A stretch of DNA of 56,392 bases from Opitutaceae bacterium (GTDB lineage Bacteria > Verrucomicrobiota > Verrucomicrobiia > Opitutales > Opitutaceae): NCBI GenBank assembly GCA_005799525.1, contig SYGN01000212.1, positions 1-56,392 of the forward strand. The letters are read 5' to 3'. Within the stretch, counting starts at the first letter, position 1, and each line of letters begins with the position of its first letter. The notes beneath the pieces are model-generated. The model made no database searches. It was given only the letters and a program-made list of their open reading frames with translations, and was not told the origin of the DNA. Made by a program: the position numbers and the translations under genes. Below are positions 1-56,392 of the stretch, one piece after another.

Positions 1-531
1 GGCGGCACCACCGAGATCGCCGTCATTTCGCTCAACGGTATCGTATTTTCGAAATCGATCCGCGTCGCCGGCGATGAATTGGACAGCGCCATCATCGACT
101 ACATGAAGCGCGCCTATAATCTCCTCATCGGCGAGCGCACCGCCGAGGAAATCAAATGCCGCGTCGGCTCCGCCTACCCGCTCGAGGAAGAACTCACCAT
201 GGAAGTGAAAGGTCGCGACTCCGTGGCCGGCCTGCCCAAGACCATTCACATTACCTCACAAGAAATTCGCGAAGCCCTCGCCGACACCATCTCGAACATC
301 GTCGACGCCGTGCGCGTAACCCTCGAGCGCTGCCCGCCCGAACTCTCCGCCGACCTCGTAGACCGTGGCTTTGTCATGGCCGGCGGCGGTGCCCTCATCC
401 GCGGCATCGACAAACTCCTGAGCGAGAAGACCGGCCTCCCGGTGACGGTGAGCGAAGACCCGCTCTCCGCCGTCGCCAACGGCACCGGCGCGGTCCTCAA
501 CGACCTGTCGTGGCTAATGCAGAACGCGTGA
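1..531 (+). CDS. mreB: Rod shape-determining protein MreB, C-terminal part
   Basis: The reading frame is open from base 1, so the start lies outside the window; 176 residues remain. MreB is the bacterial actin homologue that forms membrane-associated filaments and guides the elongation machinery. The visible part starts at the [15 protein letters not shown] stretch, which belongs to the second phosphate-binding loop, and continues through [15 protein letters not shown], the [10 protein letters not shown] helix and the [18 protein letters not shown] adenosine-binding motif, all typical of MreB. The C-terminus is complete. mreC, mreD and mrdA follow on the same strand, the usual order of the elongasome cluster. 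Confidence 0.96.
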
Positions 532-555
532 GTCTGGCGATTTAGCGCGGTGCTT

Positions 556-575
556 CAGCCCGTGCTGGGTTTTTT
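556..575 (+). terminator. Weak hairpin with T-run after mreB
   Basis: A short stem (CAGC/GCTG around a 4-base loop) is followed by GG and six T residues, 25 bases after the mreB stop. The stem is too short for a confident terminator. It could attenuate mreB-to-mreC read-through. Confidence 0.25.
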
Positions 576-597
576 ACGCTCCGGGCCGCCGGAAACA

Positions 598-627
598 TTT
601 TCCGTGTCTTCCCCGTGTTCCGTGGGC
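598..627. repeat. Degenerate CCGTG(T)TC tandem motif
   Basis: Between mreB and mreC there are three spaced copies of a TCCGTG / CCCGTG / TCCGTG unit. A similar phrase occurs at 27651-27685, before another gene. It looks like one class of short dispersed intergenic repeat in this genome. Function unknown. Confidence 0.4.
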
Positions 628-645
628 AAATAGAACGCTCCGCTT

Positions 646-1476
646 GTGCCCTTCCGTCGCTTCGCCACCCACCACCCGTTTGCCACGCTCGGCTTCGTCG
701 TCGTCGCGTGGCTCTTCGTGCCGGTCGGCCTGAAGTCATTTACCCGCGCGAGTTTTTTTGAACTCACCGCACCGGTCACCGTCGCCGCCGACTACGCGCG
801 CGGTCTCCAAGAATACTGGTCGCTCCGCCTCCACTCGAACCACGAACTCATCGTCGCCGGTCGCGACCTCGCGCGCATCAACGCCTCCTACGAATTCGCC
901 GTCCAACAAAACGCCGAACTCCAAGCCGGCCTTGAGCGTCTCGAATCACTCCTCCGGCTGCCCACCTACAATAACTACCGACTCGAGCACGCCCGCGTCG
1001 CCCGCCGCGATTTTTCCGGTTGGTGGCAACGCATCGTCCTGCGCAAAGGGAAAAACTTCGGCCTCACCTCCGGCTCGCCTGTCGTGTTCAGCGGCGGAGT
1101 CGTCGGTCGCGTGACGGAGGTCTATGCCACGACCGCCGTAGTCGAACTCATCAGCAGCCCCAACGTCCGCCTCGCCGGCATCGTCGAGGGCGCAAATCAC
1201 GTAATGAGTTATCAGGGCGGGATCAACCCCACCTTCGGCCCACCGATGGGTATCGTGGAGCTCGTGCCACTGGACACCTTCGCCAGTGCCTCCTCGCCAA
1301 AACGCCTGGTCACGTCCGGCTTCGGTGGCGTCTTTCCGCCCGGGCTCACGATCGGATCTGTAACCAAAGTCGAACTGAGCACCGACGGCCTCTTCAAGAC
1401 CGGCGAAGTGAAACTCGATGAACGCCTCGGTTCTCTCACCGAGGTCACCGTGCTGGTGCCGCTGACTCCGGAGTAG
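646..1476 (+). CDS. mreC: Rod shape-determining protein MreC
   Basis: MreC is a bitopic membrane protein whose periplasmic part links MreB/MreD to the peptidoglycan synthases. The 276-residue protein has one N-terminal transmembrane segment (about residues 12-29), a coiled-coil stretch (about 55-95), and then the two beta-barrel domains with the family pattern SPVVFSGGVVGRVTEVY and VVELISSPNVRLAGIVEG. The start is GTG, and the preceding leader is C/T-rich without a Shine-Dalgarno motif. It sits 114 bases after mreB and before mreD. Family and context agree. Confidence 0.95.
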   Translation: MPFRRFATHHPFATLGFVVVAWLFVPVGLKSFTRASFFELTAPVTVAADYARGLQEYWSLRLHSNHELIVAGRDLARINASYEFAVQQNAELQAGLERLESLLRLPTYNNYRLEHARVARRDFSGWWQRIVLRKGKNFGLTSGSPVVFSGGVVGRVTEVYATTAVVELISSPNVRLAGIVEGANHVMSYQGGINPTFGPPMGIVELVPLDTFASASSPKRLVTSGFGGVFPPGLTIGSVTKVELSTDGLFKTGEVKLDERLGSLTEVTVLVPLTPE

Positions 1477-1481
1477 CAACG

Positions 1482-1510
1482 ACGTTGAACGTTGAAGACT
1501 GAGAGTTGAG
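1482..1510. repeat. AACGTTGA-type degenerate repeat
   Basis: Just after the mreC stop the sequence reads ACGTTGAACGTTGAAG, followed by GAGAGTTGAG, a decaying tandem of an ACGTTGA unit. A longer, more diverged patch of AACGTT/AACGC words lies at 7719-7818. This appears to be a dispersed intergenic repeat family. Confidence 0.45.
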
Positions 1511-1587
1511 AAAAGACCCACGCTCTCTTCGCCTTCTCTCCTTCTCGCGACGTCCGACTCGCAGCCCTCCGCTCCCCACTTCACCCC

Positions 1588-2097
1588 GTGCGCCTCTCCC
1601 TCGTCACCGCCCTCACGCTACTGCTCCTCTGGACGCTCGTCGCGCAGGTGAATCACGCGCTCGCCGAACTGCGCGTGTATCTTTTTGTCGGTAGCCTTTT
1701 CGTCATCTTCGCCGCGCTGAAGCTTCCGTTGCGTTCAGGCCTCGGTGCCTCTCTCCTCAGTGGTCTCCTCTGCGATGCCAATTCACCGGTAGATTTCGGC
1801 ACGCATACGCTGCTCTTCGCCGCCGCCCACACCGTAGTCTTCCACCTTCGTGATCGGCTGCCTCGTGACGACACCATCGCGCGCCTGATCGTCGCGCTCC
1901 TTACCAATCTCGCCCTCTTCCTCGTGTTTTCCTTTATCCAAATCGCCCGCTCACCGGCCCCTGCCGCCGCTTGGCCACGTCTGATCGCCGATCTCGTCTG
2001 CTCGCAAATTTTCCTCGCGTTGATCGCCCCGTGGGTTTTCGCCCTACAACACCGCGCGCTCGTGCTCACCGGCACCACCCGGGAACTCACCCCCTAG
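1588..2097 (+). CDS. mreD: Rod shape-determining protein MreD
   Basis: MreD is a small integral membrane subunit of the elongasome. The protein is 169 residues and almost entirely hydrophobic, with about five predicted membrane segments (for example TALTLLLLWTLVAQV, VYLFVGSLFVIFAAL and LLTNLALFLVFSFI), which fits the family size. The start is GTG. Sequence conservation of MreD is low, so the call leans on topology, length and its place between mreC and mrdA. mrdA begins 4 bases after its stop, so the two are probably co-transcribed. Confidence 0.88.
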   Translation: MRLSLVTALTLLLLWTLVAQVNHALAELRVYLFVGSLFVIFAALKLPLRSGLGASLLSGLLCDANSPVDFGTHTLLFAAAHTVVFHLRDRLPRDDTIARLIVALLTNLALFLVFSFIQIARSPAPAAAWPRLIADLVCSQIFLALIAPWVFALQHRALVLTGTTRELTP

Positions 2098-2101
2098 CCC
2101 G

Positions 2102-4087
2102 ATGCCCCCGTCCGAGTCCAATCCCTTAGAGCACTCCGGCAGTCTCCTTGAGTCCCACAAGGCTTACGACCCGCGGGTCATTTTCTTCTATTTCGCCCTC
2201 GCCATCCTGCTCTTGATTCTCGCGGGCGGCCTCGCCTATCAACAGCTGTTCAAAACTGAAACCTACCACGAGCGCGAGCGCGTGCAGAGTCAGCGCCGCG
2301 TCCTCGTGCCCGGCCCGCGCGGGAACATCTATGCGCGGGACGGCACCACGATCCTCGTCGGCAACCGTCCGCGTTTTTCTGTCGCGCTCTATCTCGATGA
2401 ACTCAAGTCCGAGTTCCTGCGCGAGGCGCGGATCATCAAGAAAAACTACGGCAAGTCCGATATGCCCGAGGCCGCCCTACGCGAAATGCCTTTTTCTCGC
2501 ATGAGCCGCGTCAGCGTCGTGCAACGCTACCTCGACGAGGTGAACAAAATCATCGGCCGTTCCGAAAAAGTGGACGCCGCCTCCCTCGCGCGCCACTTCG
2601 GCGACCAACTGCTCCTGCCTTACAAGCTCATCGACGATCTCACCGGACCGGAATATGCCCGCCTGATCGAGGGCCTCCCCGTGCGCTCGCCGCTGCAAGT
2701 TTATACCTCCAGTACTCGGTTCTACCCCTTCGGCTCCAGCGCCGCCCACGCCCTCGGCTTTGTCCGGGTAAACGAAGAACTCAACGTCGAGGACTTCCCC
2801 GGCGAAGATCTCGCCACCTTCAAAATGAAGGGCACCATCGGTAAAGACGGCTTGGAAAAAACCTTCGACAGCCAACTCCAAGGTGAGGCCGGCGGCACGA
2901 TTTTTCGCGTCGATCCAGCCGGCTACAAGGTCAACCCACCGCTCGAGAAACGACTGCCCCTCCAAGGAAAAAACTTGGTCAGCTCCCTCGACATCAATCT
3001 CCAACTCGCGGCCGAGCAAACCATCGGCGATCAGGTCGGCGCCGCCGTCGCCATCGATGTTGCCACCGGCGAAGTGCTCACCCTCGTCAGCAAGCCCGAC
3101 TATAACCTCACCGATTTCTCGCCCCGCGTCAGCCACGCCACCTACACCGCGATTCAGGCCCAAGGCGGCGAGTTCAACCGCGCCCTCAGCGGTCTCTACC
3201 CACCGGGCTCGACCTACAAAATTCTCACCTCCATCGCCGCCCTGCGTCGCGGCGCGATCACCCCCGACGCGTCGATTATTGACTGCGACGGTTTTCTTCA
3301 AAAATTCAATCGCCGCTTCGTCTGTTACAATGGCCTCGGCCATCACCACGACGTGCTCCTCCGCCAAGCCATCGCGGAGAGTTGCGACCTCTACTTCAAT
3401 GAAGCGGGCTGGCTGACCAAACCCGAAGGCCTTGCCGAAGAGGCGCGGCGTTTCCACTTCGACCGCCGCACCGGCATCGAACTCCCCGGCGAGACCCGCG
3501 GCATGCTCGTGCCCGACAACGCATGGAAAGAGCGCACGAAAAACGAAAAATGGTTCCCCGGCGACACCGCCAACATGTCTATGGGACAGGGCTTCGTCCT
3601 CGTCACTCCCCTCCAGATGGCCTGCTTCACCGCCTCGGTCGCGCGCGGCGAAGTCTTCACCCAACCGACTTTGATCCATCAGCCCAACCGACCGCGCCAA
3701 AAAACTGAATCCATCGGCCTCAGCCGCGAACAACGCGCCGCCCTCATCGAGGGCATGGAGGCCTGCACCCTTCCGCCGAAGGGCACCGCTCGCAATATTA
3801 CGACCATTGAGATCCAGCGAGTCCCCGGCGTGCGCATCGCCGGAAAAACCGGCACCGCGCAAGTCAGCACCAAAGCCGGCATGATTAACATTGCATGGTT
3901 CATCTGCTTTGCTCCCGTGGAAAACCCCGAAATCGCCATCGCCGTCGCCCTCGAAGGCGATACTCCCGGGGAAGAATTTGGAGGCGGCCGCAACGCCGGT
4001 CCAGTCGCCAGTGCGATTCTCAAAAAATATTTCGAAAAGAAGAATGGCGCCGCCGCCTCCCCGTTCCAGCCCGCCAAGGGAAAGTAG
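2102..4087 (+). CDS. mrdA: Penicillin-binding protein 2, peptidoglycan transpeptidase
   Basis: PBP2 is the class B transpeptidase that cross-links peptidoglycan during elongation and is the main target of mecillinam-type beta-lactams. The 661-residue protein has one N-terminal membrane anchor (about residues 27-46), a pedestal domain with the VPGPRGNIYARDG motif, and the transpeptidase domain with SxxK (PPGSTYK), an SxN variant (ESCD) and KTG (AGKTGTA). Length is normal. The next gene downstream is not rodA, which usually follows mrdA; a convergent transglutaminase gene lies there instead, so rodA must be elsewhere. Confidence 0.96.
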   Translation: MPPSESNPLEHSGSLLESHKAYDPRVIFFYFALAILLLILAGGLAYQQLFKTETYHERERVQSQRRVLVPGPRGNIYARDGTTILVGNRPRFSVALYLDELKSEFLREARIIKKNYGKSDMPEAALREMPFSRMSRVSVVQRYLDEVNKIIGRSEKVDAASLARHFGDQLLLPYKLIDDLTGPEYARLIEGLPVRSPLQVYTSSTRFYPFGSSAAHALGFVRVNEELNVEDFPGEDLATFKMKGTIGKDGLEKTFDSQLQGEAGGTIFRVDPAGYKVNPPLEKRLPLQGKNLVSSLDINLQLAAEQTIGDQVGAAVAIDVATGEVLTLVSKPDYNLTDFSPRVSHATYTAIQAQGGEFNRALSGLYPPGSTYKILTSIAALRRGAITPDASIIDCDGFLQKFNRRFVCYNGLGHHHDVLLRQAIAESCDLYFNEAGWLTKPEGLAEEARRFHFDRRTGIELPGETRGMLVPDNAWKERTKNEKWFPGDTANMSMGQGFVLVTPLQMACFTASVARGEVFTQPTLIHQPNRPRQKTESIGLSREQRAALIEGMEACTLPPKGTARNITTIEIQRVPGVRIAGKTGTAQVSTKAGMINIAWFICFAPVENPEIAIAVALEGDTPGEEFGGGRNAGPVASAILKKYFEKKNGAAASPFQPAKGK

Positions 4088-4136
4088 ACCACACCCTGTT
4101 AACTTCGCGAAGAAAACCCAGCCATTTCTGGAGGGT

Positions 4137-4157
4137 TTGTCACGTAATACGTGACAA
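4137..4157. repeat. Perfect 9-bp palindrome in the mrdA/transglutaminase gap
   Basis: The arms TTGTCACGT and ACGTGACAA are exact reverse complements separated by AAT. The site lies between two convergent genes, 50 bases after the mrdA stop. It has no T-run, so it does not look like a simple intrinsic terminator, although it could act as a bidirectional one. The inner word GTAATACGT recurs near 38935, upstream of the TonB-dependent receptor. Confidence 0.6.
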
Positions 4158-4198
4158 GTAATTTCGGGCGCTTCTTGAGCAGAGGTGGCGCTGGAAAA

Positions 4199-6478
4199 TC
4201 AGCCCGCCGCCCGCCGTTGGCGTCGCACCTCGCGCAAGACCCGTCGCGCGCGCCGAAATACTCCCTCCGGTTCCGGCCAAGTCTCCCGCGGTCCGAAACG
4301 CACCCGCTGCAATTCCGCCACCACCTCCCGCAATTCCCTCGATTCGCCGCTCGCCGAGCGATACCCAGCTATTTCGCCGAGCCTTCGTCCAGCCAACAGC
4401 CGCACCGGATCTGATCGTCGCCCCCCGCGCCAGAGCCACCGCCCGCGCACCAATCCTCGCCCCACCGCGATCCACCACCAGGTCATTCCGCATATTAGCA
4501 CCACCGCAGCGAGAGACTTGATGACCCGCACTCCGTCCCACGGAGCCGACAGCCACGCCTTCAGGTCCGCGCCAAGCCGCTCGACCGCCTCGCGCAGCCG
4601 CTTCCCCGAATTTTGCGTCGCCGTCTTCACCGCGCGGAGCGTCTCTACCTGCGAGCGCTGATCGAAGTTTACGATGCGGCGATACCAAAAAACCCGCAGG
4701 CTGTCGAAGCGCGCCGACCAACTCCGGTCCATCCGACGCACCAACGCCGCCTCCCGCTGCGCTTCGCTCGTCTGGTCCGCAACCGCAACGCCGAGGGCAT
4801 CTCCCCGCAACCATGCACCGGTCGACTCATCGAAAATCTCCGCCCACGCATGGGCGTCGGAGTTGCGAATCGTGAAGTTGTTAGAGAAACCGTTCCACGT
4901 GCCGCCCCGAAATCCCGTCACCACCCGAGCCGGAAATCCGGCCGTCCGCGCCAGCAGCACGAACGACCCCGCGAACAACTCGCAATGCCCCGCCTCGTGT
5001 GAGACCAGCCAGCGCACCAGTGGATCCCCCTCGCCCCCAGGCACCCGGGGCGACAGCGAATAGGCGTGGTTCTTCTTCAGCCACTCCTCGGTCCGCCGCG
5101 CAAATTCGTCAGCCGCCAGCCCAGGCCCACCCATCGCAATCTCGGCCACGATTTGCTCCAGCCGGGTCCGTTCCGAATCGCCCACTCCCACCCGATGTTG
5201 CATCACCGCCTTCGGTGCCACCGCCAGATCGCGCTCCTGCCAGCGCCGGGCAAACGCCGGATCGCGCACTATCCCCGACGTATCCAAACCCTCCACGCGG
5301 TAGGCGGTCATCGAGACCGGCTCATTCCGCAGGGCCACCACGTTCAGCTCCGCCGCCAATTGAAAATTCTGCGGCTCACGAAACTGCAACCGTTCAAATT
5401 CGCCCAGCAGCGGCAGGTAGCGACTCACCCCGGACTCGAGATAAAACGTCCAGAAAATCGCCGCGCCCATTCGCGGACGCGCCTCTCCCCGCAAGGCTGT
5501 GTCCGTGCGATCCTTGCCCAGCGCTTCCCTCTTAAGTCCCGCCGAAAACCGAAAAGTCCCGTCGCGATACTCGTCGAGCACCACCATCCGCCAATACGGC
5601 GCCACCGGCACCTGGCTTCGATCCGACACGTCTACGCTCAAGGCCACGCTCGTGTCCTGAATGATCTCCGACACGTCACCGAACTTGATAGAGTCGTTGA
5701 AGCCCGACCGCGCCTTCTTCGAAACGTAACGGTCCAAAAACAGGCTGTTCTCCAGCTGGAAACGAGGAATCGCCAAGAACAACAAAGCCGACACCGCCAA
5801 CACCCCTGCAAACAGCACCGCGCCCAGCGTCACCACGCGCCAATCCGACACTTCGCGCAAACGCCGAAACAGCCGGCCCCAATCCGCGTGCGCCGCCCAA
5901 GTCGGCAAGTCTCCTGCTTTGTGCGGTTGGGGCTTTTGTCCGCCCTCCAGCGACTCGGTCAACGTAATCACGAGCAAAAACCCCAACGCACACCCCGTGT
6001 AGATCAGGATCTGCACCGCAAACAAAAGCGACACCGTCAACACCCCCGCGACCACGATCAAAAAAAGCCCAAGCACGATCACTTGGAGATCGTCGCGGCG
6101 CTGTCGGTAACTGATTCCGCGATACAGCAGGAGCAGCATCCCCAGCCGCACCATCGCCGGCAGCACCTCCGACGTCAGCCAAAGGTCGCCGGCAAACAAA
6201 GCCACGATGACTGGAAAGGCCAAAGTGTGCGCCAGCGCCGGCACGCGGGCCGGCAACCGCGGCCACACGAGCGCCGCCCCAGTCGTCAGCGTCGTTGCCA
6301 CCATCAGCGACCACGCTGCTACGTCCATGTAGAAAACGGTCCAGACCGCCAGCAACGTGAGCACGCCGCCGAGCATCCATTTCACTTGGTGCAACTCCTC
6401 CTGCGTCAGCTGTGCCCGTCTCGTAATGACCGTAGGGCCGGCGCTGGTCGCCGGGCCGCGTTCTCCTCGCGCACTCAT
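4199..6478 (-). CDS. TgpA-like transmembrane transglutaminase (DUF3488 + transglutaminase core)
   Basis: This is a 759-residue membrane protein. The N-terminal third carries about six hydrophobic segments of the DUF3488/TgpA type. A periplasmic transglutaminase-like domain follows, with Cys499 in SHEAGHCELFAGSF and His543 in NSDAHAWAEIFD followed by acidic residues, matching the papain-like triad. A last membrane segment near residues 630-650 precedes a basic cytoplasmic tail. The family is probably a cell-envelope protease or transglutaminase; the substrate is unknown. Its ATG overlaps the DUF58 stop as ATGA, implying translational coupling in the MoxR-DUF58-TgpA module. Confidence 0.93.
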   Translation of the reverse strand: MSARGERGPATSAGPTVITRRAQLTQEELHQVKWMLGGVLTLLAVWTVFYMDVAAWSLMVATTLTTGAALVWPRLPARVPALAHTLAFPVIVALFAGDLWLTSEVLPAMVRLGMLLLLYRGISYRQRRDDLQVIVLGLFLIVVAGVLTVSLLFAVQILIYTGCALGFLLVITLTESLEGGQKPQPHKAGDLPTWAAHADWGRLFRRLREVSDWRVVTLGAVLFAGVLAVSALLFLAIPRFQLENSLFLDRYVSKKARSGFNDSIKFGDVSEIIQDTSVALSVDVSDRSQVPVAPYWRMVVLDEYRDGTFRFSAGLKREALGKDRTDTALRGEARPRMGAAIFWTFYLESGVSRYLPLLGEFERLQFREPQNFQLAAELNVVALRNEPVSMTAYRVEGLDTSGIVRDPAFARRWQERDLAVAPKAVMQHRVGVGDSERTRLEQIVAEIAMGGPGLAADEFARRTEEWLKKNHAYSLSPRVPGGEGDPLVRWLVSHEAGHCELFAGSFVLLARTAGFPARVVTGFRGGTWNGFSNNFTIRNSDAHAWAEIFDESTGAWLRGDALGVAVADQTSEAQREAALVRRMDRSWSARFDSLRVFWYRRIVNFDQRSQVETLRAVKTATQNSGKRLREAVERLGADLKAWLSAPWDGVRVIKSLAAVVLICGMTWWWIAVGRGLVRGRWLWRGGRRSDPVRLLAGRRLGEIAGYRSASGESRELREVVAELQRVRFGPRETWPEPEGVFRRARRVLREVRRQRRAAG

Positions 6479-7773
6479 ATCGACGCTGCCCTTTCCCCGT
6501 CGAGCAGCGCCACCACGCCACGCGTTCCGTCCGGCACAAACGTCATCACATTTCTTCGCCCGCGCAGCTCCCCACGCTCCACCGAGCTCTCCGGAGCCAT
6601 CCCCGTTTGTTCGTCACCCTCCGCGCAACGCACGGTCGCCAACCGGTCCAAGAACGCTTCCACATCGTGCACTCGCCGGACGGATACCGGTGCCTCCCCA
6701 TCAATCGCCACACCGCTCAGCCGACCCGCCCGAAAAAAATCCCCGGCCAACGTCCCACAAAAGCTCACGAGTAGTTCGAACTGCTCCGGGCGCGTCCACA
6801 CGGCCGCATCGGTCCGCAACCAGAGCGAGAATCCCTCCGCGCTCTCCGCCGCAAATTGCCGCACCAGCAACGTCCGCGTCCGCGCGCTCGCCTTCCAGTG
6901 AATTAACCGGTGCGAGTCCCCCACCGCGTAACGCCGCAGGGCGTGCAAATCTCCGCCTGTTCCCGCCCGCGCCATCCGGGGGCCGCCCGCTTGACGACGC
7001 GGTGCCGCGACTGCATGGACCTGATACGCCACCCCCGCCGGCCACACCACCGTCTCCGCGCACAACGCTGTGCCGATTTCCTTTTTCAAAAACCCAAAAG
7101 GGAAAAGCGACGCCACGCACGTGAGCTCCACCCGCAGCAAACCGCGTTTTTCCAGCTTACACCCCCACTCCAACCGCGCCTCGCCCTGGGGCTCAAGGCG
7201 CGTCCGCAAGCCCAGTCGTCCGCGCGTCACGGCCGCCTCCGCCTTCGCCAACATCTCGCGCACGTTTATGCCCCGCCCTGTGACCGTCGACTCAGCCCGC
7301 TGCCGCACGCCCACCTCGACCGCGCGTGCCGCCAGCTCGAAACACAGCCCATACGTCGGCAAAAACGCCTTTCGGTTTCTCAATTCCAACGCCACCACCG
7401 CTCCGTGCCCCACGCGCAACGGCGCCGCCAACCGCAGCCTCCACGACACCCCCCGCAGATTCGACCACGACAAGACTCCGCTCAACATCAAACACGCCAA
7501 CAGCAACGAGAGCGTGATAAACAAAATATTGTTCGATGAATTATACGCCGCCGTGCCGATGCCCATGGACAGCCCAATGAGGAGCACACCCGGCAGCGTC
7601 GGCACGATACGATGCCCCCGCTGCGGGTGGACGAGTGCCCACAACAGCGCACTCCATGTAAATTTCCTCCACGTTCCACCCCCCACGCCCGGCCCAGCCC
7701 ACTCTGCGCCGTCGCGCAGAACGTTTAACGCGGAACGTTCCACGCCCAACGCTGAAGTGCCGACTGCATCCAT
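6475..7773 (-). CDS. DUF58 domain protein
   Basis: 432 residues. Two adjacent membrane segments lie near the N-terminus (PTLPGVLLIGLSMGIG and ILFITLSLLLACLMLSGV), followed by a soluble region with the DUF58 signature RRYAVGDSHRLIHWKASAR. DUF58 proteins are usually encoded beside MoxR ATPases and are thought to act with them as a chaperone-like system. The first ~35 residues (to about GGGTWRKF) come from a patch of AACGTT-type repeat DNA and look unlike the family, so the real start may be downstream. Candidates are a GTG near residue 30 or a TTG before TWSALLW. Confidence 0.9.
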   Translation of the reverse strand: MDAVGTSALGVERSALNVLRDGAEWAGPGVGGGTWRKFTWSALLWALVHPQRGHRIVPTLPGVLLIGLSMGIGTAAYNSSNNILFITLSLLLACLMLSGVLSWSNLRGVSWRLRLAAPLRVGHGAVVALELRNRKAFLPTYGLCFELAARAVEVGVRQRAESTVTGRGINVREMLAKAEAAVTRGRLGLRTRLEPQGEARLEWGCKLEKRGLLRVELTCVASLFPFGFLKKEIGTALCAETVVWPAGVAYQVHAVAAPRRQAGGPRMARAGTGGDLHALRRYAVGDSHRLIHWKASARTRTLLVRQFAAESAEGFSLWLRTDAAVWTRPEQFELLVSFCGTLAGDFFRAGRLSGVAIDGEAPVSVRRVHDVEAFLDRLATVRCAEGDEQTGMAPESSVERGELRGRRNVMTFVPDGTRGVVALLDGERAASI

Positions 7774-7818
7774 GGGGCGTTAAACGTTAAAAATTAAGCG
7801 TTGCGCGTTCAACGTGGA
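7719..7818. repeat. Degenerate AACGTT/AACGC repeat patch between moxR and the DUF58 gene
   Basis: This stretch is rich in related words (GAACGTTTAACGC, GGAACGTTCC, CCAACGCTGAA, GCGTTAAACGTTAA, GCGCGTTCAACGTGG), some of them palindromic. It spans the moxR/DUF58 gap and the annotated 5' end of the DUF58 gene. It resembles the shorter patch after mreC (1482-1510). Confidence 0.5.
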
Positions 7819-7833
7819 GCTCTGCCCGTCCGT

Positions 7834-8805
7834 TCACGCCGGCGTGGGAATCGCCGCCACGATCCGCTTCAACACCGCGCCCACCGCGCGCCGCTCTTCG
7901 AGTGCATCACTGGTCTGCCGCGCGAGAACGAGCCGATGGGCCAGCACCGCCGTCACGAGCTCCGCGACATCGTCGGGCAACACAAAGTCGCGCCCGTTCA
8001 CCAACGCCCGCGCCTGTGCCGCCGTGCGCAGCGCCAGCCCGCCGCGCACACTCACGCCGGCCCGAAATTCCGACTCCGTGCGCGTCGCCGTCACAATCTT
8101 CAGGACGTAATCGAGCACGCTCTCCTCGACGAACACCCCGTGCGCCAACGCTTGGAGCTTCACGACTTCACTCCGCGTCACCACCGGATTGAGCGCGATC
8201 GCATCATAACCGCCGCGCTGCGTTCTCAAAATCTCCAGCTCATCCACCGCCTGCGGATAGCCCATGTGCAGCCGCATGAGAAACCGGTCCATTTGGCTTT
8301 CCGGCAACGGAAACGTCCCTTCGTAATCCACGGGATTTTGCGTCGCGAACACCATAAACGGTGAACCCACCGCGTGCGCCTCGCCATCGACCGTCACCCT
8401 CGCGCGATCCATCACTTCGAGCAACGCCGACTGCGTTTTCGGCGTCGCGCGGTTGATCTCATCAGCCAGCACGACATTCGCGAACACCGGCCCTTTCTTG
8501 AACACAAACTCCTTGATCGTCTCGTCGTAGATCGCCACCCCGGTCACATCGCTCGGCAGCAAATCACTCGTGAACTGCACACGCGAAAACACACAGTCCA
8601 TCGACCGCGCGAGCGAGTAGGCCAGCGTCGTCTTGCCGACTCCCGGCAGATCCTCGATCAACAAATGCCCGCCGGCCACGAGGCACACGAGCACTTGCTC
8701 GACGACCTCGTCTTTGCCCTTGATCGTCACACGCATGTTGGCGCGCAGCCGCTCCAACCCCTGCGTCGCCTCAGTGATTTTCCCCGCCTGCAAAAAATCG
8801 CTCAT
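7834..8805 (-). CDS. MoxR-family AAA+ ATPase
   Basis: 323 residues from the ATG at 8805. The MoxR-type AAA+ core is clear: Walker [10 protein letters not shown] near residues 53-61, Walker B and following [25 protein letters not shown], and sensor 1 [26 protein letters not shown], then the C-terminal lid. MoxR ATPases are chaperone-like enzymes that work with the DUF58 and transglutaminase proteins encoded just downstream. An upstream in-frame TTG (8859) would add 18 basic residues and overlap the preceding gene. The ATG was preferred because it gives the usual MoxR N-terminus. Confidence 0.93.
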
Positions 8806-8855
8806 GAGCGCGGAAACTAGTCGCCCGCTCACTCGGCGCAAACGCGTTCTTGCGC

Positions 8856-9692
8856 TCAACCCTCATCGAGCAGCTTGATGACCGCGGCTATATCCTCATT
8901 CCCCAGCCCGCGCGCCTCCGCCGTCTGCAACGTTTCCCGCACCATCGCCAGCAGCGGAAAATCCGTGCAGCCCGCCATGTCCGACGCCAGACGCAGGTCC
9001 TTGTGCAGATGCTTCACCGAAAACTGCGGCGCGAAATCCCCCGCGCGCAGCTTCGGCTCCTTCAGCTTCGCCAGCGGCGAGTAGCTCGTGTGCTTGGCCA
9101 GCACCGAGAAAAAAACGTCGTCGCTGACCCCCGCCCGCCGCGCAATCGTGATCGCCTCCACCAATCCCTGCATCTGCGCGGCGACATTGAGGTTCGTCGC
9201 CAGCTTAAACGCCGCCGCCTGCGCCGGCGTGCCGATCACAAACCGGTGCGCCGACACGAGCGCGAGCAGCGCCTCGACCTCGGCGATCAGCGCGACGTCA
9301 CCGCCCAAGAAAAATACGGAGAGCTTCTGCTCCGCCGCCGGCTTACTCCCGCTAAACGGTGCTTCGAGGTACCGCGCCCCGCGCGCCACCACCGTCGCGG
9401 CAAACTCCGCCGCACTCGCCGAATCGATCGTGCTCGACTGCACGACAATCTTGCCCGCCCCGAGCTCCGGCGCGATCTGCGCCAACACCGCCCGTACCGC
9501 CGCCGGATCGGCCACGACGATCTGAATCACATCGGCCGCCCGCGCCACCTCCGCCGCCGTGGCCTTCCACGAGGGAAAATCCGGCTGGGAGGTGCGATTC
9601 CACGCTCCCGCGAGTTTCCCCGCCGCCGCGTAGTGCCGCCCCCATACGCCGCCGATGATGCCAAGTCCGATAACGCCGATAGTTTTGTTCAT
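8856..9692 (-). CDS. NAD(P)-dependent oxidoreductase, 3-hydroxyisobutyrate dehydrogenase-like
   Basis: 278 residues from the ATG at 9692 (five extra residues are possible from a TTG). The N-terminal Rossmann fold has the glycine motif [11 protein letters not shown] (residues 4-14). The C-terminal helical domain carries the 6PGDH/3-HIBADH catalytic-region pattern [17 protein letters not shown], where the family lysine is normally in KLxxN and is here replaced by K-LATN with the lysine just before. Such enzymes oxidise short beta-hydroxyacids or reduce glyoxylate/succinate semialdehyde; the substrate cannot be read from the sequence. It is the first gene of the minus-strand run leading into moxR, and its link to that system is unclear. 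Confidence 0.9.
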
Positions 9693-10075
9693 GCTGCCGC
9701 CACACAATACACTGGGTCGATCGATGCAAATCCCCCCGGACGACTTCGCGTCAATGTCAGGAGCGCGCTCCGCTGCGAAAGCGGTTCACGTTTTTTCGTC
9801 TGTATTAGAATCACCCCGCTAGTCGGCTACTCTTCGGTTACCGGCAGTTCGTAGTCCGTGCTAGCCGCTCCGCTCAATGGAAATTCCCAACTCTCCGCCG
9901 GATCCATCGCGACTCCAGCGCCCACGATTTTTCTGACTCCATATTTTTGACAAACGCTAGAGCGCGGGGGGCTCTACCACTTCAGTCCCTCCCAACATTG
10001 AACCTCACCCTGCGCACCACGACCGCGCAGAAATAAATCTCCGAGTGCCTTCCGACCCGGCGCGCGCTTCGGCTC
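9693..10075. other. Intergenic region without a supported gene
   Basis: 383 bases upstream of the dehydrogenase gene and after the phosphorylase stop. It contains a perfect 6-bp inverted repeat TAGAGC...GCTCTA (9958-9976) and a TTGACA word at 9947-9952 with no matching -10 box. A 26-codon minus-strand reading frame (9827-9907) is present but has no recognisable family. Base composition is slightly more AT-rich than the flanking genes. Confidence 0.5.
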
Positions 10076-10774
10076 TTAGCCGAGGATTTCCAGCATCCGT
10101 ACAAACAGCCGGTTCACGCGCTCTTGGTTGGATTTTACGAGGTCCTTGAACTTCGCGAAATCAATCTCGGTCCCTTCCAGCCCGTTCGCGTAATTGTCGA
10201 TCAGCGCGAGACTGTTGTAACGCAACCCCGCCTCCGTGCAGAGGTCAGCCTCGTGCGCCGCCGTCATGCCGACCACATCGCCCCAGTCCTGCACGATCTT
10301 GATCTCCGCTTTCGTCTCGAAGCGCGGCCCGCGCATCTGCACATACGTTTTTCCCGTGTGAATCTTAAACTCCGGCGCCAAATTCGCGATCAGCATGGGA
10401 ATGAGATTATTTGCGATCAGCGGCGCGCCGCCTTTGAGTTCGTGGTCAAAAAACGTCGCCGGCCCCTGCTGTAAGCCCACGTAGTCGCTGCACGACACCA
10501 ACGTCCCCGGCGGCAGATCTTTCTTGAGCGAGCCCACCGAGTTCAACGAGACGATATCCTGAAACCCAAGGTCCGCCAGCGCGCGGATGTTCGCCCGATA
10601 GTTAATCGAGTGCGGCGGCAGCGGAAACGCGTAGCCGTGCCGGTTGATCAGCGCTTGCTCGCCCCGCGATTTATACGTCACCGGCCCGTATTGGGTCTCG
10701 ACCGTCTTCACGTCCCACGACGAAAATAACGTCGAATTAACAATGCTCGTTCCACTGATGAAGGCGACTTTCAT
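10076..10774 (-). CDS. MTAP/PNP-family purine nucleoside phosphorylase
   Basis: 232 residues from the ATG that gives MKVAFISGTSI. PNP/UDP family-1 phosphorylases split purine nucleosides or 5'-methylthioadenosine with phosphate. Visible motifs are the N-terminal phosphate loop ISGTSI, the ribose/phosphate region YVQMRGPRFETKAEIK, and the base-binding stretch VVGMTAAHEADLCTEAG followed by SLALIDNYANGL. In true MTAP the last region contains an Asp-Tyr-Asp specificity motif, replaced here by DNYAN, so methylthioadenosine versus another purine nucleoside is open. The frame extends upstream by 57 codons, but that part is read through repeat DNA and is rejected. Confidence 0.9.
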   Translation of the reverse strand: MKVAFISGTSIVNSTLFSSWDVKTVETQYGPVTYKSRGEQALINRHGYAFPLPPHSINYRANIRALADLGFQDIVSLNSVGSLKKDLPPGTLVSCSDYVGLQQGPATFFDHELKGGAPLIANNLIPMLIANLAPEFKIHTGKTYVQMRGPRFETKAEIKIVQDWGDVVGMTAAHEADLCTEAGLRYNSLALIDNYANGLEGTEIDFAKFKDLVKSNQERVNRLFVRMLEILG

Positions 10775-10802
10775 GCCGCGAATCACGCGCTGCCCCCTCG
10801 CG

Positions 10803-11651
10803 ATGACAACGCGAAAACCGAATTTTGCGCTCTGGCACGGGCGTCTCGCTCGCAGGTTGCCCGCCGTGGCACGTGCGTCCCGCCTGTGGATTTGCCTCCT
10901 CCCTCCCGCGCTCGCCACCCTGCTCCTCCTCGCCGGTTGCGCCACGCCCGGACCCCTCCATCGCTATTCCACGTCAGCGGATTCTCCCGCAGAAATCCAC
11001 GATACCGGCAGCGATGGCACGACGGCCTCGGTCCCCAGTTTTCTCGCCGTGGGTGAACACCTCGTCGGCTTCGCCTACGACCCGTTCACCGATCATTTTT
11101 TCCTGCGACTCGCCCCGGGCGACCTCATCCGCGTCGTCGACCGCCCGGCCCGCGCCATCAAACGCGAGTTCACCGTCACCGCCCTCGCGAATGCGCGCGG
11201 CGGCGATCTCGCCATTCGCCCGCGCGACGGCCACGTGTTCGCCCCCCACTCCACCCAACCCGCCGTAATCGAGTTCAACCGCTTCGGCGAACTCATCCGC
11301 ACCCTCCCTCTCGCCACCCTCAACGCCCCGCCCGCCGCCCTCGCTTACGACACCGTCCGCGACCGTCTGCTCGCGCTCAGCGGCGGCGACCTCGCTCGCG
11401 TTTCGTCCCACGACCTCCAGGGTCAACGCCTGACCGCCGTCGCGCTCGATCGCGATGTCGCGCTCACCACGCTCGCCTACGCCTCCGACCAACACGAGTT
11501 CTACGCCCTGCTCACCCGCGAATCGGCCCTCGGCATTTTCAACGAACAAGGCCACCTCCTTCGGACGCTCCCGCTCTCAGCTCCCGGCAAGCCCACGCCT
11601 GCCGCCCCATTCCTCGACGTCGGGCCCCGCTCCTTCCTCCGCCTGTTCTAA
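10803..11651 (+). CDS. Predicted lipoprotein with beta-propeller-like repeats
   Basis: The lipoprotein signal is plain: a hydrophobic run WICLLPPALATLLLLAGC with lipobox LAGC, then CATPGPLHRYS. The mature part is about 235 residues and has recurring short strand patterns (VGEHLVGFAYDPFTDHFFL, NARGGDLAIRPRDGHVF, LAALAYDTVRDRLLAL) suggesting a small propeller. No enzyme family is recognised. The start is uncertain: ATG 10803 gives a 45-residue leader, part of it (WHGRLARRLPAVARASRL) encoded by a dispersed repeat, while GTG 10866 gives a normal 25-residue signal. The gene is divergent from the phosphorylase. Confidence 0.8.
   Translation: MTTRKPNFALWHGRLARRLPAVARASRLWICLLPPALATLLLLAGCATPGPLHRYSTSADSPAEIHDTGSDGTTASVPSFLAVGEHLVGFAYDPFTDHFFLRLAPGDLIRVVDRPARAIKREFTVTALANARGGDLAIRPRDGHVFAPHSTQPAVIEFNRFGELIRTLPLATLNAPPAALAYDTVRDRLLALSGGDLARVSSHDLQGQRLTAVALDRDVALTTLAYASDQHEFYALLTRESALGIFNEQGHLLRTLPLSAPGKPTPAAPFLDVGPRSFLRLF
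10833..10889. repeat. Two imperfect ~23-bp direct repeats (TGGCACGnGCGTC type)
   Basis: Copies at 10833-10856 and 10867-10889 share TGGCACG, then GCGTC, CGC and a G-rich end, with a spacing of 34 bases. They lie in the promoter/5' end of the lipoprotein gene. Read on either strand they give arginine/alanine-rich peptides that artificially lengthen both flanking reading frames. Confidence 0.65.
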
Positions 11652-11689
11652 CCATTGAAAATCGGGCCGCCCCTATCCCAACTTCTGCC

Positions 11690-12724
11690 ATGCCCCTCAT
11701 CGACCTGCCACTCTCCGGTCTTCTCGCCTACGCTGGCCGCAACCCCCGTCCCGCCGACTTCGACGCCTACTGGGCCGCCGCCCTCCGCGAACTCGACGCG
11801 ACCGACCCGCAGCCCGAACTCCGGCCCGCGACCGCCATCACACCCCACCACACCGAAGCGTTCGACCTCTGTTTCACCGGCGTTGGCGGCGCGCGCATCT
11901 ATGCCAAATATCTCCGCCCAAAATCCGCCTCCCCGACCTCTCCTACCGCCTCCCCCTTCTCCACTCCGTCCACTTCGACTGCAACTTCCCCGCTTAAACG
12001 AGCACCGCGTCCCGCGGTGCTCCAGTTCCACGGCTACTCCGGCCACAGCGGCGACTGGCTCGATAAATTCGGCTGGCCCGCCGAGGGCTTCTGCTACGCC
12101 GCGATGGATTGCCGCGGCCAAGGCGGCCGCTCCGAGGACAGTGGCCGCGTAAAAGGCACGACACTCCGTGGTCACATCGTCCGCGGCCTCGACGATCCTG
12201 ACCCGCGCAACCTCGCCTTCCGTCAAATTTTCCTCGATACCGCGCAACTCGCCCGCGTTGTGATGAGTTTCGCAGAAGTCGACGCCGACCGCGTCGGCTG
12301 CTTTGGTGCCTCCCAAGGCGGTGCGCTCACCCTCGCCTGCGCCGCCCTCGAACCCCGCATCCGCCGCGCCGCACCCGTTTTTCCGTTCCTCTGCGATTAC
12401 CAGCGCGTCTGGGAAATGGACCTCACCAAAGACGCCTACGAGGAGCTCCGCACGTTCTTCCGCGCCTTCGACCCGCGCCACGAACGCGAGGCCGAAATCT
12501 TCACCAAACTCGGCTACATCGATTGCCAACACCTCGCCCCGCGCATTCAGGCAGAGGTCCTCATGTTTACCAGCCTCATGGACACCATCTGCCCGCCGAG
12601 CTCGCAATTCGCCGCCTACAATAAAATCACCGCGCAGAAAAATTACGTCCTCTATCCCGACTTCACCCACGAACCGCTCCCCGGCCAACTCGACCGCACC
12701 TACTCCTTCATGCGGGGGCTATGA
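11690..12724 (+). CDS. AXE1-family acetyl esterase (cephalosporin-C deacetylase-like)
   Basis: 344-residue alpha/beta hydrolase of the acetyl xylan esterase / cephalosporin-C deacetylase family. It has the N-terminal NPRPADFDAYW motif, the oxyanion region QFHGYSGHSGDW, the nucleophile elbow GASQGG, and the C-terminal acid/His end including FTSLMDTICPPSS and DFTHEPLPG. Such enzymes remove acetyl groups from oligosaccharides. No signal peptide, so probably cytoplasmic. Odd feature: about 25 Ser/Thr/Pro-rich residues plus LKRAPRP are inserted just before the QFHGYSG strand, and the DNA there ends in a perfect 10-bp hairpin (12000-12022). The reading frame and catalytic motifs remain intact. Confidence 0.92.
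   Translation: MPLIDLPLSGLLAYAGRNPRPADFDAYWAAALRELDATDPQPELRPATAITPHHTEAFDLCFTGVGGARIYAKYLRPKSASPTSPTASPFSTPSTSTATSPLKRAPRPAVLQFHGYSGHSGDWLDKFGWPAEGFCYAAMDCRGQGGRSEDSGRVKGTTLRGHIVRGLDDPDPRNLAFRQIFLDTAQLARVVMSFAEVDADRVGCFGASQGGALTLACAALEPRIRRAAPVFPFLCDYQRVWEMDLTKDAYEELRTFFRAFDPRHEREAEIFTKLGYIDCQHLAPRIQAEVLMFTSLMDTICPPSSQFAAYNKITAQKNYVLYPDFTHEPLPGQLDRTYSFMRGL
12000..12022. repeat. Perfect 10-bp inverted repeat inside the esterase gene
   Basis: GAGCACCGCG and CGCGGTGCTC are exact reverse complements around TCC. The hairpin sits at the junction of a low-complexity insertion relative to AXE1 relatives, as expected for an in-frame landing of a REP-like palindromic element. Confidence 0.7.
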
Positions 12725-12728
12725 GCGC

Positions 12729-12950
12729 TCAGTGCGTTTTGGCGCGCGACCGCACTTCTTGGAGCGCCACGATATGGATTGGGTCGAGGGTGTAAGCGCG
12801 GTCGTTTTGACCGACTGCGAGCACCACATTTTTCCCGATCGCGACGAACTCGGAGTGCGGCACCGGAATCTTCGTTCCATCGCTCAGACAAATGGTGAAG
12901 GGCTTGAATCCACCGCCCACGAGCCGCTCCCTGATTCGTACGATGTTCAC
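12729..12950 (-). CDS. Small conserved hypothetical protein
   Basis: 73 residues from a GTG start. It has an alternating strand pattern (GFKPFTICLSDGTKIPVPHSEFVAIGKNVV, then RAYTLDPIHIVALQEV) typical of a short widespread bacterial family with a compact beta fold and no assigned function. A GGAGG sequence lies only one base before the GTG, too close for a normal Shine-Dalgarno, so the start is tentative. It lies 30 bases after the pterin dehydratase stop on the same strand, and its stop is 4 bases from the convergent esterase stop. Confidence 0.7.
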   Translation of the reverse strand: MNIVRIRERLVGGGFKPFTICLSDGTKIPVPHSEFVAIGKNVVLAVGQNDRAYTLDPIHIVALQEVRSRAKTH

Positions 12951-12980
12951 GCCTCCACCGTAAATCGCCCGCCTGCTGCG

Positions 12981-13289
12981 TCAAGCAGCGCTGCCTCTCT
13001 CCACTCCCGAAATCACATCCATCCGCCGCGCCAGCTCCACATCCTTCGCGGTCACCTGACCACCGGCATCGTGCGTGTTGAGCCGCACCTCCACCCGATT
13101 GTAAACATTCGTCCATTCCGGGTGATGGTTCATCGCCTCGGCTTCGAAACCCACGCGCACCATAAAACCCAAGGCGTCCTTGAAATCCGCAAACCGAAAC
13201 CGTTTCACCAGCGCTGCACTGTCCCCGCTCCACCCGTCCAAGCCAGCCAACGCCGCCTCGATCTCCGCCCCGGTCAGTACAGTTTTCAT
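12981..13289 (-). CDS. phhB: Pterin-4a-carbinolamine dehydratase
   Basis: 102 residues, the standard size for the PCD/DCoH family. It has the F[28 protein letters not shown] segment with the catalytic His-His pair and Pro-Glu-Trp, and the [22 protein letters not shown] end with the third histidine. The enzyme dehydrates 4a-hydroxytetrahydrobiopterin in pterin-dependent hydroxylation and is also found where no hydroxylase is known. No hydroxylase gene is in the window. The start ATG gives [14 protein letters not shown], typical of the family. Confidence 0.94.
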
Positions 13290-13358
13290 GGCGGCAACCT
13301 TACTCGGTCTTCCCCCTTGTCAATGCCCACCCCGCCGACCTAACTCTCGCTTTCAAGC

Positions 13359-14111
13359 ATGAGCCAAGCGCCCGCGCCTATCACCGTCCCGCACCACGTC
13401 GCCAGCATTATGGACGGCAACGGACGCTGGGCGAAATCCCGCGGCCTGCCCCGCATCGAGGGGCACCGTCGCGGCGTCGAGACCGTCCGCACCACCACCT
13501 TCGCCGCCCGGGACCTCGGCGTGAAAATGCTCACCCTCTACGCTTTCTCTGTCGAAAACTGGAAACGCCCCCAAGACGAAGTCGGCGGTCTCATGAGCCT
13601 CTTGGAGTATTACCTGCAAAAGGAACTCGACACTTTCATTCGCGACCGCGTCTGCCTCCGCACCATCGGTCGCACCCACGAGCTTCCCGCCGGTGTCCAA
13701 AAAGTCCTCCGCACCACGATTGAAGCCACCCAACACTTCACGGACTACACCCTCGTCCTCGCGCTCAATTACAGCTCCCGCACCGAGGTCGTCGATGCCG
13801 CCCGTACCTACGCGGCCGCCGTCGCCGCCGGAAAAGAAAAACTCAACGACAACGGCTACTCGGCCTTCGCCCGCTACCTCTCGACCGCCGACATGCCGGA
13901 CCCGGACCTCGTCATCCGCACTTCTGGCGAAACCCGCATCAGTAATTTCCTCCTCCTCCAAGCCGCCTACGCTGAATTCGTTTTCACCCCGACCCTCTGG
14001 CCCGATTTCACCAAAGCTGATCTCGCCTCCGCCATCGCCGAATATAATCACCGCGAGCGCCGCTTCGGCCTCACCAGCGAACAGCTCAAGTCCTCCGCCG
14101 CCACGAAGTAG
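13359..14111 (+). CDS. uppS: Undecaprenyl diphosphate synthase (cis-prenyltransferase)
   Basis: 250 residues. UppS condenses isopentenyl diphosphate onto farnesyl diphosphate to make the C55 lipid carrier for cell-wall precursors. The catalytic Asp19 lies in ASIMDGNGRWAK, with the following LPRIEGHRRGVETVR, the SVENWKRPQDEV motif and the C-terminal LVIRTSGETRISNFLLLQAAYAE motif all intact. It is the first gene of a plus-strand run with cdsA, dxr, rseP and ispG that combines isoprenoid precursor supply with lipid and envelope functions. Confidence 0.97.
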   Translation: MSQAPAPITVPHHVASIMDGNGRWAKSRGLPRIEGHRRGVETVRTTTFAARDLGVKMLTLYAFSVENWKRPQDEVGGLMSLLEYYLQKELDTFIRDRVCLRTIGRTHELPAGVQKVLRTTIEATQHFTDYTLVLALNYSSRTEVVDAARTYAAAVAAGKEKLNDNGYSAFARYLSTADMPDPDLVIRTSGETRISNFLLLQAAYAEFVFTPTLWPDFTKADLASAIAEYNHRERRFGLTSEQLKSSAATK

Positions 14112-14126
14112 TTTCCCTGCGCTCCC

Positions 14127-14957
14127 GTGCTCCAACGCACCTTCAGCACTTTCGTCCTGTGGCTCGTCGTCGGCTGCTCCTTGTGGTTTTTCCGCACCAG
14201 CGGGGCCCTGATCCTCATCGCGATCATCTCGGCACTCACGCTCCGGGAATTCTACCGCCTCATGCAGGCGATCGGTTATCGGCCCTTCGAAAAACTCGGC
14301 ATTTTCTTTGGCACGCTCATCACGCTGTCACCGTGGTTTGAAGCGCAATTTCATTGGCCCGCCGAACCCCTGCTCGCCCTCGCCACCATCGTGTTTTCAG
14401 TCCGCCTCCTCGGCGAACGCACCCCGGAAAATCGCGTCGAGTCTCTCAGCTCGACCATCTTCGGTCTCGTTTACGTGGCGCTCCTGCTCGAATACATGAC
14501 GCGCATTATTACGCCTCTGCCCGGCGACGTCCTTACACCCGACGGCCGCCTGCTCATCGCGCTCTGGGTCATCGTCGTCGCAAAATTCTGCGACATGGGG
14601 GCCTTGCTCTCCGGCCTCGCCTTCGGTCGCCACAAGATGTCGCCGCTCATTTCGCCAAAGAAAACCTGGGAGGGTGCCGCCGGCGGTATCCTGTTTTCCA
14701 TGGCAACGGGCGCCATCTTCGCCCACTTCGCGCGTCACCAATTCCCCCCGCACATGACGCCGCTCATCGCCGCACTCTGCGCCGCCCCCATCGCCGCCCT
14801 CGGCATCGTCGCCGATCTCGTCGAGTCCGTCATCAAACGCCGCGCCGACCGCAAAGACTCCGGTGGTACTATTCCCGGCATCGGCGGAATGTTCGACCTG
14901 AGCGACAGCCTCCTGCTCGCCGCCCCGGTCGGCTACTTCCTCTTCCGGTTGCCCTGA
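14127..14957 (+). CDS. cdsA: Phosphatidate cytidylyltransferase
   Basis: 276 residues, GTG start, about eight hydrophobic segments. CdsA makes CDP-diacylglycerol from phosphatidic acid and CTP at the inner membrane. The signature SVIKRRADRKDSGGTIPGIGG-MFDLSDS follows the family pattern S-x-K-R-x4-K-D-x4-P-x-x-G-G-x-x-D, but the usual histidine before GG is isoleucine and the usual D-R-x-D is D-L-S-D. The upstream motif ISPKKTWEGAAGG is intact. It starts 15 bases after uppS and ends 6 bases before dxr, so co-transcription is likely. Confidence 0.95.
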   Translation: MLQRTFSTFVLWLVVGCSLWFFRTSGALILIAIISALTLREFYRLMQAIGYRPFEKLGIFFGTLITLSPWFEAQFHWPAEPLLALATIVFSVRLLGERTPENRVESLSSTIFGLVYVALLLEYMTRIITPLPGDVLTPDGRLLIALWVIVVAKFCDMGALLSGLAFGRHKMSPLISPKKTWEGAAGGILFSMATGAIFAHFARHQFPPHMTPLIAALCAAPIAALGIVADLVESVIKRRADRKDSGGTIPGIGGMFDLSDSLLLAAPVGYFLFRLP

Positions 14958-14963
14958 CCACCC

Positions 14964-16151
14964 ATGATCGTCTCTGCGCCTAGGAAAAAACGCGTCGTCC
15001 TCCTCGGTGCCACCGGCTCCATCGGCGAGAATACGCTCCGCGTCCTCGCCGCCCACCGCGACAAACTCGAACTCGTTGGCATCGCCGCCCACTCCCAGTG
15101 GGAGAAACTCGCGGCCATCGCTCGCCAGTTCGATGTGCGCCACGTCGGCCTCTTCGACGAGGCCGCTCACATCGCCGCCCGCACCAATCTCGCCGCATTC
15201 CCCGCCGGCACCCACCTCGTCGGTGGGCTCTCCGGCCTCGTTGAACTCGCCCAGCTCCCCGCCGCCGACACCGTCCTCGTCGCCGTCGTCGGCACCACCG
15301 GCCTCGCACCCGCCCTCGCCGCCCTCGCCGCCGGCAAAGACCTCGCCCTCGCCTCCAAAGAGATCCTCGTTCTCGCCGGCAAATTCGTGTTGGCCGCCGC
15401 CAAAAAATCCGGCGCAAAAATTCTCCCCGTCGACAGCGAACACAACGCCGTCTTCCAGTGCCTCGAAGGCCACCCGCACGCCGGCGTGCGTCGCATCGTC
15501 CTCACCGCCAGCGGCGGCGCTTTCCGCGACTGGCCCGCCGAACGCCTCGCCCACGGTACTCCCGCCGACGCCCTCAAACACCCCAATTGGTCGATGGGCC
15601 CGAAAATCACGGTCGACTCCGCCACGCTCGCCAACAAAGGTCTCGAGCTCATCGAAGCCCAATGCCTCTTCGGGCTGCGCCCCGAGCAATGCACCGCGGT
15701 GCTCCACCCCCAGAGCATCGTTCACGCCTTCGTCGAATTCACCGACGGCGCCATGCTCGCCCAACTGTCCCCCCCGGCGATGACGTTTCCGATCCAGCAC
15801 GCCTTGCTTCACCCCGTCCGTGCCCCCGGCGTCGACTCCGCCCTCGATTTCACGAAGCTACTGTCCCTCGAATTTCGCCCCATCGACGAAAGCCGCTTCC
15901 CGCTCCTCCGCCTCGCCCGCGAGTCCATGGCCGCCGCCGGGGTCGCTCCCGCGATCTTCAACGCCGCCAACGAGGTCGCCGTCGCCGCCTTCCTCGCCAG
16001 TGAAATTCCCTTCCTTGCGATTCCCCGCGTCGTGGAGTATGCTCTGTCAACTGTTCCTGGTTTTGAACCCGCCGATCTCCCTTCCGTCCTCGTTGCCGAC
16101 ACCGAATCTCGCCGCCTCGCGCGTTTGAAAATTCTAGATCCGCAATCCTAA
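14964..16151 (+). CDS. dxr: 1-deoxy-D-xylulose 5-phosphate reductoisomerase
   Basis: 395 residues. Dxr converts DXP to MEP with NADPH, the second step of the methylerythritol phosphate pathway and the fosmidomycin target. The NADPH-binding LLGATGSIGENTLRV is at residues 12-26, the metal and substrate loop reads ILPVDSEHNAVFQCLEG and LTASGGAFRD, and HPNWSMGPKITVDSATLANKGLE closes the active site. With ispG two genes downstream it places two MEP genes in the same run. Confidence 0.97.
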   Translation: MIVSAPRKKRVVLLGATGSIGENTLRVLAAHRDKLELVGIAAHSQWEKLAAIARQFDVRHVGLFDEAAHIAARTNLAAFPAGTHLVGGLSGLVELAQLPAADTVLVAVVGTTGLAPALAALAAGKDLALASKEILVLAGKFVLAAAKKSGAKILPVDSEHNAVFQCLEGHPHAGVRRIVLTASGGAFRDWPAERLAHGTPADALKHPNWSMGPKITVDSATLANKGLELIEAQCLFGLRPEQCTAVLHPQSIVHAFVEFTDGAMLAQLSPPAMTFPIQHALLHPVRAPGVDSALDFTKLLSLEFRPIDESRFPLLRLARESMAAAGVAPAIFNAANEVAVAAFLASEIPFLAIPRVVEYALSTVPGFEPADLPSVLVADTESRRLARLKILDPQS

Positions 16152-16173
16152 TTTCCTGCCCCGCCTGTTCCGC

Positions 16174-17643
16174 ATGGATTTCCTCGCTCCTCTCCTCTCC
16201 AACGTCTGGTCTGCGTTTCTCGTTGTCCTCTTTTTCGGCGGCTCGATCTTCGTCCACGAACTCGGCCATTTCCTCGCCGCCCGCAAACGCGGCGCCAAGG
16301 TCGAGCGTTTCTCCATCGGGTTCGGCCCCGCCATCTGGTCTCGCCGCGGGAAAGACGGCGTCGAATACCGGCTCTCTTGGATCCCCCTCGGCGGCTACGT
16401 CCTCCTCCCGCAACTCGCCGACCTCGGCCCCGTCGAGGGCGAAAGCACCACCGACGTCACCACCCTCCCACCCATCGACTACACGTCGAAGATGCTGATC
16501 CTCGTCGCCGGTGCTTCGTTCAATATCCTCTTCGCCTTCGCCCTCGCCTGTATCGTCTGGCTCGTCGGAGAACCCACCTTCTCCGAGCTCAACACCACCC
16601 GCATCGGCACCGTCAACGCCGTCATTAAGCTCGCCGACGGAACGACGGTCCCCAATCCCGCCGCCGATGCCGGTCTCCAAGCCGGCGACAACGTCACATC
16701 GATCGACGGCCACCGCGTCGCCAATTTCGAAGATATTCTCAATGGGGTCCTCCTCGGCAAAGGCCGCGCCAGTGACGACCGCCGCAAGGCCATCTTCGTC
16801 ATCGAGCGCGCCGGTAAATCGATGGAGATCGTCGTTTACCCACGCCTCCTCGGTGACGATAAGATCCGCATCTCCGGCGTCGAACCCGCCGAGGACCTCA
16901 CCGCCGAATCACTATTGCCCGATTGGCCCGCCGCCCTCGCCGGTATCAAATCGGGCGACCGCGTCATCGCCGTCGACGGCAAACCCGTCTTCCAACGCGT
17001 CGCCATCAGCGAACATCTTGCGAAGAACGCCTCCCGCCCCAGCGAATTTCTGCTCCAACGCGGCCACGAACAGATCACCCTCCGTATCCAGCCGCGTCTC
17101 GATACCGACGAACGCACCGGAAAATCCGTTCCGCGCATCGGCCTCCGCTACCGCGACAACATCGTCATTCTCCACCCGACCCCATGGGCCCAAGTCTCCA
17201 ACGATGTCGTCTCCACCTTCCGGACACTCGGCGCCCTCCTCAGCCCCAGCTCCGATATCGGACCATCGAAACTCAGCGGCCCCATCGGCATTGCCCGCGC
17301 CCTCCACCAACAGGCTCAGTGGGATATCCGCCGCGCGCTCTGGTTCGTCATCCTCGTCAACGTCAACCTCGCCATTTTCAATCTGCTCCCCATCCCCGTC
17401 CTCGACGGCGGCCAAATTCTCTTCGCCACCATCGGCCGCATTCGCCGGCGCGAGCTCCCCGCCAACTTCATCATGGCAACGCAGAGCGCATTCTTCGTCA
17501 TTTTGATGTCACTGATCGTCTACGTGAGCTTCTTCGACGTGAAGCGCTGGGCCCGCGACTCAAGAGTCGAGCGCCCCGCACCCGCCGCCACCCCTCCCGC
17601 AACCGCTCCGTCAGCCCCCGTGCCGACCCCCGTCGGCAAATAG
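16174..17643 (+). CDS. rseP: RIP-type site-2 zinc metalloprotease RseP
   Basis: 489 residues. This is an intramembrane protease that cleaves anti-sigma factors or leftover signal peptides within the inner membrane. The zinc motif HELGH is at residues 28-32 in the first membrane segment. Two PDZ domains follow (around PAADAGLQAGDNVTSIDG and PAALAGIKSGDRVIAVDG). The C-terminal membrane segment carries NLLPIPVLDGG with the third zinc ligand. A proline/alanine-rich tail (PAPAATPPATAPSAPVP) ends the protein. It follows dxr by 22 bases. Confidence 0.96.
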   Translation: MDFLAPLLSNVWSAFLVVLFFGGSIFVHELGHFLAARKRGAKVERFSIGFGPAIWSRRGKDGVEYRLSWIPLGGYVLLPQLADLGPVEGESTTDVTTLPPIDYTSKMLILVAGASFNILFAFALACIVWLVGEPTFSELNTTRIGTVNAVIKLADGTTVPNPAADAGLQAGDNVTSIDGHRVANFEDILNGVLLGKGRASDDRRKAIFVIERAGKSMEIVVYPRLLGDDKIRISGVEPAEDLTAESLLPDWPAALAGIKSGDRVIAVDGKPVFQRVAISEHLAKNASRPSEFLLQRGHEQITLRIQPRLDTDERTGKSVPRIGLRYRDNIVILHPTPWAQVSNDVVSTFRTLGALLSPSSDIGPSKLSGPIGIARALHQQAQWDIRRALWFVILVNVNLAIFNLLPIPVLDGGQILFATIGRIRRRELPANFIMATQSAFFVILMSLIVYVSFFDVKRWARDSRVERPAPAATPPATAPSAPVPTPVGK

Positions 17644-17661
17644 TCCGTCGGCCTCCGTAGA

Positions 17662-17712
17662 GGCGTCGCTCACCGACGCCCGTCCGCGCCCCGAACGCCA
17701 AACCAAGTTTGG
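17662..17712. repeat. Two hairpins between rseP and ispG
   Basis: GGCGTCG-CTCAC-CGACGCC (17662-17680) and CCAAAC-CAA-GTTTGG (17698-17712) are perfect stems of 7 and 6 bp. Neither is followed by a T-run. The first lies in a GTAGAGGCGTCGCTCACCG phrase that looks like a dispersed palindromic element. They may modulate read-through from rseP to ispG. Confidence 0.55.
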
Positions 17713-17772
17713 TCTTCGCCATCAGGCCTTAGTCATTACTCATTTATCCATTCGGCCTCCGACCGTCTCACC

Positions 17773-19836
17773 ATGTCTTACTGCGCCTCCCGCTACCACA
17801 CCGTCCGCCGTCCCACCCATCCCGTAAATGTCGGCGGCCTCGGCGTTGGCGGCAGCAACCCGATCCGTATCCAGTCGATGACGACCAGCGACACCCAGGC
17901 CGTCGCCGCCACCGTCCAACAATCCATCGCCTTGGCCGAGGTCGGTTGCGAAATCGTCCGCATCACCGCACCCAACATTGCCGCCGCAAAATGCCTGCGC
18001 GCCATCCGCTCCCAATTCTCCGCCGCCGGTTTCGCCCACATTCCCCTCGTCGCCGACATCCATTTCCTCCCGAGCGTCGCCATGGAAGCCGTCGAACACG
18101 TCGAAAAAATTCGCGTCAATCCCGGCAACTACGCCGACAAAAAGAAATTCGCGGTGCGCGAATACTCTGACGGTGACTACGACGCCGAGCTCGCCCGCCT
18201 CCACGAAACTTTTTCACCCTTGGTTCTCCGCTGCAAAACTCTCGGCCGCGCCATGCGCATCGGCACAAACCACGGCTCGCTGAGCGACCGGATCATGAAC
18301 CGCTACGGCGACACCCCCCTCGGCATGGTGGAGAGCGCCCTCGAATTTCTGCGGATCGCCCGCGATCACCGCTATGACCAGATCATGCTCTCGATGAAGT
18401 CATCGAATCCGAAAGTCATGATCCAAGCCTACCGCCTCCTCGTCGAACGCATGACCCAAGAGGACATGCACTACCCCCTCCATCTCGGCGTGACCGAAGC
18501 CGGTGACGGCGAAGACGGTCGGATCAAGAGCGCCATCGGCATCGGTTCCCTCCTCCTCGACGGTCTCGGCGATACCATCCGAGTGTCGCTCACTGAGGAC
18601 AGCGTCTACGAAATCCCCGTGGCCCGTGCCATCGCGGATAAAGCGATGAGCCTCTGGTCGTCCACCGTCGTCGCGCTCGCCACCGATAGGATCGACCCGT
18701 ATCATTTCAACAAACGCGCCACCACGACCCTCGCGTTCTCGGAGACCTGCGTCGTCGGCCCGGAGCAACCGCCGCGGGTCATCGTCCGCGTCCCCTCCAT
18801 CGCCGCCCTCTCCGCCGCCGCCCGCGACCTGGCGTCACCAAAATTCAAGGACACTCCGCCCGAAGGCCTGCTCGTCCCCATCGCCACCGCCGGCGATCTC
18901 GCCGCCCTCTGCGAAGTCGCCGCCACCACGCCCCTGCCTGTCAGTTTCCTCGCGCTCGAACTCTCCCCTGCGCTCACGCCCGACCTCCTGCAGCCGCTCC
19001 TCGCGATGAGCCCGGGCCGCCTTCTCCTCGTCCGTCCTTTCACCGCCACCGAGGAATCCACGCTGCGCGCTTTCGCGGAAATCGTGCGTCAGCACTGCCA
19101 CTTCCTTGCCTGCGAGCTCACCCCCGCCGCCGCGAACGTCCTCGCCTCCACGCTCCGCGCGCTCGGCGACGACCGCCTGGTAGTTTCACTCGACGCCTCG
19201 GCTTGCCTCAGCTCCGCAGGAGCGCGAGCAGCGCAGCCTGCTCCACTCGACTCCGCCCACGCTGTCGGACGTCATCGCGCCCTCGTCGAGGCTCTCCGCC
19301 TCGCGGGCTCGCGTGCGCCTATCTGGATACGCACGACCGCCGCGACCGCCGTTCGCGGCGAAAATAGTTTCCTCTCAAAACTCCTCGAGGCCTCGTTCCT
19401 CAACGGCAGCCTCCTCTGCGACGGCGTCGGCGACTTCGTCAGCGTCGAAACCGAAGCCGACGTCACCCGCTCGCTCAAGCTCGCCTACAACGTCCTCCAA
19501 GGTGCCGGCGCTCGCATCTCGAAGACCGAATTCGTCGCGTGTCCCAGCTGTGGTCGCACGCTCTTTGATCTCCAGACGACGACCCAGCGCATTCGCGCCC
19601 AGACCGGCCACCTCAAAGGCGTGAAGCTCGCCATCATGGGCTGCATCGTGAACGGCCCCGGGGAAATGGCCGACGCCGACTTCGGCTACGTCGGCGGCGC
19701 TCCCGGAAAAATCAACCTCTACGTCGGCAAGAACTGCGTCCAATACAATCTCCCTCAGGCCGAGGCCGACGCCCGTCTGATCGCCCTAATCAAGGAACAC
19801 GGCAAATGGAGTGAGCCGAATCCGGCCCAGGCTTGA
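17773..19836 (+). CDS. ispG: 4-hydroxy-3-methylbut-2-enyl diphosphate synthase, long form
   Basis: 687 residues, against about 370 in most bacteria. IspG reduces MEcPP to HMBPP with a [4Fe-4S] cluster in the MEP pathway. The N-terminal TIM barrel is clear (NPIRIQSMTTSDTQ, PLVADIHFLPSVAMEA, RINPGNY-type VNPGNYAD). A ~280-residue extra domain follows (about 290-560), as in Chlamydia, Bacteroidetes and plant IspG. The C-terminal cluster domain has Cys590 and Cys593 (CPSCGRTLFDL), Cys624 and Glu631 (GCIVNGPGE). Within the extra domain, a short Ala/Pro-rich stretch is encoded by a palindromic repeat (19219-19244). Confidence 0.96.
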   Translation: MSYCASRYHTVRRPTHPVNVGGLGVGGSNPIRIQSMTTSDTQAVAATVQQSIALAEVGCEIVRITAPNIAAAKCLRAIRSQFSAAGFAHIPLVADIHFLPSVAMEAVEHVEKIRVNPGNYADKKKFAVREYSDGDYDAELARLHETFSPLVLRCKTLGRAMRIGTNHGSLSDRIMNRYGDTPLGMVESALEFLRIARDHRYDQIMLSMKSSNPKVMIQAYRLLVERMTQEDMHYPLHLGVTEAGDGEDGRIKSAIGIGSLLLDGLGDTIRVSLTEDSVYEIPVARAIADKAMSLWSSTVVALATDRIDPYHFNKRATTTLAFSETCVVGPEQPPRVIVRVPSIAALSAAARDLASPKFKDTPPEGLLVPIATAGDLAALCEVAATTPLPVSFLALELSPALTPDLLQPLLAMSPGRLLLVRPFTATEESTLRAFAEIVRQHCHFLACELTPAAANVLASTLRALGDDRLVVSLDASACLSSAGARAAQPAPLDSAHAVGRHRALVEALRLAGSRAPIWIRTTAATAVRGENSFLSKLLEASFLNGSLLCDGVGDFVSVETEADVTRSLKLAYNVLQGAGARISKTEFVACPSCGRTLFDLQTTTQRIRAQTGHLKGVKLAIMGCIVNGPGEMADADFGYVGGAPGKINLYVGKNCVQYNLPQAEADARLIALIKEHGKWSEPNPAQA
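19219..19244. repeat. Palindromic repeat embedded in ispG
   Basis: GGAGC...GCTCC, with a nested GAGCA...TGCTC alternative, forms an imperfect stem around an AGCGCAGC core. It encodes an Ala/Pro-rich linker (AGARAAQPAP) inside the accessory domain of IspG, where extra residues are likely tolerated. Confidence 0.5.
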
Positions 19837-20365
19837 GCGCTGAGCTCGCAGTTTTCAGTGTGGGCGTATTCAGGAAAACCTGCCCCTGTAACCGTAGTGT
19901 AAACGGACATTCACCAGCAAATCCGCTCGCCAAGCCGCTTCCACCGCTGTGTAACGCCGCAAAAATTACGCGTCTTTGCGCCATTTTCCCTTCATTTCAC
20001 TCCGGCGCAGCGTGGCAACGAAAAAATCAAGAAAGTTATGCCCAAACTGCCTGTGAATAAGTTGTCGGAAAGTTCGCCTTGAAATGCTTTTTGGGTTCAT
20101 AATTACTGAGACTCTGTCCAATTCTATTTCGCCGTCCGGTTGCTCTTTCCCACGTCATTCGAACCCCATCCAGCATATCTTGCGGCACAAACACCGCTAT
20201 CGCTTGGCCACCAATTGATTATGATTCTTTATCTTCAGATATTTTTCGCCCGGTGGTTGAGCCTGACTTTCGTTGCAGCGAGGAGATGTGGATGAGGCCC
20301 GTTCTGACGTGTCGAAAGACAGTTCGCGGCCCAGTGTGAATAAAACCACCTCCTCGCCTGCTACC
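19837..20365. promoter_or_regulatory. dnaA upstream region with DnaA-box-like sites, possible oriC
   Basis: 529 bases with no supported gene, visibly more AT-rich than the surroundings. It contains two exact copies of TGTGAATAA (20052-20060 and 20335-20343), one mismatch from the DnaA box TGTGGATAA; TGTGGATGA (20287-20295), also one mismatch; and TTATCTTCA (20229-20237), two mismatches. AT-rich stretches lie at 20085-20110 and 20215-20250. This fits dnaA autoregulation or an origin, but perfect boxes in tight array are lacking. Confidence 0.45.
20215..20243 (+). promoter_or_regulatory. dnaA: Candidate sigma-70-type dnaA promoter
   Basis: TTGATT (20215-20220) and GATATT (20238-20243) are separated by 17 bases, each matching the -35/-10 consensus at four of six positions. 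The start codon of dnaA is about 120 bases downstream. A DnaA-box-like TTATCTTCA lies in the spacer. Prediction by eye only. Confidence 0.3.
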
Positions 20366-21769
20366 ATGCCTTTATTGTCCCTCTCTCCCAGCCTCTGGGA
20401 AACCGTAAAATGCGACTTCAAGTCGCTCTTTCCGGAAGATGTTTTCCAGATGTGGTTCGAACCAGTCGTGTGCCTCGAAACCACGGGCGATGCGATGACG
20501 CTTGGCGTGGCCAATGACTTCGCAGCGATTTGGATTCACGACAACTACCTCGATCTTATCACTCAGCGCCTCCGCCTGAACGCCGGTCGCATGGTGACCG
20601 TGACACTGCGCAAGACCGATTCCAACGCCCGGAATGGTCTTGGATCTGCCGGGTCGAATGGTCCCCGCTCGGCCGATGCCGCAGCCCCCCGCAGCCGCCC
20701 CGCTCCCGCTCGTCGCACCACCCGATACGACGAACGCGGTCCCGTCGCCGGCACGCTCAATCCCCGCAACACCTTCGAAACCTTTGTCGTCGGGGCCAAT
20801 AACCAGATGGCTCATGCCGCATCCCTCGCCGTCGCGCAGGCCCCAGCCCAAGCCTACAACCCCTTGTTCCTCTACGGTGATACCGGGCTCGGTAAGACCC
20901 ACCTGATGCACGCCATTGGACACGCCATTCTCCGCGCCAACCCCGACGCGCGGGTCGCCTACCTTTCGACGGAAAAATTCACCAACGAGTTCATCCAAGC
21001 GCTCCAAGAGAATTCCCTCACGAAATTCCGCCAGCGCTACCGGCACGTCGACGTGCTGCTGATCGACGACGTCCAATTTCTCGCCGGCAAAGAGCGTATC
21101 CAAGAAGAGTTCTTCCACACCTTCAACGATCTCTTTGAATCTGGAAAGCAGATCATCCTCTCCAGCGACCGGCGCGCCAGCGAAATCCAGAAACTGGAAG
21201 CCCGCCTCGTGTCTCGTTTCGAATGGGGCCTGCCCGCCGACATACAAGCGCCCGACCTCGAGACCCGTCAGGCCATTTTGCGCACCAAGGCCGCCACTCT
21301 AAAATGCAACCTCTCGGAAGCCGTCCTTAATTTCATTGCGCAGAATATCACGAAAAACATCCGCCGCCTCGAGGGCGCGCTGATTAAGGTCGCCAGCTAC
21401 ACGGCGCTCACGAGCAAACCGATGGACGTCGCCACGGCCGAACGCCTGCTGCACGACGTACTGATGGAGCAGGCCCAGACGATCCTGACCATCGAGACGA
21501 TTCAGAAGCGTGTCGCCGACCATTTTCAAATTCGGCACAGCGACATGACCAGCAAACGCCGGCCCAACAACATCGCCATCCCCCGCCAAATCGCGATGTA
21601 TCTCTCCCGCGTTCTCACCAAACATTCGCTCCAGGAAATCGGCGACAACTTCGGCGGTCGTGACCACGGCACCGTGATCCACGCCTGCAAGGCCGTAGAC
21701 AATATGTGCGAGCAGGACGCCTCGACGCGCAGCAGCGTCGAGTTCCTCAAGACCCAGCTTTCGAAGTAA
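20366..21769 (+). CDS. dnaA: Chromosomal replication initiator DnaA
   Basis: 467 residues from the ATG giving MPLLSLSPSLWETVKCDF, the usual domain I start; the frame runs 31 codons further upstream. DnaA binds origin boxes and melts oriC. Domain I (about 1-85), a linker rich in Arg/Pro/Ala, the AAA+ domain with Walker A YGDTGLGKTHL and Walker B LLIDDVQFL, and domain IV with the DNA-binding signature GGRDHGTVIHACKAV are all present. A strong terminator follows 25 bases after the stop. Two TGTGAATAA words lie upstream. Confidence 0.97.
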   Translation: MPLLSLSPSLWETVKCDFKSLFPEDVFQMWFEPVVCLETTGDAMTLGVANDFAAIWIHDNYLDLITQRLRLNAGRMVTVTLRKTDSNARNGLGSAGSNGPRSADAAAPRSRPAPARRTTRYDERGPVAGTLNPRNTFETFVVGANNQMAHAASLAVAQAPAQAYNPLFLYGDTGLGKTHLMHAIGHAILRANPDARVAYLSTEKFTNEFIQALQENSLTKFRQRYRHVDVLLIDDVQFLAGKERIQEEFFHTFNDLFESGKQIILSSDRRASEIQKLEARLVSRFEWGLPADIQAPDLETRQAILRTKAATLKCNLSEAVLNFIAQNITKNIRRLEGALIKVASYTALTSKPMDVATAERLLHDVLMEQAQTILTIETIQKRVADHFQIRHSDMTSKRRPNNIAIPRQIAMYLSRVLTKHSLQEIGDNFGGRDHGTVIHACKAVDNMCEQDASTRSSVEFLKTQLSK

Positions 21770-21794
21770 GCCTTACCCGTTGCAGAAAGAGCCA

Positions 21795-21819
21795 AGCCCG
21801 GAATGGTTCCGGGCTTTTT
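21795..21819 (+). terminator. Intrinsic terminator of dnaA
   Basis: A perfect 9-bp stem AGCCCGGAA / TTCCGGGCT with a TGG loop ends in a run of T residues. It is the clearest rho-independent terminator in the window. Confidence 0.92.
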
Positions 21820-21865
21820 CGCAACTAGCTCTAGACTCCGGGCTCTCAGCGACTAGCCTCCAACC

Positions 21866-22420
21866 ATGTCACTCACTCCCGAGCAAAAAGCTTCCGTATC
21901 ATTGTGGGTCGCCGCCGGCGACAATCTTTCTGCGGTCCAGAAAAAAATCACTGAGCAATTCAAGTTCTCGATGACCTACCGCGATGTTCGCTTCCTCGTA
22001 GACGACCTCAACCTCGAACTCAAGGACCCCGCCCCCAAGGTCGACGCCAGCGACGTGAGCAAAACGCCGCCGCCCGTCGCCAAAGCGCCGGGGCCCTCCG
22101 CACAACCCGCGGGAATAGCCGATGCTACGGCCGAGTCGCCTGCCGACGCGGAGGCCGAGCTGGCTGATAACGGCCTCGAAGACCTTCCTCCCGGCGCCAG
22201 CTCAGTGACCGTCGAAGTCGACAAAGTTACCCTCATCCCCGGCGCCCTCGCCGCCGGCACGGTAACCTTCAGTGACGGCGTGACCGGCAAATGGGTCATC
22301 GACCAGCAGTATCGCCCCGGTTTCACCGAGATCAGCCAACCCGGCTACCGCCCCACTCCGGCCGACTCCCAAGCCTTTATGCAGCAACTCAGCGCGCAGC
22401 TCCAGAAACGCGGCTTCTGA
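21866..22420 (+). CDS. Conserved hypothetical protein
   Basis: 184 residues, not assigned to a known function. Three parts are visible: an N-terminal helical domain (about 1-52, MSLTPEQKASVSLWVAAGDN onward) that looks like a small helix-turn-helix or coiled-coil module; a Pro/Ala/Asp-rich linker (about 53-110); and a C-terminal beta-rich domain (TVTFSDGVTGKWVIDQQYRPGFTEI) ending in a helix (PADSQAFMQQLSAQLQKRGF). No signal peptide or membrane segment. I have an impression of similar C-terminal domains in other Verrucomicrobia, unverified. It is convergent with ligA. Confidence 0.8.
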   Translation: MSLTPEQKASVSLWVAAGDNLSAVQKKITEQFKFSMTYRDVRFLVDDLNLELKDPAPKVDASDVSKTPPPVAKAPGPSAQPAGIADATAESPADAEAELADNGLEDLPPGASSVTVEVDKVTLIPGALAAGTVTFSDGVTGKWVIDQQYRPGFTEISQPGYRPTPADSQAFMQQLSAQLQKRGF

Positions 22421-22464
22421 GCCGCTCCGAGCCAAGGCGCCGGACAGCCTCGCGCGTCCAGCGT

Positions 22465-26794
<4,330 letters not shown>

Positions 26795-26813
26795 CGGACG
26801 TGAAGCGAGTCAG

Positions 26814-27227
26814 TTATTGGGCCGGCTGCACCGGGTTCATGGTCGTGGCCGACCGCACCACCGAGGTCTCCAGTAACCGCCGGTAACGGCCCCACCCGGC
26901 ATACAGTGACACCGCCAAGGCCGCCCCGAGCGTGTCCGCCACCCAGTCCTTCACCTCGCTCGCTCGCTCGGGCACGAAACTCTGATGCCATTCGTCGGAC
27001 GCGCCGAAAAGGGACACCGCGGCGATCGCCAGCCAAGGCGTCCAGCGCCCGCGCCCCAGGGCCCGAAACGTGAGCGTCCCCAGGAGGCCGTAGACCGAAA
27101 AATGGGCCAGCTTGTCGAAGCTCGGGATCCAGTGGGTGAACTCCGGCGTCGCCATCATCCGGCTCGACGCCCAGACAATCATCCCCGCCACCGCCAGCGG
27201 CCAGGCCCAGTCACGTCGAAGCTTCAT
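26814..27227 (-). CDS. VanZ-family membrane protein
   Basis: 137 residues from the ATG giving MKLRRDWAWPLAVAG; another ATG ten codons upstream is possible. About four membrane segments with the family motifs SFDKLAHFSVYGLLG and FGASDEWHQSFVPERASEVKDWVADTLGA. VanZ proteins alter resistance to glycopeptides in some Gram-positives, but most members have no known role; in Gram-negatives they may affect envelope lipids. The longer frame to 27326 is rejected because its extra part is repeat-like DNA beside the tRNA. Confidence 0.85.
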   Translation of the reverse strand: MKLRRDWAWPLAVAGMIVWASSRMMATPEFTHWIPSFDKLAHFSVYGLLGTLTFRALGRGRWTPWLAIAAVSLFGASDEWHQSFVPERASEVKDWVADTLGAALAVSLYAGWGRYRRLLETSVVRSATTMNPVQPAQ

Positions 27228-27335
27228 CAAAGTATGCGGCACGATCACCGTAATCATCGCGACGGGACCGATTCCGCAATCCGAAATCCGCCCGCACGCG
27301 GCACCGGTGGCCTGCGTTGAACGCAACGGGGAAAA

Positions 27336-27412
<77 letters not shown>

Positions 27413-27697
27413 AACAAGGGAGGGCGAACAAGCCCCATGCCGCCGACGTAAGCAAGCGCTTTTTCTCCGTCACCTAAATTCCCCTCCGCATCCGCCCCCG
27501 GACTCCGCTGTCCCGTTCAATCAAATTGCCGAACAAACGGCCCGCCGCCCCGGTGTCGTTCCGAATAGTCCGCCGCCGTGCGCCCCACGCACTCCCGCTC
27601 CCCGGGCGCCCCCGGTGAACCCTCCGCCGCGACCAGCCGCTACCCGCGGTTTTGTCCGTGCTCATCCGCGGAATCCATGGTTCATCGAATCTCTCCC
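27413..27697. other. Region between tRNA-Pro and the TIM-barrel gene
   Basis: 285 bases with the presumed tRNA promoter (TTGCTT followed by TTGTT-like words on the minus strand, not convincing) and a CCGTG-type repeat phrase at 27651-27685 similar to 598-627. No protein gene is supported; the frame open from 27578 is the non-coding leader of the next gene. Confidence 0.45.
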
Positions 27698-28483
27698 ATG
27701 CAACTCGGAATCTGCGCCAACACCGCCGGCCTCAATCTCCTCTCGCCCTCGCCCGGCCTCGATTTCCTCGAGGGCTTCACGCAGGAACTCCTGCAACCGG
27801 AAACGCCCGACGCCGCGCGCACCCGTCCCGCCGAAGCCCTCCTCGCGCGCGGCTTCACCCTCCCGGCCTCGAACCGCTTCCTCCCGGCCGACCTGAAAGT
27901 CGTCGGCCCCGACGTGGATCTCGCCCGCCTCGACCGCTACGCCGAGACCACCTTTCGCCGCGCGAAGGAAATCAACATGACGCTCGTCGTCTTTGGCAGC
28001 GCGGGTGCTCGCATGATCCCGCCAGGATTCTCCGCTGCCACCGCCTTCGAACAATTCGTCGACGTGCTCCGCCAGATCGGCCCCCTCGCCGAAGAACAGG
28101 GCGTCACCCTCCTCGTCGAGCCGCTCAACCGCGGCGAGTGCAACTGCGTCAACACCATCCTCGAAGGCGCCGAAGCCGTCCGCCGCTCCAACACCCGCGG
28201 GGTCCAACTCCTCGTCGACATTTTCCACATGCTGCGCAACGGCGAGTCCGCCGACGACATCCTTAAGGTCGCTCCGCTGATCCGCCACGTGCACGTCGCG
28301 GAAAATAAGGACCGCGCCGCCCCCGGCATCCACGGGGACAACTTCCGCAGCTTCTTCCGCGCCCTGCGCCGCGCCAACTACCACGGCCGCCTCACCGTCG
28401 AAGCCGACTGGACCGATCTTCCCAATCAGGTCGCCCCGACCCTCGCCGCCCTCCGCACGCAGCTGCGCGACTCGGGTTATTGA
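27698..28483 (+). CDS. Sugar phosphate isomerase/epimerase-family TIM-barrel protein
   Basis: 261 residues from the ATG giving MQLGICANTAG. The AP-endonuclease-2/xylose-isomerase-like barrel shows LVVFGSAGARMIPPGF, the metal-site strand TLLVEPLNRGECN, VQLLVDIFHMLRNG, IRHVHVAENKDRAAPGIHGDNFRSFF and LTVEADWTD. Glu, Asp, His and Glu at these strand ends form the expected metal site. Such enzymes epimerise or isomerise keto-sugars such as hydroxypyruvate or tagatose. It is convergent with the RidA gene at the edge of the catabolic region and may belong to it. Confidence 0.85.
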   Translation: MQLGICANTAGLNLLSPSPGLDFLEGFTQELLQPETPDAARTRPAEALLARGFTLPASNRFLPADLKVVGPDVDLARLDRYAETTFRRAKEINMTLVVFGSAGARMIPPGFSAATAFEQFVDVLRQIGPLAEEQGVTLLVEPLNRGECNCVNTILEGAEAVRRSNTRGVQLLVDIFHMLRNGESADDILKVAPLIRHVHVAENKDRAAPGIHGDNFRSFFRALRRANYHGRLTVEADWTDLPNQVAPTLAALRTQLRDSGY

Positions 28484-28518
28484 GCGCGGGGGTGTCCACC
28501 GACCGCCAACGCCCGAGT

Positions 28519-28905
28519 CTATCGTTTCACGACCGCGACACACTCGATCTCGAACTGCAACGATGCTGGCAGGCAGCTTGTAATCGTCGTCCGGGCCGGA
28601 AACGGCACGGAAAAATATTCCCGATAGAGCTCGTTGTAACGGCCGAGATTCTCCGGATCGCGCACGTAGTTACGTGTCTGCACGACGCAGGTCAGATCGG
28701 CTCCCGCGGTTTTGAGCACCTTGCGCAGATTCTCGACTGAGCGCCGAAATTCTCCCTCGAAGGTATCGCTTACGATTTGCCCGGTGGCATCGACCGAAGC
28801 CTGCCCGGACACGAAGATCAGTTCGCCAACGCGCACGGCGGGGCTGAACGGCAGGTGCGAAACCGGGGTATCGGGATTTCGAGGATAGGAAACACTAGGG
28901 TTCAT
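28519..28905 (-). CDS. RidA/YjgF family protein
   Basis: 128 residues from the ATG at 28905. The RidA fold is recognised by VRVGELIFVSGQASVD, FEGEFRRSVENLRKVLKTAGAD and the C-terminal PARTTITSCLPASLQFEIECVA, in which the arginine of the PAR(T/S) motif that binds the iminoacid carboxylate is present. RidA deaminases hydrolyse reactive 2-aminoacrylate or related imines formed by PLP enzymes. Its start overlaps the M81 gene stop as ATGA, and a PLP aminotransferase lies one gene further upstream, so a local role in clearing an imine is plausible. Confidence 0.92.
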   Translation of the reverse strand: MNPSVSYPRNPDTPVSHLPFSPAVRVGELIFVSGQASVDATGQIVSDTFEGEFRRSVENLRKVLKTAGADLTCVVQTRNYVRDPENLGRYNELYREYFSVPFPARTTITSCLPASLQFEIECVAVVKR

Positions 28906-30416
28906 GAAAAAGTGCAGGAAAAAACCGTGTCGGTGTCCAGCGGCCAAACCGGCCGAAGCAGCCGGCGCCAGGTAAAGGTGCCAAGGCTGCTCGAGCACGG
29001 TCCGCGCGTGTCGACGTAGTGCGAGGCACGCGCGATCGGATCGTAAGCGCGTTTGTGCGCAACCGCGGCCTTCACCCCGATCACCGCAAAGTCGCGCGGC
29101 TCCAGCCCTTGGCTGCGCAGCTGCCCAAGATCGAACGGCGGCGTTTTCCGGCTCGTCAGCAAAATCGTCACGCCTGCGCTGCGCACCACCGCGCAGGGCC
29201 CCATCTCAAAACGCGACCCAACCATCGAAGCGAGGTGACTCTGTTTGTCTTCGAGCTCGAACCCACCGCCGCTGCGCGCAACGAGCGTCACGTCCAGCGT
29301 CACCGGACCTTCGTCCAATCGCGAGCCACGCCCGCCGACTGCAATCTCACGCTTCGCCCCGATCGCGAGAGCGGCCAACGCCGCGACTGCGCCAGGGTCG
29401 TTGATCACCACAAGGCTGTTCGCCACACGGTGCGCCAGCAGGGCGCGCAGGATACCTGTGCAGTCGCCGGGCGCACCGGCCCCGATGTTGTCGGCCGGCT
29501 CCACGAGTAAAATTGGCCCGGGCTGCGGTGCCTCGGCGGCGATCCGCGCCACCACTTCGTCCACACCCGGATAACGCACATCACCGCGCTCGCGCAGCGA
29601 CCACGCGAGCCGCACCCCGGCGTGCAACCAGCCGTGCGCCGATTCGGGCGGCGCCACCGTCACGAGGCTAAGCGAGACACCCGTGTCGGGTGTGTCGGCG
29701 AACGAAAATCCCGCCGCCACATTACAGGCCCAGACGTCCGGTTCGGTGGCCTCTAACGTGTTCGCGAAAAGCCCCAGCGAGCGCATTGGATCGACGGCCG
29801 TGCCCGTGCCCGGCGGCGCCCAGATGATCGGCGGCCGGCCCCACACCATGTGCGGCATGCGGCGTTCGCGCAGACAGCGCCCGAGCAGGGCCGTGCCGCG
29901 CCGGGCAGCGTCCTTCGCGTCGATGTGCGGATTCTCCCGATACATCACGAGACCGTTGGCGAGCGCACACATCTTGGCCGAAACGTTGGCGTGCAAATCC
30001 AACACTCCAAAGATCGGCACCCTGTCCGCTCCGGGCAGCGACCGGAGGCGGGCCAGCAACTCCCCTTCCGCATCGGCGAACGATTGCGTCACCATCGCTC
30101 CGTGCAGAACAAGGAAGACTCCGTCCACGCCCGCCGCGAATGCCGGTCGCGCGCGCGCTTCAAACTCCGCCCAAAACGCCTCAAACGCCGCATCCGTCAC
30201 CGTGCCACTCGGGGTCGCCCGCGCGTCGAGCGTGGGAATGACCTTGAAACCCTGCTCCGCGGCCTCCTGGAGAAACCCGTCCGTCGGCGAACCGTCGCCG
30301 CGCTTCCGCCACACGGCCTCGCCCACGACGACATCGAAATGCTCCCAGCGCGTCACCTCATCCACGAACGTGTGCGTCTCGTGGAAAAAACCGGCGGTGA
30401 GAATTCGATAGGCCAT
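28902..30416 (-). CDS. M81-family protein, MlrC-like metallopeptidase
   Basis: 504 residues from the ATG giving MAYRILTAGFFHETHTF. The M81/MlrC family was named for the last step of microcystin breakdown and is widespread in catabolic clusters. Visible are the N-terminal HETHTF, the GVFLVLHGAMVTQSFADAEGELL stretch, VLDLHANVS, YRENPHIDAKDAARR and LLVEPADNIGAGAPGDCTGILRALL, and a C-terminal MlrC_C domain. Frame 28902 continues much further upstream, but that part is the other frame of the aminotransferase. It starts 2 bases after the aminotransferase stop. Confidence 0.92.
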   Translation of the reverse strand: MAYRILTAGFFHETHTFVDEVTRWEHFDVVVGEAVWRKRGDGSPTDGFLQEAAEQGFKVIPTLDARATPSGTVTDAAFEAFWAEFEARARPAFAAGVDGVFLVLHGAMVTQSFADAEGELLARLRSLPGADRVPIFGVLDLHANVSAKMCALANGLVMYRENPHIDAKDAARRGTALLGRCLRERRMPHMVWGRPPIIWAPPGTGTAVDPMRSLGLFANTLEATEPDVWACNVAAGFSFADTPDTGVSLSLVTVAPPESAHGWLHAGVRLAWSLRERGDVRYPGVDEVVARIAAEAPQPGPILLVEPADNIGAGAPGDCTGILRALLAHRVANSLVVINDPGAVAALAALAIGAKREIAVGGRGSRLDEGPVTLDVTLVARSGGGFELEDKQSHLASMVGSRFEMGPCAVVRSAGVTILLTSRKTPPFDLGQLRSQGLEPRDFAVIGVKAAVAHKRAYDPIARASHYVDTRGPCSSSLGTFTWRRLLRPVWPLDTDTVFSCTFS

Positions 30417-30418
30417 CG

Positions 30419-31762
30419 TCAGGTGGCGGGTTTCCAACCGGCGGCGTGTCGCGCGATCGCCCGGCGGATGCGGACGAGCGCTTCCGTCACATCGGCCTCG
30501 GTGTGGGTTGTGCTGATCGACCAGATGCCGCGCTCGATGGCCCGCACGCCTTCCTCCAGCAGGCACCGGCGCAGGTGGGCCCAGCGCGGTGCGTCGTGTC
30601 GCTGCACATAGTCGCGATAGTCGCGAATCAGGCCCTCGCCCACTCCGGGTTTCAGCATGACCGCATGGAAGATCAGGCCGGGCCCTTGCGGCCGGAGTGG
30701 CACATCGTGCTCGCGGGCTAGAGCAGCGAGACCGGTCATCAGCCGTTGGCCGAGCGCCTGCGTGGCGGCGGGAAACTCCGGACCCTGAGCCAGCACCTGA
30801 TCGAGACACCACTTGCTCGCCGCAAGGCAGAGCGGGTTGGCATTGAGCGTGCCGGCATGCACGACTTCGCCAGAAAGAATCTTGGCCATCGCTGCGCGCG
30901 TGCCCGCGAGCGCGGCAAACGGCGTGCCACCACCGATGGCCTTGCCGAGAATTGTGAGGTCGGCCCGGAAGCCGTAGAAACCCTGCGCACTCGCGGCGCC
31001 AAACCGGAAGCCGGTGATCGTTTCGTCGGAAATCATCAGCATGCCGTCGCGGTCGCAGAGTTCCCGGATGGTCGCGAGCTGGCCGGCGACGGGTTCGAGG
31101 CAGCAGGTGTTGCAGAGCACGGGCTCGAACACGATCGCGGCGATCTGGCCGCGGTATTCGTCGACCTTTCGACGGAGGTGCGCGGGGTCGTTCCAACGCA
31201 CCACGACGAACTGGTCGAGCACTTCGGAAATTACCCCCTTGCTCGGATGGAGGCGCGCGGGCGACTCGTCGTCACCCCACACGGCCGGCGGGTTCGCAAA
31301 ACCGACCAACCCTTCATCGGCCCAGCCATGGTAGTGGCCCTCGAACTTCAGAATGAGCTTCCGTCCCGTGTGGGCCCGCGCCAGACGGAACGCCGCCAGG
31401 ACAACCTCCGTGGCCGAGTTGTTGAACCGCACAAGTTCCGCCGACGGCAGCATGCTTTGCAGGCGCTCGGCGACCTCGATTTCGAGTTCGCTCTGGGCCG
31501 CCCAGTGCGTGCCGAGCTTCGCCTGCGCGCCGATCGCCTCCGCCATGCCGGCCGGGGCGTGTCCATAGAGCAAGGCCCCCTGCCCTAGCTGGAAATCGAG
31601 ATAGTGGTTGCCGTCGACGTCCCAGAGATTCGGGCCGCTGCCGCGCGTGAAATAGAGCGGCACCGGGGCCTCCATCTTGCGGATGCCGCTGTTCACGCCG
31701 GCGGCGATGCTGTTTTGGGCCCGTTGAGAGAGCTCTTGGGATTTGGCGAAGGTGTAGGGCAT
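30419..31762 (-). CDS. Class III aminotransferase of the glutamate-1-semialdehyde type
   Basis: 447 residues. A PLP-dependent class III aminotransferase close to the glutamate-1-semialdehyde aminomutase / beta-amino acid transaminase group. Motifs are LWDVDGNHYLDF, FNNSATEVVLAAFRLARAHTGR, the PLP ring contacts Asp246-Glu247 (LMISDETITGFR) and the Schiff-base Lys274 (ILGKAIGGGTPFAAL). It is not likely to be the haem-pathway enzyme because its neighbours are catabolic. It sits in an operon-like row with M81 and RidA genes downstream and a secreted TIM-barrel gene upstream. The substrate is not known. Confidence 0.92.
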   Translation of the reverse strand: MPYTFAKSQELSQRAQNSIAAGVNSGIRKMEAPVPLYFTRGSGPNLWDVDGNHYLDFQLGQGALLYGHAPAGMAEAIGAQAKLGTHWAAQSELEIEVAERLQSMLPSAELVRFNNSATEVVLAAFRLARAHTGRKLILKFEGHYHGWADEGLVGFANPPAVWGDDESPARLHPSKGVISEVLDQFVVVRWNDPAHLRRKVDEYRGQIAAIVFEPVLCNTCCLEPVAGQLATIRELCDRDGMLMISDETITGFRFGAASAQGFYGFRADLTILGKAIGGGTPFAALAGTRAAMAKILSGEVVHAGTLNANPLCLAASKWCLDQVLAQGPEFPAATQALGQRLMTGLAALAREHDVPLRPQGPGLIFHAVMLKPGVGEGLIRDYRDYVQRHDAPRWAHLRRCLLEEGVRAIERGIWSISTTHTEADVTEALVRIRRAIARHAAGWKPAT

Positions 31763-31778
31763 GGCGAAAATTCAGCGG

Positions 31779-33470
31779 TTAACGGACCGGGACGCGGTTC
31801 CAGATTTTCTCGAGATCGTTTTGGTAGTCGTAGCGCACTTCGAGGTCCGTGACTTCGACTGGTTTGGTCGCACCGGCGACCGTGATCGTAAATTCGTTGG
31901 CCCCGTGCACCGGCATCAGCCCCGTCGTGAGCGGCACGTGGAGATATTCTTCCGCTTGGTCCGGCTGCCGCGGCAGGGTCTTCACGAGCTGTTTGGTAAC
32001 CACGCGCGCACCGCTCGTCGTCGCCCCTTCAAAAAGCGGTTTCCCATTCAGCGCGATCGCGATTCTCGCGCCCTCCGGCCACGCCCGCAGCCCCACCCGC
32101 AGCTCGCACGCCTGCAGCGGAAACGGCCCTGCCGAGAGATTTTCCGCGATCGAGAGCACGATCCGCGACATGCCACCCAGCGCGAGTTTGGCGGGGAGTT
32201 GTTTCCCGTAGGCGTAGGAGCCGGGGCCGTCGAAATAGTTGCTCTTGGTCACGGCATAGATGGCCGACTGACCGCGCAGATTTTCGGTCCGCGCGAGATC
32301 GCGAAACACGTGGTAGAGGCGGTCGTCGTGCGGCCGGGCGGCGCCGAAGCCGTTGTAGAAGTTGAAAAGATAAAAGCCGTCGACGCCCATCGCGCGGTAG
32401 TTCGCCGCCGCACCGCGGATTTCCTCAAGCGTGCCGTCGCGGCCGACCGCGGCGCCGGTGTAGCGGTTCGCGCCTGCTGGCGGAAACGGCAACCGCCACG
32501 CGGTCCGCGGATAGAGCGACGGATAGACGCGCACGCCGTGCTGTTTGCCGAGCGCGACAAGGTCGGCGATGGGCATATCCCCCGCGAGCGTCATGATCTG
32601 CGCCGGCGACACGAGATCGACGAGACCCTCGCGCATCCACCGCTCCACGTCGAGGCCGGCCGTCGTGCAATCCGTTACCGACGGCGGCACACGCACAAAA
32701 AGACACATCGGGCGCTTTTCGCTGACGGCGAGCTCATCGAGCCGCGTGCGCACGCGATGGACCAACTCGGTGATCAGCGGAGCACCCGCCACGGCTTTGC
32801 CCTTGGGGAAAAACACTTGAAAGCGGTTGAAATCGAGTTCGAAGCCATCGACGAGGTCGCGGTTGCGCGTGAGCGCCTCGAACACGGCGTCGAGCCGCAG
32901 CTGCCGCACCGCGGCGTGCGAGTAATCGAGGAGATTTCCGTAGGCCGCCTGAAACGCCAACGGCGATTCCTTGATCGTATACTCGTGACGGTGTTTGAAC
33001 CAAAACTCGCTCGTCATCGCATGGCCGTCAGGATTCGCCATGAAGTGCGCATCGTTCATGCGGAGACTCGGGATGAAACGCAGACCGAGCTGCTTCGCCA
33101 TCTCGCCCGCCGTGCGCACCGCGTCGGCGCCTTGCGCGAGGCAAACGCGCGCATTCTCCATGCGTTTCTCCATCAGAGAACCGGGCTTCTCGTCGGGCGA
33201 TTTCCGCCAGCCGACGCGACTGGCGACCTCGGTGTTGTAGTAGAGCAGATCGCCGCCCATGCCGATGCAGTAGACGAACGTCTTCACGGGCGTATCGGCC
33301 AGCGCGCTCACGTTTGCCCGCAGGAGCGCCTCGGACTTCGCCCGGTCCGGCAGGACAAACGCGAGATCGGCATCATCGTTGAACACCACGCCGAAATCCG
33401 GTCGCACGCGCGGCGCCGCGGCGACGACGAGGGAAAAACCAACGAGAAAGACTGCGAGGATGCGTTTCAT
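31779..33470 (-). CDS. Secreted TIM-barrel protein, glycosidase-like, function unknown
   Basis: 563 residues, with a Sec signal peptide MKRILAVFLVGFSLVVAAA. The large middle part contains LLDYSHAAVRQLRLDAVFEALTRN and DGFELDFNRF, then FYLFNFYNGFG, consistent with a (beta/alpha)8 barrel of the uncharacterised glycoside-hydrolase-like type. DGFELDFNR and the Asp/Glu residues around it could be catalytic. The last ~140 residues look like a beta-sandwich with no family assigned. It overlaps the BNR gene upstream by ATGA and precedes the aminotransferase by 16 bases. Confidence 0.82.
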   Translation of the reverse strand: MKRILAVFLVGFSLVVAAAPRVRPDFGVVFNDDADLAFVLPDRAKSEALLRANVSALADTPVKTFVYCIGMGGDLLYYNTEVASRVGWRKSPDEKPGSLMEKRMENARVCLAQGADAVRTAGEMAKQLGLRFIPSLRMNDAHFMANPDGHAMTSEFWFKHRHEYTIKESPLAFQAAYGNLLDYSHAAVRQLRLDAVFEALTRNRDLVDGFELDFNRFQVFFPKGKAVAGAPLITELVHRVRTRLDELAVSEKRPMCLFVRVPPSVTDCTTAGLDVERWMREGLVDLVSPAQIMTLAGDMPIADLVALGKQHGVRVYPSLYPRTAWRLPFPPAGANRYTGAAVGRDGTLEEIRGAAANYRAMGVDGFYLFNFYNGFGAARPHDDRLYHVFRDLARTENLRGQSAIYAVTKSNYFDGPGSYAYGKQLPAKLALGGMSRIVLSIAENLSAGPFPLQACELRVGLRAWPEGARIAIALNGKPLFEGATTSGARVVTKQLVKTLPRQPDQAEEYLHVPLTTGLMPVHGANEFTITVAGATKPVEVTDLEVRYDYQNDLEKIWNRVPVR

Positions 33471-35698
33471 CGCGGGAGTTGGGCGGAGAGTTGGTCGATG
33501 GTGACGTGCCCGGCATCCGCCTCGGCGCGGAATTCGACGCGGAGATAGTTTACCCCGAACTGCGCGGCCCGCGCCGCCGCGACATGCACCGGCGATTTGC
33601 CATCGATGCGGATGAGCACTTCACCCGTTTGCTGCGCGCGGCTCCACGTGAGCACGAGATCGTGCGCGCGACCATCAGCCGGCAACCCGATCTTCGCCGC
33701 CTCGAGCGTGAACACCGCGTGCTCCGCTGCGCGCTTGTCGTCGATGCGGTTGAAGTGGTCGTTGAGACTCAGGCGGACGGCCTTGGCGTGCGCCGGGATT
33801 TGGATGCGCGCCCGCAGCTCCCCGTCCGCCGAAATCGGGAAATTCCAGAGCGCGCCGCAGAGCCCCGTGGCTTTTAGCGGAATCGCTACGGCGCGTGCGC
33901 CACCCTCGGCCGTTTCGGCGCGCAGGCCCTCGTCGCCGTATTGGGTCCACGCGGCGGGGCCGGACGCAAGTTCATCGCGGACGGCGCGCTCTTCGAGCCA
34001 GCGTGGATCAAAAGTCACAATGGCCCGCTTGCCCTCGCCCTGCCCGCTCACGACGACGACCTTGCCGTCGGAGGTTTCGGCGAGCGTCGGATACGACGTG
34101 CCGCGATCACCGCCGCTCACGACATCGGTCTCGTGGAAAATTTCACGAAACCCACGCCACGTTTTTCCTTCGTCGGCACTGATCGCCGCATGCAGCACCT
34201 CGCGACCGCCCATTGCGTAGCTGCGCGCATCGGTCCAGTTCTGGCACGCATTGGTGAGCAGCACGATTTTCCCGTCGCGCAATCGCAACAACGCGGCCGG
34301 AGAATCGGAGGAAATGAACGGAGTTCGCTCCAACGGCGACCAGCGCTCGCCGTCGGTAGAAAACGACTGCACGAGCCGCCCCTGCCGGTCGCGCACGAGC
34401 ATCCAGACGCGGCCGTCGCGGAGTTCGAGCAGCACGGGCTCGATCGCGCCATAGCGGGTGACGTTGGGGGTTTTGAGCTCGAGCGAAAGCACGTCGTAGG
34501 ATTGCCGCCAGGTCGCGCCCTGATCGTCGGAGAAATAGACAAAGGTGTCATTCCAGCCGTAGTCGGGCCCGGAACTCGGGGCCTGCTCCCGCGCGGGAAT
34601 CGCCCGTGCCACGGCGAGCACGAGTCGGCCGCTGCGCGCGAGCTGGATGAAGCCGCGGATCGAGCCGATGTAGCCCGGCACGATCCGCTGCGGGGGCGAC
34701 CACGCCGTGGCACCAGCGGCGAGTTGGGTGTGGTAGACTTCGTAGAGGCGACCGCGGTAGCCGCCCGGGCCTTCGCCAAACACGTGCACGGCGGCGTGGC
34801 GCGCGCCATCGCTCGCCGCGAGCACTTGCAACGCGTAGTAGGCACGCCCCGGCAGCGTAAACGCCGTCTGCGGCTCCGACCACGTGAGCCCGCCATCACG
34901 CGAGCGCTCCACCGTGACGGAATCGCTCGCGGGCTTCGTCACCGAATACGTCTCCAACGTGCTGTCGGCCAAACGCAGGACCGAACTCTCGTTGGTGAGC
35001 GCACTGCGCACGACGACCGGTTCATATACGGCGGCGGAGGTGGCCGGCACGCGGCGCAACTGCATGCCAAACGGGTTGCCGAACGGCTTGGTTCCGATCC
35101 GTGACGTGGCGAATGCACCGCTCGCCGCCAACGTGTAGAGCCGCACGGTGCCGGTGCCGGGATCGAGACCGAGCGAACCCAGGGCCGCCGCACTGCACGC
35201 GCCGCGGTGCACCACCGCGCCATCAGCAAAAATCGCGACGATCTCGCCCTTGCGCTCCATCGCGAGCGAGAAACTTTTCCCGGCATTGAGCACGGGCGCG
35301 GCGATTTCGAGCGGGGCATCGCCCGCGCGAAAAAAACGTCCGCGCAGCTTCCAGACTTTCGCTCCGACCGCTAAGACGAGTTCGCTGTCCCCGCCGAGGA
35401 CGAGCGCCGCCTCGCGGTTCGCGGCGGGCAAGGCGAGTTCCAAATCGACCCGAAAATCGCCCGCGTCGGGCGCGACCTCGGTCAGCAAACGATGGCCGCG
35501 CCCCGTGCCGGCAAGGAAGCCGCCTTGGTCGGCCACCCACGCGTGACCGGTGTAGCGCACGCGGGGTTTGGTCTGGTTTTCGGCGTTGGCGACGAAGGTG
35601 ATCGTTTCGGGTGCCGCCTGCACGGAGACTCCGCCGGCCACCGCGCTCCACCCGGCGAGCCAAAAGCAAACGTGGAGTCGGAAGATCGTCGGGGTCAT
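33467..35698 (-). CDS. Secreted BNR-repeat protein (sialidase-like), large
   Basis: 743 residues with an N-terminal signal (CFWLAGWSAVAGGVSVQAA). Three or more Asp-box BNR repeats are seen: SRDGGLTWSEP, SDDQGATWRQS and SADEGKTWRGF, which places it in the six-bladed propeller group related to sialidases. An N-terminal ~200-residue beta-rich domain and a C-terminal ~130-residue domain flank the propeller. I do not find the FRIP motif of bona fide GH33 sialidases, so the glycosidic specificity is open. It is 15 bases from the TonB-receptor stop and coupled to the next gene by ATGA. Confidence 0.86.
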   Translation of the reverse strand: MTPTIFRLHVCFWLAGWSAVAGGVSVQAAPETITFVANAENQTKPRVRYTGHAWVADQGGFLAGTGRGHRLLTEVAPDAGDFRVDLELALPAANREAALVLGGDSELVLAVGAKVWKLRGRFFRAGDAPLEIAAPVLNAGKSFSLAMERKGEIVAIFADGAVVHRGACSAAALGSLGLDPGTGTVRLYTLAASGAFATSRIGTKPFGNPFGMQLRRVPATSAAVYEPVVVRSALTNESSVLRLADSTLETYSVTKPASDSVTVERSRDGGLTWSEPQTAFTLPGRAYYALQVLAASDGARHAAVHVFGEGPGGYRGRLYEVYHTQLAAGATAWSPPQRIVPGYIGSIRGFIQLARSGRLVLAVARAIPAREQAPSSGPDYGWNDTFVYFSDDQGATWRQSYDVLSLELKTPNVTRYGAIEPVLLELRDGRVWMLVRDRQGRLVQSFSTDGERWSPLERTPFISSDSPAALLRLRDGKIVLLTNACQNWTDARSYAMGGREVLHAAISADEGKTWRGFREIFHETDVVSGGDRGTSYPTLAETSDGKVVVVSGQGEGKRAIVTFDPRWLEERAVRDELASGPAAWTQYGDEGLRAETAEGGARAVAIPLKATGLCGALWNFPISADGELRARIQIPAHAKAVRLSLNDHFNRIDDKRAAEHAVFTLEAAKIGLPADGRAHDLVLTWSRAQQTGEVLIRIDGKSPVHVAAARAAQFGVNYLRVEFRAEADAGHVTIDQLSAQLPR

Positions 35699-35713
35699 CT
35701 CACGGCGACCGTC

Positions 35714-38700
35714 TTAAAACTCAGAGCGGATGCCAAGCGTCACGAGCGTGCCGAAATTCTGGTAGGACTGCGGACGCGTCCACGCCGGCGTGTTCGGACC
35801 GGCCCGCTCGGTGCGCTTGCCGATGCCGGTGAAATTGCGCGCGCCACCGTAGACGCTGAGCTTCTTCGCAAAACGATACTCAAAGGACCAATCCTGCGTG
35901 ATCTGCGGCGCGGTGTAGGTGCGCGTGCCGGCCGGCACCGCGGCGCTCGCGGCCACCGCGGCACCCGTGACTTTGTAGGCGTAGGCGACGTTCCAACGGA
36001 GCGACAGCGCCCGGCGGATGTAGCTGAGACCCCAGTTGATGTTCTTGTGCGCAAAGGGCGTGAAATCATCCGCGTTCTCGCCGCTCACATGCGAGATCGT
36101 GACGTTGGCATAGGTCGAAAAACCTTTCGCCCACGACGGCAGGAAATAGAGCGACTGACGCCAACTCGCCTCATAGCCCTCGACGGTGGCGTTGCCGCCG
36201 TTCGCCTTAGAAATGATCTCGTAGTCGAGGTAGTCGTCCGAGAGCCCATAATTTTGCAGCATTTCCAGCGTCGCGGGGATGCGCGTATCGACGAAGAAGC
36301 CTTTGAGGTCCTTTTTGAAGAGGCTGAGTGAAACCGTCGCGCCTTTGATACCGTAGGTCTCAAACGAGAGGTCGTAGTTATCAGCCGTCCACGGGCTCAG
36401 GCCGCTGTTCACCACCGTCGCGGTGCGAGCGGTGCCCGTCGCGGCCGGATCGGCCACGGTGATGCCGGGAATGATGTTCGACAGGTTGGGCCGACCGATG
36501 GTCTTCGCGTAGGCGAGCCGGGCGACGAGCGAATCGGTGATGTAGTAGGTGCCGTTGATGCTGGGATAGTAGCCGGAGTAGCTGCGGTCCGCCACCGCCC
36601 CGCGCGTGACATAGCGGAGCTTGGCCGTCGCGAGCGCATCGGTCGTGAACGGGATGAACTTGCCCGCCGCATCGCGGAGGAGATTGCCGGCGGCGTCCTG
36701 CCGGTAGGTCGCGCGCAGGTCATTGATCGGGCCTTCACCGTGGTCGTCGGTTTTCTCAAACCGCACACCGCTCACCAGCCAAAGCCGGTTGTTGAGCAGC
36801 TTGATGTCGTGGCGGATGTAGGCGGCCGAAATAGTTTCTTCAAAATACCGGGAATTCGTCACGCCGGATTGGTAGGTCGCCGCATCGCTGATGGTGAACC
36901 AGTCCGGGTGCGCTTTGTAGAGATCGTAGAGCTTGGTCGGGCTGACCCACTTCACCTTCAGCGTGTCGTTAAAGAACGCCCGCTGGGAGAGTGTCTCGTT
37001 GATCAGGTCGTAGCTGCCCACGAGGCGGCTCACGCTGGCCGGCGGCGCAAAGGTCCACGTCTTGAGCTCCGACGTGTTGTCCTTCCGCTGGCGGTTGATG
37101 AGCATACCGGCCTTCAGCGTCATCGGCGAAGAAAACGCAAAACTGCGCGAGATGTTCGCGGAAGCACTCTTCATGTCGCTGACGATTTCGTTCGGCTGAC
37201 TGGTGGGACTCGCCAGCGTGTAGCCTGCCGGGTCGTAGGGATCGACTGCCCGGCCGGTGCGGTCGGTGACCGTGAGCTTTGGCGCGCGGCGGCTATAGAT
37301 CCCGTCGAGGCCATCGGCACGGACGATCACCGAGCCCACTTGCGTGAGGCCGATTCTTTGGAAAAAGCCATGCTCCAAGTCCTTTCGCTCGTCCCAACTG
37401 CGCGAGTAGTTCGCGTTGGCGTCGATCTTGTAGAGTTTGCCGTCGTGCACATAACGGAGCACGGCGGAGGTCGTGCCGCGGGTGCGGTCGCCGGAGGTCA
37501 CGTTCTGCCGTAGGAAGTCGCCGCCGGCCGCCGCACCTTGCGTAAACGTCGGGCCGCCCGTGTTGCCGGCACCCCAGGCTATCGTGTAAATGTTCTGGCG
37601 AGAGGGCGTGTTGATCTGCACGTGCTCGAGATTGAGGCGCAGGGAATTTTCGCGGTTGATGCGCCAATCGAATGTCGTCGAGGCGAGTTGGCGCTCGGTG
37701 GTCTGCAAAACATTTTGCACGGTCGAGGTCGTCTGCACGCCGCGGAAAAGGTCCCACGTCGGGGAATCGTAGTCTTGGTCGTAAACCCGGGTGAGCTGGC
37801 TCAGATTGACCGTGAAGGCGAAGCTCTGGTTCACCGGATGCGAGTAGTTGATATCGAGGCCGGGCTGGATCGCGCGGGCCTTGGAATGCGAGTCGCTGCC
37901 GACGCGCTCGTTCAGCCCGGGCGGCACAAGGCGGTTGTCGGAATTGTAGGCACCGTAGGTGTTGATCTTGAGGACGCGGCGCTTCGTGCTGAAACCGCTT
38001 TTGCCGACGACATTCACGGTGCCGCCCACGGCATTGGCCGGGCGATCGGGCGTGGGGACCTTGGTGATTTCGATGCGGTCGACGCTGCCCGAAGAACTCG
38101 CGGCAAGGTCGAATGAGCGGTCAGCCGAAGGCGTTGAGACTTCAGCACCGTCGATCATGAAGACAATGCCGCTGCCGGGCAGACCGCGGATCGAGGCGGT
38201 CACTGCCGTCTGGGGGCCGCTCACGATCGAGAGACCGGGGGTGTATTTCAGGTATTCGCCGATGTTGCCGTCGCCGAGGTCGCCGATCTCGTCGAGCACG
38301 ATCACATTCTTGATGTTCGGGGACATTTTCTGTTCGTTGACGGCCGCAGCAGCCGCGTTCAGCGCGGTCGATTCAACGACAAAGCTCTCGAGCTTCACCG
38401 CGTCGCCGCCACGCCCGATCGTCGACTGGCGTCTCTCAAACAAAAGATCGAAGTCCTTGCGCGCGGCGCCGCCCGCCGCGGCGGTGACTGCACCGCTCTG
38501 CGTTTCCATGCCGGCGTAGGTAACGCGCAGGCGCACTGTTCCGGCCGGCACGTTGGTGATGCGGTATTCACCTTCGGAATTAGTGAGGGTCTCGATGGTC
38601 GTGCCTTCGACGACGACGCGCGCGTTGTTCAGGTAATTGCCACTCTCGGCATTCTTGACGCGGCCTTCGACCGTCGCCGCGTTGGCCTGCGCCCACACCG

Positions 38701-38830
38701 CGGGCGCCGACAAGGCCGCCAACAACATCGCCAGCGCGGCCAGCACGTGACCGAGCATCTCACGGGCGCAGCCGAAGGGCGCAATACGGCGGTTCGAAAC
38801 AGAGCGGAACGTGGACATCGAGGTGTTCAT
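35714..38830 (-). CDS. TonB-dependent receptor with N-terminal carboxypeptidase-like domain
   Basis: 1038 residues. A signal peptide ends near SAPAVWAQ. A carboxypeptidase-regulatory-like beta sandwich follows (ATVEGRVKNAESGNYLNNARVVVEG), then the plug (VIVLDEIGDLGDGNIGEYLKYTPGLSIV, GIVFMIDGAEV) and a ~750-residue barrel ending in LVTLGIRSEF with a terminal phenylalanine. Such outer-membrane receptors import oligosaccharides or other large nutrients with TonB energy. It sits between the BNR-SGNH fusion and the large BNR protein, so it probably takes up their products. The ATG at 38830 was chosen over an upstream Arg-rich extension. Confidence 0.95.
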   Translation of the reverse strand: MNTSMSTFRSVSNRRIAPFGCAREMLGHVLAALAMLLAALSAPAVWAQANAATVEGRVKNAESGNYLNNARVVVEGTTIETLTNSEGEYRITNVPAGTVRLRVTYAGMETQSGAVTAAAGGAARKDFDLLFERRQSTIGRGGDAVKLESFVVESTALNAAAAAVNEQKMSPNIKNVIVLDEIGDLGDGNIGEYLKYTPGLSIVSGPQTAVTASIRGLPGSGIVFMIDGAEVSTPSADRSFDLAASSSGSVDRIEITKVPTPDRPANAVGGTVNVVGKSGFSTKRRVLKINTYGAYNSDNRLVPPGLNERVGSDSHSKARAIQPGLDINYSHPVNQSFAFTVNLSQLTRVYDQDYDSPTWDLFRGVQTTSTVQNVLQTTERQLASTTFDWRINRENSLRLNLEHVQINTPSRQNIYTIAWGAGNTGGPTFTQGAAAGGDFLRQNVTSGDRTRGTTSAVLRYVHDGKLYKIDANANYSRSWDERKDLEHGFFQRIGLTQVGSVIVRADGLDGIYSRRAPKLTVTDRTGRAVDPYDPAGYTLASPTSQPNEIVSDMKSASANISRSFAFSSPMTLKAGMLINRQRKDNTSELKTWTFAPPASVSRLVGSYDLINETLSQRAFFNDTLKVKWVSPTKLYDLYKAHPDWFTISDAATYQSGVTNSRYFEETISAAYIRHDIKLLNNRLWLVSGVRFEKTDDHGEGPINDLRATYRQDAAGNLLRDAAGKFIPFTTDALATAKLRYVTRGAVADRSYSGYYPSINGTYYITDSLVARLAYAKTIGRPNLSNIIPGITVADPAATGTARTATVVNSGLSPWTADNYDLSFETYGIKGATVSLSLFKKDLKGFFVDTRIPATLEMLQNYGLSDDYLDYEIISKANGGNATVEGYEASWRQSLYFLPSWAKGFSTYANVTISHVSGENADDFTPFAHKNINWGLSYIRRALSLRWNVAYAYKVTGAAVAASAAVPAGTRTYTAPQITQDWSFEYRFAKKLSVYGGARNFTGIGKRTERAGPNTPAWTRPQSYQNFGTLVTLGIRSEF

Positions 38831-38957
38831 AGGCGGTGACCGTGGTCGGCAGAGGGAGGACGTGCGGGGGCGCATCCTTCCGGAGCGTGAATGCGTTTCC
38901 GACACCCGCTGTTCCGAGGGGAATTCACAGGTAATACGTTGTGGCCACGATACGGAA

Positions 38958-40697
38958 CTACGGCGTCGCGGCCCTCGCCAACGGCAACAACGTCGCCGCG
39001 ATCTCCCGCGCCATTTCGGCATGGCCGGTTACATTCGGGTGACAGCCGTCGGTCGTCCAGGTTTGGAGAAGCGTGCCGCCAGTTTGCGCGGCGTCCCACC
39101 GTGCAAAATGGTCCACGAGCGCGACACCCGTTTCGCGGGCGACTTTGCGTGTGAGTTCCATGTAGGCGGCCAACCGTCGGTTCGGGTCCTCGTCGAGGCC
39201 GTTGCGGGGATTTTTCTCCCCAAACTTCGGCTCCGTCATGAGCACGACACCGATCTTCGCCGCGCGCAGGCGGCGCACGATCTCGCGGAGGTTTTTTTGA
39301 AATTCCGCCTCTGTCAGGCGAGAAGCTGTCTTACCCTTGTCGACCCAACTGTCGTTCGTGCCATACATCACTGCGACGAGGTGGGGGCTTTGCGAAATGA
39401 CGTCTTGGTCGAGCCGTTGGAGCGCCAGGTCGGTTCGCTCACTGCCGATGCCGACATTGTGCACCTGCGCCCGCACGCCCGCCTCGCGGAGGGCCGCCTG
39501 CGTGAGCGCAGGGAACGTCTCCTGCGGCGTCACGCGCGGTCGCGCCCCGCGCGTGATCGAATCCCCCAGCGCGACGATGCGCACGGCCGCGCCGTCGAGC
39601 GGCAACGCGACGGGCGCAAGAAAATCGGCTTCGCTCAACTCTGCGCGCAACCCGCCCTGCATGGTCGAGATCCACAGCCGCCCCGGCGCCGCCTCAAACG
39701 CATACGGATACGAAATCCAATAGGCACCTTCGCGTGCACCCTTCGGCACGCGGTTTACGGCGATCACCTGCGGCGTGGTCCACGTAATCCCGTCGTTATT
39801 GGAAAATGTCAGCGAGAGCTCCTCGCGCCGGCCAAGTTTTTTCACGGGATCGGTATAGCGGTTCCACAACAGCGCCACGCGCCCGCTCGCGAGGCGCACC
39901 ATCATGCCCGGCGAATCACTCGCCTCGATCGTCGACGGCATCGCGGAAACCCATTTCAACCCGTCCTTCGAAGTCATCTCTTCAAAGTGCCCGTGCGGCA
40001 CGCGCAGGAGGAGTTTCAGATCACCGTTTCGTTTTTCGAGCACAGTGGCCTCGATCCCGCCGCCGTGCGTGGAGCCGGTGAGACCCGCGACCTTGCCCGC
40101 GTAATTGCCCTGCATGCCGAGATCGATCGGCTCGGAGGCTTTCCACGATTTGCCGAGATCATCGGAAACATAAATGAGCGTCACATGCCGCCCAGGATTC
40201 GCTTTCGCCACCTGCGAAACCAGCACGATTCGCCCCGTCCGCAACTGGATCATCTGCCGCACCGCGCCACACCAGCCATCCTGTAACAGCACCGGCGCCG
40301 CCCACGTTTCACCGTCGTCCGCGCTGCGCGACACATACACCGGCAGCCGACAGCCTTCGAGCGGCCCACCCTGCTTGTCGTCCCACTTGAAGACCTTTTC
40401 GTTGTCGTTGAGAAAAGCGTGGAGCATCACGCCTTCGTTCGTCCGCAACAACGCGCGCTCCGGCCGCGACCGGAAGCGCTTCTGATCGTAGATTTCGCGC
40501 GGTTCCCACGTCTTGCCTTCATCGCGCGAGACCAAGGCACCACCTTCGTTGACGCCCCAAATCGCTCCGACTCCGCCGCGGACAAACGGCCCTTGGTGCG
40601 GCACGCCGAGGCGCGCCACTTTTTCCTGCAGCACAATTTCAGCGTGAGCTACCGCAGCGAAGACGAGACCAATAACGAGAAAGAGGCGGGAGATCAT
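38958..40697 (-). CDS. Secreted BNR (sialidase-like) and SGNH hydrolase fusion
   Basis: 579 residues with signal MISRLFLVIGLVFAAVAHA. Residues 20-360 form a BNR propeller (SRDEGKTWEP, SADDGETWAAP, SDDLGKSWKAS, NNDGITWTTP). Residues 370-579 form an SGNH/GDSL esterase: Ser380 in VALGDSITRG, the GTND block at 446-449, and Asp550/His553 in TDGCHPN. The combination suggests deacetylation coupled to glycan recognition or cleavage, as in sialate O-acetylesterases, but the specificity is inferred only. The Arg-rich frame upstream of the ATG is rejected. It is probably first in the minus-strand run with the TonB receptor 127 bases downstream. Confidence 0.9.
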   Translation of the reverse strand: MISRLFLVIGLVFAAVAHAEIVLQEKVARLGVPHQGPFVRGGVGAIWGVNEGGALVSRDEGKTWEPREIYDQKRFRSRPERALLRTNEGVMLHAFLNDNEKVFKWDDKQGGPLEGCRLPVYVSRSADDGETWAAPVLLQDGWCGAVRQMIQLRTGRIVLVSQVAKANPGRHVTLIYVSDDLGKSWKASEPIDLGMQGNYAGKVAGLTGSTHGGGIEATVLEKRNGDLKLLLRVPHGHFEEMTSKDGLKWVSAMPSTIEASDSPGMMVRLASGRVALLWNRYTDPVKKLGRREELSLTFSNNDGITWTTPQVIAVNRVPKGAREGAYWISYPYAFEAAPGRLWISTMQGGLRAELSEADFLAPVALPLDGAAVRIVALGDSITRGARPRVTPQETFPALTQAALREAGVRAQVHNVGIGSERTDLALQRLDQDVISQSPHLVAVMYGTNDSWVDKGKTASRLTEAEFQKNLREIVRRLRAAKIGVVLMTEPKFGEKNPRNGLDEDPNRRLAAYMELTRKVARETGVALVDHFARWDAAQTGGTLLQTWTTDGCHPNVTGHAEMAREIAATLLPLARAATP

Positions 40698-40770
40698 AGC
40701 GGGAGAGCGGAGGGTGAACGAGCAGCGGTCATTGCAGAAGTCGGCCAATCTCGCGACGAGGGACAAAGGC

Positions 40771-40789
40771 TGGTAACAAAGGTTGACCA
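40771..40789. promoter_or_regulatory. Imperfect palindrome between divergent BNR genes
   Basis: TGGTAACAAAGGTTGACCA is an imperfect palindrome with TGGTnA and TnACCA arms. It lies about 75 bases from both divergent starts (40697 minus, 40868 plus), a natural place for a shared operator. No regulator is proven to bind it. Confidence 0.35.
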
Positions 40790-40867
40790 AACCGCCGCGT
40801 TCGCGTCCACCAGGGAACGAAATTAGCTTTTCGCGTAGTACCCTTCCGCGCGATTCCACGCCCCACC

Positions 40868-42010
40868 ATGTTTAATGTCCGCTTTCCCCACCGCCCATTT
40901 TTCCGCGCTACGACGCTGCTGCTCGTCGCGTCGTTCGCCCCGCTTTTGGCCGCCCCGAACTCCGCGACACCGATCATCTCCAGCTTCATCGCCACCGCCG
41001 ACGCAGTCCACCCGCGCCAGACCGAGGGCGACATCATCGTGCTCCGCGACGGCTCGCTTTTCGCCGCGTGGTCCGACTTCTACGAGAAGGCCAACGACCA
41101 TGCCCCGGCGCGTATCTCCGCCGCCCGCTCCAGCGACGGCGGTCGCACCTGGGGCACTCGATTCACTCTCCAGGAAAACACCGGCCACTCCAACGTCATG
41201 TCCGCGAGCCTCGTCCGCTCACGCACTGGCGACATCTTGTTTTTCTACCTCCAGAAAAACTCCACGACCGATCTCAAAGCCTACGTCCGCCGCTCCTCCG
41301 ACGACGCGCAGACGTGGGGCCCTCCCGTGCTCGTGATGCCCGAACCCGGTTACCACGTGATGAACAACGCCCGCATCATCCAGCTCAAGACCGGCCGCCT
41401 GCTCGCGCCCGTGGCCACCGCCCCGCAGGTCGGCACGAAGAACGACAATTTCAAAACCGTCGTCTACCGCTCTGACGACGACGGACGCACGTGGCAGCGC
41501 GGCACCACTTTCCTCAGCGCCCCGAAACGCGGTGCGATGGAGCCGGGCCTGATCGAGCTAAGGGACGGCCGAGTGCTCCAAATCATCCGCACGCAAACCG
41601 GCAAAATCTGGCACGCCTACTCCGCCGATAGCGGCGACACCTGGACCGAAGCGACCCCTTGGATCATCGAAGCTCCCGAGGCTCCATCGACGCTCGCGCG
41701 CAATCCCGCCAACGGCGACTGGCTCCTCGTCTCGAATCCCACCGTCGTCTGGTCGAACCCCGAGAAAACCGTCCTCGGCACCAATCACGGTGGCCCGCGC
41801 ACCCCGCTCGCCGCGATGATCTCCCACGACGAAGGCCGCACGTGGAGTCGCCCCAAGAATCTCGAGTCTGACCCCAAGGCGACCTACGCCTACACCAGCA
41901 TCACCTTTCACGACGGCCGCGCCCTCCTCAGTTACTACCACTCGCCCGCACCCGGGAAACTCCTCTCGCTCAAATTCCAGAGCGTGCCGCTCGCTTGGTT
42001 CGAACGCTGA
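40868..42010 (+). CDS. Secreted BNR-repeat protein (sialidase-like), single domain
   Basis: 380 residues with a signal peptide ending near APLLAAP. A compact propeller of the BNR_2 type: EGDIIVLRDGSLFAAWSDF, SSDGGRTWGT, SSDDAQTWGP, SDDDGRTWQRG, SADSGDTWTEA and SHDEGRTWSRP. The region around HPRQTEGD occupies the place where family members have an Arg/Glu site, but FRIP is not seen. It is the first plus-strand gene of the divergent pair and is followed by an oxidoreductase and an SDR. The substrate may be an acidic sugar, but this is not proven. Confidence 0.88.
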   Translation: MFNVRFPHRPFFRATTLLLVASFAPLLAAPNSATPIISSFIATADAVHPRQTEGDIIVLRDGSLFAAWSDFYEKANDHAPARISAARSSDGGRTWGTRFTLQENTGHSNVMSASLVRSRTGDILFFYLQKNSTTDLKAYVRRSSDDAQTWGPPVLVMPEPGYHVMNNARIIQLKTGRLLAPVATAPQVGTKNDNFKTVVYRSDDDGRTWQRGTTFLSAPKRGAMEPGLIELRDGRVLQIIRTQTGKIWHAYSADSGDTWTEATPWIIEAPEAPSTLARNPANGDWLLVSNPTVVWSNPEKTVLGTNHGGPRTPLAAMISHDEGRTWSRPKNLESDPKATYAYTSITFHDGRALLSYYHSPAPGKLLSLKFQSVPLAWFER

Positions 42011-42052
42011 GCATCGCGCGTTCCCGCTCCCCTCTACCACCAGTCACCTCCA

Positions 42053-43108
42053 GTGAGCCTCGCATCACCATCGTCTGTCACCCTCTCCGTTTCGCCTCCG
42101 CGGCATTCCGTGCTGATCATCGGCTGCGGCAGCATCGGCGAACGCCACCTGCGGTGCTTCCTACACACCGGGCGCGCCACCGTCACCGCGTGTGATCGCG
42201 ACCAAGCTCGGCTCGCCCAAATCGCCGCGACCTACGCCGTTCCCGTCACCACCGATGCCGAGACCGCGCTCGCCAGCGGGCGCTTCGATGCTGTGATCAT
42301 CTGCGCTCCCGCTCCCGCCCACGTTCCGCTGGCGCGCCGCGCGTTGGCCGCGGGACTGCACGTCCTCCTCGAAAAACCGCTCTCCCACGTGCTCGAAGGC
42401 GTCGCCGAGTTGCTGGCCGAGAGCACCCAGTCCCGCCGTCAGGTCGCCGTCGCCTACGTTTACCACGTCTATCCGTTTCTCGCGGCCGCCCAGGCTTTCC
42501 TCGCTGCAGCGAGCTTCGGCCCCGTGCTGCACGCGACCGTCGCCAGCGGACACCCCTTTCACCTGCTGCGGCCCGCTTACGCGCAAACGTATTTCCGCGA
42601 CCGCGCCACCGGAGGCGGTGCCATTCAAGACGCACTCACTCACGTCGCCAACTGGATCGAGCACGTCCTCGGCCCGACCGACAGCGTCGTCTGCGACTGC
42701 GCGCATCTGGCCCTGGCCGATGTCGATGTCGAAGATACCGTGCACGTGCACGCACGCCACGGCCGCACACTCGTGAGCTATGCGCTCAACCAATTCCAAG
42801 CGCCGAACGAATCCACCGTCCAATTCGATGCCAAGGGCGGCAGCTTGAAAATCGAGTTTCACCGCCAGCGCTGGGGCACGTGGGCCGCGAGCGCCACCGA
42901 TTGGACGTGGCACGAAGCGAGCGTCGCCGAGCGCGATGCGCATTTTACGGCGCAAGCCCACGCCTTCCTTGATCAAATCGATGGCCAGCCGCCGCGCCTC
43001 TGCTCGCTCGCTGCCGCCGCGCAAACCCTCCGCTTCAATCTCGCCTGCCTCGCCTCCGCTCAATCGGACCATCGCATCTACTGCCGCACGCTTTCTCCTC
43101 ATGCCTGA
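42053..43108 (+). CDS. Gfo/Idh/MocA-family oxidoreductase
   Basis: 351 residues, GTG start. An N-terminal Rossmann domain (LIIGCGSIGERHLRCF) and the family's EKP motif (LHVLLEKPLSH) precede the alpha/beta C-terminal domain with the histidine region GGGAIQDALTHVANWIEHVLG. Such enzymes oxidise or reduce sugar hydroxyls with NAD(P). The stop overlaps the SDR start by 8 bases. No signal peptide, so it acts inside the cell, in contrast with the exported Gfo/Idh protein at 47291. Confidence 0.9.
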   Translation: MSLASPSSVTLSVSPPRHSVLIIGCGSIGERHLRCFLHTGRATVTACDRDQARLAQIAATYAVPVTTDAETALASGRFDAVIICAPAPAHVPLARRALAAGLHVLLEKPLSHVLEGVAELLAESTQSRRQVAVAYVYHVYPFLAAAQAFLAAASFGPVLHATVASGHPFHLLRPAYAQTYFRDRATGGGAIQDALTHVANWIEHVLGPTDSVVCDCAHLALADVDVEDTVHVHARHGRTLVSYALNQFQAPNESTVQFDAKGGSLKIEFHRQRWGTWAASATDWTWHEASVAERDAHFTAQAHAFLDQIDGQPPRLCSLAAAAQTLRFNLACLASAQSDHRIYCRTLSPHA

Positions 43109-43886
43109 AGCACCGCTCATTTCTCTCGCCGGGAAACGCGTCGTCCAATGGGGCGCCTCCGGACTCCTCGGCCGCGCACTCGCTCGCGGGCTGGTCACTG
43201 CCGGCGCCGAGGTGATCCTCGTCTCCCGGGAGACCACCCGCCCCGATTCGCTCCCGGCCGCCCCGTCACCCGGCCCCGGAACGCTCGCGTTCGAGCAAGC
43301 CGACCTCGGCCACGAGGCGTCCATTCACGCCCTGCGCGACCGCCTGATGGCGCGCCACGGGCGCATCGACGGTTTCGTCTACAACGCGGTCGCCCGGCCC
43401 ATGCGTTCGATGGAAGATGATCTCGCCACGTGGCGAGAATCTATGGAGGTCAACGCCACGGGCCTGTTCGCCGCTTCACGTGTCTTCGGCGATGCGATGG
43501 CCGCAGCCGGCCGCGGGAGCATCGTCATGATCGCGTCGATCCAGGGCATGGTCGGCCACCAACCCTCGCTCTACGAAGGGACCGCCCTCACGTCGCGGCC
43601 TGACTACTTTTTTCACAAGGCCGGGATGCTGAACCTCACGCGTTACCTTGCCTCGCACTACGGCACGCGCGGCGTGCGCGTGAACACCGTGTCCCCCGGC
43701 GGCATTTACGATCCCGCCACGCCCCAACAGGCGGACTTCATCGCACGCTACAATCCGCTCACCATGTTGGGCCGAATGGCCGACGCTTCCGAAATCACCG
43801 GGTCGGTCGCCTTCCTGCTCAGCGACGCCGCGACCTACGTGACCGGCATCAACCTCCCCGTCGACGGCGGCTACACCGCGAAGTAG
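43101..43886 (+). CDS. Short-chain dehydrogenase/reductase
   Basis: 261 residues from the ATG overlapping the oxidoreductase stop. Classical SDR features are VQWGASGLLGRALARGL in place of TGxxxGIG, the DGFVYNAVA strand (NNAG equivalent), VMIASIQG, the active-site Tyr-x3-Lys (PDYFFHKAG) and VNTVSPGGIYDPATP. The altered glycine motif (GASGLLG) is seen in subgroups acting on sugar acids. The gene is probably co-transcribed with the BNR and Gfo/Idh genes. Confidence 0.88.
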   Translation: MPEAPLISLAGKRVVQWGASGLLGRALARGLVTAGAEVILVSRETTRPDSLPAAPSPGPGTLAFEQADLGHEASIHALRDRLMARHGRIDGFVYNAVARPMRSMEDDLATWRESMEVNATGLFAASRVFGDAMAAAGRGSIVMIASIQGMVGHQPSLYEGTALTSRPDYFFHKAGMLNLTRYLASHYGTRGVRVNTVSPGGIYDPATPQQADFIARYNPLTMLGRMADASEITGSVAFLLSDAATYVTGINLPVDGGYTAK

Positions 43887-43910
43887 CGCGCGCTGTTACA
43901 CGCTTGCGGA

Positions 43911-45146
43911 TCACACCGCTTCGGTCTTCCGCGGCTTCACGAAAAACAACAGCACCGCACACACCACAATGCTCGCAGCGCCGAAGTGAAACACGTTGCT
44001 CACGTCGATCTTGGCGTCACGCAACGCGCCGCCGGCGTAAATCGTGATGCCGCCGACCACACACGCACAGAGATTGAGCACGCCGTAGCCGGTCGCGCGG
44101 TAGCGCTTGTCCGAGACCAGAGTGAGAATCGGCATCATGTTGGCATCGGCAAACGACTTGGTGAGGCCGAACAGCATCAACCCACCGAGCGCGAGCGGCA
44201 GCACATTCGTGCTCGAAGCCAGCAAGATGGCCGGCGCCGCCACACACATACCGATGAGCGGCACGAGCACCGGGGCATTCGGACCCGTCCGGCTCCAACG
44301 GTCTGCCAACCAGCCGCCGAACAAAATTCCGACGATTGACGCGCCTTGGTAATATCCCGTCGCCGAAATTCCCGCGACACCCTGCCCGAGCGAAAAATGC
44401 TCCTTCAAGTAAGTCGGCATCCATCCGACCACCGACCACACGCTCATGCCGAGCAGTCCCCAGTAACCCAACGCCAGTAGAAACGCCCGGCTGCTGAACA
44501 GACTCCGCAGCGCCTCGCCGAGTTTCACTTCTTCCACTGCGGGCGTCGCCGCCGTCTTACCCGCCGCCAGCACCCGTTGATCGCGCAGGAAGATTGCCGT
44601 CACGATTGCCAGCACGACACCGAGTTGGCCGAACCACTCAAACGCCTGCGCCCAACCGTGGCTCTCGGCAATCATCCCGCCGACGCCGCCCATGCCGGCA
44701 CCCACCATCACACCGCTCAAATGCACGCTGTTGGCCTACGAACGCGTTTTCACCCCGTGGTAATCCGCGATCAACGCCAGCGCCGCCGGGATGTAGCATG
44801 CCTCGCTGATGCCCACGAGGGCCCGCGTCGCGAGCAGTTGGCCATAGGTCGTCGCATGCGCCGTGAGCCACGTGATCACCGACCACGCGACGAGGCTGAT
44901 CACAATCACGTGACTGCGGTTGAACCGATCCGCGAGATATCCCGCAAACGGACTCAGCACACCATACACGATCAGGAAAATCGTCGTCAGCAGACCGAAC
45001 TGCGCATCGGTCATCGGGATCACATCCACGATGGATTGCCGCATCGTCGTAATCATGACGCGGTCGAGGTAGTTCAGAAATCCGACGAACCACAGCAACG
45101 TGACTGTCATCCACGCGCGCAACGGGGTGACTTCCACCGAACTCAT
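43911..45146 (-). pseudogene. MFS transporter interrupted by an in-frame TAG
   Basis: Read from the ATG at 45146, the frame encodes a major facilitator with MSSVEVTPLRAWMTVTLLWF and LNYLDRVMITTMR, then stops at a TAG (44736-44738, codon 137) after YHGVKTRS. The same frame continues without any shift through ANSVHLSGVMVGAGMGG to a normal C-terminus, giving 12 membrane segments in total (411 codons). The family normally has a leucine or similar residue in place of the stop (RS-x-A), so a TTG-to-TAG change is likely. Family members near NanM-like proteins import sugar acids. It overlaps the kelch gene stop by ATGA. Confidence 0.9.
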
Positions 45147-46198
45147 TTCACCGCCCCCGGTTTCCACGACCACACGCTGGTCGTGCGCACACCCGCCATG
45201 ATTTCACCCGAGACGATCCACCATTCCCCGCCAATCTGCACGGTCGGTGCCGTCACGACCGGGTCCGGCCAACGCTCTTCGACCGTCTTCCACGCGTTGG
45301 CTGCGACATCGAAATACATGATGTGGTCCGGCACCCGCGTGTCGCGCGGGACCTTGCCCACCATCCGGCTATCGACGCCACCGAGCACCCAGACGCGTCC
45401 GAGATTCGCCGACACCGGCGCAGGAAAGGGCGCCGCGATCGCCGTCCACGGCATATCGGGCAACCGCTCCCATTTCTCCGCGCGATACCGATACGCGTCG
45501 CCCAAGTAGGTCGGCTTCGCCTTGCCCTCGGCGTCGACGCCCATCTCCAAGCCGCTGATCAAATAGATCGCTCCATCGAGCGCCGCGATCGTCCCCTGAG
45601 CCCGCGTCGGGCCCGGCCACGTCGCCAGTTTTTTCCAGCCCGCCGCGCGCTGCGCCAAATCGAGCCGCCAAAAATCGCCGCTGCTCACGCGCACCGCCGC
45701 GGGCGCATAGCCACCCGCCACGTAGACGCTCCCGTCGAGCACCGCCGCGACCTGACTCGTCCGCGGCGCGGGCAACGCGGGCCCACGCTCAACCACCACC
45801 GCCTTGCCATCCCAGCGCAGCATAAGGGTGTCTTGGAAAATGGTGTCGGAATTTTCGCCGCCAATCACGAGCACGCCGTCCGCGATCGATACGCTCGCCG
45901 AGTAGGCGCGCCGCTCCGGCAACTTGCCCGCCGAGCGCCACGCCTTTTCGCCCGGCGCGATCACAAAGATTTCATCGTAATAAATCTTTTTCCCACCGTC
46001 CCACGGCATCTTGTCGGGAAAATTCGCACCGCCCGCCGCGATTATCACGCCCCCGTGCGCCCCGGCGATGATCCCCGCCATCCCGGGCGCGAGCGGATAC
46101 GCCGGGCGTTGCGTCCAGCCCGAGGCCGACGCCGTGCCCGCCGCCACGGCGAGAAACGGTGCAAGGGCGAAACCACAAGGTACGAGAAAACGAAACAT
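45143..46198 (-). CDS. NanM-like kelch-repeat protein (N-acetylneuraminate epimerase/mutarotase type)
   Basis: 351 residues with signal peptide MFRFLVPCGFALAPFLAVAAG. A kelch propeller with VIIAAGGANFPDKMPWDGGKK, VLVIGGENSDT, VYVAGGYA, IYLISGLEMG and VWVLGGVDSRM. The ANFPDK-PWDGGKK motif is characteristic of the NanM / cyclically permuted mutarotase group, which interconverts anomers of N-acetylneuraminate in the periplasm before uptake. It lies directly upstream of the MFS transporter and its stop overlaps that start. An ATG eight codons upstream (46222) is an alternative. Confidence 0.84.
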   Translation of the reverse strand: MFRFLVPCGFALAPFLAVAAGTASASGWTQRPAYPLAPGMAGIIAGAHGGVIIAAGGANFPDKMPWDGGKKIYYDEIFVIAPGEKAWRSAGKLPERRAYSASVSIADGVLVIGGENSDTIFQDTLMLRWDGKAVVVERGPALPAPRTSQVAAVLDGSVYVAGGYAPAAVRVSSGDFWRLDLAQRAAGWKKLATWPGPTRAQGTIAALDGAIYLISGLEMGVDAEGKAKPTYLGDAYRYRAEKWERLPDMPWTAIAAPFPAPVSANLGRVWVLGGVDSRMVGKVPRDTRVPDHIMYFDVAANAWKTVEERWPDPVVTAPTVQIGGEWWIVSGEIMAGVRTTSVWSWKPGAVK

Positions 46199-46385
46199 GG
46201 GCTGGTGGGGGTGGGCCGACATAGCGTGTGCAGTTTTTGTCTCGCGGCGGCGAGGCCGGAAACGTGGCGCGGTTTTCGCGGCGATTTTCCCCGCGGACAA
46301 CGCCCGCAAACTGGTCACATGAAATGCCACGGTTTCCCCGATTGTCCTTCGCGTCGCGCCGGGCCTAGTTTCCGCGCCCAACCTC

Positions 46386-47162
46386 ATGCGCCCCTCCCTC
46401 ATTCGCTCCCGCCTCCGCCAAAACAAGCCCGCCCGCATCGCGTGCATGTATTATGCGACCACGATGATGCCTGCCCACGCCGCCAAGGCCGGCTTCGACG
46501 CCATCTGGCTCGACAGCGAACACAGCACGTGGGAACGCCACGAGCTCCAGCGCCTGATTGCGATGCACCATCTCGCCAACATCGATTGCATCGTCCGCAC
46601 CGGCAGCCGCAACGCCACCGAACTCTATCACCTCCTCGAAGACGGCGCGACCGGCCTCATGTGCCCGCTCGTCAACACGGCCGCCGACGCCGCAAAAATC
46701 GCGCAAGCCGTGAAGTTCCCTCCCCTCGGGCAACGCGGGCTGGACGGAGCCGGCCTCGACAACAATTTCTACCTCGACGGCACCCTCACCTACCCCGCCG
46801 CCGCCAACGCCGACACCTTCCTCATCGTCCAGATCGAGACACAGGAGGCGCTCGCCAACATCGACGCCATCGCCGGCACTCCCGGCATCGACGGCCTCTT
46901 CATCGGCCCGGGCGATCTCTCGCTCCGCCTCGGTTGCCCGCTCGACTGGAAAAACCCGAAGATGGTCGCCGCCCAAGCCACCGTCGCCGCCGCCGCCGCG
47001 AAACACGGCGTCGCCTGGGGTCGCCCGTCCGGCACCGCCGAAGACATCGCCGAGCTCACCCGCCAAGGCGCCCGCCTCATCGCCCACGGTTCCGACTTCG
47101 GCGCCGTCATGCGCATGCTCCCGACCTTCGCGCAGGCCTTCAACGAGCCCGCGACGAGCTGA
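46386..47162 (+). CDS. HpcH/HpaI-family aldolase
   Basis: 258 residues. A class II aldolase of the 2-keto-3-deoxy sugar acid type. Motifs are the N-terminal PARIACMYYAT, GFDAIWLDSEHSTWERHEL, LMCPLVNTAADAAKIAQAVKFPP with GQRGLDGA, the metal-binding Glu in LIVQIETQEAL, and IDGLFIGPGDLSLRLG. These enzymes split 2-keto-3-deoxy acids into pyruvate and an aldehyde. The gene is divergent from the kelch gene and 129 bases before the exported Gfo/Idh gene, so a role in the same degradation path is likely. Confidence 0.92.
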   Translation: MRPSLIRSRLRQNKPARIACMYYATTMMPAHAAKAGFDAIWLDSEHSTWERHELQRLIAMHHLANIDCIVRTGSRNATELYHLLEDGATGLMCPLVNTAADAAKIAQAVKFPPLGQRGLDGAGLDNNFYLDGTLTYPAAANADTFLIVQIETQEALANIDAIAGTPGIDGLFIGPGDLSLRLGCPLDWKNPKMVAAQATVAAAAAKHGVAWGRPSGTAEDIAELTRQGARLIAHGSDFGAVMRMLPTFAQAFNEPATS

Positions 47163-47290
47163 GTTTCGCGCGCACCGCGCCGCCCGGACCACTCGTCCGC
47201 TCGCATCGGCGATTAAAATCGCTCCCCTCGGGGCGGTCGCATCTTTTTGATTTCTGCCTCGTCCCAGCACGCACGCAGAAAACAAACCCC

Positions 47291-48662
47291 ATGCCGACCA
47301 CCCCTCGCCTTAATCGGCGCACGTTCCTCGCCCAGTCTTCCCTCGCCACCGCCGGTCTCTGGCTCGGCGGCTGCGCGACCACGGCGTCGTCGCGATCCAT
47401 CGCGCGCAAAATTTCCCCGATTGAGAAGATGCGCATCGGCTGCATCGGTATCGGCGGGCAGGGCGGCGGCGTGACCGCCGAACTCGCCTCCTTCGCCGAC
47501 GTCGAGATCGCCGCGCTCTGCGATGTCGATCCCGCGTATGCGTTGAAGAACTCAAAGAAACATCCCTCGGCCCCGCTCTACTCCGATTACCGCGAGATGC
47601 TCGCCAAAGAGAGAAATCTCCACGCGGTGATGATTGCGACGCCCGATCACTGGCACGCCCCGATCTCAATCGCCGCGATGCAGCTCGGCCTCCACGTCTA
47701 TTGCGAAAAACCGCTCGCCCACACCATCGAGGAAGCCCGTCTCATGGGCCGCATCGCACACCGGCGTCGTCACGCAAATGGGCCAGACCGGCCACGCCGG
47801 CGAGGGCCTGCGCCTCACCAAAGAGTGGCTCGACGCCGGCGCCATCGGTGCCGTGAGCGAAGTGCACGTGTGGTCCGACCGGCCGGGAAAATTCTGGCGC
47901 ACCCAAGGCCAACGCCGCCCGTCCGATACACCGCTGGTGGCGAAGGGGCTCGACTGGGATCTCTGGCTCGGCCCCGCCGCCGAGCGCCCGTATCACCCGG
48001 ACTACTGCCCTCGCCAGTGGCGCGGCTGGATCGATTTCGGCTGCGGCGCCGTCGGCGACATGGCCGTGCACAACGCCAATCCCGCCTTCTACGCGCTCGA
48101 TCTCGACGCACCCGATTGGGTGGAGGCGGAGACCGCGCCGACCAACCCTGACACGTTCCCCACGTGGAGCATCGTTACCTACCATTTCGCCGCCAAAGGC
48201 GGCCGCGGTCCGATTAAACTCGTCTGGTATGACGGCGGCAAAATGCCCCCGCGCCCCGCCGAACTCGAAGCCGATCGCCCGCTCGGGGACAACGGCATCT
48301 ATTTCGTGGGCACGAAAGGCGTGCTCATGGCGCCCGGTTGGTCCGGCACGCCGCGCCTCGTGCCCGAGAGCAAAATGCAGGCGTTCACGCGCCCCGCCAA
48401 AACGCTCCCGCGCAGCGTTGGCCATCGCCGCGAATGGGTCGATGCCTGCCGGGCCGGCCGCCCCGAAGACGCGAAAGTCGGCTTCTGGTATTCCGCGCCG
48501 TTCACCGAAGCGCTCCTCGTCGGTCTGCTCCCGATCTACGCTGGCAAACGCATCACCTGGGACGCCCGCACCATGCGCGCCACCAATGCCCCCGAACTCT
48601 CCCGCTTCATCCGCAAGCCCTACCGCCGCGGCTTCGAATTGCCGACGGCGCCCCTCGCGTAA
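47291..48662 (+). pseudogene. Tat-exported Gfo/Idh/MocA oxidoreductase with a frameshift
   Basis: From the ATG at 47291 the frame gives a twin-arginine leader NRRTFLAQSSLATAGLWLGGCA and a Rossmann domain (IGCIGIGGQGGGVTAELA, LHVYCEKPLAHT) up to EEARLMGRIA near 47755. There the family sequence continues in the next frame (HTGVVTQMGQTGHAGEG) to the stop at 48662. The break falls in ATCGCACACC; the protein RIA-HTGVV would need GCGCACACC, so loss of two bases is the simplest reading. The C-terminal domain is otherwise intact. A sequencing error cannot be excluded. Confidence 0.88.
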
Positions 48663-48701
48663 CGCACTTTTCGCCCCCTTCTCATCATCTTCGTCACTCC
48701 T

Positions 48702-49385
48702 ATGATCACCTCAATGACCCGCAAATTTCTATTCCTCGCCGGCCTAGGCGCGCTCTGCAGCGCCGCAGTCGGCTCGCTTTCCGCCGCACCCAAGAGCCAC
48801 CCCGACACCAAGGGCTGGCCGGCACTCATCGCCACGGATTTTTCCGACGCCGTCACGAAGCCCGGCGACTGGGTCTTCGAAAACGGCACGCTCGTCGCCA
48901 AGGACCACAACACCATCTGGACGAAAAAATCCTACTCCAACTTCGTCCTCGATTTGGAATTCAAGGTCGCGAAGGAATCCAACAGCGGCGTCTTCCTCCG
49001 CTCGGGCGACATCAAGAACGTGCTCGCCGCCCTCGAAATCCAAGTCCACGACAGCGCCGACGGCGCGCTCTACGGCATGGTCGGGGCGATCTACAACGCG
49101 CAGCCTCCGTCCAAGAAAATGTCGAAGCCCATCGGTGAATGGAATCGCTTCACGATCACCTGCAACGGCAGCCACGTCGCCCTCATCTTCAACGGCGAAG
49201 AGGTCTTCGACGCCGACCTGAACAACTGGAAAGAGCCGAAGAAAAATCCCGACGGCACCGCCAACAAGTTCGGCAAAGCCCTGAAGGATTTCAGCCGCTC
49301 CGGCCCCATCGGCTTCCAAGGTCTCCACGGCAAAGCTCAGGCTCCCGTCTGGTATCGTAACGTGAAGATCCGCGAGCTTCCGTAA
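48702..49385 (+). CDS. Secreted DUF1080 / 3-keto-disaccharide hydrolase domain protein
   Basis: 227 residues with signal peptide ending near SLSAAP. The domain is a concanavalin-like beta sandwich with GWPALIATDFSD, GDWVFENGTLVA, FVLDLEFKVAKESNSGVFLRSGD, LEIQVHDS and GPIGFQGLHGK. DUF1080 members are common in Verrucomicrobia and Planctomycetes, and some hydrolyse 3-keto glycosides. It stands 40 bases after the Gfo/Idh gene, an arrangement consistent with 3-keto-sugar processing, since Gfo/Idh enzymes can make 3-keto sugars. A hairpin follows at 49414. Confidence 0.9.
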   Translation: MITSMTRKFLFLAGLGALCSAAVGSLSAAPKSHPDTKGWPALIATDFSDAVTKPGDWVFENGTLVAKDHNTIWTKKSYSNFVLDLEFKVAKESNSGVFLRSGDIKNVLAALEIQVHDSADGALYGMVGAIYNAQPPSKKMSKPIGEWNRFTITCNGSHVALIFNGEEVFDADLNNWKEPKKNPDGTANKFGKALKDFSRSGPIGFQGLHGKAQAPVWYRNVKIRELP

Positions 49386-49413
49386 GCCGCTCTCGCACGT
49401 CCGTCCTCGGTAG

Positions 49414-49435
49414 GGACGGCTCTCCGCAGCCGTCC
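49414..49435. terminator. Hairpin after the DUF1080 gene, repeat-like
   Basis: A perfect 8-bp stem GGACGGCT / AGCCGTCC with a CTCCGC loop, preceded by GGTAG and not followed by T residues. It lies between convergent genes and may end transcription on either strand. I believe it belongs to a dispersed REP-like family (not checked). Confidence 0.45.
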
Positions 49436-49446
49436 GCTCCCGCAGC

Positions 49447-50523
49447 CTACAGCGCCGCCCGCACGGCGGTCGCAAACTCCTCGAACGAGCCCACGAGCGG
49501 CGTCGGCTCCTCGCCGATCATCCGCACGAGCGAACGCTCATCTTTGAAGCCGCTGCCCGTGACGAGGCACACCGCGTGTTCGTCCGGCGCCAACTCGCCG
49601 CGGGACACCGCCTGCTCGACTCCCGCGAGACCGACCGCGCCTGCCGGTTCCGAAAAGATTCCCTCTTCACGCGCCAGCCGTGCCTGCCACGCCCACGCGG
49701 CTTCGTCGGTCACGATGTAGCCGGTTCCACCAAATTCGCGACACGCCGCGATCACGTCGTCGCCGTCGAGCACACTGCCCACCTGCAGACCGCTGATCGC
49801 CGTCGTCGACCGCATCGCCGCCGCATGGTCGCGCCCCGCGCGCAACGCCGACGCGATGGTGTCGTTGCCCACCGGCTGCACGCAATGGACGCAGCCCGCG
49901 CCGCCCCACGTCTTCACGCCGCGAGCGACTGCCAACGTCAATCCGCCGCCACCGGCCGGACTGAAAATACTGAAACGCTGTCCCGTCAACGCCTCGGCGA
50001 CTTCGAGGCCAATCGTCTGCACCCCGGCCATACCACCGGGCGAAAAACAAAACGCGCTCACCTCGAAGCCCGCCCCGACGTCATCCGCGAGCCCGCGCAG
50101 TCCTGCCATCACCGCATCGATCACCGCCGGCGACGCCCCAAAATCTTTGATGCGGATCAACTGTGCCCCGTAGGCCCGCATTTGCCGCAATTTTCCCTCG
50201 GGCGCGCCCTCGACGATGGCGAGAAAACACCGAATCCCCGCGCGTGCACAATACGCCGCGAGCGCCGCGCCCGTGTTGCCGCTCGATGTGCCGAGGCACG
50301 CCACACGTCCGTCGCGTTTCAAGTGCGTGACCGCCGCCGCCGCGAAACGGTCCTTGTAGGAACCCGTCGGGTTGCAGCCTTCAATCTTGAACCAGAGATT
50401 TTTCAACCCGAGCGCCGGCCCGATCACGCGCGAACGCACGAGTGGCGTGCCGCCTTCACCGAGCGTCACCGCATCTTCGATCGGCGGTGCACCCCACTTG
50501 TCGGCATGTTTCCAGAGATTCAT
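49447..50523 (-). CDS. Threonine synthase-like PLP enzyme
   Basis: 358 residues from the ATG giving MNLWKHADKWGAPP. Tryptophan-synthase-beta/threonine-synthase fold with GTPLVRSRVIGPALGL, the Schiff-base Lys57 in NPTGSYKDRF, LGTSSGNTGAALAAYCARAG and the phosphate-binding GGGGL-type SPAGGGGLTLA. Threonine synthase makes threonine from O-phosphohomoserine. The position among sugar-catabolic genes and divergence from the usual KFEGxNPTGSFKDRG pattern make a different beta-elimination or replacement role possible. The start overlaps the mutarotase-like gene stop by ATGA. Confidence 0.85.
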   Translation of the reverse strand: MNLWKHADKWGAPPIEDAVTLGEGGTPLVRSRVIGPALGLKNLWFKIEGCNPTGSYKDRFAAAAVTHLKRDGRVACLGTSSGNTGAALAAYCARAGIRCFLAIVEGAPEGKLRQMRAYGAQLIRIKDFGASPAVIDAVMAGLRGLADDVGAGFEVSAFCFSPGGMAGVQTIGLEVAEALTGQRFSIFSPAGGGGLTLAVARGVKTWGGAGCVHCVQPVGNDTIASALRAGRDHAAAMRSTTAISGLQVGSVLDGDDVIAACREFGGTGYIVTDEAAWAWQARLAREEGIFSEPAGAVGLAGVEQAVSRGELAPDEHAVCLVTGSGFKDERSLVRMIGEEPTPLVGSFEEFATAVRAAL

Positions 50524-51644
50524 GGGGCGCCCTCTCCGTTCGACCACGGCCCGTTGGCCGACTTAACAAAACCCGTCATCATCGTCGTCGAGACGCTGCC
50601 CCGCGCCGGCACGGTAAGCACCGCGCCGTCGCGCAAGAGATCCGGCCAGCGTCCCACCGGCGACGTGCTCGGCTGGAGCGTGATGATGTGTCCCTCGCCC
50701 CACAACGGATACTGCTTTACGCCGCCCCCACTATTCCACGACCACGCATACGGAAACTTCGCCAACTCCCACTCTAGGCCGAACCCGAGCCCCCGTCGCT
50801 CATTCCACACGCAGCCCCAGCCCGCCTCGAAATCCGTCAATTGCACGGAGTGATCGCGCCCGCTGCCGGCCGGTGCCACCACGCTGCAATCACGCATCTC
50901 GCCGCCCTCGCGCTCCGGCACCATCGGCCACTTCCCGGAATAACCCGACTCCAATTGCAGCCCGCTCGGATCGTCCGCCTTAAACACCCGCACCGTGCGC
51001 GCCGGGGTGATCAAACGTGCCCCGTCGATGAGCGGTCCGCCCCAAGTCGGATGCTGGAGCCACGCCACCGGCAGCGGCTCCGCCCAGCGATTCTCCAGCG
51101 TCTCACGCCACTGCATCAGCCCGCTGTCGCGCCGCAGCGTCAGCTCGCGCCGGTAGACGAGCGGCGTGCGCACCGAGTGCCCCACCAACGTCACGCGCAG
51201 TTCATTTTTCGCCGTCGCAATCTCCGTCACTTCCCACGGCAGACTGCGCAGCTCACCGTGCGTCCCGATTGGCGCGCCGAAATAGTCGCCAGCGAAAAAG
51301 CCGTTCGGCAGCGACACATACCAACTGCCGTCCATCACGTCGTAGAGATCGCTGCCGCTACGCATCGGCTGGTCGAGCGGCCGGGTCCGCGCCGGCTGCC
51401 CGTAGGGATTTCGCCACATGATATCGACACCGCTCGCCACCTCCACGTAACTCACGATTGCCCCTCCCATCTCGGGCCAGATCGCCACGCGGCAAAACGC
51501 GTTCTCCAACACGAGGAGTTTGCGCGCGCCCTCCGTCGACCAGCGCGCCACTGGTTGTTTGCGTTGGCCAGTCGCGCGTGGTTGTGCGCCGCGGCGCTTG
51601 CTGCGTGAGTTCAGTTTCGCCGTAGTCTTTTTCGCTTTAGCCAT
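50520..51644 (-). CDS. Galactose-mutarotase-superfamily (aldose 1-epimerase-like) protein
   Basis: 374 residues from ATG 51644, or about 343 from a GTG at 51551. The beta-supersandwich is marked by RVAIWPEMGGAIVSYV, SGSDLYDVMDGSWYV, MQWRETLENRWAEPLPVAWLQHP and the C-terminal YPLWGEGHIITLQP. The first ~30 residues are Lys/Arg-rich and unlike the family, and the ATG lies inside the CCATGG that also starts the divergent hydrolase gene, so the GTG may be the true start. Probably modifies a sugar or sugar acid; the substrate is unknown. Confidence 0.8.
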   Translation of the reverse strand: MAKAKKTTAKLNSRSKRRGAQPRATGQRKQPVARWSTEGARKLLVLENAFCRVAIWPEMGGAIVSYVEVASGVDIMWRNPYGQPARTRPLDQPMRSGSDLYDVMDGSWYVSLPNGFFAGDYFGAPIGTHGELRSLPWEVTEIATAKNELRVTLVGHSVRTPLVYRRELTLRRDSGLMQWRETLENRWAEPLPVAWLQHPTWGGPLIDGARLITPARTVRVFKADDPSGLQLESGYSGKWPMVPEREGGEMRDCSVVAPAGSGRDHSVQLTDFEAGWGCVWNERRGLGFGLEWELAKFPYAWSWNSGGGVKQYPLWGEGHIITLQPSTSPVGRWPDLLRDGAVLTVPARGSVSTTMMTGFVKSANGPWSNGEGAP

Positions 51645-52617
51645 GGGTTCCTCCACTTCCAAATTTTCCGTCGATCTTAAGCAGCTCGCGCCCGGCTTTC
51701 ACCAGCGCCGATTCTCCGTCCGTAGCGTCGGCTTCGATGCATTTATCTGGCGCGGCGCCCAGCCCGGCCCCGTGCTCCTGCTGAACGGTGCCACGCACGG
51801 CGACGAATACGAGGGCCCCACCCTGCTCCGCCAATGGGCCGAGGACTGGCGCCCGAAAAATCTGCGCGGCACCGTCGTCATGGTGCCCGTGCTGACCGAG
51901 GGCGCGTTCTACGCCGGCCTCCGCTCGAATCCCGCCGACGACGTCAACCTTGCCCGCGCCTTTCCCGGCGACGCCCGCGGCTCGGTCACGCAGCGACTCG
52001 CACACTTGTTCGACACTCAACTCCTCGCGCAGGTTACCCACTACGTCGATCTGCACAGCGCCGGCCGCGCCTACGAACTGCTGCCGTGGACCGGTTTTAT
52101 TACCCACGAAAAATCCATCAACCGCATGCAACGCGCCATGGCCGCCTGCTTTGACTCCTTCTGGTGCTGGGACGGCCCGTTTTTGCCCGGCCGCACGTTG
52201 AGTGCAGCCCATGCCCGCAACATCGCCGCCATCTACGTCGAGTGCCGCGGCACCGGCGACGTCGACCCGCGCGACCTCCGCCACCTCAACCGCGGTCTGC
52301 GCCTTCTGCTCGCCGCCCTTGAATTTATCCCGACGAAACGCCCCGCGAAATTGCGCACCCAAATCCAGCGCACGACCAAAGACGCCGACGAAGCTCACCT
52401 CCAAATTCACCACCCCGCGCCGCACAACGGGCTCTTCGTGCCCACCGCGAAAGTCGGTGCCCGCGTCCGCCGCGGCCAAGTTCTCGGCATCGTGCACGCG
52501 TTGGACACCCTCGCCACGACCATCGTCCGCGCCGAAAGCTCCGGCCGCATCGTCATGTGGCGCATTCAGCGCTCCGTGCGCAAGGGCGACGCGCTCTGCA
52601 CGCTCGCGCCGATCTGA
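51643..52617 (+). CDS. Succinylglutamate desuccinylase/aspartoacylase-family hydrolase
   Basis: 324 residues. The zinc site is visible as His52-x2-Glu55 in NGATHGDEYEGP and His138 in YVDLHSAGRA, the AstE/AspA version of the M14 carboxypeptidase site. A C-terminal biotinyl-like/barrel-sandwich end carries NGLFVPTAKVGARVRRGQ. The family cleaves N-acyl or amide bonds of small acids such as N-acetylaspartate. In this context an N-acyl group on a sugar acid could be the substrate (inference). Its ATG overlaps the divergent mutarotase ATG within one CCATGG. Confidence 0.9.
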   Translation: MGSSTSKFSVDLKQLAPGFHQRRFSVRSVGFDAFIWRGAQPGPVLLLNGATHGDEYEGPTLLRQWAEDWRPKNLRGTVVMVPVLTEGAFYAGLRSNPADDVNLARAFPGDARGSVTQRLAHLFDTQLLAQVTHYVDLHSAGRAYELLPWTGFITHEKSINRMQRAMAACFDSFWCWDGPFLPGRTLSAAHARNIAAIYVECRGTGDVDPRDLRHLNRGLRLLLAALEFIPTKRPAKLRTQIQRTTKDADEAHLQIHHPAPHNGLFVPTAKVGARVRRGQVLGIVHALDTLATTIVRAESSGRIVMWRIQRSVRKGDALCTLAPI

Positions 52618-52625
52618 GCGCCGGC

Positions 52626-53393
52626 TCATGCGAGCAACCCGCCGTCCACGACCCACGTGACGCCGGTAACAAAACGAGCCGCCGGCGAACACACAAAAGC
52701 CACCGTCTCGCCGATATCCGCCGTGCGGCCGCGACCGAGTGGCGTCTGATTCACCACATCACCGCCCGCGCCTTTCGCGGCAATCGCCGCGTCCGTCTCC
52801 GTTGCGTTATCGAGCGCGATGTCGCCCGGCGCGATCGCCACAACGCGAATTCCGTCCGCCGCCAGCTCCTTCGCCATCGACTGCGTCACCGAAGTGAGCC
52901 CCGCCTTCGTCGCCGCATACACCAGCGCGCCCATCTGCGGACGCACCGCGTTCACCGACGAGATGTGCACGATCACGCCACCCCCCGAAGCCTTCAGGTG
53001 CGGCACGGCCGCCTGGGAGCAAAAGATCACTCCGCCCAGATTCACGCGCACGACGTTTTCAAAATGCTCCGGCGTGATGTCCGCCAGCTTCGCGATCGCC
53101 GAGGCTCCGGTGACCGCGGAGTTGTTCACCAGCACATCGAGCCCGCCGAGCGCCGCTGCCGCCGCATCGACGAATCGTCGGCACGCCGCCGGATCGCTCG
53201 CGTCGACCCGCATCGGAATCACCCGGTCGCCGTAGCGCTCAACCAGTGCGGAGGCCGCTGCGATATTGCGCTGACCGATCACAACGCGGCCACCGGCCGC
53301 CAACAGGGCTTCGGTGATGGCCCGGCCGATATTGGCCGCACCACCTGTGACAATCGCACGGGGACCGCCAGCCGGCATACTCGGAGTATTCAT
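52626..53393 (-). CDS. Short-chain dehydrogenase/reductase, classical
   Basis: 255 residues. Classical SDR pattern: IVTGGAANIGRAITEALL at the N-terminus, NNSAVTGASAI strand, HISSVNAVRPQ with the catalytic Ser, the Tyr-x3-Lys (VYAATKAGL), and GIRVVAIAPGDIALD. The carrier is probably NAD(H). The gene follows the DapA-like gene by 57 bases on the minus strand, and both diverge from the GntR-LacI regulator, so together they probably act on a sugar acid. Confidence 0.93.
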   Translation of the reverse strand: MNTPSMPAGGPRAIVTGGAANIGRAITEALLAAGGRVVIGQRNIAAASALVERYGDRVIPMRVDASDPAACRRFVDAAAAALGGLDVLVNNSAVTGASAIAKLADITPEHFENVVRVNLGGVIFCSQAAVPHLKASGGGVIVHISSVNAVRPQMGALVYAATKAGLTSVTQSMAKELAADGIRVVAIAPGDIALDNATETDAAIAAKGAGGDVVNQTPLGRGRTADIGETVAFVCSPAARFVTGVTWVVDGGLLA

Positions 53394-53450
53394 GGGATGA
53401 GAGATGGGGTGACAGCGCGGAGCGTCGGCCGTCCAGCAATTTCCCTCGCG

Positions 53451-54350
53451 TTACCGCGTCGCCAGATAACGGTCGATGGTGACTTGGCACTCGTCGGTAA
53501 GCGGATAGCCGAGAAAACTCGCTGATGTCGTGAAAAGCCCACGCCGCACCATGTAGTGCTTCAAGCCCGTCAACCAGCACGCGATGGATTTCCCACCGTA
53601 AATACCAAACAGAGTTTCCTTCATTTCCGCTTCCACCTGCGTCGCCGCTGCCATATCGCCCGCCGCGACTAGAGAAACGATGCGCTTTAGCTGCGGCATC
53701 ACCGCCGCCGCTCCACCGAACATAAATCCGTCGTAGCCCGCCAGGAGGTATTCGAGGCAGCGAAATTCGTCGCCGTTGAAGAGCCGCAGCCCCGGTTTCG
53801 CGGCCCGAGCCGCCAACGCCATCGCGCGACGTTCCGGCGAGCCGGAACTGTCCTTCACGAGCATCACCTGCGGCACCGAGTAGACTTCCTGCAACCGATC
53901 CTCGGGGATCATGATCGGGCGAATTTTGCCGAGATCGTAGATCCCCACCGGCAGCGGGCAGCGCGAAGCCGCTTCGACAAACAGCGCCGTCACCCGGTCC
54001 GGCGTGGCGTTGAGCAGAGTCGCGGGCGGGGCGATGATCGCAAAGTCTGCCCCGGCCTCCGCGGCCATCGCGGCATTGTCGAGGATGCGCGGCAGGGAGT
54101 TGTCCGACACTTGCGCCGCGATCTTCAGCCGGCCGCCCGCGTTGCGCACCGCCGCGTGCATCATCCGCCGGCGCTCGCGATCAGGCAGCCACGGACCTTC
54201 GCCGCAGGTGCCGGCCACGAACAGTCCCTCGGTGCCCTCTTGCACGGCTGCCTCGATCATCCGCTCCACGGAGGCTTCATCGACCTTCAGATCTGCGGTG
54301 AGCGGCGTCGGGACGGCGGACCAAATGGAAACGGGCAGGGACACATTCAT
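53451..54350 (-). CDS. DapA/NAL-family lyase (dihydrodipicolinate synthase-like)
   Basis: 299 residues from the ATG giving MNVSLPVSIWSAVPTPLT. Class I pyruvate-dependent aldolase TIM barrel: the GTCGEG motif (47-52), active-site Tyr138 in GIYDLGKI and the Schiff-base Lys166 in MLVKDSSG. Sialic-acid lyase (NAL) has a YNIP-type motif and a GVK/KFT-type lysine strand, so YDLG and VKDSSG suggest a different 2-keto acid substrate. DapA itself is unlikely because the gene sits in a regulated catabolic pair. The start is 58 bases from the divergent regulator. Confidence 0.9.
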   Translation of the reverse strand: MNVSLPVSIWSAVPTPLTADLKVDEASVERMIEAAVQEGTEGLFVAGTCGEGPWLPDRERRRMMHAAVRNAGGRLKIAAQVSDNSLPRILDNAAMAAEAGADFAIIAPPATLLNATPDRVTALFVEAASRCPLPVGIYDLGKIRPIMIPEDRLQEVYSVPQVMLVKDSSGSPERRAMALAARAAKPGLRLFNGDEFRCLEYLLAGYDGFMFGGAAAVMPQLKRIVSLVAAGDMAAATQVEAEMKETLFGIYGGKSIACWLTGLKHYMVRRGLFTTSASFLGYPLTDECQVTIDRYLATR

Positions 54351-54355
54351 GTAAC

Positions 54356-54395
54356 ATAGCAAAAACGCTATCGCCGCGGGCACTAGATGCTATCA
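54356..54395. promoter_or_regulatory. Candidate operator of the GntR-LacI regulator
   Basis: The 58-base gap between the divergent DapA-like and regulator genes contains ATAGC-AAAAAC-GCTAT (54356-54371), a perfect inverted repeat, and a further TGCTATCA copy (54388-54395). These share the half-site GCTAT(C). The site suits autoregulation and control of the DapA-SDR pair. Confidence 0.5.
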
Positions 54396-54408
54396 CTGGT
54401 AAGGAAAC

Positions 54409-55503
54409 ATGAGCAGCCCACCGGGAGTCTTGGAATTACCGAAGCGGCAATCATTGGTCGCACAATCCGCCGCCGCGATCCGGAAGGCCGTGACCGAGGG
54501 CGTCTGGCAGGAGTCGCTGCCGAGCGAACGGCGCCTCTGCGAACTGTTTCAGGTGAGCCGTCCCACCGTGCGCACAGCGCTGCAACTGCTCGCGAAGGAG
54601 GGACTCATCGAGATTCACCAAGGCCGGCGCAACCGCCTGATCGGACAGAACCGGCGCCCCTCCGCGAACTCCAGTCGTCTGGTTGTTCTCGTCTCCCACA
54701 CCCCCATTTTGCAGACGTCGCTCACCGCCTACCAAGGCATCAGCGAAATGCGCGCTCACTTGACGGAGCACGGTTTTACGAACGAGACGCTCGTCTGCCA
54801 GATGCGCAGTGCCAAAGCCCAGCAACGCAAACTTGAAACCTTTGTCCGTCAAAATCGCGTGTTCTGTTGCGTCCTGCTCTCCGTGAGCAAGGAACTGCAG
54901 GAGTGGTTTGCGACCCACTCGATTCCCGCCCTGGTGCTCGGCTCGTGTCACGCCGAGGTGAAACTGCCGTCTCTCGACGTCGACTACCGTTCCGTCTGTC
55001 GCCACGCCGCCGGCATTTTCCGTGGCAAAGGCCACCGCCGTCTCGCGTTTATCGTGCCGCACTCCGGGGTAGCCGGTGACCTCGCCAGCGAAGAAGGCTT
55101 CCGCGAAGGATGCGCCCACGGGCGCGACGCCACCGAGGCTCGCATCGTTCGCCACAACGGCACCGCCACGAACCTCGCCGCCAAGCTCGACGCACTCTTC
55201 GCGTCGCCCCTCCCGCCCACCGCCCTGCTGGTCGCCAAACCGACGCACACCCTCGCCGTGCTCGTGTATCTCCTCCGTCGGGGCCTGACCGTGCCCGATG
55301 CCGTCTCACTTATCGCCCGCGACTCCGACCATCTCTTCGAGGAAGCCATCTCGCACTACCGCTTTCACGACGAGACGTTTGCCCACCGCCTCTCGCGCTT
55401 GATGGCCCAGATGGTCAGCCAAGGCTACCTGCGGCCCGAGCCCAACTTGATCTTCCCCCGCTACGTCTCGAGCGGGACCGTCAAAGCCATCGCCCACCCA
55501 TAA
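54409..55503 (+). CDS. GntR-type DNA-binding and LacI-type sensor transcriptional regulator
   Basis: 364 residues. The N-terminal GntR winged helix shows LPSERRLCELFQVSRPTVRTALQLLAKEGLIE (residues about 36-68). The rest is a LacI/ribose-binding-like effector domain (VVLVSHTPILQT, KGHRRLAFIVPHSG, GLTVPDAVSLIARD), an AraR-like arrangement that binds a sugar or sugar-derived effector. It has the only clear Shine-Dalgarno in the window, AAGGA five bases before the ATG. A divergent DapA-SDR pair and a GCTAT operator-like repeat lie just upstream, so it likely controls at least that pair. Confidence 0.94.
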   Translation: MSSPPGVLELPKRQSLVAQSAAAIRKAVTEGVWQESLPSERRLCELFQVSRPTVRTALQLLAKEGLIEIHQGRRNRLIGQNRRPSANSSRLVVLVSHTPILQTSLTAYQGISEMRAHLTEHGFTNETLVCQMRSAKAQQRKLETFVRQNRVFCCVLLSVSKELQEWFATHSIPALVLGSCHAEVKLPSLDVDYRSVCRHAAGIFRGKGHRRLAFIVPHSGVAGDLASEEGFREGCAHGRDATEARIVRHNGTATNLAAKLDALFASPLPPTALLVAKPTHTLAVLVYLLRRGLTVPDAVSLIARDSDHLFEEAISHYRFHDETFAHRLSRLMAQMVSQGYLRPEPNLIFPRYVSSGTVKAIAHP

Positions 55504-55531
55504 TTCCGGACGGCCTTCGCACCAGAGCCGT

Positions 55532-56392
55532 TTACCCCAGCAGCCCCTTCACCACGCTCCCGTGCACGTCGGTGAGTCGATAGTCGCGGCCTTCGAAGCG
55601 ATACGTCAGGCGCTCGTGGTTGAAGCCGAGTTGGTGCAGAATGGTCGCCTGCAGATCGTGCACATGGACTTTGTCCTTCGTGACGTTGAAGCCGAGTTCG
55701 TCCGTCTCACCATACGAGAGCCCGCCTTTGATCCCTCCGCCCGCCAGCACCATGGTGTAACAATCCGGATAGTGGTCGCGTCCGAGAATCTCCCCCGCCG
55801 CCGTGCGCCCCTCGCGGAACGGCGTGCGACCAAATTCGCCGCCGAGCACGATCAGCGTCTCGTCGAGCAGCCCGCGTTGCCGCAGGTCGTTGATCAGCGC
55901 CGCCACGGGCTGGTCCATCGTCGCGCACTTCTTCGTCAGGCCGCCGCGGATATCCTCTTTGTCATTCGTACCGTGGAAGTCCCAGCCCCAGTCGAAGAGT
56001 TGCACGAACCGCACACCCTGCTCGACGAGTCGGCGGGCGAGCAAGCAGTTGTTGGCAAAACTCGACTCGCCCGGCTGCGCCCCGTAGGCCGCGATCGTCT
56101 CCGGTTTTTCCCGCGTGATATCCATCACTTCGGGCACCGACACCTGCATCCGGTAGGCGAGTTCGTATTGCGCGATGCGCGTGCGCGTCTCGGGATGGCC
56201 GAGAGCGCTCGCCTGGATTTCATTGAGCGCCTGCAACGCATCCAGACTGTCGCGACGCAGGTCGCGCGTGAATCCCGCCGGATCCGACGCGTAGAGCACG
56301 GGATCGCCCTTGGACCGGCACTGCACGCCCTGAAACACCGACGGATGAAATCCGCTGCCGTAGGAATTCTTCCCGCCGTTCGGCTGCACGCC
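55532..56392 (-). CDS. DUF1501 protein, N-terminally cut by the window edge
   Basis: The frame is open to the last base; about 286 C-terminal residues are visible. DUF1501 is an alkaline-phosphatase/sulfatase-superfamily domain protein abundant in Planctomycetes and Verrucomicrobia, usually encoded beside a DUF1553 (cytochrome c-type) gene and presumed to be exported. Recognisable are FVQLFDWGWDFHG, VLGGEFGRTPF, GRDHYPDCYTMVLAGGGI and the end HDLQATILHQLGFNHERLTYRFEGRDYRLTDVHG. The molecular activity is not established. Confidence 0.9.
   Translation of the reverse strand, partial: GVQPNGGKNSYGSGFHPSVFQGVQCRSKGDPVLYASDPAGFTRDLRRDSLDALQALNEIQASALGHPETRTRIAQYELAYRMQVSVPEVMDITREKPETIAAYGAQPGESSFANNCLLARRLVEQGVRFVQLFDWGWDFHGTNDKEDIRGGLTKKCATMDQPVAALINDLRQRGLLDETLIVLGGEFGRTPFREGRTAAGEILGRDHYPDCYTMVLAGGGIKGGLSYGETDELGFNVTKDKVHVHDLQATILHQLGFNHERLTYRFEGRDYRLTDVHGSVVKGLLG

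Follow-up and report, generated by a model that had tools for sequence, protein, structure and literature searches.

A sialidase-linked gene cassette in Opitutaceae suggests an undescribed breakdown route for sialic acid

In a 56,392-nucleotide stretch of DNA from an Opitutaceae bacterium (contig SYGN01000212.1; the window), a locus that joins sialidases of two folds to a cassette of aminotransferase, M81 zinc hydrolase and RidA genes suggests an undescribed breakdown route for sialic acid. We tentatively read the super-locus at about 28.5–55.5 kb (Table 1) as a system for sialic acid (nonulosonate) use, in which the seven genes of an operon would form harvesting and nitrogen-removal arms and ManNAc would be oxidized without an epimerase; we give this reading a little less than an even chance. 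In the excerpted text of PMC10570557, sialidase genes far outnumber nanE genes in non-human environments, which bears on how such bacteria use sialic acid. With sialidases of two folds, a welded triad and none of the known epimerase families, the locus makes an alternative route directly testable. If real, it would give the non-microcystinase M81 clade a metabolic home, M81 an amino-sugar role and a RidA protein a physiological context.

The operon and its sialidases

An earlier note had described seven tightly packed minus-strand genes, and all seven open reading frames were found, from 40697 down to 28519, with start codons of our choosing. Pfam backed the SGNH, BNR_2, TonB receptor, Aminotran_3, DUF1485 + MlrC_C and Ribonuc_L-PSP assignments. 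The 'several' ATGA overlaps came to two (BNR/TIM-barrel and M81/RidA, 4 bp each), the remaining gaps being, in gene order, 127, 15, 16 and 2 bp. A pattern scan of 28400–41000 gave no consensus promoter, and terminator-like sites there numbered eight against a shuffle mean of 11.7, neither scan doing better than shuffles, so it is the spacing that carries the argument for co-transcription. When the seven-gene order was sought in relatives, it recurred in four loci (L053, L054, L058, L060) and in one cut by a contig end (L052), with an extra BNR gene between the TonB receptor and BNR-SGNH genes in L052–L054. The order is therefore not chance, and its recurrence in five relatives' loci supports one operon.

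The pathway likely stretches past the operon, to about 55.5 kb. The super-locus is kept in three genomes (G026, G212, G227). The in-frame stop in the MFS carrier gene is absent from the stretches of L124, L127, L128 and L130, and the true start of the AstE/AspA deacylase probably lies near 51568.

Table 1. Genes of the operon and of the adjoining super-locus, with coordinates in the window.
Feature	Coordinates	Strand	Basis
RidA-family imine deaminase	28519..28905	-	Pfam Ribonuc_L-PSP
M81 zinc hydrolase	28902..30416	-	Pfam DUF1485 + MlrC_C; four MlrC zinc ligands kept
GSAM-like class III aminotransferase	30419..31762	-	Pfam Aminotran_3; HemL model 298/527 bits; PLP Lys274
GH156-type exosialidase, predicted (TIM-barrel protein)	31779..33470	-	6rzd E 3.7e-20; profile 3.5e-41; model ~1e-35
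BNR sialidase-like protein, GH181-related, Tyr at GH181 Gln350 place	33467..35698	-	PDB matches E 1e-23 to 4e-22; alignments
TonB-dependent receptor	35714..38830	-	Pfam; TIGR01782 over cut-off
BNR (sialidase-like) + SGNH esterase fusion	38958..40697	-	Pfam BNR_2, Lipase_GDSL_2; sialate esterase role inferred
Third BNR protein, divergent	40868..42010	+	Pfam BNR_2
Gfo/Idh oxidoreductase	42053..43108	+	Pfam; adjoins operon also in G129
SDR oxidoreductase	43101..43886	+	Pfam
MFS carrier, one in-frame stop in this MAG	43911..45173	-	Two ORFs with MFS_1 matches
NanM-type kelch protein	45143..46447	-	PF24996 E 2.4e-34
HpcH/HpaI-type aldolase	46386..47162	+	Pfam; HpaI and GarL models below cut-off
Threonine-synthase-like fold II PLP enzyme	49447..50547	-	PF00291 E 2.3e-68; models below cut-off
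DUF4432 (aldose-epimerase-like)	50520..51662	-	PF14486
AstE/AspA deacylase	51520..52617	+	PF24827; DoeB-like, below cut-off (TIGR02994 110/403 bits)
SDR oxidoreductase	52626..53393	-	Pfam
DHDPS-superfamily enzyme, not NanA by residues	53451..54383	-	Pfam; residue check
GntR regulator with sugar-binding domain	54409..55503	+	Pfam

Of the 'secreted TIM-barrel protein' in the earlier note, the gene and the barrel were borne out and the label has changed: by sequence, fold and active-site residues it is a GH156-type inverting exosialidase, with predicted activity. No Pfam or NCBIfam model matched it. It resembles EnvSia156 (6rzd) in sequence and in its (beta/alpha)8 fold, and a model of the protein matches GH156 only. 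Taking D14 and H134 as catalytic and R129, R202 and N346 as the carboxylate triad, we found R129, H134, R202 and N346 kept in the alignment and a weak collinear match at D14; all five positions are invariant in 16 of 16 sequences. EnvSia156, in the excerpted text of PMC6811678 and PMC6254351, shares this fold and these residues but has an aromatic aglycone platform that the operon protein does not keep, and the GH156 gene context reported there (GH29/GH20) differs from the present one.

The missing platform would suit another substrate, a bacterial diamino nonulosonate of the legionaminate or pseudaminate type, which we consider improbable. Since such sugars carry two N-acyl groups and two amines, their breakdown would call for a pair of deacylases (AstE, M81) and a pair of PLP enzymes. 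The super-locus does offer both pairs, its deacylases being of two families, and its DHDPS enzyme forms a subgroup of its own; on the other side, the residues examined in the GH156-type protein on the glycerol side and at the carboxylate are kept, and the pair of AstE and threonine-synthase-like enzyme is missing in about half of the triad genomes.

The 'large BNR protein' is confirmed as BNR and is more closely described as resembling the Akkermansia GH181 sialidase, with a GH33-like tyrosine. In alignment it carries E218 and D345 of AmGH181 but has Ser-Tyr in place of His349-Gln350, an exchange on which we rejected it as a true GH181. The entries 8axi/8hls are presumably AmGH181, their numbering agreeing with the residues in PMC10067855. 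According to the part of that paper at hand, AmGH181, which is like the BNR protein overall, has His349-Gln350 where the nucleophilic tyrosine would stand.

The cassette and its fusion to sialidases

The earlier note's single operon holds for the five loci with the kept order; in relatives, however, the triad lies mostly in sialidase-free loci, which makes the seven genes a pair of modules that some genomes have joined. Aminotransferase, M81 and RidA form a conserved, portable three-gene cassette in Opitutaceae: the aminotransferase adjoins M81 in all 54 loci with room, and RidA is there in 52 of 56. The usual neighbours, facing the triad, are an Amidohydro_2 gene and a fold III PLP enzyme. 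Where a relative's triad locus had 6 kb or more of upstream sequence, sialidase genes occurred in six of 43 cases; this survey, with hand-set identity thresholds, covered 58 of 61 genomes with M81 of at least 50% identity, leaving out the window itself and contig-edge fragments in G115 and G159. Outside the family, M81 of relatives adjoins the aminotransferase, with no sialidases. Searches of plasmids yielded a Microvirga record lacking annotation, in which M81 is close to an aminotransferase, and also showed one gene or the other in different surroundings.

In 10 genomes the triad and sialidases are fused; for G143 this call comes from part of an aminotransferase gene where the contig ends, and for G160 from two contigs. 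Some 'non-fused' triads stop near a contig edge. Both usual partners are absent genome-wide from all 10 fused genomes, whereas each is present in 46 of the 52 other triad genomes; the fold III enzyme, found in 0/2 versus 5/9 in genus g7, was counted from 50% identity upwards, which excludes weaker matches in G154, G168 and G082. Fused genomes carry AstE in nine of 10 cases and the threonine-synthase-like enzyme in eight, the latter missing from G129 and G112. Among 22 close-GH156 genomes (fragments in G240 and G194 included, a 44% fragment of G231 not), AstE occurs in 12 of 16 with the triad versus none of six without it. In G112 the triad has been exchanged in place and the fusion kept. These patterns of linkage and replacement are direct observations; the Fisher tests on them are uncorrected for kinship and multiple looks. 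A tree of 52 concatenated M81 and aminotransferase sequences groups all nine fused ones with three non-fused sequences in a 12-member clade (support 0.999), and the node that bears on one fusion with later loss versus several fusions has support 0.54.

The aminotransferase scored 298 bits against the NCBIfam HemL (GSAM) equivalog cut-off of 527.3 and was rejected as the genome's HemL, true HemL over cut-off being encoded elsewhere in three of four genomes, G000 included. It has in common with GSAM/HemL the PLP lysine and the GSAM-type Arg, Asn and Glu positions, at what we take to be the GSAM residue numbers. The M81 protein belongs to its family by DUF1485 and MlrC_C matches over cut-off, and its zinc ligands E13, D140, H142 and H164 do not vary across the 52 sequences aligned (duplicates and sequences with internal stops dropped). 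Family, MlrC ligands and a structure-database match to 7ylq (E 5e-25) would all suit a microcystinase in a locus that degrades cyanobacterial peptides, a reading that we find scarcely credible: NCBIfam MlrC scored 94 bits against a cut-off of 999, on which we rejected the assignment, 3iuu outscored MlrC, and the neighbours are sialidase and sugar-acid genes.

A candidate oxidation route and the classical one

The earlier note had supposed that the substrate is acidic, contains N and yields an imine on breakdown; sialic acid fits this well, with the TIM-barrel protein as a second sialidase fold. In the route that we propose, secreted sialidases, GH156 in one fold and GH181/GH33-like in the other, would release sialic acid together with the BNR-SGNH esterase, and uptake would run through the TonB receptor, the kelch protein of NanM type and the MFS carrier. 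A NanA-like lyase encoded elsewhere would yield pyruvate and ManNAc, and an SDR or Gfo/Idh enzyme would oxidize ManNAc at C1, replacing the missing NanE/AGE epimerase. AstE and/or M81 may remove the N-acetyl group, the threonine-synthase-like enzyme and/or the GSAM-like aminotransferase would deaminate the amino-sugar acid, with RidA hydrolysing the imine, and the HpcH-type aldolase may cut the 2-keto-3-deoxy acid. Gene content, the GH156 assignment, the conserved zinc and PLP residues and the lack of over-cut-off matches to known epimerase families are, like the linkage patterns, observed; we infer every reaction past sialic acid release, the step order and the division of labour between deacylases and PLP enzymes.

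NanE (PF04131) was over cut-off in none of nine genus genomes, and the alternative epimerase family PF07221 is absent from G000 and from all fused genomes except G129; one or the other occurs in one of 10 fused versus 11 of 12 non-fused close-GH156 genomes. The locus DHDPS was rejected as NanA, with S47, T48, D191, E192 and S208 missing at what are presumably the NanA residue numbers. G000 and G026 each carry a NanA-like gene outside the locus; the NanA equivalog model, over cut-off in 0 of 23 genomes, is uninformative. NagB was matched in 24 of 25 genomes (23 over cut-off, the window's own included), which leaves the epimerase step as the one gap. We rejected a complete classical nan route for the lack of NanE in the genus genomes searched and the near-lack of PF07221 in fused genomes, yet NagB is present. 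Classical loci (NanA-NanK-NanE, or NanA-AGE as in L155 of G007) share the sialidases, NanM, MFS carrier and GntR regulator but have both NanE/AGE and NanA.

A modified classical route is also possible, given a DHDPS that is not NanA, the presence of NagB and associations uncorrected for kinship. ManNAc would then pass through an unrecognized epimerase to NagA/NagB, and the triad would be co-transcribed but act on something else, either an N-acyl amino acid or a different amino-sugar acid, an ending that we regard as doubtful but a serious contender. It gains from the prevalence of NagB, the NanA-like gene elsewhere, the epimerase-like DUF4432 gene adjoining AstE, and the independence of triad from sialidases in most relatives and of M81 and aminotransferase outside the family, and loses by the disappearance of the usual partners from every fused genome, the in-place swap in G112 and the epimerase counts above.

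The oxidation route resembles the ong type of chitin oxidation, with deacetylation and deamination of an amino-sugar acid putative here. As far as the excerpted text of PMC9537276 goes, the ong cluster of Pseudoalteromonas prydzensis serves oxidative chitin use, with an essential RidA of unknown role, and holds TonB receptors, exo-glycosidase, deacylase, PLP deaminase and RidA in one locus, as here; ong handles N-acetylglucosaminate with a D-aminoacylase, a deaminase of fold III and KdgK, whereas the present locus has AstE/M81 and sialidases along with a PLP enzyme of fold II and the GSAM-like aminotransferase. By Pfam, TonB receptor and RidA are both in the locus, and neither an OngB-type D-aminoacylase nor an OngC-type fold III deaminase was seen among the window genes scanned. 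For the oxidation route, then, speak the GH156 assignment, the kept super-locus, the fusion, the partner loss, the presence of AstE and threonine-synthase-like enzyme, the epimerase absence, the NanA-like gene elsewhere and the ong precedent; against it stand the mostly sialidase-free triads, the DHDPS residues, NagB, PF07221 in G129, the lack of the threonine-synthase-like enzyme in G129 and G112, Fisher tests blind to kinship with the fold III contrast of 0/2 versus 5/9 inside g7, and the super-locus genes, among which we identified no lactonase. AstE and the threonine-synthase-like enzyme could also do every step given to M81 and the aminotransferase.

A specific form of the oxidation route, epimerase-free and non-phosphorylative, in which AstE or M81 would deacetylate the N-acetylmannosaminate made by ManNAc oxidation and L-type PLP enzymes, together with RidA, would deaminate the product, strikes us as rather unlikely. 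By our reasoning, mannosaminate is S at C2 (L-amino-acid-like) and glucosaminate R, and an enzyme set other than ong would therefore be needed. Such a manno route would explain why fused genomes lack the fold III (D-type) PLP enzyme and mostly have AstE and the fold II enzyme.

A recurring operon with two sialidase folds

The operon is real and recurs in relatives: sialidase genes are joined to a catabolic cassette, which makes it a variant of sialic-acid utilisation loci. All seven minus-strand ORFs claimed in the earlier note are present at the same coordinates, joined by two ATGA-type overlaps and by gaps of 127, 15, 16 and 2 bp, and Pfam backs six of its seven gene labels, the exception being the TIM-barrel protein, which matches no Pfam or NCBIfam model. 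The window is an entire contig (C169) of a 4.7 Mb assembly in 343 contigs that is 84% complete.

Searched by phmmer against PDB sequences, the TIM-barrel protein has a single match, the GH156 reference EnvSia156 (6rzd; E 3.7e-20), which a 16-sequence profile recovers at E 3.5e-41. The structure search proposed earlier agrees: the AlphaFold model (mean pLDDT 84.8) matches three listed GH156 chains at ~1e-35, the next-best match being 3e-11. By sequence, profile and model fold, the protein is a predicted GH156-type sialidase. Counted along the alignment, R129, D132, H134, R202 and N346 of EnvSia156 are all retained (roles in PMC6811678), D14 corresponds to window D33 in a weak but collinear N-terminal match, and five window residues of the active site are invariant in 16/16 sequences. 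The aromatic aglycone platform (W164, F278, W279) is not retained, so the leaving group may differ from that of EnvSia156. The neighbourhood given in the GH156 discovery paper is GH29/GH20 (PMC6254351).

Matches of the 743-aa BNR protein to Akkermansia-type sialidase chains range from E 1e-23 to 4e-22, and in the alignments E218 and D345 of the Akkermansia sialidase AmGH181 are retained. The protein has Ser-Tyr at the position of His-Gln (349-350) in 8hls and 8axi, both of which we take to be AmGH181. Their numbering fits the key residues in PMC10067855. The top-matching chain, 9eob, which we take for a mutant, reads Ala-Tyr there. On these alignments the BNR protein looks like a sialidase with a GH33-type Tyr/Glu pair inside a GH181 neighbourhood, possibly a form that stands between the retaining GH33 sialidases and the inverting ones of GH181. 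The operon's first gene couples a BNR domain to an SGNH esterase, for which a sialate O-acetylesterase is the natural guess.

A tRNA-Pro(GGG) gene lies just beyond the operon. The Gfo/Idh ORF at 47634-48662 matches C-terminal domain models only; the half that should precede them may be missing or encoded in a different frame. The MFS gene has one in-frame stop in the window MAG, in a stretch that is open in four relatives (G026, G212, G227, G129); this may be either a real pseudogene or an assembly error.

Coordinates of features in the window and in related loci
Feature	Sequence	Coordinates	Strand
tRNA-Pro(GGG)	window	27336-27412	
Seven-gene operon	window	28519-40697	-
743-aa BNR protein	window	33467-35698	-
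MFS gene	window	43911-45173	
Gfo/Idh ORF	window	47634-48662	
ThrS-like fold II PLP enzyme	window	49447-50547	-
AstE	window	51520-52617	+
DHDPS	window	53451-54383	
NanA-like gene next to TonB receptor	L151 (G026)	3895-7047	
NanA-like gene beside TonB receptor	L154 (G000, window's genome)	690-1622	
M81 relative between two BNR-like ORFs	L091 (Hyphomicrobiales MAG)	8746-14344	

The triad and its fusion to sialidases

The aminotransferase, M81 and RidA genes (the triad) are a separate conserved unit. M81 matches at E 1e-20 or better in 72 of 250 family genomes, 61 of them by hand tally at >=50% identity. One locus was taken from each of 58 genomes. The aminotransferase sits immediately upstream of M81 in 54/54 of those that leave >=1.3 kb there, and RidA immediately follows M81 in 52/56 with space for it (misses L038, L039, L171, L172). 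Partners in the 43 loci with 6 kb upstream are Amidohydro_2 (31), a fold III PLP enzyme defined by Ala_racemase_N + D-ser_dehydrat (29), an IclR regulator (28), an FAH hydrolase (15) and sialidase genes (6). Farther afield, M81 adjoins a 33-39% identical aminotransferase in a Hyphomicrobiales MAG (L084, where a 32% AstE match follows the pair), Microvirga (L089) and Chitinophaga (L092); no adjacent aminotransferase match was found in seven other distant loci (L085-L088, L090, L091, L093), some of them short. One of these, L091, shows an independent M81/BNR link.

The aminotransferase keeps the PLP lysine, as well as Arg28, Asn218 and Glu410 at GSAM-type positions. It scores 298 bits against the HemL model (cut-off 527), an over-cut-off HemL occurs elsewhere in G000, G026 and G212, and we rejected it as the genome's HemL. 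The four MlrC zinc ligands of M81 are conserved in 52/52 aligned sequences.

Triad and sialidase genes adjoin in 10 genomes: G000 (the window's), G026, G146, G129, G157, G212, G227, G112, G160 and G143, the last two at contig ends. In G026, G212 and G227 the contig runs on as in the window with MFS, NanM, HpcH, ThrS-like, DUF4432, AstE, SDR, DHDPS and GntR, while that of G129 stops after HpcH. Genome-wide, Amidohydro_2 and the fold III enzyme each occur in 0/10 fused vs 46/52 other triad genomes; ThrS-like is found in 8/10 vs 20/52 and AstE in 9/10 vs 21/52. AstE and ThrS-like start <=2.4 kb apart in 26 of the 28 genomes having ThrS-like. ThrS-like and triad are 24 and 34 kb apart in two congeneric genomes that each consist of a single contig (chance ~0.01 each), and L044 carries the AstE/ThrS-like pair 10-12 kb away from a triad without sialidases. 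Among 22 close-GH156 genomes, AstE occurs in 12/16 with the triad and 0/6 without.

G112 is 82-92% identical to the window over aligned BNR/GH156 bins, except one partly covered bin, and 67-81% identical from ~250 bp inside the aminotransferase gene on, where G026 stays at 85-95%; the triad of G112 was probably exchanged in place and the fusion kept. The triad allele in L061 (G112) and in L063 and L116 (G160) is unlike that of congeners, yet GH156 is 91% identical, again probably a cassette exchanged in place. Together, partner loss, AstE/ThrS-like and exchange patterns link triad and sialidases, in counts that ignore kinship; within genus g7 the fold III enzyme occurs in 0/2 fused vs 5/9.

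The classical nan route and a putative oxidative alternative

With the PF04131 model, NanE exceeds its cut-off in 4/250 genomes, or 7 when E 0.001 is the threshold, and in 0/9 of the window's genus. The alternative epimerase family PF07221 occurs in 127/250 genomes, 2/9 of the genus and 1/10 fused genomes, and one or other epimerase in 1/10 fused vs 11/12 non-fused close-GH156 genomes. As G026 is listed as 100% complete, missing data alone cannot account for the absence. NagB, however, turned up in 24 of the 25 genomes examined for it, including the window's, which counts against a missing classical route.

The most economical reading is a putative specific alternative pathway, sialic-acid release followed by oxidative ManNAc breakdown. 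Sialic acid would be freed by sialidases of two folds together with an esterase, imported via the TonB receptor, NanM and MFS, and cleaved by a NanA-like enzyme encoded elsewhere; ManNAc would then be oxidised, deacetylated by AstE and/or M81 and deaminated by a PLP enzyme, with RidA hydrolysing the imine and an HpcH-type aldolase cutting the keto-deoxy acid. This scheme is weakest in the parts it gives to M81 and the aminotransferase, and no lactonase was identified in the super-locus (about 28.5-55.5 kb). In the oxidative chitin (ong) pathway described in PMC9537276, N-acetylglucosaminate is converted to KDG by a deacetylase plus a PLP deaminase of fold III, and growth requires a RidA protein. 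This is the nearest worked precedent for the proposed route. Mannosaminate has the opposite C2 configuration, which by our reasoning would fit the swap of a D-type fold III enzyme for AstE plus ThrS-like. In the open-licence PMC literature we found no paper on the combination of M81, aminotransferase, RidA and GH156 sialidase.

At the positions of Ser-Thr, Asp-Glu and Ser in NanA, the DHDPS of the super-locus reads Thr-Cys, Glu-Phe and Gly. This signature recurs in 8/8 triad- or sialidase-linked relatives examined (L038, L040, L043, L044, L082, L112, L127, L128), a DHDPS subgroup marked by an active-site signature of its own. Elsewhere in G000 and G026 lies a gene closer to NanA (29-32% to the E. 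coli protein), with Asp-Glu and Ser retained. It stands beside a TonB receptor and in G026 also has a second NanM paralogue nearby, forming a second sialic-acid locus. G007, which has GH156 and no close triad, carries a NanA-NanM-PF07221 operon.
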